Below, in pieces: positions 1 through 64,000 of a stretch of DNA of 64,000 bases; position 1 is the stretch's first letter, and every line of letters starts with the position of its first letter. A program made the position numbers and the translations under genes. Below the pieces are notes generated by a model, which saw only the letters and a list, made by a program, of their open reading frames with translations, made no database searches and was not told the origin of the DNA. Origin of the DNA: a virus; the IMG/VR virus record IMGVR_UViG_3300036826_000357, positions 21,017 to 85,016 of that record; one strand, 5' to 3'.

Positions 1-127
1 TATCGAGAATGACGAGTCGCCCACTCGTACCGGGTCTGAGCCAGAAGCGGCGAATCATGCGGCGCTTATGCCCGCTCTTCGCTGCCGCTTCCTGATTCGC
101 TGACCAACCTGACTTGTACCAGCCCAT
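1..127 (-). CDS. Small basic protein, 3' end cut by window edge
   Basis: The reading frame begins at ATG 127 behind AAAGAGG and runs off the left edge; 42 residues are visible. It starts MGWYKSGWSANQ and continues into a basic stretch ending R-F-W-L-R-P-G-T-S-G-R-L-V-I-L-D. The gene follows the stop of the previous gene (140) by 12 nt, so it belongs to the same leftward operon. Small phage proteins with an RFWLPPG-like segment are often seen near replication genes, but I cannot assign a role. Confidence 0.6.
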   Translation of the reverse strand, partial: MGWYKSGWSANQEAAAKSGHKRRMIRRFWLRPGTSGRLVILD

Positions 128-139
128 CACCGCCTCTTT

Positions 140-589
140 TCAGGCGACCGCTGGCTTTTGCTCCGTCGTCTCCGCGAGTGTCTTTTTCCGGTCGCCGATC
201 TTCAGCGTTGTATCGCGTTTCGTGTGCTCTTGACAGTGCCGATCGTACAACGTCTTCGTCAGCACCGCTTTGGCACGGCCGAGTGGCACTTCGGCAATGG
301 AAAAGAACACTGCCGAATCGCACGCCTCGTCCTTGTAGAGCGCTTCCGCATCAATGGCATGGAAATGCTCATGTTCAAGGATCGCGGTATGCTTCTCGCC
401 GAGCACCAGGACATCGGCTCCCTTCTCGGCAAAGAGCAACGGCTCCAACTGCGCTCGCGCCTCGTCGTAGGCTTTCTTCGCGGTAGACGCCGCAATGCGC
501 AGTGCGCCAGCCCGATCAATCAGGGTGGCAAGCAGCTTGTCGGTGTTTACTCTGGCACGCTTCTTCGATGGTGTATCCTTCCGGCTCAT
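140..589 (-). CDS. Hypothetical phage protein, 149 aa
   Basis: Starts at ATG 589 with a strong GGGAGGT ribosome site; a longer in-frame extension upstream lies inside the neighbouring gene and is less likely. The protein is charged and alpha-helical, with a Lys/Arg-rich N-terminus (SRKDTPSKKRAR), a helix around residues 12-45 and an acidic core. No known domain is recognised. Its start overlaps the stop of the upstream gene by ATGA, showing translational coupling. Confidence 0.75.
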   Translation of the reverse strand: MSRKDTPSKKRARVNTDKLLATLIDRAGALRIAASTAKKAYDEARAQLEPLLFAEKGADVLVLGEKHTAILEHEHFHAIDAEALYKDEACDSAVFFSIAEVPLGRAKAVLTKTLYDRHCQEHTKRDTTLKIGDRKKTLAETTEQKPAVA

Positions 590-1047
590 GTTACCTCCCA
601 GCACTCCAACGGCACGCCCCAGCGTTTGCCGATTCCGGCATCGTACCAATGCCCCGCATCGCGTGCCGTCTGGAACGATGTGCGGTAGACCCGATTCGCT
701 ACTCGGTCGACCATTTCGAGGTACTGAATGTGACGACCCAACGGGCCGCACAACTGCTCCCACAGATCGGCTTGGAAGGTAACCAGCCGCTCCTTCCAGT
801 AGATGAAATCCTCGGCTTCGCCGCCCCCCTGATAGAGATGAGCACTCGAATCGATGTACCCACATTGCGCCATATGTCGGCTCCTTGGCTTCCGCGCCTG
901 CACTGGTATCGTGTACCGATGGTCGAGCACCGTGCCGGCTCGTTGTGCGCCCGGGACAGGAACACGGATCGGCGGGATCGGTGCAGCCGGCGGGATCGGT
1001 GCCGGCAGCATCCCCGGGAACACGCCCTGCTCATCGTCGCGCTTCAT
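586..1047 (-). CDS. Hypothetical protein with proline-rich N-terminus
   Basis: 153 aa from ATG 1047. A GTG start 12 nt upstream (1059) inside the palindrome at 1050-1069 would add MVKF. Residues ~12-35 are proline-rich (PAPIPPAAPIPP); the C-terminal part is rich in Trp, Tyr and charged residues (DFIYWKERLVTF, HWYDAGIGKRWG). No ribosome site is clear before either start. This is the first gene after the structured, promoter-bearing segment 1069-1356, so its expression is probably controlled there. Confidence 0.7.
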   Translation of the reverse strand: MKRDDEQGVFPGMLPAPIPPAAPIPPIRVPVPGAQRAGTVLDHRYTIPVQARKPRSRHMAQCGYIDSSAHLYQGGGEAEDFIYWKERLVTFQADLWEQLCGPLGRHIQYLEMVDRVANRVYRTSFQTARDAGHWYDAGIGKRWGVPLECWEVT

Positions 1048-1049
1048 AA

Positions 1050-1069
1050 ATTTGACCACGTGGTCAAAT
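1050..1069. repeat. Perfect palindrome, copy 1 (ATTTGACCACGTGGTCAAAT)
   Basis: A 20-bp perfect inverted repeat with core CACGTG ends 2 nt before the ATG of the 586-1047 gene. The leftward GTG inside it is in frame with that gene. Identical 18-bp cores lie at 17286, 27144, 53961 and 57463. Confidence 0.9.
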
Positions 1070-1164
1070 CAGCCATGACGGCTCAGACTCCCTTTCCTGA
1101 TCGGCAGACGGCAAAGCCCCCGACCAGGAATCCAAGGGTTAGGAGTCAAAACCGTCATGGCTGA
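1069..1164. other. Nested inverted repeat / structured element
   Basis: Bases 1069-1081 pair perfectly with 1152-1164 (13 bp), extended by a 6-bp arm (1086-1091 with 1142-1147). Inside are a second stem (1094-1099 with 1125-1130, continuing to 1104/1120) and a small GGC-AAA-GCC hairpin. It abuts palindrome copy 1 and lies between a promoter and the next gene. It could be a structured leader RNA, an origin or a recombination site; the sequence does not decide. Confidence 0.7.
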
Positions 1165-1170
1165 CTCGAC

Positions 1171-1210
1171 CAAAGAAGAAGGCCCCCACGGGGGATCCAT
1201 GGGAGCCTTC
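1171..1210 (-). terminator. Probable intrinsic terminator upstream of 586-1047 gene
   Basis: On the minus strand GAAGGC (1210-1205) pairs with GCCTTC (1183-1178), with a CCCCC/GGGGG inner stem, followed by TTCTTTG. It lies downstream of the leftward promoter at 1328-1356 and before the next gene, so it could attenuate transcription into that gene. Confidence 0.55.
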
Positions 1211-1327
1211 TCCGGGTGCGCCCGGTCTCGCGCGAACACTGGACGCGGTTTACCTGTAGGACAGGATCGGCCATCTGAGAGGGGGATCTCATTGGCAGAC
1301 AGCCAGCACCACCCCACATCACCGCTG

Positions 1328-1356
1328 GGTATAGCCGGTCATTCCCTCTTTGTCAA
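1328..1356 (-). promoter_or_regulatory. Sigma70-like leftward promoter
   Basis: TTGACA (1356-1351), 17-nt spacer, TATACC (1333-1328). The predicted start is near 1321. An ATG at 1319 and a GTG at 1317 lie just there, but the short frames they open look weak, so the transcript may mainly be the structured RNA of 1069-1210. Confidence 0.7.
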
Positions 1357-1359
1357 CGG

Positions 1360-2202
1360 TTAGATGCGGGGCGTCATTGGCTCGAAGTCGAACTTCTCGC
1401 CGCTCCGGCAGGGCCAGAAGACGTGCTCGAACAGATCCTTCGAGACGGTGTAAACCTCGTCGTAGTCGTCGCCGGGATTGATCTTCGTGTAGCAGGCAGC
1501 GACGCGCTGCGGCAGTCCGTCGTGCAGATTCAGATCGATCATGGTCGAGCAGACATCGCACGCCACCCACGCGCCCTTCGGCATGAACGGCCGGCGCGAC
1601 TTCGACGCAGCCGGCGTGTACGGCTCCGTCTGATTCACCGGATACCGCCACCGTGGTGCCGTGCTGTGACAGAAGTCACAGGATGGACCGGACGGACGGA
1701 CTTGACCGACCACTCTGGCGCTGCCACCGGCCGCTTCCACTTCGGCAACCATGCCGGCGCACTCCGAGCCATGTACCAGCCGAAGCTCGATCTGAAACGG
1801 CGCGAGATTCGTGTCGGGTACGGCGACTTCGTAGCGTCCCTGATCGTCATCGAGGAGCGAGACCGTCACTTTCCCGCGTGTCACCGCCAGTGCCAGTGCG
1901 GTCACGAAATGACCGGTTGCCTTCGCTTCCTTCCGACCTTCGGCAGCAGGAAGATGCTCCGATGCCTGGAGCAGAACGGAACTGACGGCAAGTAGTTGCA
2001 CGACGAACTTGCAGACATCCATGTCGAGCTTGTCGACTTCCACCCGCAAGGCATCCATATCGATGGTTCCCGGGGGCCGGATGGTGGCAAAGAGCCAGGC
2101 CCGCCAGAAATTGAAGTTCTCCGGCGAGCATTGTGCGATCTTGAATACGAGTCCCTGATTCTCATCTGAGACTATCTCAGCAGCCACTACTTCTTCAGCC
2201 AT
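1360..2202 (-). CDS. Hypothetical protein with C-terminal zinc-ribbon
   Basis: 280 aa from ATG 2202. Residues ~1-130 are mainly helical; residues ~175-215 hold two Cys pairs, C-D-F-C and C-D-V-C, spaced about 40 residues apart, a plausible zinc site. The GAGG about 12 nt upstream is a weak ribosome site. Transcription probably starts at the promoter 2332-2360 through a ~120-nt leader with a large hairpin. Function unknown; a nucleic-acid-binding role is inferred only from the Cys pairs. Confidence 0.8.
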   Translation of the reverse strand: MAEEVVAAEIVSDENQGLVFKIAQCSPENFNFWRAWLFATIRPPGTIDMDALRVEVDKLDMDVCKFVVQLLAVSSVLLQASEHLPAAEGRKEAKATGHFVTALALAVTRGKVTVSLLDDDQGRYEVAVPDTNLAPFQIELRLVHGSECAGMVAEVEAAGGSARVVGQVRPSGPSCDFCHSTAPRWRYPVNQTEPYTPAASKSRRPFMPKGAWVACDVCSTMIDLNLHDGLPQRVAACYTKINPGDDYDEVYTVSKDLFEHVFWPCRSGEKFDFEPMTPRI

Positions 2203-2243
2203 AAATCATACGATTCCTCGACTTTCTTTTGGGTTAGGAGAAG

Positions 2244-2325
2244 GGGCCGGGAGCACCGCCGCGCACTGTGGTGACGCCAGATCGTCGGCGGCAAGTGGAC
2301 TGGCGGATACTTACGCTCCCGGCCC
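2244..2325 (-). promoter_or_regulatory. Leader hairpin upstream of 1360-2202 gene
   Basis: GGGCCGGGAGC (2244-2254) and GCTCCCGGCCC (2315-2325) form an 11-bp perfect inverted repeat enclosing 60 nt. It begins at the expected transcription start, so nearly the whole 5' leader would fold into it. No U-tract follows, making a simple terminator unlikely; mRNA protection or translational control is possible. Confidence 0.55.
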
Positions 2326-2520
2326 GGAGGTAGGATAGCGACGCGGTGATTCTTTGTCAAGCCTGGTGTGGTTGAACGGAGCCCGTACCCGGAGCCAGCG
2401 CTCCAGCCGGCGCGGCTCGCGCGTCTCGGCATGGGCAGCGACGCGGACCCGGCGGGCGATGTACTTCAGCCCAGCCGGCGTACCGAGCCAGGCACGAAAC
2501 TGCTGCACGATCGGCTCCAT
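2311..2520 (-). CDS. Small basic hypothetical protein, 69 aa
   Basis: ATG 2520 lies 8 nt after the -10 box of the promoter 2529-2557, so the mRNA would be leaderless. The N-terminal half (MEPIVQQFRAWLGTPAGL) looks helical and the C-terminal half is strongly Arg-rich. The next promoter (2332-2360) lies within its 3' end. Unrecognised; the promoter geometry supports it being a real gene. Confidence 0.55.
   Translation of the reverse strand: MEPIVQQFRAWLGTPAGLKYIARRVRVAAHAETREPRRLERWLRVRAPFNHTRLDKESPRRYPTSGPGA
2332..2360 (-). promoter_or_regulatory. Sigma70-like leftward promoter
   Basis: TTGACA (2360-2355), 17-nt spacer, TATCCT (2337-2332). It drives the 1360-2202 gene through a leader of about 120 nt and overlaps the 3' end of the 2311-2520 gene. 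Confidence 0.75.
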
Positions 2521-2528
2521 GATGGAGC

Positions 2529-2557
2529 TAATCAGCGCCTGGATAGCCCTTTGTCAA
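2529..2557 (-). promoter_or_regulatory. Leaderless-type leftward promoter
   Basis: TTGACA (2557-2552), 17-nt spacer, TGATTA (2534-2529), then 8 nt to ATG 2520. It follows directly after the terminator 2567-2619, a clean transcription-unit boundary. Confidence 0.65.
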
Positions 2558-2566
2558 GGTCCGCGC

Positions 2567-2619
2567 AAAAGAAAAAGCCCGGTCCGGCTGGAAGTTCGCA
2601 CCTTCCAGCGAGACCGGGC
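2567..2619 (-). terminator. Strong intrinsic terminator
   Basis: On the minus strand GCCCGGTC (2619-2612) pairs with the arm ending at 2577, and an inner stem of eight pairs (CTGGAAGG-type) extends it; the hairpin is followed by TTTTTCTTTT (2576-2567). It ends the operon whose last gene is the ribbon-helix-helix gene 2653-2889. A CCACGTGG core related to the repeated palindrome lies just upstream at about 2629-2636. Confidence 0.85.
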
Positions 2620-2652
2620 GGGTAGGGGGACCACGTGGCCGAGTGGGGCCGT

Positions 2653-2889
2653 CTACGACGGTTCAAGCCTGACGCGACCAGGATCGGCTGTCAAGCGCGC
2701 ATGTTTCACGCCGGGCTCTTTCAACTCCGGCACACCGTCCCGGGCGATCTTCTCGCGTAACGCATCAATGATAAACTGCTGGATGGTCGTCTCGTTTTCT
2801 GCCGCCATCACCCGCACCTGTTGATAGAGCACCCGGGGAATGTGCGCACTGGTGGGTTGCGTCGGGCCATTACGCCGCTGTCTCACCAT
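2653..2889 (-). CDS. Ribbon-helix-helix (Arc/CopG-like) DNA-binding protein
   Basis: 78 aa from ATG 2889, overlapping the upstream gene by 20 nt. Residues ~12-50 (SAHIPRVLYQQVRVMAAENE then a helix TIQQFIIDALREKIA) match the strand-helix-helix pattern of RHH repressors, where the short strand (here AHIPR) contacts the DNA major groove as a dimer. The C-terminal ~28 residues are basic and probably disordered. Last gene before a strong terminator. RHH dimers commonly bind inverted repeats, so it is one candidate for binding the repeated palindrome; that link is inference. Confidence 0.7.
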   Translation of the reverse strand: MVRQRRNGPTQPTSAHIPRVLYQQVRVMAAENETTIQQFIIDALREKIARDGVPELKEPGVKHARLTADPGRVRLEPS

Positions 2890-3427
2890 TGCGCTTCTCC
2901 AGCATCCGTTCGAGCACTTCGCGCAGACCACGATTGGGAATCGCAGACACCGATGCCCGGACTTCCTCCGTGGTCGGAGCCGGCTTCTCCTCGATCACCA
3001 CAGGCGTACTCTTCTGCTTCCGGCGCTGCACACTGAACTCCGCTGCAATCCGGTCCCGGATCGCATGGAAGCTGCGCAGGGTCGGAATCGGCGGCAACCA
3101 CTCCATCCCGCGTGTGGCCCGGAGATACTTCCAATGCCGGATGCCGAAGTCGAGCAGCTTGAGCACATCGGCCACCGGCACACGCGTCACCATCAAGCCG
3201 ATCAAGCCGTAGTCCGCAGTAGACCACGGCAACACCATCGTGCCCGGGTAGACGTCTTCGAGCAGTTGCCGCCACTGAATCTCGACGGCGCGGAGTGTAC
3301 GCGGCTGCTCGACGGCGCAGAGCGCGCGACGCGCAGCCACCTTCGCCGCTAAATCGACTGCCTCGAATGGCGTCTTCATCGCGCCATTCCCATCGACGGT
3401 GATCGTTTGTGCAATGTGCCGATCCAT
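2870..3427 (-). CDS. Hypothetical phage protein, 169-185 aa
   Basis: Ends at 2870 with start at ATG 3427 (185 aa) or ATG 3379 (MKTPFEAVDLAAK, 169 aa). The second is supported by a 22-codon frame (3444-3376, good AGGAG site) whose TGA overlaps the ATG 3379, as if it were a coupling leader peptide. The protein has a helical N-terminal half, a hydrophobic middle (VLPWSTADYGLIGLMVTRV) and a charged C-terminus. No family recognised. Confidence 0.7.
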   Translation of the reverse strand: MDRHIAQTITVDGNGAMKTPFEAVDLAAKVAARRALCAVEQPRTLRAVEIQWRQLLEDVYPGTMVLPWSTADYGLIGLMVTRVPVADVLKLLDFGIRHWKYLRATRGMEWLPPIPTLRSFHAIRDRIAAEFSVQRRKQKSTPVVIEEKPAPTTEEVRASVSAIPNRGLREVLERMLEKRNGETAA

Positions 3428-3440
3428 GCCAATCGCCAGT

Positions 3441-3794
3441 TCATCGTGTACTCCTATCCTGACACCAGTTTTGATGCAGGACAAGCCACTCTTGATGCAG
3501 GACAAGCCACTCCGCCATCGGGACGAAGCAAGGCCCGTCGCCGTCCACCCAGCGAAACCACCCCCCGGTTTGGACTGCAAGCCACCGAAGGGATTCACTG
3601 ACGGCATCCGACCCAAGCGTACTCCATAACCCATGCTCCCAACCGTCTTGCCATGTAGCGCACCATTGCTCCTCTGACAGCGCAGACATGACGAAGAGCA
3701 GCAAGAACCGAGCCGGATCTAAGCCTTGCAGCCGGCTGTCGTCGCTGGAAAACGCCATCTGATTCAGCGTGAGGACCTGCGCGATCACGATCAA
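3441..3794 (-). CDS. Trp-rich hypothetical protein, 117 aa
   Basis: Starts at TTG 3794 some 15 nt after GGAGG; the start is uncertain. The protein is rich in Trp (WCATWQDGWEHGLW, GWFRWVDGDG) and ends with a duplicated EWLVLHQ heptad encoded by the 21-bp tandem repeat at 3471-3512. It lies between the exported protein 3819-4292 and the 2870-3427 gene. Unrecognised. Confidence 0.55.
   Translation of the reverse strand: MIVIAQVLTLNQMAFSSDDSRLQGLDPARFLLLFVMSALSEEQWCATWQDGWEHGLWSTLGSDAVSESLRWLAVQTGGWFRWVDGDGPCFVPMAEWLVLHQEWLVLHQNWCQDRSTR
3471..3512. repeat. Two tandem copies of a 21-bp unit
   Basis: TTGATGCAGGACAAGCCACTC at 3471-3491 is repeated exactly at 3492-3512. It is in frame with the 3441-3794 gene and duplicates seven residues (EWLVLHQ), a recent slippage or recombination product. 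Confidence 0.85.
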
Positions 3795-3818
3795 CCGGGC
3801 GTCATCGCTATCCTCCGA

Positions 3819-4292
3819 TCATTCAAAACGCTGACCGTGATACAGGGGGAGACCCCCCTGACAGCATGTGCATTGGAGTGTCCCCGATATGAATGCCGTT
3901 TTCCCTCCATCCGGAAGATTGGTGATATTCAGACCGATGGGTCCGGTACACACACCATCCATGTGTATCACTTCCGGAAGACCGGGAGCAGATTCGCCAT
4001 GCAGTGTATACCCGGAACAACTTCCCTCCATCGCCCAATACGCATCGATGATGCTCTTGCGCACAGAGATGTCGTCTGGGTGTTCGAGCCGAGTGACCAG
4101 GAACGGAGTCGGACAGGTCGTAAACGTTGTGTACGGTCCCGGGCTCGTGGTTGTCGTGGTATCCGCCGCCGCGCAATCCGCATTCTTTAGTTGCTTCTCC
4201 AGTCGAGCACAGCGACGCGCGGAGAAGGCATCCGATGCGAAGGTCGGAGTTACGAAGAGAATCAGAACACAAATCCGAATTAGGTGCTTCAT
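3819..4292 (-). CDS. Secreted Cys-rich protein
   Basis: 157 aa from ATG 4292 behind a perfect AAGGAGG. Residues 1-19 form a Sec signal peptide (MKHLIRICVLILFVTPTFAS). The mature part has about ten cysteines, a Thr-rich linker (DTTTTTSPG) and a C-T-C-C motif near the end, indicating disulfide bonds outside the cytoplasm. It is paired with another exported protein at 4302-5027, nine nt upstream. Role unknown; surface modification or superinfection exclusion are possible. Confidence 0.75.
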   Translation of the reverse strand: MKHLIRICVLILFVTPTFASDAFSARRCARLEKQLKNADCAAADTTTTTSPGPYTTFTTCPTPFLVTRLEHPDDISVRKSIIDAYWAMEGSCSGYTLHGESAPGLPEVIHMDGVCTGPIGLNITNLPDGGKTAFISGTLQCTCCQGGLPLYHGQRFE

Positions 4293-4301
4293 TTTCCTCC
4301 T

Positions 4302-5027
4302 TTACTGCCGATAGCGACCGGGTATCCAAGGACACAAATCATCCCCACGCGCGTTCGTACAACTCTTTTCAGCGTCCCAGGCCAGGAAATCCCACGCGAT
4401 AAAACACCCCGTTGAGACATCCGTGACCATGAAGGAGTTATGGATATACCGTGGGCCACCTGGATAATCGTTGATGTACGCGAGCGTGTAGTACATGTAT
4501 ACATTCGGCATCGTGTACGGATCAGGTCTGATCTGGGCATACCAGTTCCAGATCACGTAATGGAACTTCTGCGGAGGGTTTCCAAATTCCTCATCCGCTT
4601 CGTCGTAGTCGACGTACGAGTATGGCACAGGACTCGCCGTCGCTCCGATATCGGGATAGTCCGCAGACTTGGACCATCCCCACGGCGTCGCCGGAATCAA
4701 GAACAGCACCGGCAGGTTCACGCGGAGAGGGCCTCCCTCATACGCTCGCTTGGCAGCGTGCGCGACCGGATTCCCGTCCTTATCCAGGTACCACGCCGGC
4801 CACGTAAAGGATATCTCCATCCCGTCCATGACTCCCGGATTCGCCAGAAAGCGTAAGTTCCCCGGAAGGGATTCCGAACAGTACGTTCGAGTCGGATCGC
4901 CCCCGCCTGTGCGAATACCTTCGTTCTCTGCCCAGAACAAAGGTGGGATCACAGGACATCCAGGCACGACATTTGCCATGAGAAACAGCGGAGAGGTTAA
5001 CACGATATACCGTAAATACCGCTTCAT
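4302..5027 (-). CDS. Exported protein, 241 aa
   Basis: ATG 5027 gives an N-terminal signal sequence (MKRYLRYIVLTSPLFLMAN) followed by V-V-P-G-C, a poor lipobox. The mature chain is rich in Tyr, Trp and Pro (WNWYAQIRPDPY, MYYTLAYINDYPGGP), typical of extracellular beta-rich proteins. An alternative upstream start at 5066 is disfavoured because it would bury the signal peptide. It forms an apparent pair with 3819-4292. No family recognised. Confidence 0.7.
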   Translation of the reverse strand: MKRYLRYIVLTSPLFLMANVVPGCPVIPPLFWAENEGIRTGGGDPTRTYCSESLPGNLRFLANPGVMDGMEISFTWPAWYLDKDGNPVAHAAKRAYEGGPLRVNLPVLFLIPATPWGWSKSADYPDIGATASPVPYSYVDYDEADEEFGNPPQKFHYVIWNWYAQIRPDPYTMPNVYMYYTLAYINDYPGGPRYIHNSFMVTDVSTGCFIAWDFLAWDAEKSCTNARGDDLCPWIPGRYRQ

Positions 5028-5106
5028 GGACTGAACCTGCTTCTCGTCCCGGATGCGGCCCCCCACATCCTGAGACGTGTTGGAGTATCTCCCCGGATAC
5101 TGCTTC

Positions 5107-5328
5107 TTATGGTCTATTCATCAGTACCAAGTTCACCGTCAGGACCAGTTGCACTAAATCGCCGAGTAATTCCTGTTCCTCCTCCCGGCTCACAGACGCC
5201 AGTTCGTGTGCCACCGCGCGATGCAGGGAATCGTCGGCTGCGTCGGAGTCACCAACCTGGTGCCGTGCCCCAACTCGCGCGATGAACTCGTAGACCGTCA
5301 TGCAGCGCGCGTTGCCTTCATTCACCAT
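5107..5328 (-). CDS. Small hypothetical protein, 73 aa
   Basis: ATG 5328 overlaps the stop of the 5328-5759 gene. It has a short helical N-terminal half (MTVYEFIARVGARH) and a second helical segment rich in Glu and Leu (REEEQELLGDLVQLVL). Likely a helical microprotein; no family recognised. The 80 nt between it and the next gene contain a GGATGTGG/CCGCATCC hairpin with a 4-nt loop (5050-5070). Confidence 0.65.
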   Translation of the reverse strand: MVNEGNARCMTVYEFIARVGARHQVGDSDAADDSLHRAVAHELASVSREEEQELLGDLVQLVLTVNLVLMNRP

Positions 5329-5759
5329 CAGTCGTACCCGAGAATCGCATTTAATGCGGCCACCGCTTCCGCCGCCTTCCAGCCACAGTCGAGCTTGTGC
5401 TTCACAGCGACGAGTTGGGCGATGTCACACGCCTTCTCGTAGGTGTCGTTCTCCATGGCAATCTCGCTTCCAGCCACGAGCGCGTCCTGCATGTCGCACA
5501 CGTCCCATCGCCAGGAGCCTTCCACGGGTCGGCCGACCTTCACGGCATGATCGCGCATCCGCGCCCATTCGAGAATCTCGTACCGGGTCCGTTCGAGCAC
5601 GTTCCGCTCAAGCTCCCGGTAGACAACGGTCTCCCGCCAGATCCGATCGATCGTCAGGAACAACGACCGTTCGAGCCAGGAACACTCATCCCACCAGCGC
5701 AGCCGCGCTTCCGCTAACTGCGTATCGGTCAATTCCCGGGGCGGATCGTGAGTGTCCAT
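5328..5759 (-). CDS. Hypothetical protein, 143 aa
   Basis: ATG 5759 overlaps the stop of the preceding gene by one base. The protein is helical and rich in Trp, Arg and Glu (RLRWWDECSWLERSLFLTID). Not recognised. Confidence 0.7.
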   Translation of the reverse strand: MDTHDPPRELTDTQLAEARLRWWDECSWLERSLFLTIDRIWRETVVYRELERNVLERTRYEILEWARMRDHAVKVGRPVEGSWRWDVCDMQDALVAGSEIAMENDTYEKACDIAQLVAVKHKLDCGWKAAEAVAALNAILGYD

Positions 5760-6043
5760 CAGACTTCGTAGCCATGGAGCCGGCAATACGCACGCCAGAC
5801 TTCCTGCTGCTCCACGGTGGACGGGGCCTCGAACTGCTGCTCACACGCGTTGTACCCGGCAACGAACCAGGGATGCCACCACCCACAGGGATAGAAGCCG
5901 GGATCGGCTGCCTGCGCGTAGGATTCCCCGAGCGCCCGGATGAGATACGGCTCGACGTGACTCACATACGGCGGTTCCCACTCACCCATCGACTCGTCCG
6001 GCATCGAGTCGCATAGCTCCGGCGGTGTCCATTCAGGACTCAT
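5759..6043 (-). CDS. GWWHPWF-motif protein, 94 aa
   Basis: Starts at ATG 6043 with AGAGGAAGGGA as ribosome site. Residues ~46-62 carry DPGFYPCGWWHPWFVAG, identical to the motif in the next gene upstream (6107-6322). The two proteins are otherwise diverged, so the motif is a conserved functional core; the Cys/His/Trp cluster could bind metal or a partner. Function unknown. A degenerate copy of the palindrome lies upstream at 6068-6085. Confidence 0.7.
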   Translation of the reverse strand: MSPEWTPPELCDSMPDESMGEWEPPYVSHVEPYLIRALGESYAQAADPGFYPCGWWHPWFVAGYNACEQQFEAPSTVEQQEVWRAYCRLHGYEV

Positions 6044-6067
6044 CGGTTCCCTTCCTCTTTGTCAACT

Positions 6068-6085
6068 TTTGACCACGGGGTCAAC
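6068..6085. repeat. Degenerate copy of the CACGTG palindrome
   Basis: TTTGACCACGGGGTCAAC matches the repeated palindrome at 16 of 18 positions. It lies between the 5759-6043 and 6107-6322 genes, next to a TTGACAAAG sequence (6060-6052) on the minus strand. As with the perfect copies it sits at a gene boundary. Confidence 0.65.
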
Positions 6086-6106
6086 TGCCCACCCTGACGC
6101 AAAGCG

Positions 6107-6322
6107 TTACAGTTCATGGACCAACTCCTCCACCCTCTCCCAAGCAGTTGCCCAGCCGGCCACGAACCACGGATGCCACCAGCCGCACGGATAAAAACCG
6201 GGATCGTCGGCTATCCAATCGACTGTCCACCCAAATCTGTCTCCGGACTCCGGGTCTTCTACCGTAAAAGCCTCCGGGTCCGGTCTGTTCCGTTCCGGCT
6301 CCGGATGGTCCTTCGCTCTCAT
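6107..6322 (-). CDS. GWWHPWF-motif protein, 71 aa
   Basis: ATG 6322 follows GGGAG by 7 nt. The N-terminal half is acidic and Pro-rich; residues ~40-56 repeat the motif DPGFYPCGWWHPWFVAG of the neighbouring 94-aa protein, followed by a short helix (ATAWERVEELVHEL). The pair arose by tandem duplication. Unrecognised outside this pair. Confidence 0.7.
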   Translation of the reverse strand: MRAKDHPEPERNRPDPEAFTVEDPESGDRFGWTVDWIADDPGFYPCGWWHPWFVAGWATAWERVEELVHEL

Positions 6323-6369
6323 TTCCGGTCTCCCTCACATGGATATTAAGATCTTCTCCTCGGACGGAA

Positions 6370-6388
6370 GGGATCCGGAACGGATCCC
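6370..6388. repeat. Perfect 8-bp hairpin between genes
   Basis: GGGATCCG and CGGATCCC separated by GAA, in the 75-nt gap downstream of the HTH protein gene. No T-run follows on the minus strand, so it may slow polymerase or protect mRNA rather than terminate. Confidence 0.5.
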
Positions 6389-6397
6389 GGAGTCCAC

Positions 6398-7114
6398 TTA
6401 GTATGACATGGCAGAATTGCCATGTGTAGGCTTCGGCTTCGTTGTCAAGCCAGGAACTCGGTACGCTTCCCACGCTGGTTGGTCAGGATGAGCCGCCTGC
6501 CAGGCTTTGATGGCGTCCCGATAGGCCGGATCGGTTTCCTCCGGCGGCGGCTCTGGAGGCGGGATGTACTTCGGGACAGTCGGTTTCCGCCGGCCCATGA
6601 AACATTGCCCGAGCTTTTCCTGCACGAACTGCTCGAACTTTTTCACACGATCCCGCACACGAACGAAGCGCTCTTTGTTTCGCATGGCGTAATGCACACC
6701 CAAGAGCTTCGTGAGCAGCAGCGGATTCAGCCGTATCTCCGAGCATCGGTGGAAGCGTCGTTTCACTTCAAAGATGCCGGCGGCAACAAACTCGGCAACT
6801 CCACGACATACCCAGCTTTCGCTTCTGCTCAGTTTCTCCGCCATGGTTTGCCGGCGCATCCGGAACGCTCGATGCTTAAATCCGCCGTCAGAAAACGTAT
6901 GCGCGACGACCAAGTTGAAGATCGTCATGAAGCGACCGATTCTCCCACGCATCAGTTCCGGATTCAGTGTCACCCCGTAGCAGTTGGAGCCACAGAGATT
7001 CTCCACATCCGATCCGAGACTGCCATCTGGGACGGCGAAGGCTTCAGCCAGAACTGGCTGAAGGGCATCCGCTACGTCGACCAGGGTTTCCTGCCATCCA
7101 CTCCACTTCCCCAT
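6398..7114 (-). CDS. Winged-helix DNA-binding protein, possible replication initiator
   Basis: 238 aa from ATG 7114 behind GAGGATGCG. Residues ~75-145 read RFMTIFNLVVAHTFSDGG, then TMAEKLSRSESWVCRGVAEF and VAAGIFEVKRR, the helix-turn-helix plus wing layout of phage replication initiation (lambda O/DnaD-like) and regulator proteins. The C-terminal ~70 residues are Pro-rich with PPPEPPPEE and likely flexible. A role in replication initiation is inferred only from the fold pattern; transcription regulation is equally possible. Confidence 0.6.
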   Translation of the reverse strand: MGKWSGWQETLVDVADALQPVLAEAFAVPDGSLGSDVENLCGSNCYGVTLNPELMRGRIGRFMTIFNLVVAHTFSDGGFKHRAFRMRRQTMAEKLSRSESWVCRGVAEFVAAGIFEVKRRFHRCSEIRLNPLLLTKLLGVHYAMRNKERFVRVRDRVKKFEQFVQEKLGQCFMGRRKPTVPKYIPPPEPPPEETDPAYRDAIKAWQAAHPDQPAWEAYRVPGLTTKPKPTHGNSAMSY

Positions 7115-7273
7115 CGCATCCTCCTCACCTGCTGGACACGAGGCTGCGGGCGTGGTAGACGGGGCCTTAAGACACTGCCACGTCGCGACCCGCAGCCGCG
7201 ACGAACCATCGCATAGCATAGAGCCTCGGTCTTGAAAAGGATCGGGGCTCTATGTGTTTCAGGGGTCGCTCGC

Positions 7274-7411
7274 TCAGCGGCAGATCAGGTACTCCGTCAG
7301 GTACCGGCCCGCGACCATGCCAAGGTAGAAGAACACCCCGGCGATCTTCCACCACTCCGGCACTTCGCGTCGTGGTCGCGATTGCACCGTCCGGAGTCGA
7401 CCGTTGTTCAT
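7274..7411 (-). CDS. Small membrane protein, 45 aa
   Basis: ATG 7411 overlaps the stop of the preceding gene by ATGA. The chain is basic at the N-terminus (RTVQSRPRREVPEWWK) and then has one membrane segment (IAGVFFYLGMVAGRYLTEYL), giving an N-in topology by the positive-inside rule. Too short for automatic calls but coupled to its neighbours. Confidence 0.65.
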   Translation of the reverse strand: MNNGRLRTVQSRPRREVPEWWKIAGVFFYLGMVAGRYLTEYLICR

Positions 7412-7602
7412 CGGCGTCGGACGCTATCGGCAAGGATCAGCGTGAAGCCCATCGCCATCAGGATCGCACCAGCGATCAAGCGGCGCGTGGGTTCGGGCAC
7501 CGCATCCATCGGAACGCTCCAGTTCAGCAGGATGCCGACAAGCATCGCCCCGACGCCGCAGGCAACTATCATAGACGATTTTTGGGCTAGGTTACTTGGC
7601 AT
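7408..7602 (-). CDS. Small membrane protein with two TM segments
   Basis: 64 aa from ATG 7602. Two hydrophobic segments (MIVACGVGAMLVGILLNW and LIAGAILMAMGFTLILA) flank a short loop with charged residues. Small two-TM proteins of this size in phages can be holin-like, but nothing specific supports that here. Coupled to the one-TM gene 7274-7411. Confidence 0.65.
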   Translation of the reverse strand: MPSNLAQKSSMIVACGVGAMLVGILLNWSVPMDAVPEPTRRLIAGAILMAMGFTLILADSVRRR

Positions 7603-7632
7603 CGGGCCGCGCGCCCCGCGTCGAGGGCGGTC

Positions 7633-7743
7633 TTAGCCATGGACGTACCATCCCAACGGCGTGGCAATCAGCCAGGCGACGCCCAGGATCAGGGCGCAGA
7701 AGATCACGAGGATCAGGATGCGGGCTCCGTCCAAGCCGTCCAT
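7633..7743 (-). CDS. Small membrane protein, 36 aa
   Basis: ATG 7743 overlaps the TGA of the 7743-8102 gene (TGATG). One TM segment, ILILVIFCALILGVAWLIA, follows an acidic N-terminus (MDGLDGAR). The ~30 nt downstream carry a remnant of the repeated ALDAGRA coding unit (7608-7640), a leftover of the paralogue duplications next to it. Confidence 0.6.
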   Translation of the reverse strand: MDGLDGARILILVIFCALILGVAWLIATPLGWYVHG

Positions 7744-8102
7744 CACGTCTCCGCGCGCCCCGCATCGAGGGCAGCAATCAAGCCCTGCTCCCAGTCCTGG
7801 TATGGCGGGTCAGGGAAGTTCTCTCGCACTTCCTGCGCCGCTTTCGCCACACGTTCCAGCCACTCCCGCTCGCGTACCAGCGCGGCGATGTCGGGGGCGT
7901 CGAGCAGTGCGTCGAGTGAGTCGAGTACCTGAGCAGACCCACCGACCCGCGCGATCATGAACACGCGACGGATATACTCACGCGCATCGGATGCCACTTT
8001 CACCAACGCCGCGACGTGGGCTTCCAGCGCCGCGATGCGCTCTTGCTGCTCTTTCGTGCCGGGCGTGCGCCGATACTTTCCTGACTGCATGCCTTCTGCC
8101 AT
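7743..8102 (-). CDS. Coiled-coil paralogue family, copy 1
   Basis: 119 aa from ATG 8102. It shares with the next two genes the order LEAHVAAL, then LLDAPDIAALV, then an AA-rich helix, then the C-terminal ALDAGRAE. The helical heptad character suggests a coiled coil. Start and stop overlap neighbours through TGATG. Function unknown; three copies in a row suggest a subunit that benefits from variation, but this is inference. Confidence 0.7.
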   Translation of the reverse strand: MAEGMQSGKYRRTPGTKEQQERIAALEAHVAALVKVASDAREYIRRVFMIARVGGSAQVLDSLDALLDAPDIAALVREREWLERVAKAAQEVRENFPDPPYQDWEQGLIAALDAGRAET

Positions 8103-8680
8103 CACTTCTCCGCGCGCCCCGCGTCGAGGGCTCGAAGGGCGTCAACCGCGTCGTCCAGCACGAAGTACCATTCTTGCGCTTCAGCCTCGCCTTTGGCGCG
8201 GTCAAATCCCGACTCGGCGCGGTCCTGAATCCGCTCCAGGGCCGCGATCACCCGCTGCTGTCGATGTATCAGCGCGGCGATGTCGGGAGCGTTGAGGAGG
8301 GCCTTGATTCGCAGACACCTGGGCCTCCGGTGACAGACCCCCTCGTTTCCGTCGTCGGTACACCAGCACAGACCAGTCGTCTGGAATTCTTGTGGGGCAC
8401 AATCCTGGAGCGCCTGCGCCAACGCCGCCACGTGGGCCTCCAGTTGGTTGCACCGCTCTCGAAGCTGCTCTGCATCGGCTAGGGCACAACCCTCGATGTA
8501 CTCGGCCCCCCTGTGCGCTTCCTGCGCCGCCGCAAGCTGCGTGCGGAGCGTGGCGCGCTCCTGCAGACCCCGCTGGAGATTCAGGCCCAACGCATACGAG
8601 CCACACGCAGGGCACGGCTCCACATCGGGTGGCGGGCTTCCGGTGTTCATCTCATCCAGCGGGCGCGGCATATCAGCCAT
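8102..8680 (-). CDS. Coiled-coil paralogue family, copy 2, with zinc knuckle
   Basis: 192 aa from ATG 8680. N-terminal extension with C-P-A-C, then heptad helix (LRTQLAAAQEAH), then the family blocks QLEAHVAALAQAL, IKALLNAPDIAALI and C-terminal ALDAGRAEK. Between the blocks lies a Cys-rich insertion (LCWCTDDGNEGVCHRRPRC). Same junction sequence GRAEK-stop/ATG as in copy 1. Confidence 0.7.
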   Translation of the reverse strand: MADMPRPLDEMNTGSPPPDVEPCPACGSYALGLNLQRGLQERATLRTQLAAAQEAHRGAEYIEGCALADAEQLRERCNQLEAHVAALAQALQDCAPQEFQTTGLCWCTDDGNEGVCHRRPRCLRIKALLNAPDIAALIHRQQRVIAALERIQDRAESGFDRAKGEAEAQEWYFVLDDAVDALRALDAGRAEK

Positions 8681-9228
8681 CACTTCTCCGCGCGCGGGAA
8701 ATGCACCCAGCTTCCACCGTCTACGCCGCTGGGCGCTCGTGGACCGCCACATGCCGGACAGACTGGCCCGTCCGGCAATTGAGCATCCGCACAACGCGGC
8801 TGCTCCGCGCGCCCCTTCGCGCGCTTGATGTAGGCGTCTCCCGTCGCGCGAATCTGTTCGGCGGTCGCGTGACTCTCGCAGCTTGGCTCCGAGCGCCCCG
8901 CGTCGAGGGCGGCAAGCTCTGTCAACGCCTCACGCAAGTACTTCATGTGGGCACGCGGGTTGCGCTGGTAGTGGTCGTGGTCTGCCCACTCCACATTGCG
9001 CGCCGCTCCCTCCACCTTCTCGACCGCTTCCTGCCGCCGCACCAGCGCGGCGATGTCGGGGGATTCGAGCAGAGCCTTAATACGCTCAAACGCGACCGTG
9101 CCGATGATTGCCCAGATGCGATGCTGCTCGTCCTCGCGATTGACCAATGCGCGCAGTTCCTGCGCCAACGCGGCGACGTGGGCCTCTAAGCTGGCTATGT
9201 ACTGGTGTTCAGCGCGATAACTAGCCAT
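8680..9228 (-). CDS. Coiled-coil paralogue family, copy 3, with C-terminal zinc motif
   Basis: 182 aa from ATG 9228. Family blocks SLEAHVAALAQEL, IKALLESPDIAALVRRQEAV and AALDAGRSE occupy residues ~14-130; a unique tail adds C-P-A-C-G-G-P. It is closest to the presumed ancestral form because blocks are contiguous. The TGATG junctions with copies 2 and the upstream gene indicate that whole gene units were duplicated. Confidence 0.7.
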   Translation of the reverse strand: MASYRAEHQYIASLEAHVAALAQELRALVNREDEQHRIWAIIGTVAFERIKALLESPDIAALVRRQEAVEKVEGAARNVEWADHDHYQRNPRAHMKYLREALTELAALDAGRSEPSCESHATAEQIRATGDAYIKRAKGRAEQPRCADAQLPDGPVCPACGGPRAPSGVDGGSWVHFPRAEK

Positions 9229-9650
9229 CACTTCTCCGGAATGAACGGCAGACGCGGTGGGGCCAACTTCAACTGTGCTGCCTCCAGCCGCTTGATTTCG
9301 GCCTGCGCCTCCGCAAGCTGCGCCTGGCTTTCCAGATAAAGCCGCGTGCGGAGCGTGACATCCTTCTCCGTCTCCGCAAGCTGCGTGCGGAGGGTCTCAA
9401 TTGTTTCCCCCGCCGCTGCCTCCCACTTCACGTTATGGCCTATATCGAGTCGAAGCTGCTCGTTCTCCCGCTGCGCCGCCGCAAGCTCAGCCTTCACCTT
9501 CACGAACAGATCGGCCAGTTCATTGTCGGCCTCGATCCGTTCTCCAAGCTCCCGTTGGGTATTCGTCAGCTGTGTGCGCAGGGCGCGATACTCATCGAGC
9601 AGCCCTGCCCGGGAAAGCAGCCCTGCCTGGTCATCGCTCAGGAGACTCAT
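9228..9650 (-). CDS. Coiled-coil protein, 140 aa
   Basis: ATG 9650 after AGGAG; ends at the ATG of copy 3. Nearly the whole chain is heptad coiled coil (LRTQLTNTQRELGERIEADN; LRTQLAETEKDVTLRTRLYL) with repeated LRTQL segments. It shares LRTQLAAAQ-type helices with paralogue copy 2, so may be a distant member. Function unknown. Confidence 0.7.
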   Translation of the reverse strand: MSLLSDDQAGLLSRAGLLDEYRALRTQLTNTQRELGERIEADNELADLFVKVKAELAAAQRENEQLRLDIGHNVKWEAAAGETIETLRTQLAETEKDVTLRTRLYLESQAQLAEAQAEIKRLEAAQLKLAPPRLPFIPEK

Positions 9651-9853
9651 CGGCTCCTCCATTTCGGCGCGACCGCGCGCAGCAGCTTCCACCACCACGG
9701 CTCCGGTTCCGGCGTCCGTCCGAACGCACGCCGGGTGATAATCTCCTCGATGGCCTCGCAGAGCGGACAGCCTGCTACCGGCTTGTACGGATCAGGGTCC
9801 AGCCGGGGATGATTGTGCTCCAGCGGTTCGAGAACAATGGTCGGATCGGTCAT
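9647..9853 (-). CDS. Small CxxC protein, 68 aa
   Basis: ATG 9853 with GGTGA upstream; stop overlaps the next start by ATGA. Contains a single C-P-L-C pair near the middle (VAGCPLCEAIEEI) and a Trp-rich tail (PWWWKLLRAV). Small phage proteins with histidine near the N-terminus and one CxxC (here EHNHPRL..CPLC) can form half zinc sites; function unknown. Confidence 0.6.
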   Translation of the reverse strand: MTDPTIVLEPLEHNHPRLDPDPYKPVAGCPLCEAIEEIITRRAFGRTPEPEPWWWKLLRAVAPKWRSR

Positions 9854-9857
9854 AGCT

Positions 9858-10079
9858 TCACCCCGCGCTTCCTCCGGATACCGGTGATGGTCCCTTCGGG
9901 GCATGTCCCAGATGCCAAAAGCCGCAGAAGCCGCACCGATACGCATGCAGCCGCGTCTTCCCACGTTCCGTTAAGCCGTACTGCTGGCGCTGCTGCCGCG
10001 CACGATCCTTTGCTTCCCGCCCACTCGTGAACACGCGCTTGCCATCACAGCCGGATTCCCGTGTGCCGATCTTCCGCAC
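9858..10079 (-). CDS. Small zinc-ribbon protein (CxxC...WHxGH)
   Basis: 73 aa from GTG 10079. The C-terminal half reads AYRCGFCGFWHLGHAPKG: a CxxC followed by WHxGH, a pattern common in short phage and plasmid zinc proteins with a basic helical N-terminus (AKDRARQQRQQYGL). Probably binds nucleic acid. The start overlaps the stop of the preceding gene. Confidence 0.65.
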   Translation of the reverse strand: MRKIGTRESGCDGKRVFTSGREAKDRARQQRQQYGLTERGKTRLHAYRCGFCGFWHLGHAPKGPSPVSGGSAG

Positions 10080-10256
10080 TCACCCTCGTTTCTCCAGCCG
10101 CTTCGCGAGCCGGGTCCGTTCCTCCACTGCCGCGCAGCCGAGCAGATCGAGTCGCCGGAGTTGTCCCAGATCGCCGCGTTGCCGGCGCAGATCTGTCCGA
10201 TGCCTCGCCTCTGCCTGCCGCTGCTGCCGGCGGCGCTCGAAGTTGGCCCGCTTCAT
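10080..10256 (-). CDS. Very basic small protein, 58 aa
   Basis: ATG 10256 overlaps the upstream stop by ATGA. About a third of residues are Arg/Lys (ANFERRRQQRQAEARHRTDL). Likely an extended helix that binds nucleic acid; no family recognised. Confidence 0.55.
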   Translation of the reverse strand: MKRANFERRRQQRQAEARHRTDLRRQRGDLGQLRRLDLLGCAAVEERTRLAKRLEKRG

Positions 10257-10636
10257 GCGGCCGTCTTCTGCGCTTGCTTCACCAGTGCGAGCACCTGCCG
10301 GTGTGTGCGACCCGGTGCATCGTTGTAGTGCACCGCATCGCCAATTTCTGCCGGCTTGTCGGGGGAGACCGCATCGAGTGCATCGAGCAGCCCGAAGTGG
10401 ATCCGCGACGACAGATCCAGTTCGCAGGCCACACGCCCCACGGCACCGACCACGCAAAAGCAGACGGCATCTGGGACACACGGATCCGGAAGGGCCGTCC
10501 CATCGGCCAACCGTGCGGATGCCCTCTGCGTCCACCGATCCTTCGGCCTCAACAAGTCCAGCAACGCCTGGAATGCTCCAGCCAGCGTCTTCGGATACTT
10601 CTTCGTCAGCAACCGATCCTTCTTCAACAGTTTCAT
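10253..10636 (-). CDS. DUF6197-like protein
   Basis: 127 aa from ATG 10636. The order W-T-Q-R-A-S-A-R, then DAVCFCVVGAVGRVA, then FNDAPGRT-like YNDAPGRTHRQVLALVKQA fits the small DUF6197 family found in phages and actinobacteria, for which no biochemical role is established. ATGA overlaps tie it to both neighbours. Confidence 0.6.
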   Translation of the reverse strand: MKLLKKDRLLTKKYPKTLAGAFQALLDLLRPKDRWTQRASARLADGTALPDPCVPDAVCFCVVGAVGRVACELDLSSRIHFGLLDALDAVSPDKPAEIGDAVHYNDAPGRTHRQVLALVKQAQKTAA

Positions 10637-10854
10637 ATGCGTCGATATCGACTGAGCCGGAATTGCTCTGTCGGATTTCCTTTCTGCATCGCGTCTAAGA
10701 GTGTCGATGCGGTGGTGTCGTCATCGTGATAGATCATCAGATGCGGCATCCACGACCCGTCTCGTTCTTGGATTTCGATGACGGGTATTTCCACGATGGT
10801 CTGTTCGCAGAGTGGGCAGCGTTTCGGATGTGGGAACGGGACGAGCTTCCCCAT
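10633..10854 (-). CDS. Small CxxC protein, 73 aa
   Basis: ATG 10854 (TGATG overlap with the upstream gene). An N-terminal HPKRCPLCEQTIVEIPVIEI segment supplies one CxxC; the middle holds HLMIYHDDDT. Looks like a treble-clef-type zinc fragment. Function unknown. Confidence 0.6.
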   Translation of the reverse strand: MGKLVPFPHPKRCPLCEQTIVEIPVIEIQERDGSWMPHLMIYHDDDTTASTLLDAMQKGNPTEQFRLSRYRRI

Positions 10855-11054
10855 CACAGCACCGGCTCCTTCGTGCAGGCATCGTCGGTACAACCGGCCA
10901 ATCGACACGGCAGACACCGATCCCCTTCCCAGAGGTAGCGGGTATTCGTACATCGCGCGCAGGGACAGCCGACCACATCGCGGAGCTTCGATGGTACCCA
11001 ATAGCCGCGAAGCCGCAGATATCCGATCCGCTGCTCCTCGTCGGACATGAGCAT
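10854..11054 (-). CDS. Small Cys-rich zinc-ribbon protein, 66 aa
   Basis: ATG 11054 with AAGGTGGG upstream, immediately after the preceding TAA. Eight cysteines including CPCARC and CLPC suggest two zinc sites. N-terminal half is basic. Role unknown. Confidence 0.6.
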   Translation of the reverse strand: MLMSDEEQRIGYLRLRGYWVPSKLRDVVGCPCARCTNTRYLWEGDRCLPCRLAGCTDDACTKEPVL

Positions 11055-11489
11055 TTATGTGCCCACCTTCGGGTTGTCGCAGTCTTCCGGCGGCAGTAAC
11101 GGCTCAATGGGAATCCTGAATCGCATCGTTTGCCCGGGATACAACGTCATCCCCTCATGATACGGCACGTAGGCTGGGTAATCGCCGTAGATCGGATGAT
11201 GAATGATCCCATCGGCGTCTGGTTGCAGATCGGGGAGCAGGATATGCAGAAATCCCCAGACCAGCGTTCCCGCCAGCAGGAGCACCGCGATGCCACGGAG
11301 CACCCAAGCGCGATGGATCGGCCGCGAGCGCGTGTACTGCCACCAGCCATGAACAAACCCGAAGAGGTTACAGGCGAGCGCGCCAAGTTGGACGGCGAGT
11401 CCCCACGGCGAGTCCACCTGGTACATGAGCCAGGCGAGATACACGAACACCGGGACCAACACGCCATTGACGATCCAGGGATACGCCAT
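11055..11489 (-). CDS. Membrane protein with three TM segments
   Basis: 144 aa from ATG 11489. Hydrophobic segments near residues 5-22, 28-45 and 62-82 (GIAVLLLAGTLVWGFLHILL), followed by a hydrophilic tail of ~60 residues. Coupled by TGATG to the lipoprotein gene upstream. Part of a run of membrane and lipoprotein genes (11055-11999). Confidence 0.65.
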   Translation of the reverse strand: MAYPWIVNGVLVPVFVYLAWLMYQVDSPWGLAVQLGALACNLFGFVHGWWQYTRSRPIHRAWVLRGIAVLLLAGTLVWGFLHILLPDLQPDADGIIHHPIYGDYPAYVPYHEGMTLYPGQTMRFRIPIEPLLPPEDCDNPKVGT

Positions 11490-11743
11490 CACTCCGCTCT
11501 CCACTCGATGCGCTCGCTGGTACCGTCCGCGCAGAGCGTCTCGTAGATCGTCTTCCCGTTCGTGTGTGCCGACATTCGCCATGAGCACCCATCCGGTAGC
11601 TCGCCGCAGTAGTTCCGATGGTCGGCAATCGGCGGCAGGCCGGTCAGGTGCTGCACGTCCACGTCCGCGCGGTCGCCACAGCTCACCAGCACGCAGAGCA
11701 CCGCGATCACCACGCGGTGTGCACGGTCACTCAGTGTCCTCAT
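11489..11743 (-). CDS. Small lipoprotein
   Basis: 84 aa from ATG 11743. The signal sequence RVVIAVLCVLVSC ends in the lipobox L-V-S-C at residues ~17-20, so it is probably acylated and exported. Mature part has four Cys. Overlaps the upstream membrane gene by 17 nt. An outer-spanin role is conceivable from the lipobox plus membrane neighbours, but the usual Pro-rich tail is absent. Confidence 0.65.
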   Translation of the reverse strand: MRTLSDRAHRVVIAVLCVLVSCGDRADVDVQHLTGLPPIADHRNYCGELPDGCSWRMSAHTNGKTIYETLCADGTSERIEWRAE

Positions 11744-11999
11744 CAGCCTTTCGCAGCCGCTCCACGGCCCGTGCGGCCCGCCCACGGCGTCGATGCCCCG
11801 CCCAGAGCGATTCGCTGACCATGAGTGACGCGGCGATGCCGACCGGGAGCCAGATCTTAAACAGCAGTCCAGCCCACCACAGCATGAAAAAGATGCCGGC
11901 TAAGATGACAGCATTGAATGCGTAGAGCAGAATCGCGCCGGAGAATGTCTTCCCGTACACACCCTGTTCGAGCAGATCGGCCAGCAACTTTCGCCTCAT
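11727..11999 (-). CDS. Membrane protein with two TM segments, 90 aa
   Basis: ATG 11999, 27 nt downstream of the tRNA-Thr. Segments GAILLYAFNAVILAGIFFML and WWAGLLFKIWLPVGIAASLM are separated by a tight turn; the tail is basic then acidic (RRRGRAARAVERLRKADEDTE). Size and topology would suit a holin but that is not shown. Confidence 0.65.
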   Translation of the reverse strand: MRRKLLADLLEQGVYGKTFSGAILLYAFNAVILAGIFFMLWWAGLLFKIWLPVGIAASLMVSESLWAGHRRRGRAARAVERLRKADEDTE

Positions 12000-12025
12000 C
12001 GAGTCATTACTTCCTTGTGTTGAGA

Positions 12026-12097
12026 GCCGGCTGGCGGAATCGAACCGCCGACTTGCTGATTACGAATCAGCTACTCTGCCGTCTGAGTTAAGCCGGC
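12026..12097 (-). tRNA. tRNA-Thr (CGT)
   Basis: A 72-nt cloverleaf: acceptor GCCGGCT/AGCCGGC, D stem ACTC/GAGT, anticodon loop TTCGTAA (anticodon CGT, codon ACG), T stem GGCGG/CCGCC with TTCGATT loop. Nucleotides 8-10 (TAA) form the stop codon of the 12088-12585 gene. Confidence 0.9.
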
Positions 12098-12585
12098 GCA
12101 TCAGACTTCACGATCAATGGGAATCCCTCGAATTCGGCCGGATCATGTACGCCGTTCGCGTAGGTCGGACTGACAATCAGCACCAGCGTCGCCTGTCCTT
12201 CGTGGATGGTCACGCCGGACATCCTGAACCACGGCTCCAAATGATACCGCTGATACAGCCGCGCATGTGCCATCATGATCTTCAAATCCGTCATCATGCT
12301 TTCCGCTCCGTGGAGAAACGCTGCCATGTTCTCGATCCCCGTCTGTGCCTTCTGCACGTCTGCATCGCGCTCGCGGACCAGTGCCCGTAACGCGCGATTG
12401 TCGATTTCCAGATCGTCCAGCCGCTGCCGGGTCATGTCGGCTGCCAGTGCTTCCCCGAGAATCTGGCGGAGGTAGAAACTGGCCTCGTCCTTTTTCCGGC
12501 CATGCGGGATGGCGTTCTCCAGGTAGGACTGAATCTCGTCATGCATCCGGAGCAGACGATCGGCCTCAGTCGGAACTGGCATCAT
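12088..12585 (-). CDS. Helical hypothetical protein, ends inside tRNA
   Basis: 165 aa from ATG 12585 (overlapping the upstream stop). Long charged helices in residues 1-110 (EADRLLRMHDEIQSYLENAI; DDLEIDNRALRALVRERDAD) suggest a coiled coil. Stop TAA uses tRNA-Thr nucleotides 8-10, so the tRNA 5' end is coding. Processing of the tRNA would cut this mRNA, a possible expression link. Confidence 0.7.
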   Translation of the reverse strand: MMPVPTEADRLLRMHDEIQSYLENAIPHGRKKDEASFYLRQILGEALAADMTRQRLDDLEIDNRALRALVRERDADVQKAQTGIENMAAFLHGAESMMTDLKIMMAHARLYQRYHLEPWFRMSGVTIHEGQATLVLIVSPTYANGVHDPAEFEGFPLIVKSDAPA

Positions 12586-13184
12586 CAGCGCTTGTCCTCC
12601 GGCGGCGGATAGGGAAATGGCCAGGAATACAAGTCCTCGTCCGGCCGGTGATTCGACGGCTCAGCCTCTGCCGATGCGATCACGCCGTAGTCTTTGATCG
12701 GCTCGTCGTCGTCTTCCTCGTCGCCCATGGTATTCGGCGCTCGCGATACGATCGTCCGGAGAATGGTCGGTGTCGCTTTCGGACGCGGTAAGACCACCAC
12801 ACTCTCCTGCACCACGCCCTGCCACATTAGGTCGAAGTACCCTTTGGTCTCCTCCAGCGCTGCCGTGCCAGACGGTGTGATCCGATACAGGGAGAGCTTA
12901 TCCCCGCGTCCCTGGACTCGCTCCTCCGGCTGCACGCGCCGCGAGCCGATGCGCACGAAGCCTTCCTCAGCAAGCGAGCGCAGTACCTTGTAGACTGACA
13001 CGACGACACACCCATGGAGCCGCCGCGTATTGACTTCTCGCGTTACCTCCTCGGCCGTTCCTTTCTGCAACCTGGACAGGGCACACAGCACATCCAGGCG
13101 CAGAAAGTGACGGGACGGAACCAGCCGGCCCGCCAGGGAATCATCGGCATCAACAGTCACAGCCGCTGCTCCTTTCCACCCCAT
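12585..13184 (-). CDS. PadR-like winged-helix transcription regulator
   Basis: 199 aa from ATG 13184; a GTG at 13157 behind AAAGGAG is an alternative start. Residues ~28-120 contain LDVLCALSRLQKGTAEEVTR, SVYKVLRSLAEEGFVRIGSR and YRITPSGTAAL, the helix-turn-helix, wing and closing T-xxG of PadR-like regulators. The tail is acidic (DEEDDDEP). It sits directly downstream of the ParB-like gene and is likely co-transcribed from 14147-14174. Confidence 0.7.
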   Translation of the reverse strand: MGWKGAAAVTVDADDSLAGRLVPSRHFLRLDVLCALSRLQKGTAEEVTREVNTRRLHGCVVVSVYKVLRSLAEEGFVRIGSRRVQPEERVQGRGDKLSLYRITPSGTAALEETKGYFDLMWQGVVQESVVVLPRPKATPTILRTIVSRAPNTMGDEEDDDEPIKDYGVIASAEAEPSNHRPDEDLYSWPFPYPPPEDKR

Positions 13185-13185
13185 C

Positions 13186-14091
13186 TTACTCCGTCAGCGT
13201 GATGCCTGCCTTCCCCGCCTTCACACTGGCCTCGAACCGAGCCTGCCAGTCGAGAGTCGACCGCTCGACTCGCTTGAGTGCCCGCAGCGCTTCCTCGAAC
13301 AGGAGCCGCCCGATGCCCTCATTCAGTTCTCCGTCCTCCACCGCTTCGATCACCTTCTTGAAGCGCTGGACGTTCTTCTGCGTCAGGACGCGGCACTGCA
13401 TCGCCGTATCCTTCTTCCAGAACGTGAACTTCGTTTCGGCAGACTTGTCTGTCTTCTTGCCACGAAGCTCGTCACGGAGTGTCTGCTCCTTGACGGTGAA
13501 CTCCCGCGCCGCGCGCGGCACGGTGTACTTGTGATCCGTCACCGCCAGGACGGCCTTGCGGAGCCGAACCTTTGCCTCCTTCGAGGCGATGTCGTTCAGG
13601 TACCGGCGCACGATCGGACGCGCCAGAATCATCGATCCGAACAGATCCTTCTGATCGAGCAGGTCCATGATGCGCTTCGGGGTCAGCCCCTGCGCCTGGA
13701 GGAGCCGGATAGTGTGCTCGAAATCGTCGCTGGTGGGCGGCAGTGCCCCACCCGTGTTGGCGCGGAGCGCGTACACGATCATGTCTTCGGTGGAATCGAA
13801 TTCCTTGACGATGCACTCGGTCTCGATGTACTGCCCCTTGTGCAGATCGGCGAGCACTTCCAGCCCGCCCTTGCGGTGCCGGCCATCCACGGTCTCGAAG
13901 TGAATTCCGTCCTCGTCCTCGACTTCTGCAACTTCGATCGGCGGGACGGGGATCCCGTTCTCGTACAGTTCTGCGAACATCTGCATGCGGTCGTCGTCAG
14001 GCTTCACCCGCACGTAGAATGTCGTACGCAGATCAGCGACCTTGACGGTAACATGCCGATCCGCAGACCGCTTCTTGGCTGCTTCGGCCAT
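13186..14091 (-). CDS. ParB-like DNA-binding protein
   Basis: 301 aa from ATG 14091 behind AGAGGAT; the longer frame upstream crosses its own promoter. Residues ~12-110 form a ParB/sulfiredoxin-type N-terminal domain: VADLRTTFYVRVKPDDDRM, a PPIEV strand, and the key D-G-R-H-R-K-G box that binds CTP in ParB proteins. Two helix-turn-helix-like segments follow (LTPKRIMDLLDQ; TVPRAAREFTVKEQTLRDEL). Phage members act as centromere binders, regulators or nucleases. The repeated CACGTG palindrome in this window is a candidate binding site by analogy with parS. Confidence 0.75.
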   Translation of the reverse strand: MAEAAKKRSADRHVTVKVADLRTTFYVRVKPDDDRMQMFAELYENGIPVPPIEVAEVEDEDGIHFETVDGRHRKGGLEVLADLHKGQYIETECIVKEFDSTEDMIVYALRANTGGALPPTSDDFEHTIRLLQAQGLTPKRIMDLLDQKDLFGSMILARPIVRRYLNDIASKEAKVRLRKAVLAVTDHKYTVPRAAREFTVKEQTLRDELRGKKTDKSAETKFTFWKKDTAMQCRVLTQKNVQRFKKVIEAVEDGELNEGIGRLLFEEALRALKRVERSTLDWQARFEASVKAGKAGITLTE

Positions 14092-14146
14092 AAATCTATC
14101 CTCTACTTTCTGTCCCATTTGGTTTTTGGTTTTTGGGGACGGGTCC

Positions 14147-14174
14147 AGAGTAGTCACCCTTTCCCTTTTGTCAA
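14147..14174 (-). promoter_or_regulatory. Leftward promoter of the ParB-like operon
   Basis: TTGACA (14174-14169), 16-nt spacer, TACTCT (14152-14147). It overlaps the 3' end of the 14154-14372 gene and gives a ~50-nt A/C-rich leader (CCCCAAAAACC) before ATG 14091. Confidence 0.7.
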
Positions 14175-14372
14175 TCCCCCTGGGATGGACACTCCGGTGG
14201 GATCGAGCATCGGACTGTAGCCGTTGTCGATGCGAATGCTCATTCCACCCATGACAAGCGCATGGTTCTTGCCCATCACCTGAGCAAGATACTGCTGAGA
14301 CCATCCACGGGCCTCAAGCTCCTCCCGAATCAACTGACCCGGCGGGTACGCTTCAACTTCGAGAATCCCCAT
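14154..14372 (-). CDS. Small HTH protein, HigA/XRE-like N-terminus
   Basis: 72 aa from ATG 14372. YPPGQLIREELEARGWSQQY followed by LAQVMGKN matches the start of XRE/HigA antitoxin helix-turn-helix domains, but the remaining ~35 residues (SIRIDNGYSPMLDPTG) do not complete the usual five-helix fold, so it may be truncated or recombined. No toxin-like neighbour is evident. The ParB operon promoter lies in its last codons. Confidence 0.55.
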   Translation of the reverse strand: MGILEVEAYPPGQLIREELEARGWSQQYLAQVMGKNHALVMGGMSIRIDNGYSPMLDPTGVSIPGGLTKGKG

Positions 14373-14377
14373 GTCAG

Positions 14378-14800
14378 TTACTGCGGGATCGTGACCCAGC
14401 CAGCCGGGGTCCGCGTGAACAGCTTCGGACGCCAGGTCAGGGTGTTGGCCACGATCGTCGTGGTCAGATTGCACTGCCCGGCAATCACACTCGGCCACGC
14501 CGGCTCGATGTCCTTGAGCGTGTCGTAGACAAGTTGCGCTCGCGCGATACTCTGCGTCTTGGTGATCGGGACGCCACGCTTCCCCTGCCAGCACTCGGTC
14601 TCCGTCTGCTTGGCCCGCTTCGCCCGCTCGAACTCCACATCGAGCACCGGCAGAAGCTCGTCCCGACACTGCGGACAGAGATAGGCCGTCGCGGGCTCGC
14701 TATGCCCGTTCTGGCCAAGCTCGCGGAGTGTCACCGCGTAGCGCACCAGCCGCCGATGCTTCTGGCATCGCAGCGGGATCAGTTGTTGGTTCACATTCAT
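14378..14800 (-). CDS. Zinc-ribbon plus HTH protein, 140 aa
   Basis: ATG 14800 after GAAGGAG. N-terminal Cys/His set (LRCQKHRR ... LCPQCRDE) forms a likely zinc site; C-terminal half contains WPSVIAGQCNLTTTIVANTL and a wing-like RTPAGWVTIP, as in winged-helix proteins. Probably a sequence-specific DNA-binding regulator. It precedes another HTH gene by 5 nt. Confidence 0.6.
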   Translation of the reverse strand: MNVNQQLIPLRCQKHRRLVRYAVTLRELGQNGHSEPATAYLCPQCRDELLPVLDVEFERAKRAKQTETECWQGKRGVPITKTQSIARAQLVYDTLKDIEPAWPSVIAGQCNLTTTIVANTLTWRPKLFTRTPAGWVTIPQ

Positions 14801-15003
14801 TCTCCTTCTGTTTCTTCGAGTTGCCGAATCGTCACTTCGATGCGGTCAACATGTCTCCCCCACCATCTGCGCACGTACAGGCTCCCAAGCAACCCTTTCA
14901 TGGTGGAGTCGACTTCGCGGTAGACCACGGATTGCTTCGTGCCGTGGCTTCTGACCAGCACGCGGACGGCCAGCGCACCGGGGACTTCTCGGGATCGCGC
15001 CAC
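14797..15003 (-). CDS. Small basic protein, 68 aa
   Basis: GTG 15003 behind AAAGGGGG. Mixed strand/helix content with a WWGRHVDRIEVTIRQLEE tail. Its stop overlaps the next start. Not recognised; moderate support from the ribosome site and tight packing. Confidence 0.5.
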   Translation of the reverse strand: MARSREVPGALAVRVLVRSHGTKQSVVYREVDSTMKGLLGSLYVRRWWGRHVDRIEVTIRQLEETEGE

Positions 15004-15033
15004 AAGACCAAGCCCCCTTTCCGAATGGGAAAA

Positions 15034-15630
15034 TCACTTCGGAGCGAGTTTCTTCGCCACCTTCCTGGCCACCGACTCCGGAACGGCCTGCGCCGGCAGC
15101 TTGAGCGGTTTGAGCTTCGGCTTGTACCGCATCCAGGGACCAATCCCCTGCGTCTGCACCTGTCCATGGGACCGCAGCCAGGCGAGGACACGCTGCGACG
15201 TATGCGTCCGCGTCTTCGAGACTTCCTGAATCTGTGACCGGGTCACCCACCGATCGCCAAGCTTCTCCAAGGCAGCCAGAATCTTTGCCTCGATCGGCGC
15301 GTAATGCGCCTGGTTGTAGCGGTGCAGATCGTAGCCGCGACTCCGGGGCAGACTCACTGCCACCGGAGCCATCGCCAGCAACCGCGCCGGCCGGCGCATC
15401 TTGAGCAGATGCTCATCATCGCCGAATGCCGGGACGCCTTTGAGCCCGTTCTCCCGCGTCAGCCCAAACAGCCGGTCGGCACGGTCAAGACACTTCCGAC
15501 ACAGATCACGAACCAGGGGTTTCCCGTTCGCGTCGATTACCGGCTTCCCGTGTTCATCGAACACCGCTCGCTGCCCAACTGCCGGCACTGCGCCGACATG
15601 CCAATCACACGCAATAATATCAACTTTCAC
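15034..15630 (-). CDS. Zinc-binding winged-helix protein, 198 aa
   Basis: ATG 15630. N-terminal C-D-W-H and C-R-K-C (residues ~8-45) make a zinc site. C-terminal residues ~120-175 (PIEAKILAALEKLGDRWVTR; SQIQEVSKTRTHTSQRVLAW) are a winged helix, and the tail is very basic (KPLKLPAQAVPESVARKVAK). Likely a DNA-binding regulator or nucleoid-type protein. Confidence 0.65.
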   Translation of the reverse strand: MKVDIIACDWHVGAVPAVGQRAVFDEHGKPVIDANGKPLVRDLCRKCLDRADRLFGLTRENGLKGVPAFGDDEHLLKMRRPARLLAMAPVAVSLPRSRGYDLHRYNQAHYAPIEAKILAALEKLGDRWVTRSQIQEVSKTRTHTSQRVLAWLRSHGQVQTQGIGPWMRYKPKLKPLKLPAQAVPESVARKVAKKLAPK

Positions 15631-15639
15631 TGGTAACGA

Positions 15640-15957
15640 TTACCCTCCAGCCGCCCGCTTCAAGCGGACGACGCCTTTCTCTTTTGCTTTCACTTTCACA
15701 GGTTTCCGCGCCGCCAGGATACTCATCCGCGCGTCGGCACGGGAATCAGTCGCGGCGAGATACGCGCGGTAGCCCTCGGAGCGCCGGTAGGTACGCGGGC
15801 GTAATCGCCGGCCGGTGCCGGACCAATACAGCCACGCGTCGCCGTCACAGACGGGACAGTGCACCGCGACCCGAAACTGATTCGGGCCAATTTCCTCGGT
15901 CGCGCCTTCCTTCGCCCACGCGTGATTCGCACCAAAACACCACTCGTAATTCGGCAT
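15640..15957 (-). CDS. Zinc-ribbon protein with basic tail, 105 aa
   Basis: ATG 15957. C-F-G-A-N-H near the N-terminus and H-C-P-V-C-D-G-D form a CxxC ribbon; the C-terminal ~30 residues are Lys/Arg-rich (KPVKVKAKEKGVVRLKR), likely contacting nucleic acid. Unknown role. Confidence 0.6.
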   Translation of the reverse strand: MPNYEWCFGANHAWAKEGATEEIGPNQFRVAVHCPVCDGDAWLYWSGTGRRLRPRTYRRSEGYRAYLAATDSRADARMSILAARKPVKVKAKEKGVVRLKRAAGG

Positions 15958-15981
15958 CAGTTCTGGTCGACTCCCTTTCTC

Positions 15982-16365
15982 CTAGGGACTGTACTCACAG
16001 GCGATATCAAGAAACTCGTCTTCATCCGTTTCAAGTAAGAGCTTCAGCGCCAGCATGTTGTCTCCAGCGGGTGGATGTCGCCGCACGGCGATCCCGTAAT
16101 ACTGATCGGGTACCCGCGTGTGCGGATGCAACCGTGCAACGACTCCACTCCACCAGATGTTGTAGAGATTCCCGTGTTGCGATCGGATGGTGACGTACAT
16201 GACACGCTCGTACTGTCGTGCTTGCCGTGGCGTCAGATAGCTCAGGAGCAATCGCTCCGCGCGAGCTTCGGCTTCGGATCGAGGCATCAGTGCGATACGC
16301 TTCTCGATGGCGGAATCCGGGAAGAGCCACTGTCGGAGCCAGCGTCGAAGCCGCCACAGCACCAT
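15982..16365 (-). CDS. LTPxQ-LLLE family protein, copy 1
   Basis: 127 aa from ATG 16365. The blocks LLLSYLTPRQARQYERVMYV, a G-N-L-Y-N-I strand, RRHPPAGDNMLALKLLLETD and EDEFLDIA match a small family widespread in phages and actinobacteria, with a conserved H-P, D-x-x-L-A and LLLE. No biochemical role is established. A diverged paralogue follows upstream at 16368-16838. Confidence 0.65.
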   Translation of the reverse strand: MVLWRLRRWLRQWLFPDSAIEKRIALMPRSEAEARAERLLLSYLTPRQARQYERVMYVTIRSQHGNLYNIWWSGVVARLHPHTRVPDQYYGIAVRRHPPAGDNMLALKLLLETDEDEFLDIACEYSP

Positions 16366-16367
16366 GG

Positions 16368-16838
16368 TCAGATCTTCACCCCCATATATCGTGCCGTCGC
16401 GAAAAACGCGGGCTCGTTCGTCTCCAGCAGTAACTTCACTGCCAGCATGCGATCCCCGTACGGGGGCGCTCCATCAGGATGGATACAGTACCGCACGCGC
16501 TGCGGCTGTTTCCCCTTGACCGGCTTCAGATGCTCCGTCCACGTATGCCGGACGCGGAACTTCCCACCCCGCGAGCCGGTGACTGCGAATTCCCCGTGCG
16601 CTTTGAGTGACCGCTTCTGTGCCGGCGTCAGATAGGACACCAGTAGCTGCCATGCGCGATCCGACTCCGCCGACAGTTTGGCCTGGTACTCTTGCCACCA
16701 CGCTTCATTGACCGGTTGATAATAGGTGCGTGGCGCGGCGATCAGCCGGTCCTGCTCGACGGTGATGGTGAAGTCAATGAACGGATCCCGGTCGAATCGG
16801 AACTCCAGCACACCGTCACCAGTTCGGATTCGCGCCAT
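16368..16838 (-). CDS. LTPxQ-LLLE family protein, copy 2
   Basis: 156 aa from ATG 16838. It repeats the family blocks: LLVSYLTPAQKRSLKAHGEF, VTGSRGGKFRV, YCIHPDGAPPYGDRMLAVKL and LLLETNEPAFFATA, with an N-terminal extension of ~45 residues. Its start touches the stop of the 16839-17117 gene. In bacteria this family often sits beside a short protein ending in an F-D-P-x-A-x-R-I motif, as here. Confidence 0.65.
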   Translation of the reverse strand: MARIRTGDGVLEFRFDRDPFIDFTITVEQDRLIAAPRTYYQPVNEAWWQEYQAKLSAESDRAWQLLVSYLTPAQKRSLKAHGEFAVTGSRGGKFRVRHTWTEHLKPVKGKQPQRVRYCIHPDGAPPYGDRMLAVKLLLETNEPAFFATARYMGVKI

Positions 16839-17117
16839 TCACCCGCCAACGAACGGCCGCGAGAACAGAATCCGCTTCGCCGTGGGATCGAACTCGCGGA
16901 TCTGATCCGGATGCTGACCCTGCTCGTCCGTCTCGAACGCCAGATGCTGCGCCTTCAGCATCGCGTCGAATAACTCGCCGGCCACCCGGACACTCTCGGC
17001 GTCACCTTCCTGCCAGGACAGGCGCGCGTCCCCGCCGATCCACTCGACTTCGGGAAACTGCGCCACGACGGTGCGAGGGAAGCTCTGTGCCGTCCCGATA
17101 ATATTGAACTGTCCCAT
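16839..17117 (-). CDS. Small partner protein of the LTPxQ-LLLE pair, 92 aa
   Basis: ATG 17117. Contains GGDARLSWQEGDAESV and the C-terminal block IREFDPTAKRILFSRPFVGG, which recurs in short proteins found next to the LTPxQ family. The three genes 15982-17117 appear to be a conserved cassette of unknown function. Confidence 0.6.
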   Translation of the reverse strand: MGQFNIIGTAQSFPRTVVAQFPEVEWIGGDARLSWQEGDAESVRVAGELFDAMLKAQHLAFETDEQGQHPDQIREFDPTAKRILFSRPFVGG

Positions 17118-17152
17118 CAGATCGACTCCTTCACCATGCGGTTCGATGTGAT

Positions 17153-17195
17153 TGACGGAATCCCCTTCCCCCGGCCCGTTTCGGGGATCCCGTCA
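17153..17195. repeat. Intergenic hairpin
   Basis: TGACGGAATCCCC pairs with GGGGATCCCGTCA across a C/G-rich loop, in the gap upstream of the 16839-17117 gene. The other ~100 nt of the gap up to palindrome copy 2 show no gene. No T-run follows on either strand. Confidence 0.55.
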
Positions 17196-17285
17196 CTGCT
17201 TCGTACACTGAGTGCCAGTTCCAATTGCACGACGCCGTGTGCGGCGCACGAACGCCGGCCGGTCCCCGGGGGTGCACCCATTCCG

Positions 17286-17305
17286 ATTTGACCACGTGGT
17301 CAAAT
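17286..17305. repeat. Perfect palindrome, copy 2
   Basis: ATTTGACCACGTGGTCAAAT, identical to copy 1. The TGA within it is the stop codon of the leftward 17300-17530 gene. Confidence 0.9.
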
Positions 17306-17530
17306 GCCTGTCGCGATCCCTGCCGCGCGCAGAAAGCCTGCCGCTAGCTGCCGGCAATGCTCCTTGGACAACGGACTCGTTGCCAGCCGCCGCGTCGGTA
17401 AGCCGGCTCCGCGTTGCACGATCACCAGCCGCGCCGGGAACACGCCATCCGGGGCGATGATTTCCACCTGCCGGCCATCCAGATCGGTCAAGATCGTGAT
17501 GTAGGTGTCGCCCGTCAGTGGATCGTTCAA
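17300..17530 (-). CDS. Small hypothetical protein ending in the palindrome
   Basis: 76 aa from TTG 17530, preceded by AAGGAGG at good spacing. Predicted beta-rich N-terminus (DTYITILTDLDGRQVEIIAP) then helices. Its stop codon lies inside palindrome copy 2. Preceded by promoter 17560-17588. Confidence 0.65.
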   Translation of the reverse strand: MNDPLTGDTYITILTDLDGRQVEIIAPDGVFPARLVIVQRGAGLPTRRLATSPLSKEHCRQLAAGFLRAAGIATGI

Positions 17531-17559
17531 CGCTGCCTCCTTCCATACGAGTCCAGGTA

Positions 17560-17588
17560 CAGATAATGCCGACTCTGCCTTTTGTCAA
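17560..17588 (-). promoter_or_regulatory. Sigma70-like leftward promoter
   Basis: TTGACA (17588-17583), 17-nt spacer, TATCTG (17565-17560), ~25-nt leader containing the AAGGAGG of the 17300-17530 gene. The -35 box overlaps the stop region of the 17585-17815 gene. Confidence 0.65.
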
Positions 17589-17815
17589 CACCCGGGATGG
17601 TGGCTCTGTAAGTGCAGAGCAATCACCAGCCAATCCGCCCCCGCCGCCTGTTCCGCCTCGGTTCCAATCTCGCCGGCACTGAGCTTCCCGAGTGTGGCGA
17701 CCGGGATCATCCGCGTGACGAGACGTTGCCAGCACAGCCGGCAGTACACCGTCGCATGCGGCGGCTCGTCGGTGACGATGATTTGGATCGGCAGCAGATC
17801 GTCGTTCTCAGCCAT
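17585..17815 (-). CDS. Small CxxC/His protein, 76 aa
   Basis: ATG 17815, overlapping the upstream gene by 8 nt. Contains YCRLCWQRL and a C-terminal ALHLQSHHPGC, giving a possible C2H2-type zinc site. Role unknown. Confidence 0.6.
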   Translation of the reverse strand: MAENDDLLPIQIIVTDEPPHATVYCRLCWQRLVTRMIPVATLGKLSAGEIGTEAEQAAGADWLVIALHLQSHHPGC

Positions 17816-17990
17816 CTTCGGGCTTCTCCACCAGATCGAGGACTTCGCAGACAAGCTTGTAGGCTTTCCGCAGCCGCTCCAACACGGCCTTGTTCCCAGC
17901 CTTCGCTGCCAGTCCCCGCGCCAGGACAATATCCGTTCCGGCGTGCGAGACGTAGCGCTCGATCGATTCCTCCTTCAGTACGTTCTTCAT
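17808..17990 (-). CDS. Small helical protein, 60 aa
   Basis: ATG 17990. Helix-rich, basic then acidic (KAVLERLRKAYKLVCEVLDL, EKPEDG). ATGA/overlap arrangement with both neighbours. Unrecognised. Confidence 0.6.
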   Translation of the reverse strand: MKNVLKEESIERYVSHAGTDIVLARGLAAKAGNKAVLERLRKAYKLVCEVLDLVEKPEDG

Positions 17991-18280
17991 CGGTCCTGCT
18001 GCCGTTCCCATTCCATCCACGCCTCTGCTTCGCCGAGCTTCACGCCCCCGCACGTCTTGCAGGTATGCGGATTCTCACTCAGCGTCTTCGCCATGGACGG
18101 CGGGGAGCCGCATGTCGGGCAGTCGTCGCGATCGTCCCGGTACACAAAGCGGGGCTGCGGGCTGTGACCGAGTTTGGTCTCGATCTTCACGAGCGTCCGC
18201 TCGATGCGATCGAAGGTCTCGTTGAGTCGCCGAATGCTCTGCTGGATTTGCTCCATGAGCCTGAATTCTTGTGGGGTCAC
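17987..18280 (-). CDS. Coiled-coil plus zinc-ribbon protein, 97 aa
   Basis: GTG 18280 behind AAGGAGG. N-terminal helix (RLMEQIQQSIRRLNETFDRI) followed by two Cys pairs (CPTCGSPPS; CKTCGG) about 22 residues apart, a rubredoxin-like zinc ribbon. Possibly nucleic-acid binding. Confidence 0.65.
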   Translation of the reverse strand: MTPQEFRLMEQIQQSIRRLNETFDRIERTLVKIETKLGHSPQPRFVYRDDRDDCPTCGSPPSMAKTLSENPHTCKTCGGVKLGEAEAWMEWERQQDR

Positions 18281-18516
18281 TTGTTCTCCTCCTTCCCTGG
18301 TATCTGGCAGGCACACACCGTCCCGCCAGCCACCTGTCCGCGTGCATACTCCCGCTCGATGTCGCCATCGGCGTAGAGCGTCACGTTCTCGCCGGCTGCA
18401 CGTCCCTGGTTGCGATGCGACTGCCAGACGTACTCCCAGAAGCATCGCACAGCCGCATCGTGATCGGTCCCGGTGTGTACGGTCCCGATGTTGCCAACGA
18501 CCACTTCGTAGGTCAT
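18277..18516 (-). CDS. EVVVGNIGTV-type small phage protein, 79 aa
   Basis: ATG 18516. TYEVVVGNIGTVHTGTDHDA followed by GRAAGENVTLYADGD resembles a short protein found in many phages, predicted as a small alpha/beta fold with no known role. Coupled to the next gene by an overlap. Confidence 0.65.
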   Translation of the reverse strand: MTYEVVVGNIGTVHTGTDHDAAVRCFWEYVWQSHRNQGRAAGENVTLYADGDIEREYARGQVAGGTVCACQIPGKEENK

Positions 18517-18529
18517 CCGCCAAGCCCTC

Positions 18530-18622
18530 TCATCGCGGGTTCAGGTCGTCGCGATCCGCGAGTGCGACCAGTCCAACCACCGCGAGCGTACCGCCCACGG
18601 CAATCATGCCAAGTATCGTCAA
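18530..18622 (-). CDS. Single-TM microprotein, 30 aa
   Basis: TTG 18622 behind GGAGG; overlaps the upstream stop. The TM segment LGMIAVGGTLAVVGLVALA is followed by an acidic-basic tail (DRDDLNPR). Size and packing support a true membrane microprotein. Confidence 0.55.
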   Translation of the reverse strand: MTILGMIAVGGTLAVVGLVALADRDDLNPR

Positions 18623-18888
18623 GGCTTGTCCTCCTTTCGTTGCTCAGTGTTCCGCCGCAACGCGAGTGCCAGGTTCCGGAACACGGCGTGTGCCTCGGAA
18701 TGGAAATCCCGCTGCGCTTGCCTCGCCAGATTCAGCAATGCGATCGGAAGTCCCGGCCCCTCGTACTCTCCGGAGACAACGCCCCGGAGATACTGAATCA
18801 GGCTCCAGCGCGATGCCTGGTCGAGCTTGCCCGCAGCTTCGAGCAAGCCGGCAAACTGCGCTGGAGTCATGGATGGAATCAGTGTCAT
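18619..18888 (-). CDS. Helical hypothetical protein, 89 aa
   Basis: ATG 18888. Two to three helices (AQFAGLLEAAGKLDQASRWS; ALLNLARQAQRDFHSEAHAV), charged C-terminus. No recognised domain. A G/C hairpin precedes it at 18911-18938. Confidence 0.65.
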   Translation of the reverse strand: MTLIPSMTPAQFAGLLEAAGKLDQASRWSLIQYLRGVVSGEYEGPGLPIALLNLARQAQRDFHSEAHAVFRNLALALRRNTEQRKEDKP

Positions 18889-18910
18889 AGGTTGGTGATC
18901 GGTCCTTTCT

Positions 18911-18938
18911 GCCCCCGGAGGGGGAATCCCCCGGGGGC
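18911..18938. repeat. Intergenic G/C hairpin downstream of DUF932-like gene
   Basis: GCCCCCGG pairs with CCGGGGGC, with an inner GGGGA/TCCCC stem. It directly follows the stop of the 368-aa gene. There is no T-tract, so it may act as a processing or weak termination signal. Confidence 0.5.
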
Positions 18939-18954
18939 GGTTATGGGTTGGTGG

Positions 18955-20061
18955 TTAGTCAACGAGTTCCCCGTCGACATCCTCGGCCTTGCCGAGCGTG
19001 CCGTCCACGATCTGACCGGCCATCCGCTCAAGCTCCAGCCGGCGAACCGGCGTGACCGTCTTCGCCTGCGCGATCCAACTCAGCGCGTTACTCGCGCGCC
19101 ATGTCGTCTCGCCTTCAGGCAGGTTCACGATGTCCGGCCCGTTGAAGGCATCCTCTGCCTGCCGGTACTCCTCCTTCGAGAGCAGCGTCTTCAGATGCGC
19201 CAGGCCCTTGAACGTGATCCCGGAGTCTGCCGCCTTCTTGATGCGCGCGACGATGCTGTCTCGCCGCTCCTGACTGAAGACCGCCTTGACGGCATCGAAC
19301 GTGGCCGACTTGGTGGTCTCATGGTCCAGCCGGTAGGTCTCCGCCGAGAACACGATGTCCTCGGTGAGCTTCCGGCCCAGATGCACCTGGCCGAACACGT
19401 CCTCGGTGGTCATGCCGTTCAGACACACCAACCGCTCGAAGAACGCGCGGATGCTGTTCTTCCCGTCGCCGAATTCGCTGTTGCTCCACTCGGCTCCGAA
19501 CACGCCCCACTCGCCAGGGAGTAGCTCGATCACGTCACTGCCGATGGCGCGCAGCGACACGCGGGTCTCGGTCACGAGCCCACCGTAGGGCTGGGCACCG
19601 ACCGCCTGCATCGCGTTGACCACCGCGTCGAGCAGTGGCCGCGAGTCGATGCGGCGGAACTTGTCGGACAGCACGCCGAGCGCCTGCCCGTTCACGCGCC
19701 GAACCAGGTAGCTCGACGGTGAGTGATGATAGGTCTCGTTGAGGATGTGGATGAGGAGTTCACGCTGCCATGCGGCACCGTCGAAGAGCTTGCCGGCATA
19801 CCGGCCGTCCACGCCACCCTTCTGGAACACCTGTGTCCGCGCGTGCGGATGCAGCGGCGCAAGGAAATCCTGCGGGCCGCGTAGCACCAACTCGCGCGTC
19901 GTCTCGTCTGCCGTGCCGTACTGCATGGCGCGACCGGCGATGAGGGAGTCCTGAATCATGCGCTGCCCCGTGGCCTCGATCACAGCCTGCGAATTCCGGA
20001 GGCGCTGATCGATGGTCGCACGAAGCTTCGCTTCTGCTTCCCTTCCATTGGTAATGTTCAT
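18955..20061 (-). CDS. DUF932-like phage protein
   Basis: 368 aa from ATG 20061, with A/G-rich AAGAGAAAGAG as ribosome site. The segments ALGVLSDKFRRIDSRPLLDA, ETRVSLRAIGSDVIELLPGE, SNSEFGDGKNSIRAFFERL and VCLNGM fit DUF932 proteins, which are common in phages and plasmids and of unknown function. It is the largest gene of the left arm and has its own promoter (20115-20143). Confidence 0.65.
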   Translation of the reverse strand: MNITNGREAEAKLRATIDQRLRNSQAVIEATGQRMIQDSLIAGRAMQYGTADETTRELVLRGPQDFLAPLHPHARTQVFQKGGVDGRYAGKLFDGAAWQRELLIHILNETYHHSPSSYLVRRVNGQALGVLSDKFRRIDSRPLLDAVVNAMQAVGAQPYGGLVTETRVSLRAIGSDVIELLPGEWGVFGAEWSNSEFGDGKNSIRAFFERLVCLNGMTTEDVFGQVHLGRKLTEDIVFSAETYRLDHETTKSATFDAVKAVFSQERRDSIVARIKKAADSGITFKGLAHLKTLLSKEEYRQAEDAFNGPDIVNLPEGETTWRASNALSWIAQAKTVTPVRRLELERMAGQIVDGTLGKAEDVDGELVD

Positions 20062-20114
20062 TGCTTGTCTCTTTCTCTTCTTTCCGCCCACTCGGGGGCC
20101 TGTTTGATGATGTG

Positions 20115-20143
20115 AATCTGGGTCCGGTTGTGGTCTTTGTCAA
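20115..20143 (-). promoter_or_regulatory. Leftward promoter of DUF932-like gene
   Basis: TTGACA (20143-20138), 17-nt spacer, CAGATT (20120-20115), leader of ~50 nt. The -10 box is weak. Confidence 0.5.
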
Positions 20144-20168
20144 GGGTCTGGTCTCGTCTCACTTTCCG

Positions 20169-20193
20169 CTCCGGGGAGGGTCGCTCCCCGGAG
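20169..20193. repeat. Perfect 10-bp hairpin
   Basis: CTCCGGGGAG and CTCCCCGGAG separated by five bases, between the stop of the membrane gene 20208-20354 and the promoter 20115-20143. A T-rich tract is absent on the minus strand; on the plus strand CTTTCGGTTGT follows. Possible terminator or insulator. Confidence 0.5.
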
Positions 20194-20207
20194 CTTTCGG
20201 TTGTCCG

Positions 20208-20354
20208 TTACCCGAACAGGAGCCAGTCGATGGCGGGGATCAGTGTCGGGGCCATGCAGGCCATTGCCGCGACGAGCGCGAGCCCAGCGGCCATCGTGTC
20301 ACTGAACGCCTTCCCATCCTTCTCCCATGCGGGAGTCTTCGTTGGACGTGCCAT
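20208..20354 (-). CDS. Small membrane protein, 48 aa
   Basis: ATG 20354 overlaps the upstream TAA (TAATG). A hydrophilic N-terminus (ARPTKTPAWEKDGK) is followed by a hydrophobic stretch AAGLALVAAMACMAP with a short amphipathic end. Unrecognised. Confidence 0.55.
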   Translation of the reverse strand: MARPTKTPAWEKDGKAFSDTMAAGLALVAAMACMAPTLIPAIDWLLFG

Positions 20355-20560
20355 TAGCTGACTACCTCCGTAGTAGTAACCTCGGTCGGGTGATGCTCGA
20401 ACACTGCATTGAGCACCGGCACCTTCGCGATCAGCGTCCCGGCCAGGATCACCGGCAGAACGCGCATCGTCGCTTCGGCAGCGACCAGGATGAGAAACTC
20501 CGCGAACCGATCACGGGCTTTCTCATGCTTCTTCGGAACGTGATGCCGCACCTTACTCAT
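20354..20560 (-). CDS. Small membrane protein with basic N-terminus, 68 aa
   Basis: ATG 20560. N-terminus rich in His and Lys (SKVRHHVPKKHEKARDRF), then a long hydrophobic stretch (FLILVAAEATMRVLPVILAG). Followed directly by the 48-aa membrane protein. Transcribed from 20685-20712. Confidence 0.6.
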   Translation of the reverse strand: MSKVRHHVPKKHEKARDRFAEFLILVAAEATMRVLPVILAGTLIAKVPVLNAVFEHHPTEVTTTEVVS

Positions 20561-20684
20561 TGAACCTACTGTACCTTTCTTTTTGGCATGCGATTGGAGC
20601 CGCATGCGGGGGTTGGATTTCGGTCGGTTCCAGCCTCTCGGTTGTTGTCCCTGTCTCGTCCTCCTTTCCTTTCTCTCTGACCCC

Positions 20685-20712
20685 ATTGTAAGGCGGGTCG
20701 ATTCTTTGTCAA
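20685..20712 (-). promoter_or_regulatory. Sigma70-like leftward promoter
   Basis: TTGACA (20712-20707), 16-nt spacer, TACAAT (20690-20685); close to consensus. It gives a ~120-nt leader before ATG 20560. This leader contains a short frame (MPKRKVQ) and no other gene. Confidence 0.75.
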
Positions 20713-20774
20713 GGCCACCGAACTATCGAACGTTGCTGGCCTTTTGCGGCTCACACGCCGCGCGGAAGCGTACC

Positions 20775-20909
20775 TCATCGAAACGTGGTCCGAACTTCCC
20801 GGAAGAGCGCACAGTACGCCTCCATGGCCAGGTCCGCGTGCGTGCGGTCAGTAACGGTGTGGTACCAGCGGACTTGCTCCGCCGCCCACTCGAAGTGTTG
20901 CTTTGTCAT
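20775..20909 (-). CDS. Leaderless small protein, 44 aa
   Basis: Starts at ATG 20909, six nt after a -10 box, with the conserved start ATGACAAAG. Sequence is mixed (MTKQHFEWAAEQVRWYHTVT) with a short helical tail. No ribosome site can exist in so short a leader. It is the first leftward gene of the divergent control region and so probably made early. Confidence 0.6.
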   Translation of the reverse strand: MTKQHFEWAAEQVRWYHTVTDRTHADLAMEAYCALFREVRTTFR

Positions 20910-20915
20910 ACCCCT

Positions 20916-20943
20916 AATCTAGTCACCTTCTGTCCTTTGTCAA
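20916..20943 (-). promoter_or_regulatory. Leaderless-type leftward promoter in divergent control region
   Basis: TTGACA (20943-20938), 16-nt spacer, TAGATT (20921-20916), six nt to ATGACAAAG. It faces the rightward promoter at 20998-21025; the 54 nt between hold GGTTGACCCGAAGTTAA, a possible operator. Confidence 0.75.
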
Positions 20944-20997
20944 GGACGCTGTTTTTCCCCTGACTTTCCGCCAGGTTGACCCGAAGTTAAGGCCCCC

Positions 20998-21025
20998 TTG
21001 ACGAAAGTCAACCCCGCCTTACCAT
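20998..21025 (+). promoter_or_regulatory. Leaderless-type rightward promoter
   Basis: TTGACG (20998-21003), 16-nt spacer, TACCAT (21020-21025), eight nt to ATGACAAAG at 21034. The -35 box lies in an inverted repeat TTGAC-GAAA-GTCAA (20998-21011), a likely operator. Confidence 0.7.
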
Positions 21026-21033
21026 GGGGAGCC

Positions 21034-21222
21034 ATGACAAAGAATCAACGGAGCACCGCGATCGAGGTACTCGGAGAAGCCGAGCGATTACGGGTACTTG
21101 TGGCCAAGCTCCTGGCCGCGCCAACCGTCGTCACGCCCACCGCACTAGCCTGTGCGCGCGGGATCGTGGCCCGGCTCGAAGCCCTGGACCAGGCCAATTC
21201 CTCAACGAAGTCGCGAGCTTAA
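21034..21222 (+). CDS. Small helical protein at head of rightward operon, 62 aa
   Basis: Leaderless ATG 21034 (MTKNQRSTAIEVLGEAERLR). The helix-rich chain, small size and first position suit a regulator, but no HTH is evident. It shares its N-terminal MTK and ATGACAAAG start with the divergent 20775-20909 gene and the next gene. Confidence 0.65.
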   Translation: MTKNQRSTAIEVLGEAERLRVLVAKLLAAPTVVTPTALACARGIVARLEALDQANSSTKSRA

Positions 21223-21230
21223 AGTGGGTA

Positions 21231-21258
21231 TTGACAAAGGACGATGGGTGCTTACATT
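21231..21258 (+). promoter_or_regulatory. Leaderless-type rightward promoter
   Basis: TTGACA (21231-21236), 16-nt spacer, TACATT (21253-21258), six nt to ATGACAAAG at 21265. Confidence 0.75.
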
Positions 21259-21264
21259 AAGGCC

Positions 21265-21423
21265 ATGACAAAGAGTGACCCAGAAGGAGGCTGTGCGATG
21301 TTCGACTTTGGCGCGGCGGGCTACATCGTGATGGAAGCTCTCGAAGCCTACTTGATACGTTTCCGCGCTGGGACCGAGACAATCGTGTTCATGGACCCAT
21401 GGATGGAAGGTGCACACCGATGA
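21265..21423 (+). CDS. Small protein with leaderless and internal starts, 52 aa
   Basis: ATG 21265 would be at +1 of a leaderless mRNA. An internal ATG at 21298 is behind a perfect AGAAGGAGG. Product: MTKSDPEGGCAMFDFGAAGY, then helical (VMEALEAYLIRF) and strand-rich (TETIVFMDPWMEG). The first codons may be a leader peptide for the internal start. Unrecognised. Confidence 0.6.
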   Translation: MTKSDPEGGCAMFDFGAAGYIVMEALEAYLIRFRAGTETIVFMDPWMEGAHR

Positions 21424-21437
21424 AGAAGGAGGCTGCG

Positions 21438-21857
21438 ATGACGCTGTGCAGAATTTGCCAAGAGCATCCCGCATTCGACAACACGGGCGTATGCCGGTGG
21501 GAATCGTGCGAGCGTGAAGCTCAGAAGGTAGCCATAAAGCTCGATGACGCGATCAAGAGCTTCAGGAAGGCGCAGCACGACTACGCCGACTACGGCGCGG
21601 GCGATACTGAGCCCGACACCGAATTCGAGCACAGTCTCATGCGCGCGTACCACGGGACGGAAGATGTCCCGACAACGGCGGATGCCTGGCAACTCTACCA
21701 CGAGATGAAGTGCGGCCGGGCCGCGAAGGCACTGAGTAGTGCCACACGTCGCTGCGTGCGACTCATCCTGAAGGCTCCGATGAAGGACCGCGCCGCGATC
21801 CGGAAGACTCTCGAAGCGAACTTGTGGCGACTCACCGACAGCCTGAGGGACCGATGA
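21438..21857 (+). CDS. Zinc-ribbon helical protein, 139 aa
   Basis: ATG 21438 behind AAGAAGGAGG; another ATG at 21420 is in frame. N-terminal Cys pairs (LCRICQEH, CRWESC) form a zinc ribbon, followed by a long helical region. Its ribosome-site block (GAAGGAGGCTG) nearly repeats that of the previous gene. Confidence 0.65.
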   Translation: MTLCRICQEHPAFDNTGVCRWESCEREAQKVAIKLDDAIKSFRKAQHDYADYGAGDTEPDTEFEHSLMRAYHGTEDVPTTADAWQLYHEMKCGRAAKALSSATRRCVRLILKAPMKDRAAIRKTLEANLWRLTDSLRDR

Positions 21858-22030
21858 CCGAACGATTCGAGGACTGGTTCGAGCGTATCTCGAAGCTCTC
21901 GCCGACACGCGAGTTCCATTGCGTGATCTGCAAGACGCGACTGCTCGCCAAGCAGACCTGCTTCGATGAGAAGGCGCGACCATTCTGCAACGACCACATC
22001 GGGCTGCTGCCCGGAAAGGAAAATCGATGA
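21854..22030 (+). CDS. Small zinc-ribbon protein, 58 aa
   Basis: ATG 21854 (ATGA overlap). C-V-I-C-K and C-F-D-E-K-A-R-P-F-C-N-D-H form a treble-clef-type zinc site (two Cys, then Cys and His). Unknown role. Confidence 0.65.
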   Translation: MTERFEDWFERISKLSPTREFHCVICKTRLLAKQTCFDEKARPFCNDHIGLLPGKENR

Positions 22031-22237
22031 CCTACGAGGACGGCCGCATCCGCGTAATCCGCCCGTCTGACCGCTCCGTGTACTTCGCGAAGCGTGTCAC
22101 GGCTCGCGCTCCACATCGGTGTTCGTTCCTGTCACCGCGTGATTCCGACACGGGAGACCTACGGACGGACCCGACACTTCCACTCGTCGCGCACCGCCGA
22201 CTACCGCGTGTGCCGCGACCATTGGGTGACTGAATGA
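22027..22237 (+). pseudogene. Zinc-ribbon gene with apparent +1 frameshift
   Basis: The annotated frame from ATG 22027 gives 68 aa, ending in an Arg/Pro-rich stretch with stop at 22231-22233. Skipping one C at 22128/22129 restores HRCSF-CHRVIPTRETYGRTRH...YRVCRDHW, a complete zinc-ribbon-like end, and a stop (22235-22237) that overlaps the next ATG as ATGA. It is either a real broken gene, a sequencing error or a programmed +1 shift at TTC-CTG. The frame-shifted end is much more protein-like than the unshifted one. Confidence 0.6.
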
Positions 22238-22527
22238 AAACCCGCATCGCCGCTCGCATCAACTGGCTGGTCGATGCGGAGACCCGCGAAGTCTACGCCA
22301 CCACCAGCACCGCGCCGGCTGAGAACGCGCCGACCATGTGCTGGCGCTGCGGCGGGAACGGCTTCGCGGACCATGGCAACCGCCGCGCCGTGTACTTCTC
22401 CGTTCGAGACCGCAACTCGAAATGGAAAAACCTGTCGACACACGTCATACATCTTGGCTGCGTGCCGACGCGTGATTATACTACCAAAGGAATCCCCGCA
22501 CGAAAGGCGGGGGGAAGGAGAATTTGA
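22234..22527 (+). CDS. CWRCGGNG zinc-finger protein, 97 aa
   Basis: ATG 22234. N-terminal strands (KTRIAARINWLVDAETREVY) followed by C-W-R-C-G-G-N-G, a DnaJ-like CxxCxGxG half, and a basic C-terminus (ARKAGGRR). Likely small nucleic-acid or partner-binding protein. Confidence 0.65.
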   Translation: MKTRIAARINWLVDAETREVYATTSTAPAENAPTMCWRCGGNGFADHGNRRAVYFSVRDRNSKWKNLSTHVIHLGCVPTRDYTTKGIPARKAGGRRI

Positions 22528-22531
22528 ATTC

Positions 22532-23062
22532 ATGTCCAACGACAACGACTACAATTACCCGGAGCTTCGACAAGTGTTCCGGGAGGAAGCCTGGAAGCTC
22601 GCGCAACTACTGCACGAGTACACTGCCAGCTTTGACGAGGGATCGACCGACTCGACTCTGCGCCTGAACAATCGCCTGCGCTACTACCGCATCGAAGCCC
22701 GCTGGATCCGTCACCCGGGTCTGGTCAAGCTCATCGGAGCCGGCCGTCCGAAGACCCTCACCTACAAGCTCGCGAACTTCGCGGAGAAGATCGCCAAGCG
22801 CATCACCGTGATTGCGCTGAAGCGCCGGCAGGAAGACCTGGCTCGCGCGGCACAGCATGCCGAGTACGAGGCACTCGAACGGACCTGGAAGGATGCCTTC
22901 GGACCACTGCTCCGCGTCGTAGACGAGGATGAGCGCCTGTACCTCGGCTCCGAAGCGAAGGATGGCGATGTGTTCCTCAGCCTGCGCAACCTGACCTACG
23001 AGGAGGCGAAGAGCGTCATCACCATGATCCACAAACCAAAGGAGGATACACATGGAGCGTAA
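22532..23062 (+). CDS. Helical hypothetical protein, 176 aa
   Basis: ATG 22532 behind GGAAGGAG. Nearly all-helical, charged (NYPELRQVFREEAWKLAQLL; AEKIAKRITVIALKRRQED). Last ~25 residues are strand-like. No family recognised; the largest protein of the rightward operon. Confidence 0.7.
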   Translation: MSNDNDYNYPELRQVFREEAWKLAQLLHEYTASFDEGSTDSTLRLNNRLRYYRIEARWIRHPGLVKLIGAGRPKTLTYKLANFAEKIAKRITVIALKRRQEDLARAAQHAEYEALERTWKDAFGPLLRVVDEDERLYLGSEAKDGDVFLSLRNLTYEEAKSVITMIHKPKEDTHGA

Positions 23063-23315
23063 ACGGCCCGAACAGATCGTCGGCGAGCGGCTCGCGAAGA
23101 TCATCTTCGACCGGCGCAGCCGCAAGCAGCGCAACGTCGAGATTCACATCACCGAGCGCGACCTGGCTGCAATCCTGGCCGAAGCATTCGCCATGGGACT
23201 GGTCCAGGCAGAGCCGCCAACTCGACCGGAGCCGACCGATCATCCGACCTGCTGCGACTTCCATGCCGGGGGCGGCGCGCTGTCTCATCCGCATGGGTCG
23301 GGACTGAACGTATGA
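23052..23315 (+). CDS. Hypothetical protein, 87 aa
   Basis: ATG 23052 overlaps the previous gene by 11 nt. Basic N-terminal half (RSRKQRNVEIHITERD), a helix (AAILAEAFAMGLV) and a Cys/His tail (HPTCCDFHAGG). Unrecognised. Confidence 0.65.
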   Translation: MERKRPEQIVGERLAKIIFDRRSRKQRNVEIHITERDLAAILAEAFAMGLVQAEPPTRPEPTDHPTCCDFHAGGGALSHPHGSGLNV

Positions 23316-23428
23316 CACGACGACTCAACCTGAAGACACTGCTCCGCGACCCTGTGTTGCGCGCAGACATCATCGCCGCCGCCGTCGCGTTCATCGTCGC
23401 GGTCGAAGCCGGGGAGCGTGCTCGATGA
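23312..23428 (+). CDS. Single-TM microprotein, 38 aa
   Basis: ATG 23312 (ATGA overlap). Basic N-terminus (TRRLNLKTLLRDPVLR) then IIAAAVAFIVAVEAG. Its stop overlaps the next ATG. Plausible inner-membrane microprotein. Confidence 0.55.
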   Translation: MTRRLNLKTLLRDPVLRADIIAAAVAFIVAVEAGERAR

Positions 23429-23634
23429 CCCGCTTCTCGAAAGCCGTCCTGAAAGACGGCAAGCTCGTGGAAACGGACGTGCGCGAAATCGCACAGTCCG
23501 ATCTACTCGCCTGCCCACACACGATCCTCATGGCCGAGCACTACCGACCGGACGGCTCGTGCCGTTGCAACGACCCGGAGCACACCATCATGCGCGAGTG
23601 GGGATACCGCTGGAAGGATGGAGCCTGGTCTTGA
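23425..23634 (+). CDS. Small protein with Cys/His cluster, 69 aa
   Basis: ATG 23425. Two Cys/His groups (CPHTILMAEHYR; CRCNDPEH) suggest a metal site. The promoter 23631-23659 begins in its last codon. Confidence 0.6.
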   Translation: MTRFSKAVLKDGKLVETDVREIAQSDLLACPHTILMAEHYRPDGSCRCNDPEHTIMREWGYRWKDGAWS

Positions 23635-23659
23635 CAAAAACACATCCACTCCTTACCTT
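23631..23659 (+). promoter_or_regulatory. Leaderless-type rightward promoter
   Basis: TTGACA (23631-23636), 17-nt spacer, TACCTT (23654-23659), seven nt to ATG 23667. Confidence 0.65.
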
Positions 23660-23666
23660 ACCCGAC

Positions 23667-23762
23667 ATGAACACTCCGAATGGATACACCAAGTTCCCGC
23701 TGGGGAAGGTGGTCATCTGCGAAAGGCTGATGAGGACACCGCGCAGCAGTCCGGGTACATGA
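23667..23762 (+). CDS. Leaderless microprotein, 31 aa
   Basis: MNTPNGYTKFPLGKVVICER and a short basic tail. Position directly after a promoter is the main support. May be a leader peptide for the 23799-24122 gene. Confidence 0.4.
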   Translation: MNTPNGYTKFPLGKVVICERLMRTPRSSPGT

Positions 23763-23798
23763 CGCGCTGGCAAAGCTGACCCTCAGGAGGACCACGCG

Positions 23799-24122
23799 AT
23801 GGCACAGCACTATAGCGACCCGAAACGCGAAAGCGATCCACACGCATTGCCGGATATTGAAGTCTGGCACCATTCTTGTGGATTCGATGCCAGCATGCCA
23901 GCGGGAATGGATGAAGCGGACTGTGAGTATCGGTCAGGCTGGTACTGGTGGTCCTGCTTCCCTGGATGCCTGCCCGATGGCGAGCCTAGCGGGCCGTTCG
24001 AGACAGAGGCAGATGCATTGGCGGATGCGCGGGACGGATTATGCGATGACCTGCACTGCCGGGCTTGTTGCCCCATTTGTAAGAGTGGTGAATTGTACGA
24101 AGAAGAAGGAGAGACGCGATGA
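23799..24122 (+). CDS. Cys-rich phage protein, 107 aa
   Basis: ATG 23799 behind AGGAGG. Segments YRSGWYWWSCFPGCLPDGEP and ETEADALADARDGL recur in small phage proteins, and the C-terminus has C-P-I-C. Function unknown. A 15-codon frame (24119-24166) coupled by ATGA follows; too short to call. Confidence 0.65.
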   Translation: MAQHYSDPKRESDPHALPDIEVWHHSCGFDASMPAGMDEADCEYRSGWYWWSCFPGCLPDGEPSGPFETEADALADARDGLCDDLHCRACCPICKSGELYEEEGETR

Positions 24123-24166
24123 CCACGGCGAATGCCGAAAGAAAACTCACCGAGTGGAGGATCTAA

Positions 24167-24427
24167 ATGGACGAGCACACCATCACTGTCGACGTAACGG
24201 TCGCCGGCATCTTGGACCGCGAACTCGACTACCTTGTGGGAGCGCTGACGCCCCGGCACGCCGCCATCAGTATCGGGCCTGTCCGGGGCATCGAGCGCGA
24301 CCTGAACATCCGCATGACCATCGAGGGACAGCATGCACTGGTCTACGCGGTTCGCGAAGTCGATGCGATCCTGCGCGACATGGGCGTCTGGCACCAGTTC
24401 ACGCGCGCGGAAGAATTGGTCGAATAA
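24167..24427 (+). CDS. Alpha/beta small protein, 86 aa
   Basis: ATG 24167 behind GGAGG. Regular pattern: strand (HTITVDVTVAG), helix, strand (LNIRMTIEGQ), helix (YAVREVDAILRDMGVW), suggesting a ferredoxin-like fold. TAATG overlap with the next gene. Confidence 0.65.
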   Translation: MDEHTITVDVTVAGILDRELDYLVGALTPRHAAISIGPVRGIERDLNIRMTIEGQHALVYAVREVDAILRDMGVWHQFTRAEELVE

Positions 24428-24837
24428 TGTTCCCATCCCTCACCAACTGCCGCATCCGCATCTACTGGAACATCCGGAAGAAGTGCTACTCGATGCTCAA
24501 CCCGGAGACCGGCCGCGTCATCGGACACGCGTCCAACGTCTACCTGCGTGACGCACGCTTCATCGTCAATGCCGCCGGCCGGGATCGCGTCCGCAGCGAG
24601 CGCCGGAAGAATGTCCACGCTTTCGTAGACGGCCGGCTCACCGAGCCGCCTCTCACCGCCCTGGAACGATTCATGCCGATCCGCGTGAACTACAATCCAT
24701 ACCGTGACGACGGCTTCGTAGCCAACCCGGTCGATGCACCATGGTTCCCCAACCACACCGTCACCGACGCATGGCACGTCGCCGGCATCACCGACCGACG
24801 CGGCCGACCCGTGATTCGAGCGGGAGGCATCATATGA
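24427..24837 (+). CDS. RKNVHAFV-type phage protein, 136 aa
   Basis: ATG 24427. IYWNIRKKCYSMLNPETGRV, LRDARFIVNAAGRDRVRSER and RKNVHAFVDG fit a family common in phages and their hosts, in which a strand-rich domain ends in a conserved R-x-N-V-H-A motif. Function not known to me. Confidence 0.65.
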   Translation: MFPSLTNCRIRIYWNIRKKCYSMLNPETGRVIGHASNVYLRDARFIVNAAGRDRVRSERRKNVHAFVDGRLTEPPLTALERFMPIRVNYNPYRDDGFVANPVDAPWFPNHTVTDAWHVAGITDRRGRPVIRAGGII

Positions 24838-24854
24838 AGGAGGAAACTGAAACC

Positions 24855-25079
24855 ATGTCTGACAACGTTTGGACTACACCACCCGAGTCGGAGACTGGAC
24901 CGCCGGTCTACCCGACAGACGGCTTCATGTTCCGCCCGCTGAGTGACGACGAGGCAGAAACCTTCGCCGCACATGCGCGCGAGCATGGCCCCGAGAAACC
25001 CGACTGGCGTCTGTACCATCCGGTCTGCCGCCGCGAACGCGGGTATCGTCCCGCAGAAAGTGAGAAGAATCATGCCTGA
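24855..25079 (+). CDS. Hypothetical protein, 74 aa
   Basis: ATG 24855 behind AAGGAGG; ATG 24834 in frame is an alternative. Acidic/Pro-rich N-terminus and basic C-terminus (YHPVCRRERGYRPAE). Unrecognised. Confidence 0.6.
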   Translation: MSDNVWTTPPESETGPPVYPTDGFMFRPLSDDEAETFAAHAREHGPEKPDWRLYHPVCRRERGYRPAESEKNHA

Positions 25080-25236
25080 GAAAGGAACACACCTGGAGAA
25101 AGCACCGACCATCCGCCCGTGCGGCTGCACACATCCCGCACAGGACAAGTGGTATGGAGCCGGCAAGCGCGTCCACAATCCGACTGCGGAAGGATGGCGT
25201 TGTACGGTCTGCGCCACGGAGAAGAAGGTCACATGA
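25072..25236 (+). CDS. Small zinc-ribbon protein (CTHPAQDxxYGxGxRVHN)
   Basis: 54 aa from ATG 25072. The order C-G-C-T-H-P-A-Q-D, Y-G-A-G-K-R-V-H-N-P and W-R-C-T-V-C is a well-spread phage microprotein with a predicted zinc ribbon; role unknown. Confidence 0.7.
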   Translation: MPEKGTHLEKAPTIRPCGCTHPAQDKWYGAGKRVHNPTAEGWRCTVCATEKKVT

Positions 25237-25484
25237 CCAAAGGACCAATCGCAAAAAAGTCCATGGCGGAATTCCGCCGCGAGCTTCAGGAAGAGGAGGA
25301 CAAGAAACAGCGACGCATCCGTGCACTCAATGAAATGATCGAGCACGAAGCGAACAAGCTCAAGAGTATCTGCGAGAACATCGCGGCGTGTCCACCGGGA
25401 CTCTGGTGCCGCGACGACTTCCGCAACACCGCTCGCCGGCTCAACGCGCAACTCCTGCTTCGAGACAGCGAGGGACTAGAATGA
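25233..25484 (+). CDS. Coiled-coil small protein, 83 aa
   Basis: ATG 25233 (ATGA overlap). Long charged helix (EFRRELQEEEDKKQRRIRAL) with two Cys near the end. Unrecognised. Confidence 0.65.
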   Translation: MTKGPIAKKSMAEFRRELQEEEDKKQRRIRALNEMIEHEANKLKSICENIAACPPGLWCRDDFRNTARRLNAQLLLRDSEGLE

Positions 25485-25894
25485 CCGACACCGAATACAT
25501 CGCGCAACTCGAAGTCATTATCGATGATGCCCTCGAACTCGCAGCCGGCTACACCGATGTCGATTGCGTCGGCGATCCGCCCCGGTTCGTTCCCAACAAA
25601 TGGATGCAGTGGTCAATCAACGCGCGTGCGACGCTGGGAACACCCGCACTGGAGCCGTCTCTGCTCGAACACACCACCGAGATACTCGAAGCGCATCGAG
25701 CCGGTGACTGCAAAGGCCCCCGCTGCCCGCTGCACAAGCGGACCGACCATCACATGCGTGACTGGCCACAACACTGGCGCGGGGATCGCCACATCATGGA
25801 GCGCATCTGTCCACACGGCTGCGGTCACCCCGATCCAGACGATATCCTGGCCCCAGATACCGTTCATGGCTGTGATGGATGCTGCAAGACATGA
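25481..25894 (+). CDS. Cys/His-rich protein, 137 aa
   Basis: ATG 25481 (ATGA overlap). Helical N-terminal half, then a metal-binding half with C-P-L-H-K, HHMRDWPQHWRGDRHIMER and C-P-H-G-C-G-H ... C-D-G-C-C. At least two zinc sites likely. Confidence 0.65.
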   Translation: MTDTEYIAQLEVIIDDALELAAGYTDVDCVGDPPRFVPNKWMQWSINARATLGTPALEPSLLEHTTEILEAHRAGDCKGPRCPLHKRTDHHMRDWPQHWRGDRHIMERICPHGCGHPDPDDILAPDTVHGCDGCCKT

Positions 25895-26133
25895 TCGCGT
25901 TCTGGATTGCCGGCTGGTTTACGCCGTTCTGGATTGCCGGCTGGTTGTTTACGCTTGGCATTGTCGAGGCACACGAACCCCCAGAGGACAAGATAGCGAA
26001 GGGAAGATGGGGCTTCTGGGTATTCACAGCGCTATTCTTGTTTTCGCTCTGGCCGTTTGTGCTTGGACAAGGGTTCGGCGAAGCGAAGTTCAGCCGGACA
26101 CGGAAGGAGCGCGATGAAATCCTGCCTGGTTAA
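25891..26133 (+). CDS. Membrane protein with internal repeat, 80 aa
   Basis: ATG 25891. The N-terminal TM contains a duplicated FWIAGW(F/L) encoded by a 21-bp repeat (25899-25919 and 25926-25946). A second TM (WVFTALFLFSLWPFVLG) and a charged tail follow. The next gene, a lipoprotein, overlaps its end, suggesting a membrane-associated pair. Confidence 0.65.
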   Translation: MIAFWIAGWFTPFWIAGWLFTLGIVEAHEPPEDKIAKGRWGFWVFTALFLFSLWPFVLGQGFGEAKFSRTRKERDEILPG

Positions 26134-26479
26134 TGCCGTCGTGCTCTGCCTGCTGACTGCCGCACTGCTACTCGCCGGCTGTAGCCCACACCGGATCCCC
26201 CTGCAACCACTCGATGGACAATCCGTCGAGCAAATGCACCGGGATGCCGACTACTGCACCGATGTCGCTTCGGTCTATCCACCCGGCTGGGCAAAGAGCG
26301 CTGCCGATGTCATCACCCTTGGGACACTCGGGACCAGCGTGGGACTCGGCGCGGCCGGCGATGCACGCGCTCTCGGAGTCGGCGTGGCCGGACTTGGCAT
26401 GGAGTTGACCAGCGACTCCACACCCGCGAATCGCGAAAGCGTCTACCTCCACTGTATGCATGAAAAGGGCTACGAATGA
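26114..26479 (+). CDS. Glycine-zipper-like lipoprotein, 121 aa
   Basis: ATG 26114 behind GGAAGGAG. Signal peptide with lipobox L-L-A-G-C (residues ~18-22). The mature part has a Gly/Ala-rich stretch (LGTSVGLGAAGDARALGVGV) and the conserved end Y-x-x-C-M-x-x-K-G-Y seen in bacterial glycine-zipper lipoproteins. Could alter the outer membrane of the infected cell; function unproven. Confidence 0.7.
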   Translation: MKSCLVNAVVLCLLTAALLLAGCSPHRIPLQPLDGQSVEQMHRDADYCTDVASVYPPGWAKSAADVITLGTLGTSVGLGAAGDARALGVGVAGLGMELTSDSTPANRESVYLHCMHEKGYE

Positions 26480-26488
26480 GGCTGAACG

Positions 26489-26659
26489 ATGATGCGAGAC
26501 CTGTACGACATCTGGGTAGAGCTTGCGCTGAATGAACGCATCCGCCGCGAGTGGCTGGTGAGCGTGTTTCAGTCTGAGGAATCGGCACCGCGCATCCGGC
26601 GCTGTCTCGGATGCGGGAAGCCCCTCGCCGAAGATCCAACGGAGCACGGCGATGGCTGA
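26489..26659 (+). CDS. Small CxxC protein, 56 aa
   Basis: ATG 26489 (ATGATG) behind GAGG. Helical N-terminus (DLYDIWVELALNERIRREW) and a C-L-G-C-G-K knuckle. Stop overlaps the next start. Confidence 0.6.
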   Translation: MMRDLYDIWVELALNERIRREWLVSVFQSEESAPRIRRCLGCGKPLAEDPTEHGDG

Positions 26660-26858
26660 CCCGCGCAATTGGGAACCAGACGGCTTCTACCGCGTCATCG
26701 GTCAGCACTTCGTCGCCGGCATCGAAGTCCGCTACGGCATCGTCGTCCGCACCGCCCCGATCCTCGACTGGCTCGTCGCCTGGAAACGGGAGTGGCCACT
26801 CCATCGGCTCCAAGTGTACGCCCTGCGACGAGGCTGGAAGGTGGAGCACCTGATATGA
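26652..26858 (+). CDS. Hypothetical protein, 68 aa
   Basis: ATG 26652. Predicted alpha/beta (FYRVIGQHFVAGIEVRYGIV, LDWLVAWKREWPLHRLQVYA). Short phage proteins of this type are common; role unknown. Confidence 0.65.
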   Translation: MADPRNWEPDGFYRVIGQHFVAGIEVRYGIVVRTAPILDWLVAWKREWPLHRLQVYALRRGWKVEHLI

Positions 26859-27055
26859 AGCACGTCACCGCCGAAGAGTACCGACAGATCGAAGAGGCAG
26901 ATCGCGAGTACCGCCGCACGCACAAGCGCTGCCCGTGGTGTTTCGGCGGTATCGACGTTCGCCGCAGATGGTTCCTGCTTCCAGGCTGGTGTCGGTATTG
27001 CGGCGGTACAGGACAACTGATTGTCAGATCAGACTCGCCCGAAACGTCTACCTGA
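26855..27055 (+). CDS. DnaJ-type zinc-finger microprotein, 66 aa
   Basis: ATG 26855 (ATGA overlap). Helix (EEYRQIEEADREYRRTHKR) then C-P-W-C-F-G-G and C-R-Y-C-G-G-T-G, two CxxCxG knuckles. Last gene before the operon terminator. Confidence 0.65.
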   Translation: MKHVTAEEYRQIEEADREYRRTHKRCPWCFGGIDVRRRWFLLPGWCRYCGGTGQLIVRSDSPETST

Positions 27056-27103
27056 TAGAGGCAGTTCTCTCCCCGGCTTCGTGCCCAAGGAGTCTTTCGA
27101 CGC

Positions 27104-27146
27104 GGGCGGGTCAGCCACCAAGTGTGGCCCCGCCCAGCCTCTTTTT
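27104..27146 (+). terminator. Strong terminator of rightward operon
   Basis: GGGCGGG (27104-27110) pairs with CCCGCCC (27129-27135); an inner GCCAC/GTGGC stem extends it; CTCTTTTT follows. It ends the 21034-27055 operon and abuts palindrome copy 3. Confidence 0.85.
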
Positions 27147-27161
27147 GACCACGTGGTCAAA
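27144..27161. repeat. Perfect palindrome, copy 3 (18 bp)
   Basis: TTTGACCACGTGGTCAAA between the convergent rightward operon terminator and the 3' end of the leftward structural module. Its TGA is the stop codon of the collagen-like gene 27157-27951. Confidence 0.9.
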
Positions 27162-27951
27162 TCGCGCAGCGCACGATCGCGATCAGCGTCGCTTGACTGA
27201 CCTGCGCCGTCGCCGTCACTTCGCTCGTCCAGCCAGTCGCGCCATCCGGTGCCGAGTTACTCAGCAGCAGCTTTTTCTCGTCCTGCGGTTTCGCCGTGAC
27301 AACCATGAAGCCGCCACTGACGACCTGCTCGCCTGCGAGACAGACCGCCGTCGCTGTCAGGGACTCGCCACCCTTGATCGATGTCCCCTCTGCACTCGCC
27401 GTCCGCGTCACCAGAGTGAGACTGCCGCCACCACTCCCGGTCGGTCCGGTCGCACCTGTTGCGCCGGTCGCCCCGGTCGGACCCCTGGCCCCGGTCGGCC
27501 CCATCACTCCCGCCGGCCCGGTCGGTCCCAGAGCCCCGGTTGCCCCGGCCGTCCCGGGCAGTCCCATTGGTCCGGCCGGTCCCGGCGATCCTTGAGCACC
27601 CGGCGTTCCTGGCAGTCCCGGAGCACCTGTCGGTCCCGGCATCCCCGCCGCACCGTCTACCCCGGTCGCCCCGGTCGCTCCGGTTAGCCCAGTCGGCCCG
27701 GTCGGTCCCGGCAGACCATCCCAGCCCATGGTTCCCGGTGGCCCGGGTGGCCCAGTCGGTCCAGGTGATCCCGGTGGTCCCGGTGGTCCAGTCGGTCCCG
27801 GTGGTCCAGGCTCGTTGAGACCGCCAGCCGACTTCTCCCCCTTGCGACATTCCTCCGCCCGGAGAGTCACCAGGCCATTTTTCTTCTGGCAGAAAACTGC
27901 CGCATCAGCCTGAGTCAGCGCGAGCAGCACCAGAAACGCAATCACCGCCAT
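27157..27951 (-). CDS. Secreted collagen-like protein
   Basis: 264 aa from ATG 27951. Signal peptide ([17 protein letters not shown]) then A-V-F-C-Q-K-K with two Cys, a Gly-X-Y region of roughly 40 triplets (residues ~50-175, G-P-P-G and G-A-T-G types), and a C-terminal beta-rich domain ([20 protein letters not shown] ...) with two Cys. Collagen-like phage proteins form triple-helical fibres or spikes. The signal peptide is unusual for a virion part and implies export; the last gene of the structural module. Confidence 0.75.
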
Positions 27952-28415
27952 TTGAGCGCCGCCGGATAACTCGTTGTTGTCCACCGCGACCGACTCGGTT
28001 TTCCCGGTCGCCACCGACGCAAATACTGCCGCCAGGCTTCCTCTTCATCCCCAATCTCCGGCAACGGCTTCTTCTCCAACCACAGCACCGAGCGCGCCAT
28101 GATGCAGGCTAGCGTATCGGCACCCTGCCCAATGGCAATCGCCGTCCGCGCACGACTGATCGGGAAATTCAGTGCCTGTGCCGCCTTCCGGAACGGCGCT
28201 AGCTCTGGCCGCATCTCGAATTCCGCGCAGCCACCAGCTACCTCGAACTGCCACAGACCCCGTGCCGGCCCACCCGATTGTGTTCGATGCGAGAAATGCG
28301 ATTCCTGCATCCCAATCGCAATTAACATCACCACCGCTTCGAGGGAGTCATAGGGTTCCCCGAGCCATTTCAGCGGCGGCTTGATAATCAGGTCCGAGGC
28401 AATCTCAGGAGTCAC
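27942..28415 (-). CDS. Lytic transglycosylase-like peptidoglycan hydrolase
   Basis: 157 aa from GTG 28415. [20 protein letters not shown] followed by LWQFE places a Glu (Q-E-S) in the position of the catalytic acid of lysozyme-like transglycosylases, and [10 protein letters not shown] is the substrate-groove signature. It lies at the end of the tail genes, the usual position of endolysins. No signal peptide. Alternative: a tail-associated muralytic protein. Confidence 0.65.
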
Positions 28416-28563
28416 GACGGCTTATACACTCCCAGCAAATCCAGTCCGGGTAAGGATCCGGGGGATCGCGTAAGTCAATCACCACGAGCTTGACGGTGCA
28501 CTTCGCACAGCGGACTTCGTGGGTCCGTAGCTCATATTCTTCCGGAATGTCGTCCCGACTCAC
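28405..28563 (-). CDS. Small zinc-ribbon protein, 52 aa
   Basis: GTG 28563 overlaps the upstream stop by GTGA. Two Cys pairs, C-A-K-C and C-W-E-C, 28 residues apart, form a likely zinc ribbon ([30 protein letters not shown]). It sits between a tail fibre-like gene and the hydrolase. Confidence 0.65.
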   Translation of the reverse strand: MSRDDIPEEYELRTHEVRCAKCTVKLVVIDLRDPPDPYPDWICWECISRRDS

Positions 28564-29327
28564 ACGTACTCCTCGATCGCGATGCTGGCATCGAAGGTAA
28601 CGAGCCCACGCGCGACAGATACATCATCCGTATCGCGTTGCCCGATCACGAACTGCGACGTATCCCCGAGATTGTCGTACCAGACCACCGGGGATCCCTT
28701 GCCGACATTCACCAGGGTAAACACATCAGTTCTCACCGTGGCATTCTGATAGAGAAACTCCGGGTTACCTGGAGCGCCACGCAAATATGGCGGGCCATCC
28801 TGATTAATCTCGCCGCCGCCACCCTCGTACGTGATCTTCGTCGCCGCCTGCTGAATGATCCATGTCAGCGGTGCCCCGATCGGATCGGTCCACGTCCGCA
28901 CCGTCACCAGAATCAGAATCGTCCCGATTTCCACGAACGTTGTCGCCCCTAAGCTCTCCGCAGAAATACGCACGTACCGAGCGGAGAATGCGGTATCCTG
29001 CCAGAGCTTTTTGACGTTCGTGCGCTGATCGGTCGGAATGGTAATCAAGCCGAGATTCGTCGGCCAGGTACTATTATCGTTCCCAGCCTCGATTCGTAAC
29101 TGCGTCGGTCCAGTCACATCCTGAATCACCACGGCAGCAACTGCCTGTGTCGTCCCCAGATCAAACGTCAGACGCTCCGTATGTGTGCCGCCGGCAGTGG
29201 TGGAACGCCAGACACGTGCCGGCCGCGTTATCAACCCCACATTTGACGCGGGAAACCCTGGCTGTGCCGTCGTTGCCGTAATGAGCGGGGTCGGAAACGT
29301 GGTGGCGACCTTCGGTCCAATGGCCAT
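28560..29327 (-). CDS. Tail protein with galactose-binding-like domain
   Basis: 255 aa from ATG 29327. Residues ~40-135 (RLTFDLGTTQAVAAVVIQDV; RIEAGNDNSTW; SARYVRISAE) resemble F5/8 type C (discoidin-like) carbohydrate-binding beta-sandwich domains. Position after the tail hub protein suggests a host-recognition tip protein. Confidence 0.65.
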   Translation of the reverse strand: MAIGPKVATTFPTPLITATTAQPGFPASNVGLITRPARVWRSTTAGGTHTERLTFDLGTTQAVAAVVIQDVTGPTQLRIEAGNDNSTWPTNLGLITIPTDQRTNVKKLWQDTAFSARYVRISAESLGATTFVEIGTILILVTVRTWTDPIGAPLTWIIQQAATKITYEGGGGEINQDGPPYLRGAPGNPEFLYQNATVRTDVFTLVNVGKGSPVVWYDNLGDTSQFVIGQRDTDDVSVARGLVTFDASIAIEEYV

Positions 29328-29329
29328 GG

Positions 29330-32300
29330 CTACGTCACCAGTACCGGGTACGGTCCAAAGGTTCCAATTAGCCGATCTTGAATGTCGTACATGCGGAATG
29401 TGTAGTAGTACGGATTCGGGTCAGTCGCCGGAACCACATCCACCATTGTAAGCAGCGGCAGCGTGTAATCGGAGGGCGTAGTCTCGGCCAGTAATGCCGG
29501 CGTACTCGTGGCTGGTCCCTGCCGCCATATCCGCATCGTTCTGAAGTACCGTGGCAACGGCTCGCGTTGCGTAATCGTCACCTTCATCTGGGTAATCATC
29601 GCAGCGCCGATGGCATCCTGCGTTTTCGGCACCACACCCCAGAACATGTTGCCGACATCATTCACCTGCCACGGACGATTGATGTACGGATTCTGCGGAT
29701 AGCTCCAGATGAGGTTGGAATATGTCGCCCCAACTAAGAAAGAGGTTGCATCGATTCCTGAACCTCCACCGACAAGACTGCCGTACTGCGCGGCATATCG
29801 CTCCGTTCCGGAGCCCGCATTAACCCGCATCCGTGTCAGGAAATCGACATTGGAAATCTCCGCTCCTGAAGCGAGCCCTGCACCAGCAAATCGCATCTTC
29901 ACAGCCGCATTCGCATCACCCGCGATGTACGTTGCATCAGCATCGGGCGGATCTTCATCGATACACTCAGGATTCGTGGCTGGTGGCGGAGGCGTACCAC
30001 CCGGAATGAACCCATGGTTAAAGACTGGATTCGGTGGCGGATCGATTTCCTGTACCGGATACCAATTCGTGACACGGCCAGGAATTATCGTCACTGTGAC
30101 AGTCAGACCATCCACCCGACTTGTCGCTGCCATATTCCCGAATGCCGTTGCTGGCCCCGGAGGCGCGGACGGATCCGCCGGCAGTGGCAACGGATCGTAC
30201 ACATAATCCGCTGCCGTGTAGGGTGTGACCGTGACCTGATTCGCCGCCGACACTCGATTCGACCGCCGGACCCGGGCATCGAATGCCGTCCCAGACCGGA
30301 GTGTTACCTCGATCACTCTCCCCGGGACGATATTCCTTGCCTCGTGTCCCAGCGCTAACTCGATGGTTGCATCATCAGTCTTCCGGCGCTTCGCCCGATA
30401 GCTCCGAATGATATCCGCTGTGACGGGATCGTAGACTAACTGTGTCTGTACTTCCTCGATCTGCTGTCCGACTCCATTGACATCCCCATCGGCAGAACTG
30501 AGCAGGAAGTTGATGACGCGTCCTGTCTCATCCCGCACAGGTTGAAATCTGACCCGTGTCTTGCCGATCGTCTCAGCCAACGATGCGCGAGCTATCCCAC
30601 CGACCTGCGCGATATTCCGCCACGGATCACCAATGGAGAAGGCAGCGTCTGCAATGGAAACTGCCTGGTCGACAGCAGCCGTGACCAGTCCCGCCGATGT
30701 CAACGAATAGCGCAACCCGCGAAATGTACGGAAGTTGTCCATGACTCCATCGGAGCCATCGATGGTTGCAGCATCGGTAAATGCTCCGTCACAGCGGAGC
30801 CCGTGATTTTCAATGCCGGCCGCATCATCTTCTGCGGTATCCCAACTCGTCGGATCGAGTGCCATCCCGGATACGTCGAGTGCTTCCCGCAGACACGTCA
30901 CGAAATTCCGCCGTCCGAGATAGTGTGCACGGCGGTAATACGCGAGGCCGCGTGCCCCACTACTGAATCGGACTGGCCCAAGATCACCTTGCGCACCCGC
31001 CCCGATGGTCGAACTACCACCAAGAATCATCGGATCGGTCGCTTCTGGATCGATCGAGTCTCGCCCGTACTTCACATATCCCCGCCCCGATCGAGGCGTA
31101 GACTGAATCAAGACGCCATTGATGTAGAGGTCGACAGTCGTTGCACCGACATCGACCCCAATGTGCATCCACGTATTCAAGGTAACGTTGGCAGTTTGGA
31201 GTGTAAGTGTCAGTGGACTTGCCCACGTCGCTGGATTTGTCGTGATATCGATGGTGAATTTGATCTTGTTCAGATCGTGGAATAACTGCCAGCCATCCCG
31301 GGGTCCATCGACAATCGCCCCGGTCTCATCCGTCCGCAGCAGGAACCAGACTTCGAGCGAGAACTGATGCAGCGCATACGCATCCCGCGCTGCTACCGAC
31401 TCTGCCATCATCGCTCGCAACGCATTGCAGCGGATGGCTCCATTCCCGTACCGAGATATGCCTGCTACCAGATGACTGGTATTCGCCGTATTCCCAGCCA
31501 TCGCGATGGCATGATGACCGCCGATGTCATCGTAGAGCCCGCGTTGCCAGTCCCATTCACTGACTACCCGCGCATCCACATCCGCCATGAGCCGCTGCCC
31601 ATCGACTACCAACGAACTGACTCCGGCATCCTGCCCGCGAGGATCACGTCCCAGCCGAATAGCCGTCTGATATCTGCCCCCCTGCAAATACGTTCGCTTG
31701 ATGACCTGATAATCCCCTGCTCCGAGTGGTAATCCACCTTGCCGAACTGCCTGCACATGCAGGTTCCCATGTAACACCACAAAGTCGTACAGATCGGCGA
31801 TATTCGACGGTAACCCGCCGAAGATGATTAACTGCCCACTCCCATCGGTCGAAATGGTAATCGGCGCATTCGTGAATGCTTCAGACTCCTTCGCTGCCAA
31901 CTGAAACGTATCGTCATCCAGCACAATCACCCAATAATCCTTGTCAACCACCAATCCTGTGGGCAGCGTCCCATTCACTGCCATCACATGGTACGGTCCA
32001 TTCCCGGTTTGGAAGCCATGTGCGCGCGAACTGAACGAGTCATTCGTGGCCAGGCCGGTGAATCCAATCCGGATTTCCTTGTTCTCGTCGTTCCGCGCCC
32101 GCGCGTATCTGCCCGGGAGTCCCCGATTCACGCCCCACCCATGCGGTACGACGGAGCCGAGACCACCACTCGGCGATCCGTCAGCCGGCGCATACGGATG
32201 CTCCAGCGAATTAATCACGTAGGCAGGGAATACCTCGTTGACTTTGGCAGGATCGAGTGCCGCACAGAGTAACTGAATGGTCTGATCGTCATGTGCCACA

Positions 32301-32776
32301 GCCGCAATGCGGCCCACGGCGATGTTCAGTACCGTCGTATCCGTCAGCACATCGTAGGAATGCACGTTGACCAACCAGCCCCGGACTTCCGTCGATCCGA
32401 TCCAGTTCGTGATGTCCGGCGTGGCAGTCTCGATTGCCCGTAGCCGCAGCCGCACCGTGAACTGCTGCTGCTGAAGATTCCCACCGAAGGAATCCGGCTC
32501 CTCAAGCGTAATGGAAATCGACTCGACTACACGTTTCTCGAAGAGTGCCGGCCCGAATGCCGTGGGATATACGTCCCGCGATGCAAACCGCAGTGGCGGT
32601 AAGGACAAATCCACCGGGAGATTGAGTGTGGTCGAATCCTGGTAGTGAATCTCAACGAGAAAACAGAGACTCGGAGCCGTCAGTAACGGATTCGCTGCGA
32701 CGGGAAGTAATCCACCACCGTCCGCAATACCCCAATCGAATTCTCCCCAGCCCGGACCCTCACCCCATCCAGCCAT
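29330..32776 (-). CDS. Tail hub/tip protein with LamG-like domain
   Basis: 1148 aa from ATG 32776. Order: N-terminal hub region (1-180); the AHGFQTGNGPY module (residues ~250-320, also found in two head-region proteins); a LamG-like jelly roll (residues ~460-600, with HQFSLEVWFLLRTDETG, NTWMHIGVDVGATTVDLYIN); a region typical of baseplate/tail-associated receptor proteins (~620-900); and a Pro-rich, Ser/Thr-rich C-terminus. The modular build and position downstream of the tape measure indicate a tail tip or host-specificity protein. Confidence 0.7.
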   Translation of the reverse strand: MAGWGEGPGWGEFDWGIADGGGLLPVAANPLLTAPSLCFLVEIHYQDSTTLNLPVDLSLPPLRFASRDVYPTAFGPALFEKRVVESISITLEEPDSFGGNLQQQQFTVRLRLRAIETATPDITNWIGSTEVRGWLVNVHSYDVLTDTTVLNIAVGRIAAVAHDDQTIQLLCAALDPAKVNEVFPAYVINSLEHPYAPADGSPSGGLGSVVPHGWGVNRGLPGRYARARNDENKEIRIGFTGLATNDSFSSRAHGFQTGNGPYHVMAVNGTLPTGLVVDKDYWVIVLDDDTFQLAAKESEAFTNAPITISTDGSGQLIIFGGLPSNIADLYDFVVLHGNLHVQAVRQGGLPLGAGDYQVIKRTYLQGGRYQTAIRLGRDPRGQDAGVSSLVVDGQRLMADVDARVVSEWDWQRGLYDDIGGHHAIAMAGNTANTSHLVAGISRYGNGAIRCNALRAMMAESVAARDAYALHQFSLEVWFLLRTDETGAIVDGPRDGWQLFHDLNKIKFTIDITTNPATWASPLTLTLQTANVTLNTWMHIGVDVGATTVDLYINGVLIQSTPRSGRGYVKYGRDSIDPEATDPMILGGSSTIGAGAQGDLGPVRFSSGARGLAYYRRAHYLGRRNFVTCLREALDVSGMALDPTSWDTAEDDAAGIENHGLRCDGAFTDAATIDGSDGVMDNFRTFRGLRYSLTSAGLVTAAVDQAVSIADAAFSIGDPWRNIAQVGGIARASLAETIGKTRVRFQPVRDETGRVINFLLSSADGDVNGVGQQIEEVQTQLVYDPVTADIIRSYRAKRRKTDDATIELALGHEARNIVPGRVIEVTLRSGTAFDARVRRSNRVSAANQVTVTPYTAADYVYDPLPLPADPSAPPGPATAFGNMAATSRVDGLTVTVTIIPGRVTNWYPVQEIDPPPNPVFNHGFIPGGTPPPPATNPECIDEDPPDADATYIAGDANAAVKMRFAGAGLASGAEISNVDFLTRMRVNAGSGTERYAAQYGSLVGGGSGIDATSFLVGATYSNLIWSYPQNPYINRPWQVNDVGNMFWGVVPKTQDAIGAAMITQMKVTITQREPLPRYFRTMRIWRQGPATSTPALLAETTPSDYTLPLLTMVDVVPATDPNPYYYTFRMYDIQDRLIGTFGPYPVLVT

Positions 32777-32779
32777 AGA

Positions 32780-33106
32780 TCACGGATTCTTCGGTGGGCA
32801 TTGCGATAGCAGGATTTTACACGATCCCAGATCGATCTGCGGATCACGCGGACGTAACTTCTTCCGTTTCTCGGTAAGCTCATTCAGCTTTGTGTTACAG
32901 GGGTCGAGGAGCGTACAGGGTCCGGGACGCCCGGCACACATCTGAAGCGCCGCTTGGACACACTCGTCAACACGAATCTGCTCCAGAAGGATCTGCTCCT
33001 CCAATTCCAGACCCCAGACCTGCGCACCACAGACATCGTAGACACGCTGGCACACACCCTCATTAAACGTCGCGGCCAGGAGAATCCCTGCGAGAATCAT
33101 CATCAC
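32780..33106 (-). CDS. Secreted Cys-rich protein, 108 aa
   Basis: Starts near 33106 (MMMILAGILLAATFNEGVCQ), a Sec-type signal peptide. The mature chain has eight Cys and an alpha-helical, heptad-like core (EEQILLEQIRVDECVQAALQ), implying disulfide-stabilised helices. Located between two tail-fibre genes; exported accessory of the virion or host surface. Confidence 0.65.
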   Translation of the reverse strand: MMMILAGILLAATFNEGVCQRVYDVCGAQVWGLELEEQILLEQIRVDECVQAALQMCAGRPGPCTLLDPCNTKLNELTEKRKKLRPRDPQIDLGSCKILLSQCPPKNP

Positions 33107-36100
33107 ATCACCGTGTCAAAGCTAACATAGAGAGCACACGAAGCAGCAGTAGCAGCCAACGATGTACCGACCACGGAGACCTGTTTCATGGTAAAGCGAT
33201 CCCCAAGTGCAAATGCAATCGGTGCACTCGCTGAACCCGCTGCTGGTGTACACTGCTGAACACCCGCAGTCATCTGACAGAGCATGGTTGTATCAGAACT
33301 GCCACCTGCACTGCCTCCAGTACCCTTCCGCACAGTAAACGTGCGCGTGGACGTACCACCGGGAGTATCACTCGCGGTGCAGGTCATCTTCCAAATAGTT
33401 CCTGCTCCAACAATCACACTCCGGAAGTTGTTCTCCGTCGCATTGTTGTCGTTTCCCCACAACGAGCTAAACAACGTCTGCGCCGTGGTCAGCAGAATCG
33501 GGAAGTCAGTCCGCGCGATCGAGCCATTCCGCAACGAGATCGATCCGAACGATCCCTGGTAGTTGGCAATCGAGCCCACAGATGCTGGTGTCGGCCACCG
33601 ATAAAAGCCATTGTCTGCGACATCAACGTTAACGACATTCGCTGTACCCGCAGTCGGGAACTTGATTGCCGTTGAATTCGTGCTGTTCGATCCATCGAAA
33701 ATATTGCTGACGATCTGGCTGCCAGTAATCACCATATTGCCAAGAGATTGTGGCCCAACCATGTCAACTCCAATGATACTGTCTACAGTACCACCAGGAA
33801 ACACGGTATTCAGCGCAATATTCAGATTCGTGTGCGGGCTGGTAGCGCCGTAGTCAGACAAGCGGAAAAACGCAGTCGGCGTCCGAGCCAAGCAGCTACC
33901 AGCAGTACAGCAATATTTGCCCGCCTCAGATCCAGTCTGACAACAGGTGATAGCACCACCAGGGCAACCACCTAATGTGCCGGTACTACACGTCGCACCA
34001 CCATTACACGTAGACGTGGCCGTCTCACATAATTGTCCCGCCGGGGTCGTACCACACTGCTTCACAGGCTGCTGCGACGGCATGAACACCACATTCTTTG
34101 CGTACGTGTTATGCGTCGTCCCACAACCACCACCAGTACATCCCGCATGACCAATCCACGCGAATGCCGGCTCTGGTACACACTTGAAGGTCACCGAGCA
34201 GGTACCACAATCCGCGTCGCTATTGCACTGATTCCCACGGTTTGGAACAGCGCAGGATGGATCACATGTCGTCGTCGGCCGCACGGAATTACTTGAGTTA
34301 CAATAGTTCCCATCTACGAAGACACCTGCACCACCGAGATTGAAGCAGGCTCCTGCCTGCGACACAATACGATTCGCAACGTACTGTGTATTATTCAATG
34401 ATCCACTCGGCGCGTTTTCAGCCGTGATGCCACGCCACCCACCTTGAATATGATTCAGCCCAACACGATTCTGCGATCCCGCTGAGCCCAGCTTTATACC
34501 GATCCCATGAGCAGCCGGTAATTGAGTCCCCTGCGAAAACCCTATCCTATTATTGGAAATCAACGCATTCGCCGTATCATGATTGCTGATTCCGATCTGG
34601 TTACCAATCACACCATTATCCTTGATCGTGTTATCAGCGATGAGAACATCAGTTCCGGTGCTCTCGATGCCTATTCCATTCCCACCAAGCTCTTTGATCG
34701 TGTTACTGACAATGTGCGAATTCACGGCGGTCGAATCGATCCCCTTCGCATAAGACTGCAAGCTATTACTCCCCAGCTTATTGGCAATCACTCCTGCATC
34801 GTCACCAGTCAGCGAAATCCCCGTGCATCCAGTCCCAAGATTCAGCGCCTGCGATTTAGCGACCTGTCCGTATGTACTGATAACGAAGCCACAGGCAGCC
34901 GTCCCAGGCCCATTGAGAGATGGAGGCCACACCGTCGACTCATCAATACGTGTCTGCGCAGCAGCATTGAATGAGAACGACTTCCCACGAGCGTACGTAC
35001 GAATCAGCTGAGAGTCAGACCCGACCTTCATACCGTAAAACACATTCGTGGTCGGCTGCGTGTTGTTCTTGTTGGCTGCTGCGAACGCATTGTTCGCAGC
35101 ACCGTAACAGCACGTTCCACCATTCAACCCTGCCGACAGACACCGAGAATCTGTCGGTGTCGCGAATGGTGACGTACAGTCCGTCAGTTCCCGCGCTGCA
35201 TTCACATTGACTAGTGTCGACTGATTTCCCACACTAAGTGAGAAGCCCGAAGAACTGTTCGGCGTGACGAAATGATCGTAGATGCTGACATTCGTCAGCT
35301 TCGCATTCGTGGTTGATGTCAAATCCAGCGGGATGATATTCCCCGGTCCCGATGGCGAGAGCGGAGCACCAGTACACGATCCACCACCCGTCGTGCAATT
35401 CATCTTCGACAGATCGCAGGTACCCGATATACAGTCACCATTCACATCACATCGTGCTCCTGGCAATGTCGACCCCGTAGAACATTCCTGCCGGCACGGC
35501 TTCCCAGGATTCGAGCCACCCACACAGCGCTGGAACGGATCGGCCTGAGCCGCCCAGATCGAGCAGTTCTCAATGAAAATGTCGCTCGATGCTCCTCCAC
35601 TATCCTTCAGCATCGTGTAGGTCTGTCCCGCAGTCGGTGCGAAACACGTTGTTGCCGTACACGCAGCACCTGCTCCTGCTCCGAAACTGCTCACACACGT
35701 TCCAGAGCCAGGGCAATCTGCGTTCGTATTACATGTCGCACCACCGAACGGAGCGAAGGCACTCGCACTCGCCCCGAATGTACCCGTCGAACAATACTGC
35801 TGCTGCGCGAAGAAGCCGGCACTCTGATCTGCACACACAATGTGCACGTTGTTCGGGATGAGAATGGACGCTGCTCCTGCACCAGGAGACTTCAACCCAA
35901 GCTTGCAGCCACCCGGTATGTAGATAGTCGCTCCAGTCGACCCCAGCGCGTTCAGGGCTGCCTGCACTCCAGCCGTGGAATCTGTCAGGCCGGAACAATC
36001 AACTCCAGGCGTTGCCGTGATACTGGTCGTAGAAATGGTATCCCACTGCAATACATCGCCGGTATGCCAGACAAGTACATCACCATTGATCGGGACATCG

Positions 36101-37344
36101 GATGGCAACTGATACGTCCGATTGGCTGTGAGACTGGCAGTCGCCGGAGCCTTCAACCCGACAAAGTTCGAGTTATCGGTATCCCGCCAGCGAAACTCCC
36201 CACCACCCTGAACAGTCGGTGTGGAGCCACTTGAAAAGGTCACTCCACCACTGCCACCAACAGCAATAGCATCCGTCGTCCCAGTGCTATCACGGATGAC
36301 CACGTTGTCCCCGACGAGAAACCGAGCAATACCACCCTCATCATGGATCGAACAGGTCGAACTGACACTGCCATCACCATTGCACCGGAACCGCGTTGCG
36401 CCGTCGTTATCACGGATAACGGTATCGCCACTGTTGTTCACTGAAAACCGCGTTGCAGCTCCTCCATTAGTAATCACGCGGAACTGTCCAGTACCGGGTG
36501 CTAACTGAACGTCGAAGAGACCGTTGGTAGCAGAATTAATGCGGATCGACGCCAAGGCGAAATTCAATCCCGTGCTCTGCGAGACGGTAAATTCATCGTT
36601 GTTGTTCGTATCGTTGCCAACTGACCATACGTTGTCACCGGCAAAACGAATCTCTGCATTCACCGTTGCCGGCGTTGCCGATGTCACTATCAGCGGATTG
36701 GAGACTCCACCACCAGTTCCACACGGCTGCCAGGCAAACGTCGTCCCGGTCGCCTCATACGTTAGACAGTAGCCATCGACCTGTCCCGCCGACTTGATCG
36801 CATTCGGCGTCACGAGGTCGTTGGCCAGACTGCATGTACCGCCGATCACACCCAGATCGGAAATCGTGCACGTCGCATTGTCGATAACGTTCCCCGTCGT
36901 CCCGTTGAACCTCGCAATCTGATTGTCAACATACGTCCCCGCTAGACTCTGCACATCAGCAGCAGAATTCCCGAAACAGCCAACTGTCGTCCAAACCTGG
37001 CTGTCATTGATGTACGTCAAACACGTTGTTCCCGGCGTTCCCGTCCCTGCCGTGCACGCAGTCGTCGTGCAGTCAGTGACAATGTAGACCTTCGACAGCG
37101 TCACACTCGATGCAGTCGGCCGGTTCACAAACAGACCTGCTTGGAACCGACGCGACTCGTCCTGATTCGCCCAGTTCCAGTAATACTGCGGATACGATGC
37201 TGCCGGTACGCCAACACCGACCTTCGGAATGCGTAGAATGTCGGTAAACGACACCGTGCCAGGACTGGGATCCGGGTCCGCTCGCGCGTACCCAACCACC
37301 AGCACCATCACCAGCAGGATAAGCCCCCTAAATCGGGTCCACAT
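33103..37344 (-). CDS. Large beta-helix protein with signal peptide (tail spike/fibre candidate)
   Basis: 1413 aa from ATG 37344 (starts at 37356 and 37377 are possible). Residues 1-26 (MWTRFRGLILLVMVLVVGYA) look like a signal peptide. A middle region (~residues 450-750) is Cys-rich with C-N-T-N-A-D-C and C-D-V-N-G-D-C motifs, and residues ~800-1100 show a parallel beta-helix pattern (VISNNRIGFS-type, ALISNNRIG). The beta-helix suits carbohydrate binding or cleavage. The Sec signal and cysteine content are unusual for a phage fibre and suggest host-derived origin or export. Confidence 0.65.
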   Translation of the reverse strand: MWTRFRGLILLVMVLVVGYARADPDPSPGTVSFTDILRIPKVGVGVPAASYPQYYWNWANQDESRRFQAGLFVNRPTASSVTLSKVYIVTDCTTTACTAGTGTPGTTCLTYINDSQVWTTVGCFGNSAADVQSLAGTYVDNQIARFNGTTGNVIDNATCTISDLGVIGGTCSLANDLVTPNAIKSAGQVDGYCLTYEATGTTFAWQPCGTGGGVSNPLIVTSATPATVNAEIRFAGDNVWSVGNDTNNNDEFTVSQSTGLNFALASIRINSATNGLFDVQLAPGTGQFRVITNGGAATRFSVNNSGDTVIRDNDGATRFRCNGDGSVSSTCSIHDEGGIARFLVGDNVVIRDSTGTTDAIAVGGSGGVTFSSGSTPTVQGGGEFRWRDTDNSNFVGLKAPATASLTANRTYQLPSDVPINGDVLVWHTGDVLQWDTISTTSITATPGVDCSGLTDSTAGVQAALNALGSTGATIYIPGGCKLGLKSPGAGAASILIPNNVHIVCADQSAGFFAQQQYCSTGTFGASASAFAPFGGATCNTNADCPGSGTCVSSFGAGAGAACTATTCFAPTAGQTYTMLKDSGGASSDIFIENCSIWAAQADPFQRCVGGSNPGKPCRQECSTGSTLPGARCDVNGDCISGTCDLSKMNCTTGGGSCTGAPLSPSGPGNIIPLDLTSTTNAKLTNVSIYDHFVTPNSSSGFSLSVGNQSTLVNVNAARELTDCTSPFATPTDSRCLSAGLNGGTCCYGAANNAFAAANKNNTQPTTNVFYGMKVGSDSQLIRTYARGKSFSFNAAAQTRIDESTVWPPSLNGPGTAACGFVISTYGQVAKSQALNLGTGCTGISLTGDDAGVIANKLGSNSLQSYAKGIDSTAVNSHIVSNTIKELGGNGIGIESTGTDVLIADNTIKDNGVIGNQIGISNHDTANALISNNRIGFSQGTQLPAAHGIGIKLGSAGSQNRVGLNHIQGGWRGITAENAPSGSLNNTQYVANRIVSQAGACFNLGGAGVFVDGNYCNSSNSVRPTTTCDPSCAVPNRGNQCNSDADCGTCSVTFKCVPEPAFAWIGHAGCTGGGCGTTHNTYAKNVVFMPSQQPVKQCGTTPAGQLCETATSTCNGGATCSTGTLGGCPGGAITCCQTGSEAGKYCCTAGSCLARTPTAFFRLSDYGATSPHTNLNIALNTVFPGGTVDSIIGVDMVGPQSLGNMVITGSQIVSNIFDGSNSTNSTAIKFPTAGTANVVNVDVADNGFYRWPTPASVGSIANYQGSFGSISLRNGSIARTDFPILLTTAQTLFSSLWGNDNNATENNFRSVIVGAGTIWKMTCTASDTPGGTSTRTFTVRKGTGGSAGGSSDTTMLCQMTAGVQQCTPAAGSASAPIAFALGDRFTMKQVSVVGTSLAATAASCALYVSFDTVM

Positions 37345-38278
37345 AACCCCTCGCATACAATGCCACAGTGTTTCCACCGCCCGTCCCGTTCCACTGCGCC
37401 CGAAATATCTGTGTTGAATCCACTTCTATATCGATTACATACGACACCAATATGGGCGAGTTTGTGTGGATCATCCCCCAGGTACCAGTACCAGCCGTTC
37501 CATTCAGTACGTTACACTGCTGGCCAGCATTCGCATTCGCAATCGGCACCACAAAAATCGTGGCTATGCGCGATGTCGGCGGAATGTACTTCTTGACGTC
37601 GACATTTTGCACCGTCGAGACAGTATTCGTTACATTAACGCTGTAGCTTGAATTCGCATCTGTACCGTCCATTCGATAATACACATGGTCATCTTCCTGA
37701 ATGAACTGAAGGAAGTTGCTCGACGCATTGTTCCGAACGGCTCCAACTCGGACCCATTTCGTGTACCCCGTCACTGTCGCATGCGTGAGTACCAACCCCG
37801 CCCGTGTGTTCTGCTTCGAGAGTAGGAAGCCGATGTTCCCGGCCGCATTCACACCGACCCAGACATAGTACCAAAAATTGGCATCCTCTGGATCGGCACC
37901 GAGATTATCAAACCCATTCAATCCATTGACCGTAATATCAACTGATCCACTAACAGCCTGTACGATCGTACCTTCGATCCCGAGTAGGTCTGCCGTAATG
38001 TCGAGCTTACTGTTCGGCGCAGCATTGTTATTGACAATCCGCAGTGCCCGGCGTCCCACACGAGAATTCAGTATCAACGCACTCTGTGCCGCCTGAATCC
38101 GTGCACCGACATCGGCATACACAGTTCCATCCACCGACGAAATGTGCGGATTCGCCCCCAACGTGGCGAGTGCTGCGAACAACTCCTCGACAACCTGTAG
38201 CCAATCTGCCGGCGTCACCTGCGCATCCTTCAATGCCGCAGAAGCAGTCGGAACAATCGGTGGATATTGCGCCGCCAC
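37328..38278 (-). CDS. Minor tail protein, 316 aa
   Basis: ATG 38278, right after the tape measure gene stop. Helical start (ALKDAQVTPADWLQVVEELF) then beta-rich (GSVDITVNGLNGFDNLG; YTKWVRVGAVRNNASS). Distal tail or fibre-attachment role is inferred from position; no clear domain. Confidence 0.6.
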   Translation of the reverse strand: MAAQYPPIVPTASAALKDAQVTPADWLQVVEELFAALATLGANPHISSVDGTVYADVGARIQAAQSALILNSRVGRRALRIVNNNAAPNSKLDITADLLGIEGTIVQAVSGSVDITVNGLNGFDNLGADPEDANFWYYVWVGVNAAGNIGFLLSKQNTRAGLVLTHATVTGYTKWVRVGAVRNNASSNFLQFIQEDDHVYYRMDGTDANSSYSVNVTNTVSTVQNVDVKKYIPPTSRIATIFVVPIANANAGQQCNVLNGTAGTGTWGMIHTNSPILVSYVIDIEVDSTQIFRAQWNGTGGGNTVALYARGYVDPI

Positions 38279-41200
38279 TTACCCCCTCCCCCCCGCGCGC
38301 CGCGTGATTCCCGGCAACGCCTGCTTCACCTGTGCACTGAACCCACTACTCGCCGACCGACCATACAGCTTCGCCTCTGCCATCGACTTCGGCTGCGGCA
38401 TGACAATCGTCGGCTGGAAAATAAACGTGGGCTCATGCGCTCCCCCATTACGCGGTACCGGCCGATCCAATCCCAACAATCGCCGACCCCGTGGACTCTC
38501 TAGCGGAATGATAACTTCAGGCTTGTTCCCCTCTCCTGCACGAATGATCGAATCCCGCAGAATAATCCCACCTTCCGCCGCTGCTGCCGTCGTCCGATGC
38601 CGTTTTCCCGGCCTCGGCGGGATGTTCAGACTCTTCGAGAAACCCTCCAGGTAATCCTCGATCGACTGCAACGTCTCCAACTGCGCCTGTGCCAAGAAGG
38701 CTTGTAACGAGGACGGATCGTTAATCAGCGCATCGATATCGGTTCCCGGCGGAACGATTGCCTTCAACTGCTCGCGAAGATTGCCGATTTGCGCCTGCAT
38801 CAACGGCACCGCCTTATCAGACCAAATCTTCAACTGTGCGGCCAATTTCTGGTTCACTTCATCGATCTTTTCGGCTTGCGCTTTGGCAATCGCCCGGTCG
38901 GCATCATCAAGTGGCTTCCGCTTGTCATCGATAATCTGCTGCGCATCAGCCAAATCACGGAGCCGCTTCGTATGCCCCTCGATCTTCTCGTTGTCTTCCT
39001 TGATCTTCTTCTGATAGCCCTTGATTTCCTCCTGAATTCCCTTGGCTTCCTCATCGATGCTCTTAATATCGGCAAGTATTTTCGTGCGCTCGTCCTCTGC
39101 TGCCTGCGCCGTTTCGAGCACCCCTTCGATGGCTGCAAGCGATTGCTGCCGGAGCCGGGTCAAATCCCGGGAGCCTACGGAGTAGAGTTTCTGGCCTTGC
39201 TCGACTGCCAATCCAGCCAGCCGCTGCACTTCCGCCCCAGCAGTTGCTTTCTTTTGCAGATCGGTCTCGCCCTGGAACTGCGCGACGGCTTCCCCGAGCT
39301 TCTGCCGGGTCTGTGCCAGTTCCGCGAAGCCGCCTCCCTTGATTGTGCCGGTGAGCGACTCCTTCATCTGCTTCAGACCATCAGTCAGGTCTGCCAGCGG
39401 ACTAATGTCACTCAGCCGATCCTGTAGCTTCGATCGCCGATCAGCTAGCTCATCGAGCTTATCCTGCCGTGTCTCGATTTCCTTCTGATTCTTATCGATA
39501 TCATCCTGTAGATCGCGAATGGCACGCTGCTCAATCCGAGATTCCCGCTCGATAGCTTCGGTATACGCATCCAACACATCCCGTTGCCGCTGAATGGCAT
39601 CGTGATATGCCTGCGCCTGCTCATTGATGTCCTGAATCGTTGCCTGCGCCTGTGCCTGCAACAACTGCAATTGCCGATTCACCAACTCCAACTGCGCGCC
39701 GGCACTCGATCCAGCCGTGACCAGATCGTTGTATTTCTTCTCGTTGTCGTCCAAGAACGACTGGTATTTCTGCCCGGTATCCGTCGCACCAGTCAGTCCA
39801 TCAATCGTCTCGAACATCTGAATCTGGAAGTCTTGGAGCCCGCGCTCTGCCTGCCGAATCTGATCCACCAGATCACTGACGGTCTTCGCCCATGCTTCCG
39901 TGGCCTGCTTGAGCGCCTCCATCTGGTCTTTCGCTTCATCAAGTGCCTCCTGCTTCCTCTTCGTCTTCTTCAGCTTTGGCACTTCCTCCTGAAGCTGATC
40001 CAGCCGCTTGCGAGCACGCGCCGCGTCTTCCGTGGCCTGCTTCGCCTGCACAACTGATGTCGTCCCGGTCAATTGACCGACAATCATTTCCCGCGTCCGC
40101 ACGACATCGCGCTCCTGATCGAGCAGTGTCGTGGCCAATGCCGTTCGCCGCTCCCGCCGTGCCCGCGCCTTCTTCCCGCCACCACGCTTCGTCTGGACTC
40201 GATCCACGTAGTCTTCGAGATTCGTCAAGAAGTCTGCGGGAAGCTCCGTAACGTCAAGCCCACGCGCTTCCACCAGCGTCTTCACCGTCATGGCTTTCCG
40301 GACTTCTTTCGATATCTCCTTCACGGTAATATTCGGGTCGTTTTTCCGTAGCTGATCCACCAATGCGGCGACAGCCTTCGGATCACCCGTTGCCTTCCCA
40401 AAAGCGGCCACAATTTTGAGTACCCGATCACCGAGTCGATTCGCCTCCTTCGTGGTAAACTCGGCACCATCCTCGATCGCCTGGAGCACCGCATCGCGGG
40501 TCTGCTTGCGAACTTCGGGCATATTCACGCCGCCCCGTTTGTTCACATTCGCAGCAAAGATGGCTCCCAGATCCACGCCGGCAATATCGAATGCTGCCCC
40601 GAACTGTTGATACCCTATACGTCGCTTGGCGAGCACTGCTTCCGGCCGGTCTTTATCGCCCTTCCCCTTCATCTTGGCGACGGCAGCCTCGTAGGCATTC
40701 GCCTGGTTCAGCACGTTATAGATGGTACCGAACTGCAACCTCGTGAGATTCCGAATCGCTTTATTAACCGCTTCCTGATCTGCTCCACGGCGCGCGAGGA
40801 CATTGAAAATCATGTTCTCGAAATTGCCCGCTAAATCCGGTCTGCGGAGTGCCACCGGCCCCATCGATGCAACTGTCGCACGCCCGAACAGCCCAATGGC
40901 TCCCCCACCCGCCATATCGACCCGTGCCTTCGCTTCCCGGCCGGTGATGTATTGCCCCTTATCCACCCCCGTCTTAATCCGTACCCGAGTCGGCACGCCT
41001 GCGCCTTTGTAATCGCCCATGGATGGCGTGACATTGGCACCCATAATGGTGCTGAGCCGTTCAGCGAACTGCTCCTTCAATAGTTCCCGAATATCCGGCT
41101 TCGGTGCAGTCGCACTGATGATCGCGCCAATAATCGCCAGCACCGCCGCGATGACCCAGCCAATAACCGGCACAATCCAAATCGCCGCCGCGACCGCGAA

Positions 41201-44200
41201 CAATCCCGCTGCTGCACCAATTGCCGCCCCGGCTTTGCCTTGTGACGTTTTTGCCTCGATGGCCCCCTTGATCCCCAGCCCCAACCCAGCGAGACCGCCA
41301 ACAACACCCACCGCTCCCAGAGCAGACCCAGCCGCCGACCCCCCTGCCGCTCCCGCAGCAGCAGCACCGCCCTGCGCCGCTGCTTGCCCAGCCGCCGCAG
41401 CTGTCGGTGCCGCAATCACGCCCACCGCTTGCCCAATTGCCTGCGCAGCTGCTTTGACGGCGACCACTAAAGAATCGAGCACCGGCCCAATCACCGGAAT
41501 CTTGCCGAAAATACCGGCTGCGCCCGCTATTCCCCCTCCCTGACCTGAGAAACCCAACGCATTCAGAAGCAGGTTGGCCCCTAAGTTCCCTGGCGTCGCA
41601 GACAACCCCGAGATACCCGGACCGACCTGCGACAGCACACCAAGCTCGGACAGGAAATTGCCAAGACCTTGCACACCACCGAGTATGCCGAGTGCAGCAC
41701 CGCCGGTATCGAGAAGTCCACCCTTCCCTTTCATCAGGGTGAAGACTCCCCCGACGATACTCAGCAATGGCCCGGCGATCTTGATAACGGTCTGGATTCC
41801 ACTGAAAAGCTTATCTAATCCAAGACCCTTGAATCCGTTCTGAATCCCCTCCGAAACAGCACTCCCGAACAGCTTTTCATCAACGAAACTGGCCGTCCCG
41901 AGAACACCCGGTACCCTTGCCGCCCCCGCGAGAACTCCGCCACCACCAGTCCGCTGAGCAACGGCTGCCGCACCACCACCACCACCACCGAACAGACTCG
42001 ACACCAACGTCGCGACCCCACCGAGTGCACCGACAATCGATCCCCCACCCGATCCACTGAGTAGCTTCAGGAATCCCGCTGCGAAGCCGATCAGCTTCTC
42101 GAACACCGACTTCCCCGTCGAAATAAGAAAGTCGAAGAAGCTGCCCCAGCCACCCTGCGCTTCCGTACCGGCATCACTGACTGCCTGCGCCGCCTTCTCG
42201 GCAGTCGGTCCGACCGTCTCCAATGCCTCCGCAGCTTGCTTCACTGCCGGCTCGACCGTCAGAATAGTCTTGCCGGCCGCGTCGGTACTCGACTTTACGA
42301 CCCCAACAATGTTCGTGAAGGTCTCTTTCGTATCTTCTTGGATGAGACCCAACGCAACGCCGAACTGATGGACGAGACCTTTCTGGTCGGTGAAGAGGTT
42401 TTTGGAAATAATCCCTTCAAAATCGAGCTTGTTCTTGATCGTGGTGGAGAAAATGCTCTTCAGGATACCGATCCCGGAGTCGGCAAACTTCTTCAGCGTG
42501 TCCTTCGACTTCCCGAAATCGAACAATCCCTCGGTAATCAGATCACCAAATGCATCCTCGATCTGCCGGCCAACCTCCGCCGTCTCCTTCCCCAACTCCT
42601 TCACATGGTCGAGTTGGGCATCGAGCACCGGAATCCCAGCCTGAAGAATCGCCAGCCGCTTCTGATCCTGCTCGACGGCAAACTTCGTCTGCTCCACCAG
42701 TGCCGGAGCAATAGTCCCCGCCCTGAGATCCTCTTGCGTGCGCGCAATCGAATTCTGCAACGCCTGGATATCGATCTGTAACGCCGCCTTCTTCAACTCG
42801 ATGATGCGCCGCTGAATATCTTGCCGCTGCGTGATCGAATGCTCTTCCTCCAGCCCAAGCTGAAGAATCTCAACGGCATTCCCAATCTGCGTCTTCGTGA
42901 GATCGGCGGTTTGCTGCTCCGCTTGCGCTGCCTGTGTCCGGACCCGAGCAGCCTCCTGATACCGGCTCTGAAGGATGGCATTCTGATCGGCGGCTGCCGT
43001 ATTGGTCTGTAAATCAACGGCCAGTGCCTGCCGCTTCAGTCGCAGTTGCTGATCCAGCTTCTCCACTTCGGGCTGCTGACCCAATGCCGCCGCCTGTGCC
43101 CGGAGGTTTTCCAATGACTTGATCTCGTTCTGAAGTTTCTCCCTTCCCAAATCCCGCAGATTCGCTTCGAGCCCCTGAATCCGCTTCATTACATCTTCGC
43201 GCTGTTCCTGTGTCTGGACATTCTGTAGCTGAATCTGCGCATCAGCGATGGATTGCCTCACTCCCGCTGCACGAACATCAACTTCACCCTGCGTAACTGC
43301 CAATGTCTTGTCGGCTGCGTCTTTGATGTCGTTGTATTTCGCCAGTGATTGATCGAGTAGGCCCACTTCGACGGTCTTTGCCTGGTTCGTACTGACCTGT
43401 GTCTGGAGTCGGCTCTGCTCCGCACGCAACCGGGTCTCTTCCCGATCCAATGCCTCCGGATCAATGGGTGGCGGCTGTAATCCCTCCAACGGTAACCGTG
43501 CGAGTGCCTCCCGCTTCTGACGAATATTCTCCAATGCCTCCGCTATCTTCACTAACCGTGGTGCTGCATCCGTGCCGATCTTCTGCGTCGCTTCGTCAGT
43601 CTTCCGCTGAATCGTCCCAATCGCCCCGGCAATGCGCTCCGTGCGTGTCCCAAATGCCGCGATCCGCGCATCGAGATCTGCCGCCGAATCCTGCAATTCC
43701 AGCCGCAACCCACGCGCCTGCTGAATCGCGTCCCGCACACCGTCATTGAATTTCCGGAAATCGAGTCCCAACGCATCCCGCGTGACTTTGGAAATCGTCT
43801 GGCCGAGATAGCCAAACTCCACGTTCATCTCTCCGGTCGATTGGGCGGTCTCCTTCTGCTGCAAGTTGACTTCATTGAGTACCAGCAGCCACGTCTTGAG
43901 ACCTTCCTCCGTCCGCATCCCGGAATCACGCATTTCCCGATTGTGCGCCGTAGCGAGCTTCGCAGATTCCACGAATTCCTTTCCAAGAATCCGCGACACT
44001 TCCATCGTCGCCACACCCAACAACTTCTGATGCTCCGCTAACCGCGCATTCGATTCCCCCCAATCCGCCTGCACTTCAACTAACTGCCTCTCCTCCTCCT
44101 GAAGTGCCGTCAACTGACTCTGCAATTCCGCGATGTGCTGATCGATGACTTGGACCTGATTTCCGACAACCTCCGGGCCAAGACCAATCGCGATCTGCCG

Positions 44201-45847
44201 AGTCTGCGATGCCTTATCCAACTCCACCTGCAACTGCTCGATTGCCTGCCGGATCTGCTCCAACCGTGGCGTGCCACGCTGTAACTCTGCGAACCATTCC
44301 GTCACTGCCGACGTGTTTTCCCGTGCCTTGTCCGCAAGAGCAGTTGCAGCCCGCTCGAATGGGCCACCAATCACGCCCGCTGCATTGCGGGTACTCGCCC
44401 ATAACCGCTCCATTGCCACACCAAGTGTTGTCGAGCGGATATTGGCAGCGGTCTGTGCTTCATTGTTCCGGCCCATACTCTTCGTCAGTTCATCAACCTT
44501 CTCCCGATTATCAATCAGTGCCTGTACGACCTGCGCAGACTGCTGCCCACCAAACCTCGCCTGAATCTCGATGAGCGATAGATGCTCATTCGCGAGATTC
44601 TCCAAGGCTTTCGAGAGACCCACGACAGCGGGATTCGTCTCCTGCGATCCCGACTGCAATCCCTGGAAGAACTGCTGCAATCCCGTAGAGAATCGCCGCA
44701 GCGGAATATGCTGCAATGATAATGTCGTCAGAATCGCCGATGTCTCTTCGAGTGAAAGCCCAGCATTCCCGGCTATACTCCCGACTTGCTCTAACCGCCG
44801 ACCAAATTCAGGCAATGAACTGGTACCAGCCTGCACACTCGCTGCCAGAACGTCGGTCACATGTCCCGCTTCCTTTGAAGACAACGAGAACTGACCGAGT
44901 GCAGCCGTCATGACATGCACCGCAGTCGGGATATCCTGACCCGTCGCCTCCGCAAGGACGACGGCGTGATGCGTGACTTCCTTCAGCGCATCGACATTCT
45001 TGAGTAACTCGGGCCGTGCAACAGCGACTTCCTCGAATCCCTTAACGACTTCCTCGAAACTCCGTCCGGTCTCATCCGAGAATTCGATCGCCGCAACCTT
45101 CAGATCACCAAGCAAATCCGCCGTGGCATTCGTCTGAATCTGCAAATTCTTCAGGGCAGTATCGAAGTCGGCTGCCACCTTCGTCGCAAAGGTCAGCGCA
45201 GAAATGACCGTCGGAACCACAGCGGCCAGACTGCCCAACGCAACTTGGAATATACCCGCCGTTTCCGCTGCCGCTGAAATCCCCTTCGTCAGATTCGCCA
45301 ATCCCCGAATTGCCTCTCCTTTGGTCACTGCCTCCAGAGACACACCAATGTTGGCGAATGCCTTCCCAACGGAATTCCCTGCTGCCTGCGAGAACCGCGC
45401 AAAATCGGTAATCGCCCGCGACGCCTGTGCCAACGCCTGCGCCGTCACAACCGACTGCGGAACGGCTGCTGCACGAGCCGCTGTCCGAGACAACTGCTCC
45501 GCAATCCCACTCGGAGCCGTCAATCCCTTCGATTTATTCGCGATGTTGGTAATAGTCTTCGTCGCTTGTGCTTCGAGTGTCTTTAACTCACGTTGCCCTT
45601 GCTGTGATGCCTCCCGCAGCTTGTTCACGATGGAATTGCGCGTCGCCGTCATGTTCTGATCGACGCTGGTTTTCATCTTGCCAGTGATCTGCGTCAATTG
45701 CGCAAAATTCTGCTGGAACTGCGTTTGCAGTTGCTTGACTGACGTCCCGAGATTGCTGGCGAGCTTCTCGACGGTCTTCAGCGCCGCCGATGCGTCTTCC
45801 TTCGCCCGGATGACAATGGCTAATTCTGCCGTAGCAGCCGCTGCCAT
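38279..45847 (-). CDS. Tail tape measure protein
   Basis: 2522 aa from ATG 45847. N-terminal coiled coil, then a PhageMin_Tail-like domain (residues ~225-470: VAADFDTALKNLQIQTNATA, ETGRSFEEVVKGFEEVAVAR), long helical stretches, a hydrophobic segment near residue 1560 (AIWIVPVIGWVIAAVLAIIG) and a C-terminal beta-rich tail. At about 0.15 nm per residue it predicts a tail of ~380 nm, so a long-tailed siphovirus. It acts inside the tail to set length and eject DNA. Confidence 0.9.
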   Translation of the reverse strand: MAAAATAELAIVIRAKEDASAALKTVEKLASNLGTSVKQLQTQFQQNFAQLTQITGKMKTSVDQNMTATRNSIVNKLREASQQGQRELKTLEAQATKTITNIANKSKGLTAPSGIAEQLSRTAARAAAVPQSVVTAQALAQASRAITDFARFSQAAGNSVGKAFANIGVSLEAVTKGEAIRGLANLTKGISAAAETAGIFQVALGSLAAVVPTVISALTFATKVAADFDTALKNLQIQTNATADLLGDLKVAAIEFSDETGRSFEEVVKGFEEVAVARPELLKNVDALKEVTHHAVVLAEATGQDIPTAVHVMTAALGQFSLSSKEAGHVTDVLAASVQAGTSSLPEFGRRLEQVGSIAGNAGLSLEETSAILTTLSLQHIPLRRFSTGLQQFFQGLQSGSQETNPAVVGLSKALENLANEHLSLIEIQARFGGQQSAQVVQALIDNREKVDELTKSMGRNNEAQTAANIRSTTLGVAMERLWASTRNAAGVIGGPFERAATALADKARENTSAVTEWFAELQRGTPRLEQIRQAIEQLQVELDKASQTRQIAIGLGPEVVGNQVQVIDQHIAELQSQLTALQEEERQLVEVQADWGESNARLAEHQKLLGVATMEVSRILGKEFVESAKLATAHNREMRDSGMRTEEGLKTWLLVLNEVNLQQKETAQSTGEMNVEFGYLGQTISKVTRDALGLDFRKFNDGVRDAIQQARGLRLELQDSAADLDARIAAFGTRTERIAGAIGTIQRKTDEATQKIGTDAAPRLVKIAEALENIRQKREALARLPLEGLQPPPIDPEALDREETRLRAEQSRLQTQVSTNQAKTVEVGLLDQSLAKYNDIKDAADKTLAVTQGEVDVRAAGVRQSIADAQIQLQNVQTQEQREDVMKRIQGLEANLRDLGREKLQNEIKSLENLRAQAAALGQQPEVEKLDQQLRLKRQALAVDLQTNTAAADQNAILQSRYQEAARVRTQAAQAEQQTADLTKTQIGNAVEILQLGLEEEHSITQRQDIQRRIIELKKAALQIDIQALQNSIARTQEDLRAGTIAPALVEQTKFAVEQDQKRLAILQAGIPVLDAQLDHVKELGKETAEVGRQIEDAFGDLITEGLFDFGKSKDTLKKFADSGIGILKSIFSTTIKNKLDFEGIISKNLFTDQKGLVHQFGVALGLIQEDTKETFTNIVGVVKSSTDAAGKTILTVEPAVKQAAEALETVGPTAEKAAQAVSDAGTEAQGGWGSFFDFLISTGKSVFEKLIGFAAGFLKLLSGSGGGSIVGALGGVATLVSSLFGGGGGGAAAVAQRTGGGGVLAGAARVPGVLGTASFVDEKLFGSAVSEGIQNGFKGLGLDKLFSGIQTVIKIAGPLLSIVGGVFTLMKGKGGLLDTGGAALGILGGVQGLGNFLSELGVLSQVGPGISGLSATPGNLGANLLLNALGFSGQGGGIAGAAGIFGKIPVIGPVLDSLVVAVKAAAQAIGQAVGVIAAPTAAAAGQAAAQGGAAAAGAAGGSAAGSALGAVGVVGGLAGLGLGIKGAIEAKTSQGKAGAAIGAAAGLFAVAAAIWIVPVIGWVIAAVLAIIGAIISATAPKPDIRELLKEQFAERLSTIMGANVTPSMGDYKGAGVPTRVRIKTGVDKGQYITGREAKARVDMAGGGAIGLFGRATVASMGPVALRRPDLAGNFENMIFNVLARRGADQEAVNKAIRNLTRLQFGTIYNVLNQANAYEAAVAKMKGKGDKDRPEAVLAKRRIGYQQFGAAFDIAGVDLGAIFAANVNKRGGVNMPEVRKQTRDAVLQAIEDGAEFTTKEANRLGDRVLKIVAAFGKATGDPKAVAALVDQLRKNDPNITVKEISKEVRKAMTVKTLVEARGLDVTELPADFLTNLEDYVDRVQTKRGGGKKARARRERRTALATTLLDQERDVVRTREMIVGQLTGTTSVVQAKQATEDAARARKRLDQLQEEVPKLKKTKRKQEALDEAKDQMEALKQATEAWAKTVSDLVDQIRQAERGLQDFQIQMFETIDGLTGATDTGQKYQSFLDDNEKKYNDLVTAGSSAGAQLELVNRQLQLLQAQAQATIQDINEQAQAYHDAIQRQRDVLDAYTEAIERESRIEQRAIRDLQDDIDKNQKEIETRQDKLDELADRRSKLQDRLSDISPLADLTDGLKQMKESLTGTIKGGGFAELAQTRQKLGEAVAQFQGETDLQKKATAGAEVQRLAGLAVEQGQKLYSVGSRDLTRLRQQSLAAIEGVLETAQAAEDERTKILADIKSIDEEAKGIQEEIKGYQKKIKEDNEKIEGHTKRLRDLADAQQIIDDKRKPLDDADRAIAKAQAEKIDEVNQKLAAQLKIWSDKAVPLMQAQIGNLREQLKAIVPPGTDIDALINDPSSLQAFLAQAQLETLQSIEDYLEGFSKSLNIPPRPGKRHRTTAAAAEGGIILRDSIIRAGEGNKPEVIIPLESPRGRRLLGLDRPVPRNGGAHEPTFIFQPTIVMPQPKSMAEAKLYGRSASSGFSAQVKQALPGITRRAGGRG

Positions 45848-46081
45848 CTACCCGATCTTCCCTGGTGCCCGGGAGCGCTTTTCCAGATGGTCACGCTCGA
45901 CCTTGGCAAACTCCGCACCGATCACTTGCATCGCGCGGACGTACTTATAGGGCTGGGCGGAGATTCCGCCCTCGTAATACAGAAACCCCTGCTTGTAGTG
46001 CGAGTAGAGGCCGATCAACTCGTGAGTGCCAGGATCGATATTGCGCAGGGGACATCCGTAACAGTCCCGTCCTTCATACAT
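45848..46081 (-). CDS. Tail assembly chaperone, C-terminal frameshift extension
   Basis: 77 aa from ATG 46081. The frame is open far upstream, back to just after a TGA near 46211, without a stop, and reads ALEFAIWVSGYWDRS before this ATG. So it is best read as the -1 frameshift extension (gpGT-like) of the 46129-46575 chaperone. It carries CYGCPLRN and ends directly before the tape measure start. Confidence 0.65.
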   Translation of the reverse strand: MYEGRDCYGCPLRNIDPGTHELIGLYSHYKQGFLYYEGGISAQPYKYVRAMQVIGAEFAKVERDHLEKRSRAPGKIG

Positions 46082-46128
46082 GTATGAGGGAATCTGCGGG
46101 AATCGAGTGCACTCACATTCATTGGGAT

Positions 46129-46575
46129 TTACGCAGCTACGGTCCCAATATCCGCTGACCCAGATTGCGAATTCGAGGGCTTTTCTTTCGCTTCCCCCAA
46201 GTCGCTGTCACCTAAAATGGCCTGTGCCAGTTCGCGACGCCATGCCGGCTTGAGGTACGACAGGAACTTCATCTTGTTGTTCTTGTCCCGACCCTCGGGT
46301 ACCTGTAGCTCCGTCCCATCCTCGTCACGGAAATTCTCGCAGCGAATCAACCCCTCGCACAGAATGGTCGATTCCTGACTGCCAGATAACACGATGGTCC
46401 GCTGATCGTCGGTCTTCGGATCCCCGCGAAACTCCACGAGACCATCCTGCGACCGCACGTAGGCATCGTAGCGGAGCAACTTGAAAAACCACCGCGTCTG
46501 CTGATCCACCGGCAATTCCCGGTCTTCCTTCAGCAAAAACACCCGCTCCTTCTCCGGATTCAACCCAATTGCCAT
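46129..46575 (-). CDS. Tail assembly chaperone (gpG-like)
   Basis: 148 aa from ATG 46575 behind AAGGGG. Position immediately upstream of the tape measure, mixed alpha/beta N-terminus, and an open -1 frame at its end fit the gpG/gpGT chaperone family. It ends ...SADIGTVAA. The slippery candidate GGGGGAA is at 46192-46198. Confidence 0.65.
   Translation of the reverse strand: MAIGLNPEKERVFLLKEDRELPVDQQTRWFFKLLRYDAYVRSQDGLVEFRGDPKTDDQRTIVLSGSQESTILCEGLIRCENFRDEDGTELQVPEGRDKNNKMKFLSYLKPAWRRELAQAILGDSDLGEAKEKPSNSQSGSADIGTVAA
46192..46198 (-). other. Candidate -1 frameshift site in tail chaperone
   Basis: The minus strand reads TTG GGG GAA. A -1 slip re-pairs GGG with GGG and GAA tRNA with GGA through a U-G wobble. 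After it the new frame stays open to the 45848-46081 product. The region GAAAGAAAAG just downstream is another possible slip site. Confidence 0.5.
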
Positions 46576-46595
46576 CCCATCATCCCCTTCTTCGT

Positions 46596-46877
46596 TTAAC
46601 CATGCCCACACATCACCAAGCGATGTGACGATGATTCATTTCGCCGTAGGCGCTTTTCCTCTACGGTCAACCCGCCGGGGTTTCCCCATCGTTTCCAGCC
46701 ACCTCGCCGCATATTCTCTCGGGCTTCGGGAGAAACCGGCACACCCGCCCGATGATCGTTTTTCCGCCCAGCGTAAAAGCACGCTTTGGAACAGAAGAAC
46801 CGATCCTCACGCCGTGCCTCACACGGCTTGACGAGAAACGGATCGTCACATTGCCGACAGTTCAGCCAAACTCTCAT
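46596..46877 (-). CDS. Zinc-finger (HNH-accessory-like) protein, 93 aa
   Basis: ATG 46877. NCRQCDDPFLVKPCEARRED followed by FFCSKACFYAGRK is the four-Cys finger often placed at the N-terminus of HNH homing endonucleases. The remaining part is basic and lacks the HNH motif. It may be a degraded homing endonuclease inserted in the tail operon. Confidence 0.55.
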   Translation of the reverse strand: MRVWLNCRQCDDPFLVKPCEARREDRFFCSKACFYAGRKNDHRAGVPVSPEARENMRRGGWKRWGNPGGLTVEEKRLRRNESSSHRLVMCGHG

Positions 46878-46897
46878 AAGTATGCGAAAAGATTGAA

Positions 46898-47965
46898 CTA
46901 ACTGTATGTAAATACCACCTCGTCATCGCCAGCATCAGTTGCTGCAACGCAACTGAATGGCAATTCCATGGTCAAGACACCGTTCCGATCACCATACGAC
47001 GGTAGACGGAATTTCGCCTTCGGGACGTTGACCGTTATCACTTGTCCCGGCTGTGTAGTCTGATCGCCGATCACGACAGTTAACGCGCCGGTTGTACCGT
47101 TCTGCCACCGGAGCCACCAGTCAGTTGGCGACGATGCCGTTCGAGCGATCATTTCCGGATTACACGTTCCCTGCGGATTCCGGCTCCCGAGAATCGATCC
47201 AATGACACCCGTGGTCTGCTGCATGTCCGGCCGATACGTGACCTGGTTGTTCATGTTGACCGTCACCGACTGCAACGTCAGGCTGGTTGACGCTGATCCG
47301 TGCAACACCACCGTCGTCGCGCTGCCGTACTTCAAGACCGGCAACGGGAAGAGCGACTGATCCAAGAATCCCGGTGTCGGCATGGTCACTTCCACGAAGC
47401 CACCGGAGTTCGCCGTCGCGACGGCATCGTAGACTCCCGTAAACGTCCACTCCTGCCGGCCAAACTGCCCCGACTCCATGATGGTGTTCACGTTGCCACG
47501 ACACCCACGAATCCGGTGCAACATGCCATCGAGGTTGGCGTAGATCGTACAGGTTTGCAGGTTGCTCGATACCGGCTTGTAAATCACCGACGAGCTATTC
47601 GCGGCATAGGTCGGTGAGAATGCACAGGCCCGCATGAGCGGATCCTGCCGCAACATGTTGGTCGATGTGTTGTCGAATACCGCCGTGGACCGGCCACGCA
47701 ACTCGGTGGTAAACGCAATCTCACACCAGCGATTGCCGACAACGTGTCCTTGCGGCGAGAGAGTCGACAGAACTATGTTCCGATCGATTTCCTCAGCCTG
47801 CGGGGTAACCGTCAGTGCGGAGACAAGGACCGCGTTAACCAACGCTGCCGCCGTATACGAAGCACCAGGCGTCCCGCCGGTATCGATAGAATCGGTACCT
47901 TCCGTCGCCTCGACCTTCGCGAGAATGAGTGCGCGGCTAGTGAGCTTCAACCCTGTCTGTGGCAT
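46898..47965 (-). CDS. Major tail tube protein
   Basis: 355 aa from ATG 47965. Beta-rich, Thr/Ser/Gly-rich with the look of phage tail tube proteins (VEATEGTDSIDTGG; QFGRQEWTFTGVYD; VTVNMNNQVTYRP). It lies between the connector genes and the chaperone/tape measure genes, the usual place. Polymerises into the tail tube. Overlaps the glycosyltransferase gene by 29 nt. Confidence 0.75.
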   Translation of the reverse strand: MPQTGLKLTSRALILAKVEATEGTDSIDTGGTPGASYTAAALVNAVLVSALTVTPQAEEIDRNIVLSTLSPQGHVVGNRWCEIAFTTELRGRSTAVFDNTSTNMLRQDPLMRACAFSPTYAANSSSVIYKPVSSNLQTCTIYANLDGMLHRIRGCRGNVNTIMESGQFGRQEWTFTGVYDAVATANSGGFVEVTMPTPGFLDQSLFPLPVLKYGSATTVVLHGSASTSLTLQSVTVNMNNQVTYRPDMQQTTGVIGSILGSRNPQGTCNPEMIARTASSPTDWWLRWQNGTTGALTVVIGDQTTQPGQVITVNVPKAKFRLPSYGDRNGVLTMELPFSCVAATDAGDDEVVFTYS

Positions 47966-48989
47966 GTATGCCTTCCCCCTGTTCGATTTCCCTGAGCACC
48001 GCCATCAACCGCCGCCCCGCCTTCAACCAGGAAAAGCCTTGAGCATGCCGCCAGGCGCGAAGACCAATGCGTTTCGCCTCGGCCCAATGCCGCATCACCC
48101 ACTCCATCTTCCGCACTAAATCATCTACCCGAGCCACGTCCACTGTGACAAGCAAAGCCTGGTTCTTCTGCACTAGCTCCGGGTCTTTACTCTCCTGTGC
48201 TGACAGTTCATCCATGGCAAGAAGCGGCTGACGCTCAGACCGAATTGGGATACAAACGGAATCGTTGGCAAATGCTGTGATTCCGGTATTCAAGATCGTC
48301 AAACACGGCAGCCCGGTTGCCATCGCTTCGAGCAATGGTAATCCCCATCCCTCTCCACAACTCGGAAAGACAAATGCATCCGCTTCCGCGTATAACGCGA
48401 CCATACCGTCGTCATTGAGCAGCCGGGAATCGACAATCACATTCGCTCCTTGCACCACATCCCGCCGCTGATCCGTAGTCTTCAAATACAACTCGCAGTC
48501 GTCTCGATTGATAAATCCACCTTCCTCCCACGCCGCCAGAACTTCCTTCCAGCCCTTCCGCAGATTATGGGCACCACACCAGAACCATCGGAATGGCTTA
48601 TGACGAGGACGCGGGCGATTGACTCCAACGAATTTGTCCGTATTCACTCCCAACGGCGAAACATAGATTGGAGTCTCGCAGACTTCTCGAAATACCTGCG
48701 CGTTCCATTCCGTTGGCGTAATCACCGCATCTGCCTGCTCAAGAGACTCTGGGAAATACCCGGGCATGGTCTCATTCTCATACATCGTGAACAGGCAATT
48801 GATTTTCCCGAACCAGGGGAAGAATCGACGCGGCATCTGCATGTGTACCGCCAGCTTCGCTTTCCGACTCTCCACCGCGCCGGCTGCTTGCAACGCCGCT
48901 CGTAAGCACCAGTTGGCGCGGGTGTAGCCGACAGCGTTGCCAGACATCGCTGTCTGCTCGATCACCCAGATGTAGCTCAGCGGGTCCAT
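47937..48989 (-). CDS. Glycosyltransferase (GT4-like)
   Basis: 350 aa from ATG 48989, overlapping the methyltransferase by 13 nt. Residues ~95-115 ALEQADAVITPTEW, then VSPLGVNTDKF, HNLRKGWKEVL, and FVFPSCGEGWGLPLLEAMAT, the E-x7-E-type donor site of GT-B group-1 glycosyltransferases. Transfers a sugar from an activated nucleotide donor; acceptor unknown. With the FkbM methylt­ransferase it likely decorates a virion protein or host surface glycan. Confidence 0.8.
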   Translation of the reverse strand: MDPLSYIWVIEQTAMSGNAVGYTRANWCLRAALQAAGAVESRKAKLAVHMQMPRRFFPWFGKINCLFTMYENETMPGYFPESLEQADAVITPTEWNAQVFREVCETPIYVSPLGVNTDKFVGVNRPRPRHKPFRWFWCGAHNLRKGWKEVLAAWEEGGFINRDDCELYLKTTDQRRDVVQGANVIVDSRLLNDDGMVALYAEADAFVFPSCGEGWGLPLLEAMATGLPCLTILNTGITAFANDSVCIPIRSERQPLLAMDELSAQESKDPELVQKNQALLVTVDVARVDDLVRKMEWVMRHWAEAKRIGLRAWRHAQGFSWLKAGRRLMAVLREIEQGEGIHATDRVEAH

Positions 48990-49729
48990 GCCAGCAGGTA
49001 CCAATGCGATCCCAGATCGCCCAGCTTCGCCCACTGATATCCCGCTCCCGCCAACGTGGTTTTCACCTGATCGGCAATGTGCGCGCCGTAATACCGATCA
49101 TGCATTTCCACGAGGATACGAGGATGCTCGTCCCGCAGTATCCGATTCATCCCCCGCAACACATGCGCTTCTGCGCCTTCCACATCGATCTTGACAAAGC
49201 CGACTGGCGATTCCTGCACAATCTCATCGAGTGGCTGCGCCTCCACCTGAAGCTTCGTCTCCCGATTCACGACCGTCACACCGCCGGAATACGAATGTGG
49301 CTCTGCTCCGAACAGAACCGGCGGTAATCCGACTGCCTCGTCATGCGTCGGCGTATCCATGAACACCATCGCCGGCTCCGACCACGCCGCCACCTGCGCA
49401 ATCCGTACCCGATGCGCCACACCATTCGACGCCACATTCGACCGCAACGCCTCCGCCGTATCCCCATGCGGCTCGACGGCTACGACCATCAGTCCATCCA
49501 CCGCTGCGCGAATCGACCAGTGGCCGACATGCGCACCGACATCCACGAAGATGCCGCCGTACTCCTTGCAAATCTCCCACTCCTCCAAGAACGCACCAAG
49601 TAACTGCGCCTCGTGGGAACCCTCCATCAATGCATCGTGGTACCGGCCAGGACGCTCGACGTACTTCAGATGCGTCTTGATTTCCGCAGCACCAGGCCCT
49701 GCCTGATACAACCCATCATCTTTCCCCAT
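48977..49729 (-). CDS. FkbM-family methyltransferase
   Basis: 250 aa from ATG 49729. SAM-binding motifs F-V-D-V-G-A-H-V-G at residues ~60-68, V-E-P-H at ~90, and the FkbM signature V-G-F-V-K-I-D-V-E-G-A-E near residue 175, then R-I-L-V-E-M-H. O-methylates sugars or small molecules. Coupled by overlap with the glycosyltransferase; the pair interrupts the order tail terminator - tail tube. Confidence 0.85.
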   Translation of the reverse strand: MGKDDGLYQAGPGAAEIKTHLKYVERPGRYHDALMEGSHEAQLLGAFLEEWEICKEYGGIFVDVGAHVGHWSIRAAVDGLMVVAVEPHGDTAEALRSNVASNGVAHRVRIAQVAAWSEPAMVFMDTPTHDEAVGLPPVLFGAEPHSYSGGVTVVNRETKLQVEAQPLDEIVQESPVGFVKIDVEGAEAHVLRGMNRILRDEHPRILVEMHDRYYGAHIADQVKTTLAGAGYQWAKLGDLGSHWYLLAWTR

Positions 49730-49734
49730 CAGCC

Positions 49735-50205
49735 CTACCTCGGTACAACTGTCGTCGGATCGAACTTCGTGAACCGATAGTGAATCGTGAAGAACACGAT
49801 CACGCCGGCTTCTCCCTCTCCACTCTCATTGATAATCGGCGGTGAGATATCCGTCAGTTCCGTATCAATCGCCAGTTGGTTGCGATTCGGCTTCTCCAAG
49901 ACTGCCGTCTCGATATCCGCCAGCAGCAAATTCAGATCGGTTGCCAGCGATCCTTTGCGCGTCTCCTTGATCCAGCCCTCGACCACGACGGTCAGGAACC
50001 GCTCATAGGTGAAGTAGTTGTCGATGCCACCGCGCTCGTCTCCCTCGTAGACCGAGACCACCGGGAAGCGTTTGTTCTCGAACGGACCAGTGAGCGCCCG
50101 CGACACATCGTAGGCCGTGAAGTTGTAGCCAGACTCGCGCTTAATCCCTCGGATGGCCTCGAACACATCCTGCATGATTAACTCGCGAAGTGGCGGCGCA
50201 GGCAT
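49735..50205 (-). CDS. Tail terminator/completion protein
   Basis: 156 aa from ATG 50205. Alpha/beta pattern (LRELIMQDVFEAIRGIKRES; LTVVVEGWIKETRKG; LNLLLADIETAVLEKPN) of lambda gpU-like/tail completion proteins. Sits next to the HK97 gp10-like gene, as is usual in siphophages. Forms a hexameric ring at the tail end. Confidence 0.7.
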   Translation of the reverse strand: MPAPPLRELIMQDVFEAIRGIKRESGYNFTAYDVSRALTGPFENKRFPVVSVYEGDERGGIDNYFTYERFLTVVVEGWIKETRKGSLATDLNLLLADIETAVLEKPNRNQLAIDTELTDISPPIINESGEGEAGVIVFFTIHYRFTKFDPTTVVPR

Positions 50206-50820
50206 TTAGAGCGCCCTGTTCAATGCCGTCACGAGTTGCCGCGCGATTCTCGGGAAGAACATTTCCGCAGTCGGCCGGAGAAATGGACGCGCAGGCATCC
50301 GCACTTCACGCTTCAAGGAATACAACGGCTCGATACTTGCCGCCCGGCGTCGCACCAGCAGCAGGTTTCCCGCACGCGACCGAATGGTAAACAGTCCAGC
50401 AATCTGCCGTGCGCGCCGCTGCCGTGCTTCCATGGTCAGCGGAATGGTCAGGAACTGCACATTCTTTGCCCGGATCGTTCCACCAAACTCATGGATGCGC
50501 GCGTACACACGGGCCTTGAACCGCTGATCCTGCCGAATCTCACCGACCACTTCATCCTGCTTGCTCTGCACCCGCACTTTCCACGAGTGCGCGAGACTCC
50601 CACTCAACTGTCCTAACGGCTCCGCATCCGGCTTCTTGAATCCAGGCCGGGACGGCGATCCCGACAATCGATGCGATATCATCCACTGCAACGCATCGTT
50701 TAATCCCCGATCGAGAATGATCGCGACTTCCCGTTTCAGTCGAATCGGGAATTTCGCCAGACGCACATCGAGTGCTTGCGCCTGTTTTTGATCGACTTCG
50801 ATTGCAATACGAATTGCCAT
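50206..50820 (-). CDS. HK97 gp10-like head-tail joining protein
   Basis: 204 aa from ATG 50820. Basic; contains RIHEFGGTIRAK, GSLAHSWKVRV and a C-terminal RPFLRPTAEMFFPRI, matching phage gp10-like/virion morphogenesis proteins. Its start is 5 nt from the -35 of the divergent moron promoter. Confidence 0.7.
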   Translation of the reverse strand: MAIRIAIEVDQKQAQALDVRLAKFPIRLKREVAIILDRGLNDALQWMISHRLSGSPSRPGFKKPDAEPLGQLSGSLAHSWKVRVQSKQDEVVGEIRQDQRFKARVYARIHEFGGTIRAKNVQFLTIPLTMEARQRRARQIAGLFTIRSRAGNLLLVRRRAASIEPLYSLKREVRMPARPFLRPTAEMFFPRIARQLVTALNRAL

Positions 50821-50824
50821 CAGT

Positions 50825-50852
50825 TTGACAAACTCTGAATCGTGATTATATT
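50825..50852 (+). promoter_or_regulatory. Leaderless-type rightward moron promoter
   Basis: TTGACA (50825-50830), 16-nt spacer, TATATT (50847-50852), six nt to ATGACA at 50859. Opposite in direction to the structural module. Confidence 0.75.
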
Positions 50853-50858
50853 AGGTTT

Positions 50859-50987
50859 ATGACAACGAGAGAATACAGTGAATGTCGCGTATGTGGCGGC
50901 GAAGGATGGCTCCCGTCGCTACCCGAAGGAAACAGCCAGTGTCCGTACTGCAACGGCACGGGACGAATTGAACGAACTGAAAAGTGA
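50859..50987 (+). CDS. DnaJ-type zinc-finger microprotein, 42 aa
   Basis: Leaderless ATG 50859. C-R-V-C-G-G-E-G and C-P-Y-C-N-G-T-G give two CxxCxGxG knuckles of a DnaJ-like zinc finger. It resembles the 26855-27055 microprotein. Overlaps the next gene by GTGA. Confidence 0.7.
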   Translation: MTTREYSECRVCGGEGWLPSLPEGNSQCPYCNGTGRIERTEK

Positions 50988-51430
50988 AGATCATAAACAA
51001 AACCAACTACGACACGAAGACGCTACGAGCGATGGTCAAGCTCGTAGCGTCGGAAGAACTCGACCCTGGCCAATTGAAGTTCATGCACATCACCTTCATG
51101 CACAAGAACGCGCGTGGCGCGCGGAACGACCGCTGGAATCGACGCATCTACCCCATCGGTGCCGGCCTGAAATACAATCGCTTCAACGTCACGCTCAGGA
51201 AGGAGACCAACTGGCTTGGAAGGGAACCTCTCGATTGGCCTGCCACAATGCTCGCCCACGAATTCGCCGAGTGCCGTGGGAAACGCCATGCCGATATGAA
51301 GGGCGGTAGCTCCCGCTACGGCTACGGCAAGAAAGGATCGTATTGGGGAAAACGACTGAAGGAGGCGGGCATCAGGCTCAACTCCACCAGTAGCTCAGCA
51401 CGTCCGTCGCTCCCGTCCCAACAACCGTAA
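50984..51430 (+). CDS. Metzincin-like protein with HExxECRGxxH motif
   Basis: 148 aa from GTG 50984. Basic; residues ~85-105 (PATMLAHEFAECRGKRHADM) align with HExxHxxGxxH of metzincin proteases but the middle His is Glu. This could still bind metal or be an inactivated fold. Its last 53 nt overlap the convergent 51378-51983 gene. Moron expressed independently of the structural operon. Confidence 0.6.
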   Translation: MKIINKTNYDTKTLRAMVKLVASEELDPGQLKFMHITFMHKNARGARNDRWNRRIYPIGAGLKYNRFNVTLRKETNWLGREPLDWPATMLAHEFAECRGKRHADMKGGSSRYGYGKKGSYWGKRLKEAGIRLNSTSSSARPSLPSQQP

Positions 51431-51983
51431 AACTCTTCGGGGCTAAGAACGTGCGCGGTGCACCGACGACTAATTTGAATGCTCCGTAGTCGTCGGTCAC
51501 CGTCGCTGCCGGCGCGGCAGGCATACCCCCCAAAGTATGTGTCCCGGATCCGTTTGTCGTCAGATCAACCACGACCGGCAGCGGCGTCGTTTTTGCATTC
51601 GCCTCACTCAACGCCAACTTCACGTTGTCGGCATCGACCTTGTAAATCCAGTACAGGGTCGCATTGGTCAGAGGCGCAGGTAACGTCCCGGTGGTACTCA
51701 CCTTGTACGGTCCATCCCCCGTCGACAATCCATGCGCGACCATGTTCAACTGATCGGTCCCGGACGTAGCCGTGAATGTCCGCGCCTTGTAATCCCCCGG
51801 CCGAATCCGGAAACTGTTCCCCGCTGTCCCCTCGGTCTGCATGTGCAGCGTCAAGTACCGCGCACCAGAGGGACGCGTGACAACCGTCTCCGTCACCCCC
51901 ACGATGTGGCCGATACTGCTCGTCAGCGGAAGCACATCGACTGCTCCATCTGCACCACTGTTGGCTCCCTGATACTTCCCCAT
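51378..51983 (-). CDS. Virion protein with AHGxxTGDGPY module, 201 aa
   Basis: ATG 51983. Residues ~75-145 contain NMVAHGLSTGDGPYKVSTTG, LYWIYKVDADNVKLALSEAN and VDLTTNGSGTHT, the module shared with 52692-53624 and the tail hub 29330-32776. Beta-rich throughout. Head-tail region or head decoration component. Confidence 0.65.
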   Translation of the reverse strand: MGKYQGANSGADGAVDVLPLTSSIGHIVGVTETVVTRPSGARYLTLHMQTEGTAGNSFRIRPGDYKARTFTATSGTDQLNMVAHGLSTGDGPYKVSTTGTLPAPLTNATLYWIYKVDADNVKLALSEANAKTTPLPVVVDLTTNGSGTHTLGGMPAAPAATVTDDYGAFKLVVGAPRTFLAPKSFTVVGTGATDVLSYWWS

Positions 51984-51985
51984 CG

Positions 51986-52603
51986 CTACATCCCCCGCCC
52001 TTCTGCCGTGAAGATGATGAGCTTCCGAAATGGTGCCAAGATCCCCACTGCCGATACCGGCAGCCCCGATGCACTGTCCATCAATCCCCGCTGCCGCTGA
52101 AATGCTCCCGCCGATGCCGATGCCAACACCGGATCGCGACCACGCTGGGAGAACAGCATCGCCGTAACCACCTTCACAGCCTCCGACACTGGTGGCGGTA
52201 ACGTCGCGTACCCACCCGTGTACGAGACCAGCACATTATGTGCCCCCTTCGGAAACTGCGTGTAGGTGGGAAACCCGCTGATGCCGGTGCTGGCTACTAA
52301 CTGAATGATCCCGGAGCCGGCATAGACGACGATATCCGATGCCGCCAAGGTTCCCACCGTCGATATCTTCACCGTTACCGACTGGCTGGTATCAATCGGC
52401 GGATTCGTCACCCGAACGATTGTCGAGTTATTGCCGTCAATCGCCTCGTCGGTATAGACTGTCTTCGCAAACGTTCGCCGACAATGCGTCTCGACCAACA
52501 TCGATGCACTATCCAGCATCGACGCAATCACCGCATCAATCGACGTATCTGCGGGATCCAGATCAGCCCACGCTTTGTACTCGGTAACAGAGACGAGCGC
52601 CAT
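51986..52603 (-). CDS. Head-tail connector (gp6-like)
   Basis: 205 aa from ATG 52603. VTEYKAWADLDPADTSIDAV then helices (IASMLDSASMLVETHCRRTF) and a beta part is the pattern of HK97 gp6-like/YqbG connector proteins with an N-terminal helical bundle. Links portal to tail. A hairpin (52614-52643) precedes it. Confidence 0.65.
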   Translation of the reverse strand: MALVSVTEYKAWADLDPADTSIDAVIASMLDSASMLVETHCRRTFAKTVYTDEAIDGNNSTIVRVTNPPIDTSQSVTVKISTVGTLAASDIVVYAGSGIIQLVASTGISGFPTYTQFPKGAHNVLVSYTGGYATLPPPVSEAVKVVTAMLFSQRGRDPVLASASAGAFQRQRGLMDSASGLPVSAVGILAPFRKLIIFTAEGRGM

Positions 52604-52613
52604 GATACGAAAC

Positions 52614-52643
52614 GGGGACTGCCAGCATTCCCTGACAGTCCCC
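52614..52643. repeat. Intergenic hairpin upstream of connector gene
   Basis: GGGGACTG (52614-52621) pairs with CAGTCCCC (52636-52643). It lies in the 88-nt gap between the 310-aa virion protein gene and the connector gene. On the minus strand CGTTTCGT follows; a partial terminator that lowers downstream expression is possible. Confidence 0.5.
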
Positions 52644-52691
52644 TCTCCGCTGTATTACCCCCACTTCGCTGCCGCCGCAGCGAAGATCGAT

Positions 52692-53624
52692 TTACGCTGG
52701 TTTCGGCAGTATCAGCAGTCCCACGACATTCGTGTTGGCTGTGGTGAACGTGCCACTGGTCAACACCACCTTGTCCTTGTCCGTCACATCGAAATTCGGG
52801 GATGGTGTTCCCGGCGCGGAGAGATTCACCACTCCAGCAACGTGATCGCCGCGACGGACTCCCGTCACCGTCACTTCGCCGGCTCCAGTAGTCATGGCCG
52901 TCGCATTCTGATTCACCGGCCGCTGCTCCGCATTCGTCGTATCCAGATCATCGACCCGAACATACTCCGATGCCCGGTAGCCCTCTCCACCCGTGTTGAC
53001 CACCCGCTCGACCCAGCGCTTGTGCCCATTGACCATCGATAGCCGCTGGAACCGCTCCGCGATCATCTTGGTGTAGCTCTGCGTTCCGGTCCCATCCGTG
53101 GTGATGTCCACCACCGTGCCAGCAATGGCATTGGCCCGGGTCAGCGCGAGCTTGAAGGTGTTCACGCCCGTCGCGATGATGAAGTACGGTGTCGTAGCCG
53201 TCACTCCCGTAGGGAGTCCACCACCGGAATTGCTCAGAAGGTAGGGACCGTCTCCAGTCCGCAACCCATGTGCGTTCTTCGTGAACGTATCCGTCGCATT
53301 CGCAATCGATGTGATTGCCACAGCCGTTGCGAGTTGATCCTTCACGTAGATGTTCAAATCGAAATGTGGAGACTCTCCGAAGCCCGCCGTGTTCCGGATG
53401 GTCTCGACATAGATCGCATTCCCATGCTCACCTGCGAGACGGGCATCGACCCTCAGCGTGTTGCCCGTACCGTCACTGATCGTAACAGTCGCCTTCACTC
53501 CTGCCGTGATCGTACCGGCTGCGGTGTAGCTGAGGAGTTTGATGCCACGAAGCTGATCGACCACGCGCCGCGTAGTCGTATCGCTGGTGTATGGCGCTCC
53601 CGTGCTATCGACTAGTGCACCCAT
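52692..53624 (-). CDS. Virion protein with AHGxxTGDGPY module, 310 aa
   Basis: ATG 53624. Beta-rich; residues ~110-185 hold FTKNAHGLRTGDGPYLLSNS, a Y-F-I-I-A-T-G-V-N-T-F-K-L-A-L strand set and VDITTDGTGTQS. Directly follows the capsid and a small acidic protein; probable head or head-tail protein. Confidence 0.6.
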   Translation of the reverse strand: MGALVDSTGAPYTSDTTTRRVVDQLRGIKLLSYTAAGTITAGVKATVTISDGTGNTLRVDARLAGEHGNAIYVETIRNTAGFGESPHFDLNIYVKDQLATAVAITSIANATDTFTKNAHGLRTGDGPYLLSNSGGGLPTGVTATTPYFIIATGVNTFKLALTRANAIAGTVVDITTDGTGTQSYTKMIAERFQRLSMVNGHKRWVERVVNTGGEGYRASEYVRVDDLDTTNAEQRPVNQNATAMTTGAGEVTVTGVRRGDHVAGVVNLSAPGTPSPNFDVTDKDKVVLTSGTFTTANTNVVGLLILPKPA

Positions 53625-53636
53625 GCGTGCTCTCCC

Positions 53637-53945
53637 TTACTGCTCCGATGCGAGCTTGCCGCCACCCGCCAAAATCCCCCCATCATCTGGCATCGAAGTT
53701 GCCGACTTCCCCTTGGCCGCTGGCTTCTTTGGGGCAGGGGTCGGCTCAGGCTCAGACTCCTCGGATTCTTCCTCCGATCCGTCTGTGATCTCGAACGCCG
53801 GTATCGTGTTCCCACGCGCGTCCCGAGACTCCCGGGTCTTCAGAAGCTCCGCATCCTCTTCGGAGACGGTCACCTCCTGACCCTTCACGAACAGAGTGCC
53901 CCGGAACATCCAGCGCTCTCCACCAACCAGCGTCGCTTGCGGCAT
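53637..53945 (-). CDS. Acidic small virion-region protein, 102 aa
   Basis: ATG 53945. Short beta N-terminus (MFRGTLFVKGQEVTVSEEDA) and an acidic, Pro/Lys-rich tail (DGSEEESEESEPEPTPAP). Its place after the capsid gene is where decoration or neck genes often lie. Unknown role. Confidence 0.6.
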   Translation of the reverse strand: MPQATLVGGERWMFRGTLFVKGQEVTVSEEDAELLKTRESRDARGNTIPAFEITDGSEEESEESEPEPTPAPKKPAAKGKSATSMPDDGGILAGGGKLASEQ

Positions 53946-53960
53946 ATCACTCCCTCGAAG

Positions 53961-53982
53961 GATTTGACCACGTGGTCAAATC
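53961..53982. repeat. Perfect palindrome, copy 4 (22 bp)
   Basis: The 20-mer ATTTGACCACGTGGTCAAAT flanked by G and C that also pair. It is in the 39-nt gap between the capsid stop (53985) and the following gene (53945). Confidence 0.9.
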
Positions 53983-53984
53983 GC

Positions 53985-54905
53985 TCAGGCCAGGTTGATG
54001 ATCTTCACCACTGCCGGCTCTTCCTCATATACGAAGTCGAGTCGCATTGTGAGCACGATGATCCACACCCGGGCGGTAATGTCCTTGTCCGTCTCGACCA
54101 GGACGTTCCGCTGAATGCCAATCACCATGTTCTTCGGGTCGGTGAAGAGACCCTTATCTGCTGGCATGAGCGCCACCGGAATGACCGGCACGCCAAAGGC
54201 AGTGATGGCATTGTTCGTCGTCACCGCCGAGTCGCCACCAGTCGTCTGCCGGTTTCCGAAGGAATCGCGCCACTCAAGCTCGTTGTCGATGGACACGTAG
54301 AAGCGCATTGCCGCCCGGTTCCGTAGATACCGATCCGGCATGGCCTTGATCGCGTTCTTGAACACGGTCTTGTTGATGGATGTCGAGCCGGCATCGGACA
54401 CGTTGGAAATGGCACGCACGAGCGCACCATCCACCAGGTCCAGATACGGATCAGCCGCATCGAGCGTGGTGTCTCCGAGAAGGATTAGCTCCTCGATATC
54501 GAGTGCCGCCCGCTCTGCCATCATCTCCATGATCGTATCGGCAAAGCCGTTCCGCTCGATGTTGTCTTCCAACACATCGTACGGAATCCGAACTTCCGCG
54601 ATCACTTCCTTGGTGGTCAGCGTGACCTTCTCAGTCGTGGGCTTCGACCGATCTGACTCAGTCAATGCCACGTTCGACACACCCGGCTTCAAGATGCGCG
54701 TGCCGAATCCGACCTTGTTGATTTCGCGTTTCGGCGCGTTCATGAAGACCGTCCGCGCCTCCCGCACGATGGTCGGCTGATCGATGAGCTTGCGGAAGAA
54801 TTGATTCTCCTGCTCCGGATTCAGGTAGCCGCCATTGGTTGTCAGGTCACTGACAGCAATGGTCGCCTTCTGAACGAGTTCCTTGTTGCTAACCGTGCTA
54901 CCCAT
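53985..54905 (-). CDS. Major capsid protein (HK97 fold)
   Basis: 306 aa from ATG 54905. Segments FGTRILKPGVSNVALTESDR, TLTTKEVIAEVRIPYDVLED, MMAERAALDIEELILLGDTT and AFGVPVIPVALMP are typical of HK97-type capsids, here with a short or no delta domain. Assembles into the icosahedral shell. Followed by palindrome copy 4. Confidence 0.85.
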   Translation of the reverse strand: MGSTVSNKELVQKATIAVSDLTTNGGYLNPEQENQFFRKLIDQPTIVREARTVFMNAPKREINKVGFGTRILKPGVSNVALTESDRSKPTTEKVTLTTKEVIAEVRIPYDVLEDNIERNGFADTIMEMMAERAALDIEELILLGDTTLDAADPYLDLVDGALVRAISNVSDAGSTSINKTVFKNAIKAMPDRYLRNRAAMRFYVSIDNELEWRDSFGNRQTTGGDSAVTTNNAITAFGVPVIPVALMPADKGLFTDPKNMVIGIQRNVLVETDKDITARVWIIVLTMRLDFVYEEEPAVVKIINLA

Positions 54906-54941
54906 TTCCGCCCCTCCGCCGCCTCTCGAATGTGAGGTGTA

Positions 54942-56345
54942 TTAGCTGCCAGTCCGGCCCCAAGGGAACAGATTGTTGAATGTTCCACCTGGCCGATCAT
55001 CTTCCATGGTCTTCCGCACTTCAGCCGTGCCCTGGCGGCGGAGCGTCGTCCGCTCCATCTTCGCCACACGCTCATCCATCTGATCCAGCCGGGACGTGAT
55101 CCGCTCGCCCATCTTGGAAATAGCCTGCTCGACTGGTGTGTCGGCTGGCGTCTCGCCGGGCTGCTTGTCGGTGTCCGGAGCCTCTTCGTCGGCTGGCGTC
55201 TCACCGTTGCTCTTCTTGCCGCCTTCGATCGCGCCAAGCCGGGAATCAATCGAATCGATCTTCTTCCCAATCGACTCGATCATGGCCTCGAACTTCGCGG
55301 TATCCATGTCCACTTCCTCCACTTCACCACCCGCCGCGAGATCGACTACTGCATCGACCACCGTTGCGAGCTTCTCGACTCCCGCCTGCCGCACGCGGCC
55401 AAGCAATTCTGCCTGTACCTGCTGTTCCTGTACCTTCGCAAGCGGCAAAGATTCAATCGAATCGAGCAATGCGTTCTGGAACTTCCCAAGCTCGCCGGCC
55501 ATCTTCTCGCGCTTGTCGCCAATTGTCGTATCGTTCAGCACGTTGAACATCACGCCCTGCATCACTGCGAAAAGATCAAGGACGTTGGGCGATTCGTTCA
55601 TGCCACCCATCGCATTGGAAAAGTCGGTTTGGCCGATGCCGCCGGCACCCATGGTCTTCTTGGTAACGGAACCACCGAGTCGACCAACCGTATCCGTCGC
55701 GCGGAATGGCGGATTTGACAAGCTGAATGCACCTTCATCCGTCCGGACTTTGAACGGATTAAAGCCGCGCAGCTTGGAAAAGCTCTGACTGAGTGCGCTG
55801 CCGCCACTGGTCTCGTTCTTGCTGGAATCTGTCATGGGCAACCCAACCTCCACACTGCTCCGATCCTTCAACGTCCGTGCCCGCTCCCGTTCGAGCAGCG
55901 CCGAAACGCCTTCCCCCAACTCCACCACTTCAAATTCCTCGGTGTCATTGGGAATCTCACCGACCAGACGAATGACTTCATCCGTCTCATCTGCCCATGT
56001 GGCCTTGAATCCACGCTGAAGTGCCCAACTCTCCGCCTGCTTCCGCGTATATGCCTGCTTGTCGAACACCAACGCGCGTACATCCTCCGCCAGAACGGAG
56101 TCAGCCGTGTCGTCGCCACCACCTAACGCTTTGATGATGGTCTTGAGCACACCTAATCGCGCTCTCGCCGACGCGAGTGCACTCGACCGAACATCGCCAC
56201 CCTCTCCTCCTCCACTCGTCTTCACGGCTGCCTCCTGCCTACCGTCCCGCTTGATAATGCGGAACGTTTTCTTCGCCGCCGGCCGATCCACAATCGAGAC
56301 AAACTCGGGATCGGGATCCACAAGCATCTTGACCTGACGGGGCAT
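54942..56345 (-). CDS. Scaffold-like head protein, 467 aa
   Basis: ATG 56345. N-terminus (PEFVSIVDRPAAKKTFRIIK) resembles the XkdF-type start V-S-x-V-D-R-P-A. The middle is Ala/Gly-rich; the C-terminal third is a coiled coil (MESIGKKIDSIDSRL; ERITSRLDQMDERVAKMERT), as in scaffolds that act inside the procapsid. Adjacent to capsid and protease. Confidence 0.65.
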   Translation of the reverse strand: MPRQVKMLVDPDPEFVSIVDRPAAKKTFRIIKRDGRQEAAVKTSGGGEGGDVRSSALASARARLGVLKTIIKALGGGDDTADSVLAEDVRALVFDKQAYTRKQAESWALQRGFKATWADETDEVIRLVGEIPNDTEEFEVVELGEGVSALLERERARTLKDRSSVEVGLPMTDSSKNETSGGSALSQSFSKLRGFNPFKVRTDEGAFSLSNPPFRATDTVGRLGGSVTKKTMGAGGIGQTDFSNAMGGMNESPNVLDLFAVMQGVMFNVLNDTTIGDKREKMAGELGKFQNALLDSIESLPLAKVQEQQVQAELLGRVRQAGVEKLATVVDAVVDLAAGGEVEEVDMDTAKFEAMIESIGKKIDSIDSRLGAIEGGKKSNGETPADEEAPDTDKQPGETPADTPVEQAISKMGERITSRLDQMDERVAKMERTTLRRQGTAEVRKTMEDDRPGGTFNNLFPWGRTGS

Positions 56346-56346
56346 G

Positions 56347-56556
56347 TCATCCGTACCAGATATTCAAGCTGCGCATCCCGACCTTCATGCTGCCGGGAAT
56401 GAGCCCGAAGATGGTTAACAACCAGAGCACTACGAGCAGGAGCAGGACGACACGGATGATCTGCTTAATGGTGGGATCGATCGGGAGCAGGGTCTCGACA
56501 ATGTAGAGCAGGATGCCAATGACGATCAGAACGACGACGATCTGTATCAGCGGCAT
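56347..56556 (-). CDS. Thivi_2564-like membrane protein, 69 aa
   Basis: ATG 56556. Two TM segments (IVVVLIVIGILLYIVETLLP; IIRVVLLLLVVLWLLTIFGL) separated by DPTIKQ, the signature of small Thivi_2564-family membrane proteins found in phages and bacteria. Unusual between protease and capsid genes. Confidence 0.7.
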   Translation of the reverse strand: MPLIQIVVVLIVIGILLYIVETLLPIDPTIKQIIRVVLLLLVVLWLLTIFGLIPGSMKVGMRSLNIWYG

Positions 56557-56769
56557 TTACTCCCCCTCGTGCTTCGTACACATGGCGCTACTTACGCCAA
56601 ACGAAACTCCCGTCGAGGATTCGGTATTGACGAATGTCGGCCAGGAATAGGAATACGACTGCCAGGACTTTCCCCACTCCGACCGACACGTCGTGCAATA
56701 TACACGCTGACAGTGAGAACAAAACCGTACCTGATCGTGCCTACAATCACAGGAATGAAAATGGGTCAT
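56557..56769 (-). CDS. Zinc-ribbon protein, 70 aa
   Basis: ATG 56769. C-D-C, C-S-H-C, C-T-T-C pairs and a late Cys/His (MCTKHEGE) indicate two zinc sites; the tail is Ser/Tyr-rich. Directly follows the protease gene. Unknown role. Confidence 0.65.
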   Translation of the reverse strand: MTHFHSCDCRHDQVRFCSHCQRVYCTTCRSEWGKSWQSYSYSWPTFVNTESSTGVSFGVSSAMCTKHEGE

Positions 56770-56808
56770 CGAATTGATCCTAACGTTGTCTGCGCAGCCG
56801 GGGATGTC

Positions 56809-57471
56809 TTACTCGTACCCCACATCGTACCCCTCCAACCCCTCAGCCGACGCAATCAGATTCCGCAATGAGAATGTATGCCGATGTCCATCCGCAACGG
56901 CAGTCCGGACGTTCTCCGTGATGTCGTGCGAATGCCCATCGACAACATCGGTCATCCCCGATGTGACATTCCCCTCGTCGTCCAGCAAGACAGTGAACCC
57001 GTGTACGTGACCATTCGCCGAATTCGTCTGCCCTTGATACTCATTTGCCCCGTCACTTTTCGTATCGACCGTGACAGGAACCTTGCGCACTCGGGCTTGG
57101 AAACTGTATCCAGTTAAATCGCCGCGTTTTACTGCTGCCCAGATTCCATCGTCGTATACTTTTGTACCCAGCACCCAGGCACCGGGTGTGAAATCCGGAT
57201 CCCCTTCGCGCGCAATGAACGACTCCACCACCGCTGTTCCATGGTTGGAGTTTTGGTCATGCATCAGATCGACGTGCCCGGTGAGTTGCTTCAGCATGAA
57301 CCGATGCGCGAGCTTCTCGATTTCCTCGCCGGTCATGAACTCGCCGTGCGTGTCCAGATCGTTCGGCGCGTAGACTTCGCCGAAGACCAGGCGCTTCTCT
57401 GACACCTGTTTCTTGATGGCGACTTCCCGCGTGCAGACCACGAACGGGACCGGCCGCTGGCGTTTGACCAC
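56809..57471 (-). CDS. Prohead protease, XkdF-like
   Basis: About 220 aa; the start may be GTG 57471 in palindrome copy 5 or an upstream ATG (57597), which would give 262 aa. Residues ~25-110 (RLVFGEVYAPNDLDTHGEFM; IEKLAHRFMLKQLTGHVDLM; GAWVLGTKVYDDGIW) match XkdF putative serine proteases that mature the capsid. The C-terminus adds NGHVHGFTVLL, DGHSHDI and DGHRHTF, three HxH motifs that might bind metal. First gene of the visible leftward head block. Confidence 0.75.
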   Translation of the reverse strand: MVKRQRPVPFVVCTREVAIKKQVSEKRLVFGEVYAPNDLDTHGEFMTGEEIEKLAHRFMLKQLTGHVDLMHDQNSNHGTAVVESFIAREGDPDFTPGAWVLGTKVYDDGIWAAVKRGDLTGYSFQARVRKVPVTVDTKSDGANEYQGQTNSANGHVHGFTVLLDDEGNVTSGMTDVVDGHSHDITENVRTAVADGHRHTFSLRNLIASAEGLEGYDVGYE

Positions 57472-57480
57472 GTGGTCAAA
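57463..57480. repeat. Perfect palindrome, copy 5 (18 bp)
   Basis: TTTGACCACGTGGTCAAA at the presumed start of the protease gene; leftward GTG in it is in frame and could be the start codon, as in copy 1. Confidence 0.9.
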
Positions 57481-57634
57481 TCCCGGGCGTCGGGCCACCA
57501 CGCCAGCCTCCGCCAGGGCCAGGCAGAATGGGCCTAAGCTACGGAAATCCTTGAGCTTTGGCTGGAGCATCCCGCCACACCCTCCCAACCCCATCATTAT
57601 ATGCGGCCGTCAAAGCAGCGGTTTTGGCGCAGCA

Positions 57635-57663
57635 TTGACAAAAGCCAGCCGAACGGCTATGCC
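57635..57663 (+). promoter_or_regulatory. tRNA operon promoter
   Basis: TTGACA (57635-57640), 17-nt spacer, TATGCC (57658-57663), predicted start near 57670, four nt from the first tRNA-like gene. Confidence 0.7.
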
Positions 57664-57673
57664 CAGCCCCGGG

Positions 57674-57747
57674 TTAGCCGTAGCTCAGTGGTAGAGCGCC
57701 TGGCTCTTGGCTCCGGGTGGACGCAGGTTCAAGTCCTGCCGGCTAGT
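57674..57747 (+). tRNA. tRNA-like gene with apparent 9-nt anticodon loop (copy A)
   Basis: Acceptor TTAGCCG/CGGCTAG (one T-G pair), D stem GCTC/GAGC, T stem GCAGG/CCTGC with TTCAAGT. Anticodon stem CCTGG/CCGGG encloses CTCTTGGCT, nine nt. If the first two bases are extra, the loop reads CTTGGCT (anticodon TGG, Pro); if the last two, CTCTTGG (CTT, Lys). Identity is therefore unsure. Confidence 0.7.
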
Positions 57748-57756
57748 CCGTTTTTG

Positions 57757-64000: not shown

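Follow-up and report, generated by a model that had tools for sequence, protein, structure and literature searches.

A siphophage tail operon encodes a large, cysteine-rich protein with a predicted Sec signal peptide and the architecture of a tail fibre or tailspike. Judged by sequence, its Sec export is well supported, because signal peptides are kept across homologues in which the stem has been replaced and because the cysteines are conserved. Exported, cysteine-rich fibre-like proteins appear from their sequences to be a recurrent variant in uncultured phages, and one that is apparently undescribed. Virus particles are normally assembled in the cytoplasm; our findings suggest that in some phages part of the fibre that recognises the host is built outside it. 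We propose that this 1413-aa protein is the distal part of a fibre made in two compartments, an explanation to which, taken as a whole, we give an even chance.

A cysteine-rich protein with a signal peptide among the tail genes

The virus record comprises 85,016 bases, and the window analysed here is the 64,000-nt stretch covering its positions 21,017–85,016 (Table 1; coordinates are those of the window unless the record or a locus is named). Its minus-strand genes follow the usual layout of head, tail, tape measure and tail tip. The capsid protein, which is also akin to those of other 80–100 kb siphophages, identifies the phage by homology as a siphophage related to Stenotrophomonas phage DLP_5; relatives of the capsid protein, the tail tip and the 316-aa protein were not found in viral contigs. 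The head-tail operon also contains glycosyltransferase (group 1) and FkbM methyltransferase genes (47937–49729), and ARAGORN reported a 4-base anticodon (cttg) in a tRNA-like gene (57674–57749) adjoining the phage tRNA cluster.

Table 1. Genes of the window referred to in the text
Feature	Position	Strand	Remarks
157-aa exported Cys-rich protein	3819..4292	-	9 Cys; signal score 13.8
Collagen-like protein (PF01391)	27157..27951	-	probable signal peptide from Met at 27951
phrog_3108 protein	27942..28415	-	SLT-like (weak, under Pfam cut-off)
F5/8 type C (discoidin) domain protein	28560..29327	-	no Cys; no signal peptide
1148-aa tail-region protein, LamG-like lectin domain	29330..32776	-	6 Cys; no signal peptide
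108-aa Cys-rich protein	32780..33106	-	overlaps 1413-aa gene by 4 nt; hydrophobic start
1413-aa exported fibre/tailspike-like protein	33103..37344	-	predicted signal peptide, residues 1-22 (ARA^DP); 58 Cys
316-aa protein	37328..38278	-	1 Cys; no signal; directly upstream of exported gene, 17-nt overlap
Tape measure protein, 2522 aa	38279..45847	-	0 Cys; no signal (control)
Major capsid protein	53985..54905	-	55% identity to Stenotrophomonas phage DLP_5
214-aa exported SGNH/GDSL hydrolase	60525..61169	+	PF13472, 2.6e-12; carries signal

The 1413-aa gene sits between tape-measure-proximal genes and the tail-tip gene. An earlier note on this DNA had claimed that its product begins with a signal peptide, and the claim holds. 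Taking 37344 as the start (an in-frame ATG at 37356 is the alternative), the protein opens with the 22 residues MWTRFRGLILLVMVLVVGYARA^DP, which include two Arg, a 13-residue uncharged hydrophobic core and ARA ahead of the predicted cut, that is, the positive n-region, hydrophobic core and small residues at -3/-1 of a Sec/SPase-I substrate. Signals were scored, after a gene call covering the whole record, with an in-house rule set (not SignalP) that itself demands a small residue at -1. These rules recognised nine of nine textbook E. coli signals, with scores of 11.9–16.0; the 1413-aa protein scored 16.2, a value that none of 2000 shuffled versions of its N-terminus reached. Among internal Met positions in the phage's proteins, used as a chance control, 1 of 236 scored at least 11 and none at least 13, and three of 96 other N-termini in the record scored 11–12, with none above. 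In eight reference phage records (121 annotated CDS, mostly structural), a single convincing signal peptide was found, on a fibre-position protein. Run in this rule-based form, the signal-peptide prediction that the note had proposed as a check places both the 1413-aa protein and the 157-aa protein above the chance controls.

Cysteine makes up 4.1% of the 1413-aa protein, against 25 of 7340 residues (0.34%) in structural-operon proteins without signals, and record-wide it amounts to 3.5% in signal-bearing proteins vs 0.9% in the others (rank test, p=0.002). In the alignment with the closest homologue, 40 of 46 aligned cysteines are identical vs about 45% of other residues (p=3e-9). Enriched and conserved in this way, the cysteines are those expected of a disulfide-bonded secreted protein.

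The protein consists of a stem and a long C-terminal domain (residues ~447–1413), and its gene occupies the place of a tail fibre or tailspike in the tail module, close to those for the tape measure and the tail tip. It matched no tail-fibre family in PHROGs and no Pfam family, its predicted mature N-terminus has no virion-anchoring domain recognised in these two collections, and a PDB profile search matched nothing. AlphaFold, given a two-sequence alignment of the C-terminal domain, returned a pLDDT of 34 and no usable model. Because neither AlphaFold nor Pfam gave anything usable, the label 'beta-helix' attached to this protein rests on the sequence pattern and on the NosD match of a gene neighbouring its closest homologue.

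The other proteins that the earlier note had listed as exported fared unevenly. The collagen-like protein has its hydrophobic start at Met22 (27951) of the listed ORF, with a site ADA^AV and a score of 13.6 (shuffle frequency 0.013), and it probably carries a signal if translation begins there; the core is not preceded by Lys or Arg, and it is uncertain which start codon is used. Its four cysteines lie in the domains flanking the collagen stretch. The 108-aa protein is indeed rich in cysteine (8 in 107 aa), and its supposed signal peptide was not upheld, the rule-based test finding neither a positive n-region nor an acceptable SPase site. Of the proteins at 3819–5027, that at 3819–4292 stands, and that at 4302–5066 has a weak score (11.4) and an ambiguous start. 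The SGNH/GDSL hydrolase lies amid tRNA genes, with surface polysaccharide as a possible target. To the left of the window, the record (L003) encodes two further large Cys-rich proteins that probably carry signal peptides, one of 428 aa with 16 Cys (record 6818–8104, minus strand) and one of 490 aa with 14 Cys, a PKD domain and a weaker signal score of 9.5 (record 9650–11122, plus strand).

Homologues and related fibres in other phages

The sole close homologue found in IMG/VR belongs to L002, a phage record of 48.6 kb that includes a portal-like head-tail adaptor. Its product (L002:8411-13012) aligns with residues 445–1413 of the window protein at 41% identity; the stems are unrelated, and it has its own clean signal peptide, MRGFVTSVLVLLLASVAFA^DP. 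A third homologue (L015:10619-14818), which shares part of the C-terminal domain, begins MAWLIRTALFAILVVANSAWA^LN, and has 37 Cys in at least 1400 aa (the contig end cuts the gene); terminase, portal and head-morphogenesis genes are nearby. That the stem has been replaced yet the signal retained suggests selection for export. Searching with a profile of the three homologues brought up no further member, and the genome collection, with the patterns used, held no relative of the 1413-aa protein. The gene preceding the L002 homologue encodes a second exported protein of 755 aa, in which there are 29 Cys and a match to the NosD beta-helix. The L002 phage has three signal-peptide genes in one cluster (L008:13887-14780, L008:15151-17418 and L002:8411-13012), and the two large exported proteins of this cluster have similar mature N-termini (DSLQHVFPGGIG / DSQLHYFPGGLS).

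We gathered 85 phage loci by searching with the stem module (LPVANGGTNL..DDNVMVGNGTTWQSKAL) of the fibre from L002. The relatives include 54 distinct signal-less proteins, mostly ordinary Cys-poor fibres with a median of 0.12% Cys, and, after curation, 12 fibres with a signal peptide, L015 and L046 being counted among them by inspection. Eight of the 12 hold 1.2–3.8% Cys; four (L029, L031, L039 and L040) are Cys-poor. Cysteine content is higher in the 12 than in the 54 (p=7e-4), a statistic that overstates independence because the sequences are partly related and the search was seeded with a signal-bearing protein. Most signal-peptide cases have Ala at -1 (ARA, AFA, AWA, ALA, AVA, VHA, AHA), all six fibres with a DDNVMVG motif are signal-bearing, and the exported fibres of L012 and L019 have their first mature residues in common.

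The neighbours of the exported fibres are phage head and tail genes (portal, terminase, capsid, baseplate wedge, tail fibre). The complete circular genome MW202444, of a phage from a spring metagenome, encodes a 1253-aa signal-peptide protein in fibre position; beside that gene lies a small gene annotated 'sep15/selm redox domain' (L018:17349-17594), without a Pfam match. The phage records searched for exported fibres yielded only metagenome-derived genomes or ordinary signal-less fibres. Bacterial secreted surface proteins also contain the stem module. The DDNVMVG fibre module occurs, at 66% identity, on a 3.3-kb contig (L098) that was binned as Candidatus Andersenbacteria and may be a misbinned phage fragment.

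A proposed fibre made in two compartments and its alternatives

For the exported tail-region proteins the earlier note had offered three readings: decoration of the host surface, assembly of part of the fibre outside, or genes taken from a host, with products that coat the virions once these are released. The gene order best fits the second, on account of short genes found upstream of exported fibres. In L019, a Cys-free protein of 241 aa (L019:5572-6297) matches the N-terminal domain of phrog_12796, a tail-fibre family (8.9e-24), and a full-length member of that family is encoded just before it. In L046 the gene before the exported one encodes a 182-aa protein (L046:8911-9459) whose matches are to N-terminal parts of tail-fibre families (7.1e-9). 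In L012, L019 and L016 the short ORF runs 4 nt into the exported gene that follows it; the short proteins of L012 and L016 are Cys-free and without an assigned family, and the C-terminal part of that of L012 resembles the L019 stub. The scheme is not universal, because the called gene before the exported fibre in L002, L013, L015 and L017 is itself exported or a lipoprotein. From its position, the 316-aa protein, which had no match in PHROGs, Pfam or viral contigs, is a candidate for the virion-bound stub in this phage.

A stub gene followed by an exported gene suggests a virion anchor made in the cytoplasm and an exported distal part. The nearly Cys-free stub would be made in the cytoplasm and remain with the tail, and the distal part, here the 1413-aa protein, would pass through Sec and be cut by signal peptidase I. 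In the periplasm or outside, it would then form many disulfide bonds as it folds, and at lysis or afterwards would meet virions and dock onto the stub, serving in fibre- or tailspike-like receptor binding and possibly degrading polysaccharide. P22 tailspikes and T4 fibres are attached late, and their attachment is possible in extracts; by analogy, it is chemically plausible that fibres or spikes made separately dock at a late stage. That such proteins form a recurrent class in tailed phages, with a cytoplasmic stub and a Sec-exported, oxidatively folded receptor-binding part attached at or after lysis, is a tentative generalization, to which we give somewhat less than an even chance.

The main rival, and a serious one, is that the exported proteins are tail-operon morons and not virion parts, decorating the surface of the infected host or being released free; they would then serve to mask receptors or exclude superinfection, to let infected cells adhere, or to modify surface polysaccharide. 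The same phage exports proteins from outside the tail operon, the SGNH hydrolase among them; lambda lom is likewise exported and encoded between tail genes (PMC12309495), the fibre-stem module is shared with bacterial secreted surface proteins, and the 1413-aa protein lacks a recognised anchoring domain at its mature N-terminus. Yet its size, its stem and C-terminal architecture and its position between tape measure and tail tip are typical of fibres or spikes, and the upstream tail-fibre N-terminal domains of L019 and L046 would, without a distal part, have no partner. We regard surface decoration as possible, at a probability well short of even.

A hydrophobic N-terminus might alternatively stay unprocessed, as a membrane anchor or hydrophobic contact in an ordinary fibre assembled in the cytoplasm. 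Prior expectation favours cytoplasmic assembly, because most ordinary phage fibres lack signals. However, the presence of SPase-like sites, most of them with Ala at -1 (the rule set itself requiring a small residue), speaks against this reading, which would also leave the enrichment and conservation of cysteine unexplained, and we consider it improbable. Least probable, to the point of being very doubtful, is that the genes were recently acquired from a host, or that host DNA was mis-binned as virus. The terminal domains of the collagen-like protein and the Cys-rich motifs may resemble those of bacterial secreted proteins, and the NCBIfam matches of the collagen-like protein are collagen-like adhesins, far under the cut-off and confined to the collagen stretch. 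Against this, the genes are tightly packed and overlapping within the tail operon, two other phages hold homologues near portal, terminase or capsid genes, and a complete circular phage record has such a gene at the fibre position. For the 1413-aa protein, the earlier note's suggestion of host-taken genes finds no support as far as a recent origin is concerned, the patterns used having retrieved no relative from the genome collection. Host contamination was rejected on the gene neighbourhood.

Comparison with known systems

In the open-licence papers searched, no description of Sec-exported or signal-peptide tail fibres was found. A survey of DGRs reported that phage target proteins are without the signal peptides typical of bacterial ones, and took their absence as support for a phage over a bacterial origin (PMC6199706); in another, most cellular target clusters bear signal peptides or transmembrane domains (PMC8144416). 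This rule would be broken if phage structural operons recurrently held fibre genes whose products have a signal peptide and are rich in disulfides. Such a fibre class would also indicate an assembly step outside the cytoplasm, would explain how disulfide-stabilised receptor-binding proteins could be used by phages, and would predict phage infectivity that depends on the host Sec and disulfide machinery.

Ordinary tail fibres and tailspikes with a VANGGT stem resemble the proteins described here in large size and tail-operon position and, among the relatives, in the stem module and in stub families (phrog_12796 and others). They differ in having a cytoplasmic virion-anchor start, in lacking signal peptides and in being mostly Cys-poor (54 in our control set). 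Lambda lom and other tail-operon morons are likewise exported proteins encoded among tail genes (PMC12309495), but lom is an outer-membrane beta-barrel, whereas the 1413-aa protein is large, Cys-rich and fibre-like and is followed by further tail genes. Phages are known to use Sec for SAR endolysins and spanins (PMC4640515, PMC12633290), late gene products which, unlike the present protein, act in lysis via the envelope and have no fibre architecture. Finally, the bacterial surface proteins targeted by cellular DGRs combine, like these fibres, a signal peptide with ligand-binding domains; there, however, the signal peptide marks a bacterial or cellular protein, and here it stands on fibres of phages.
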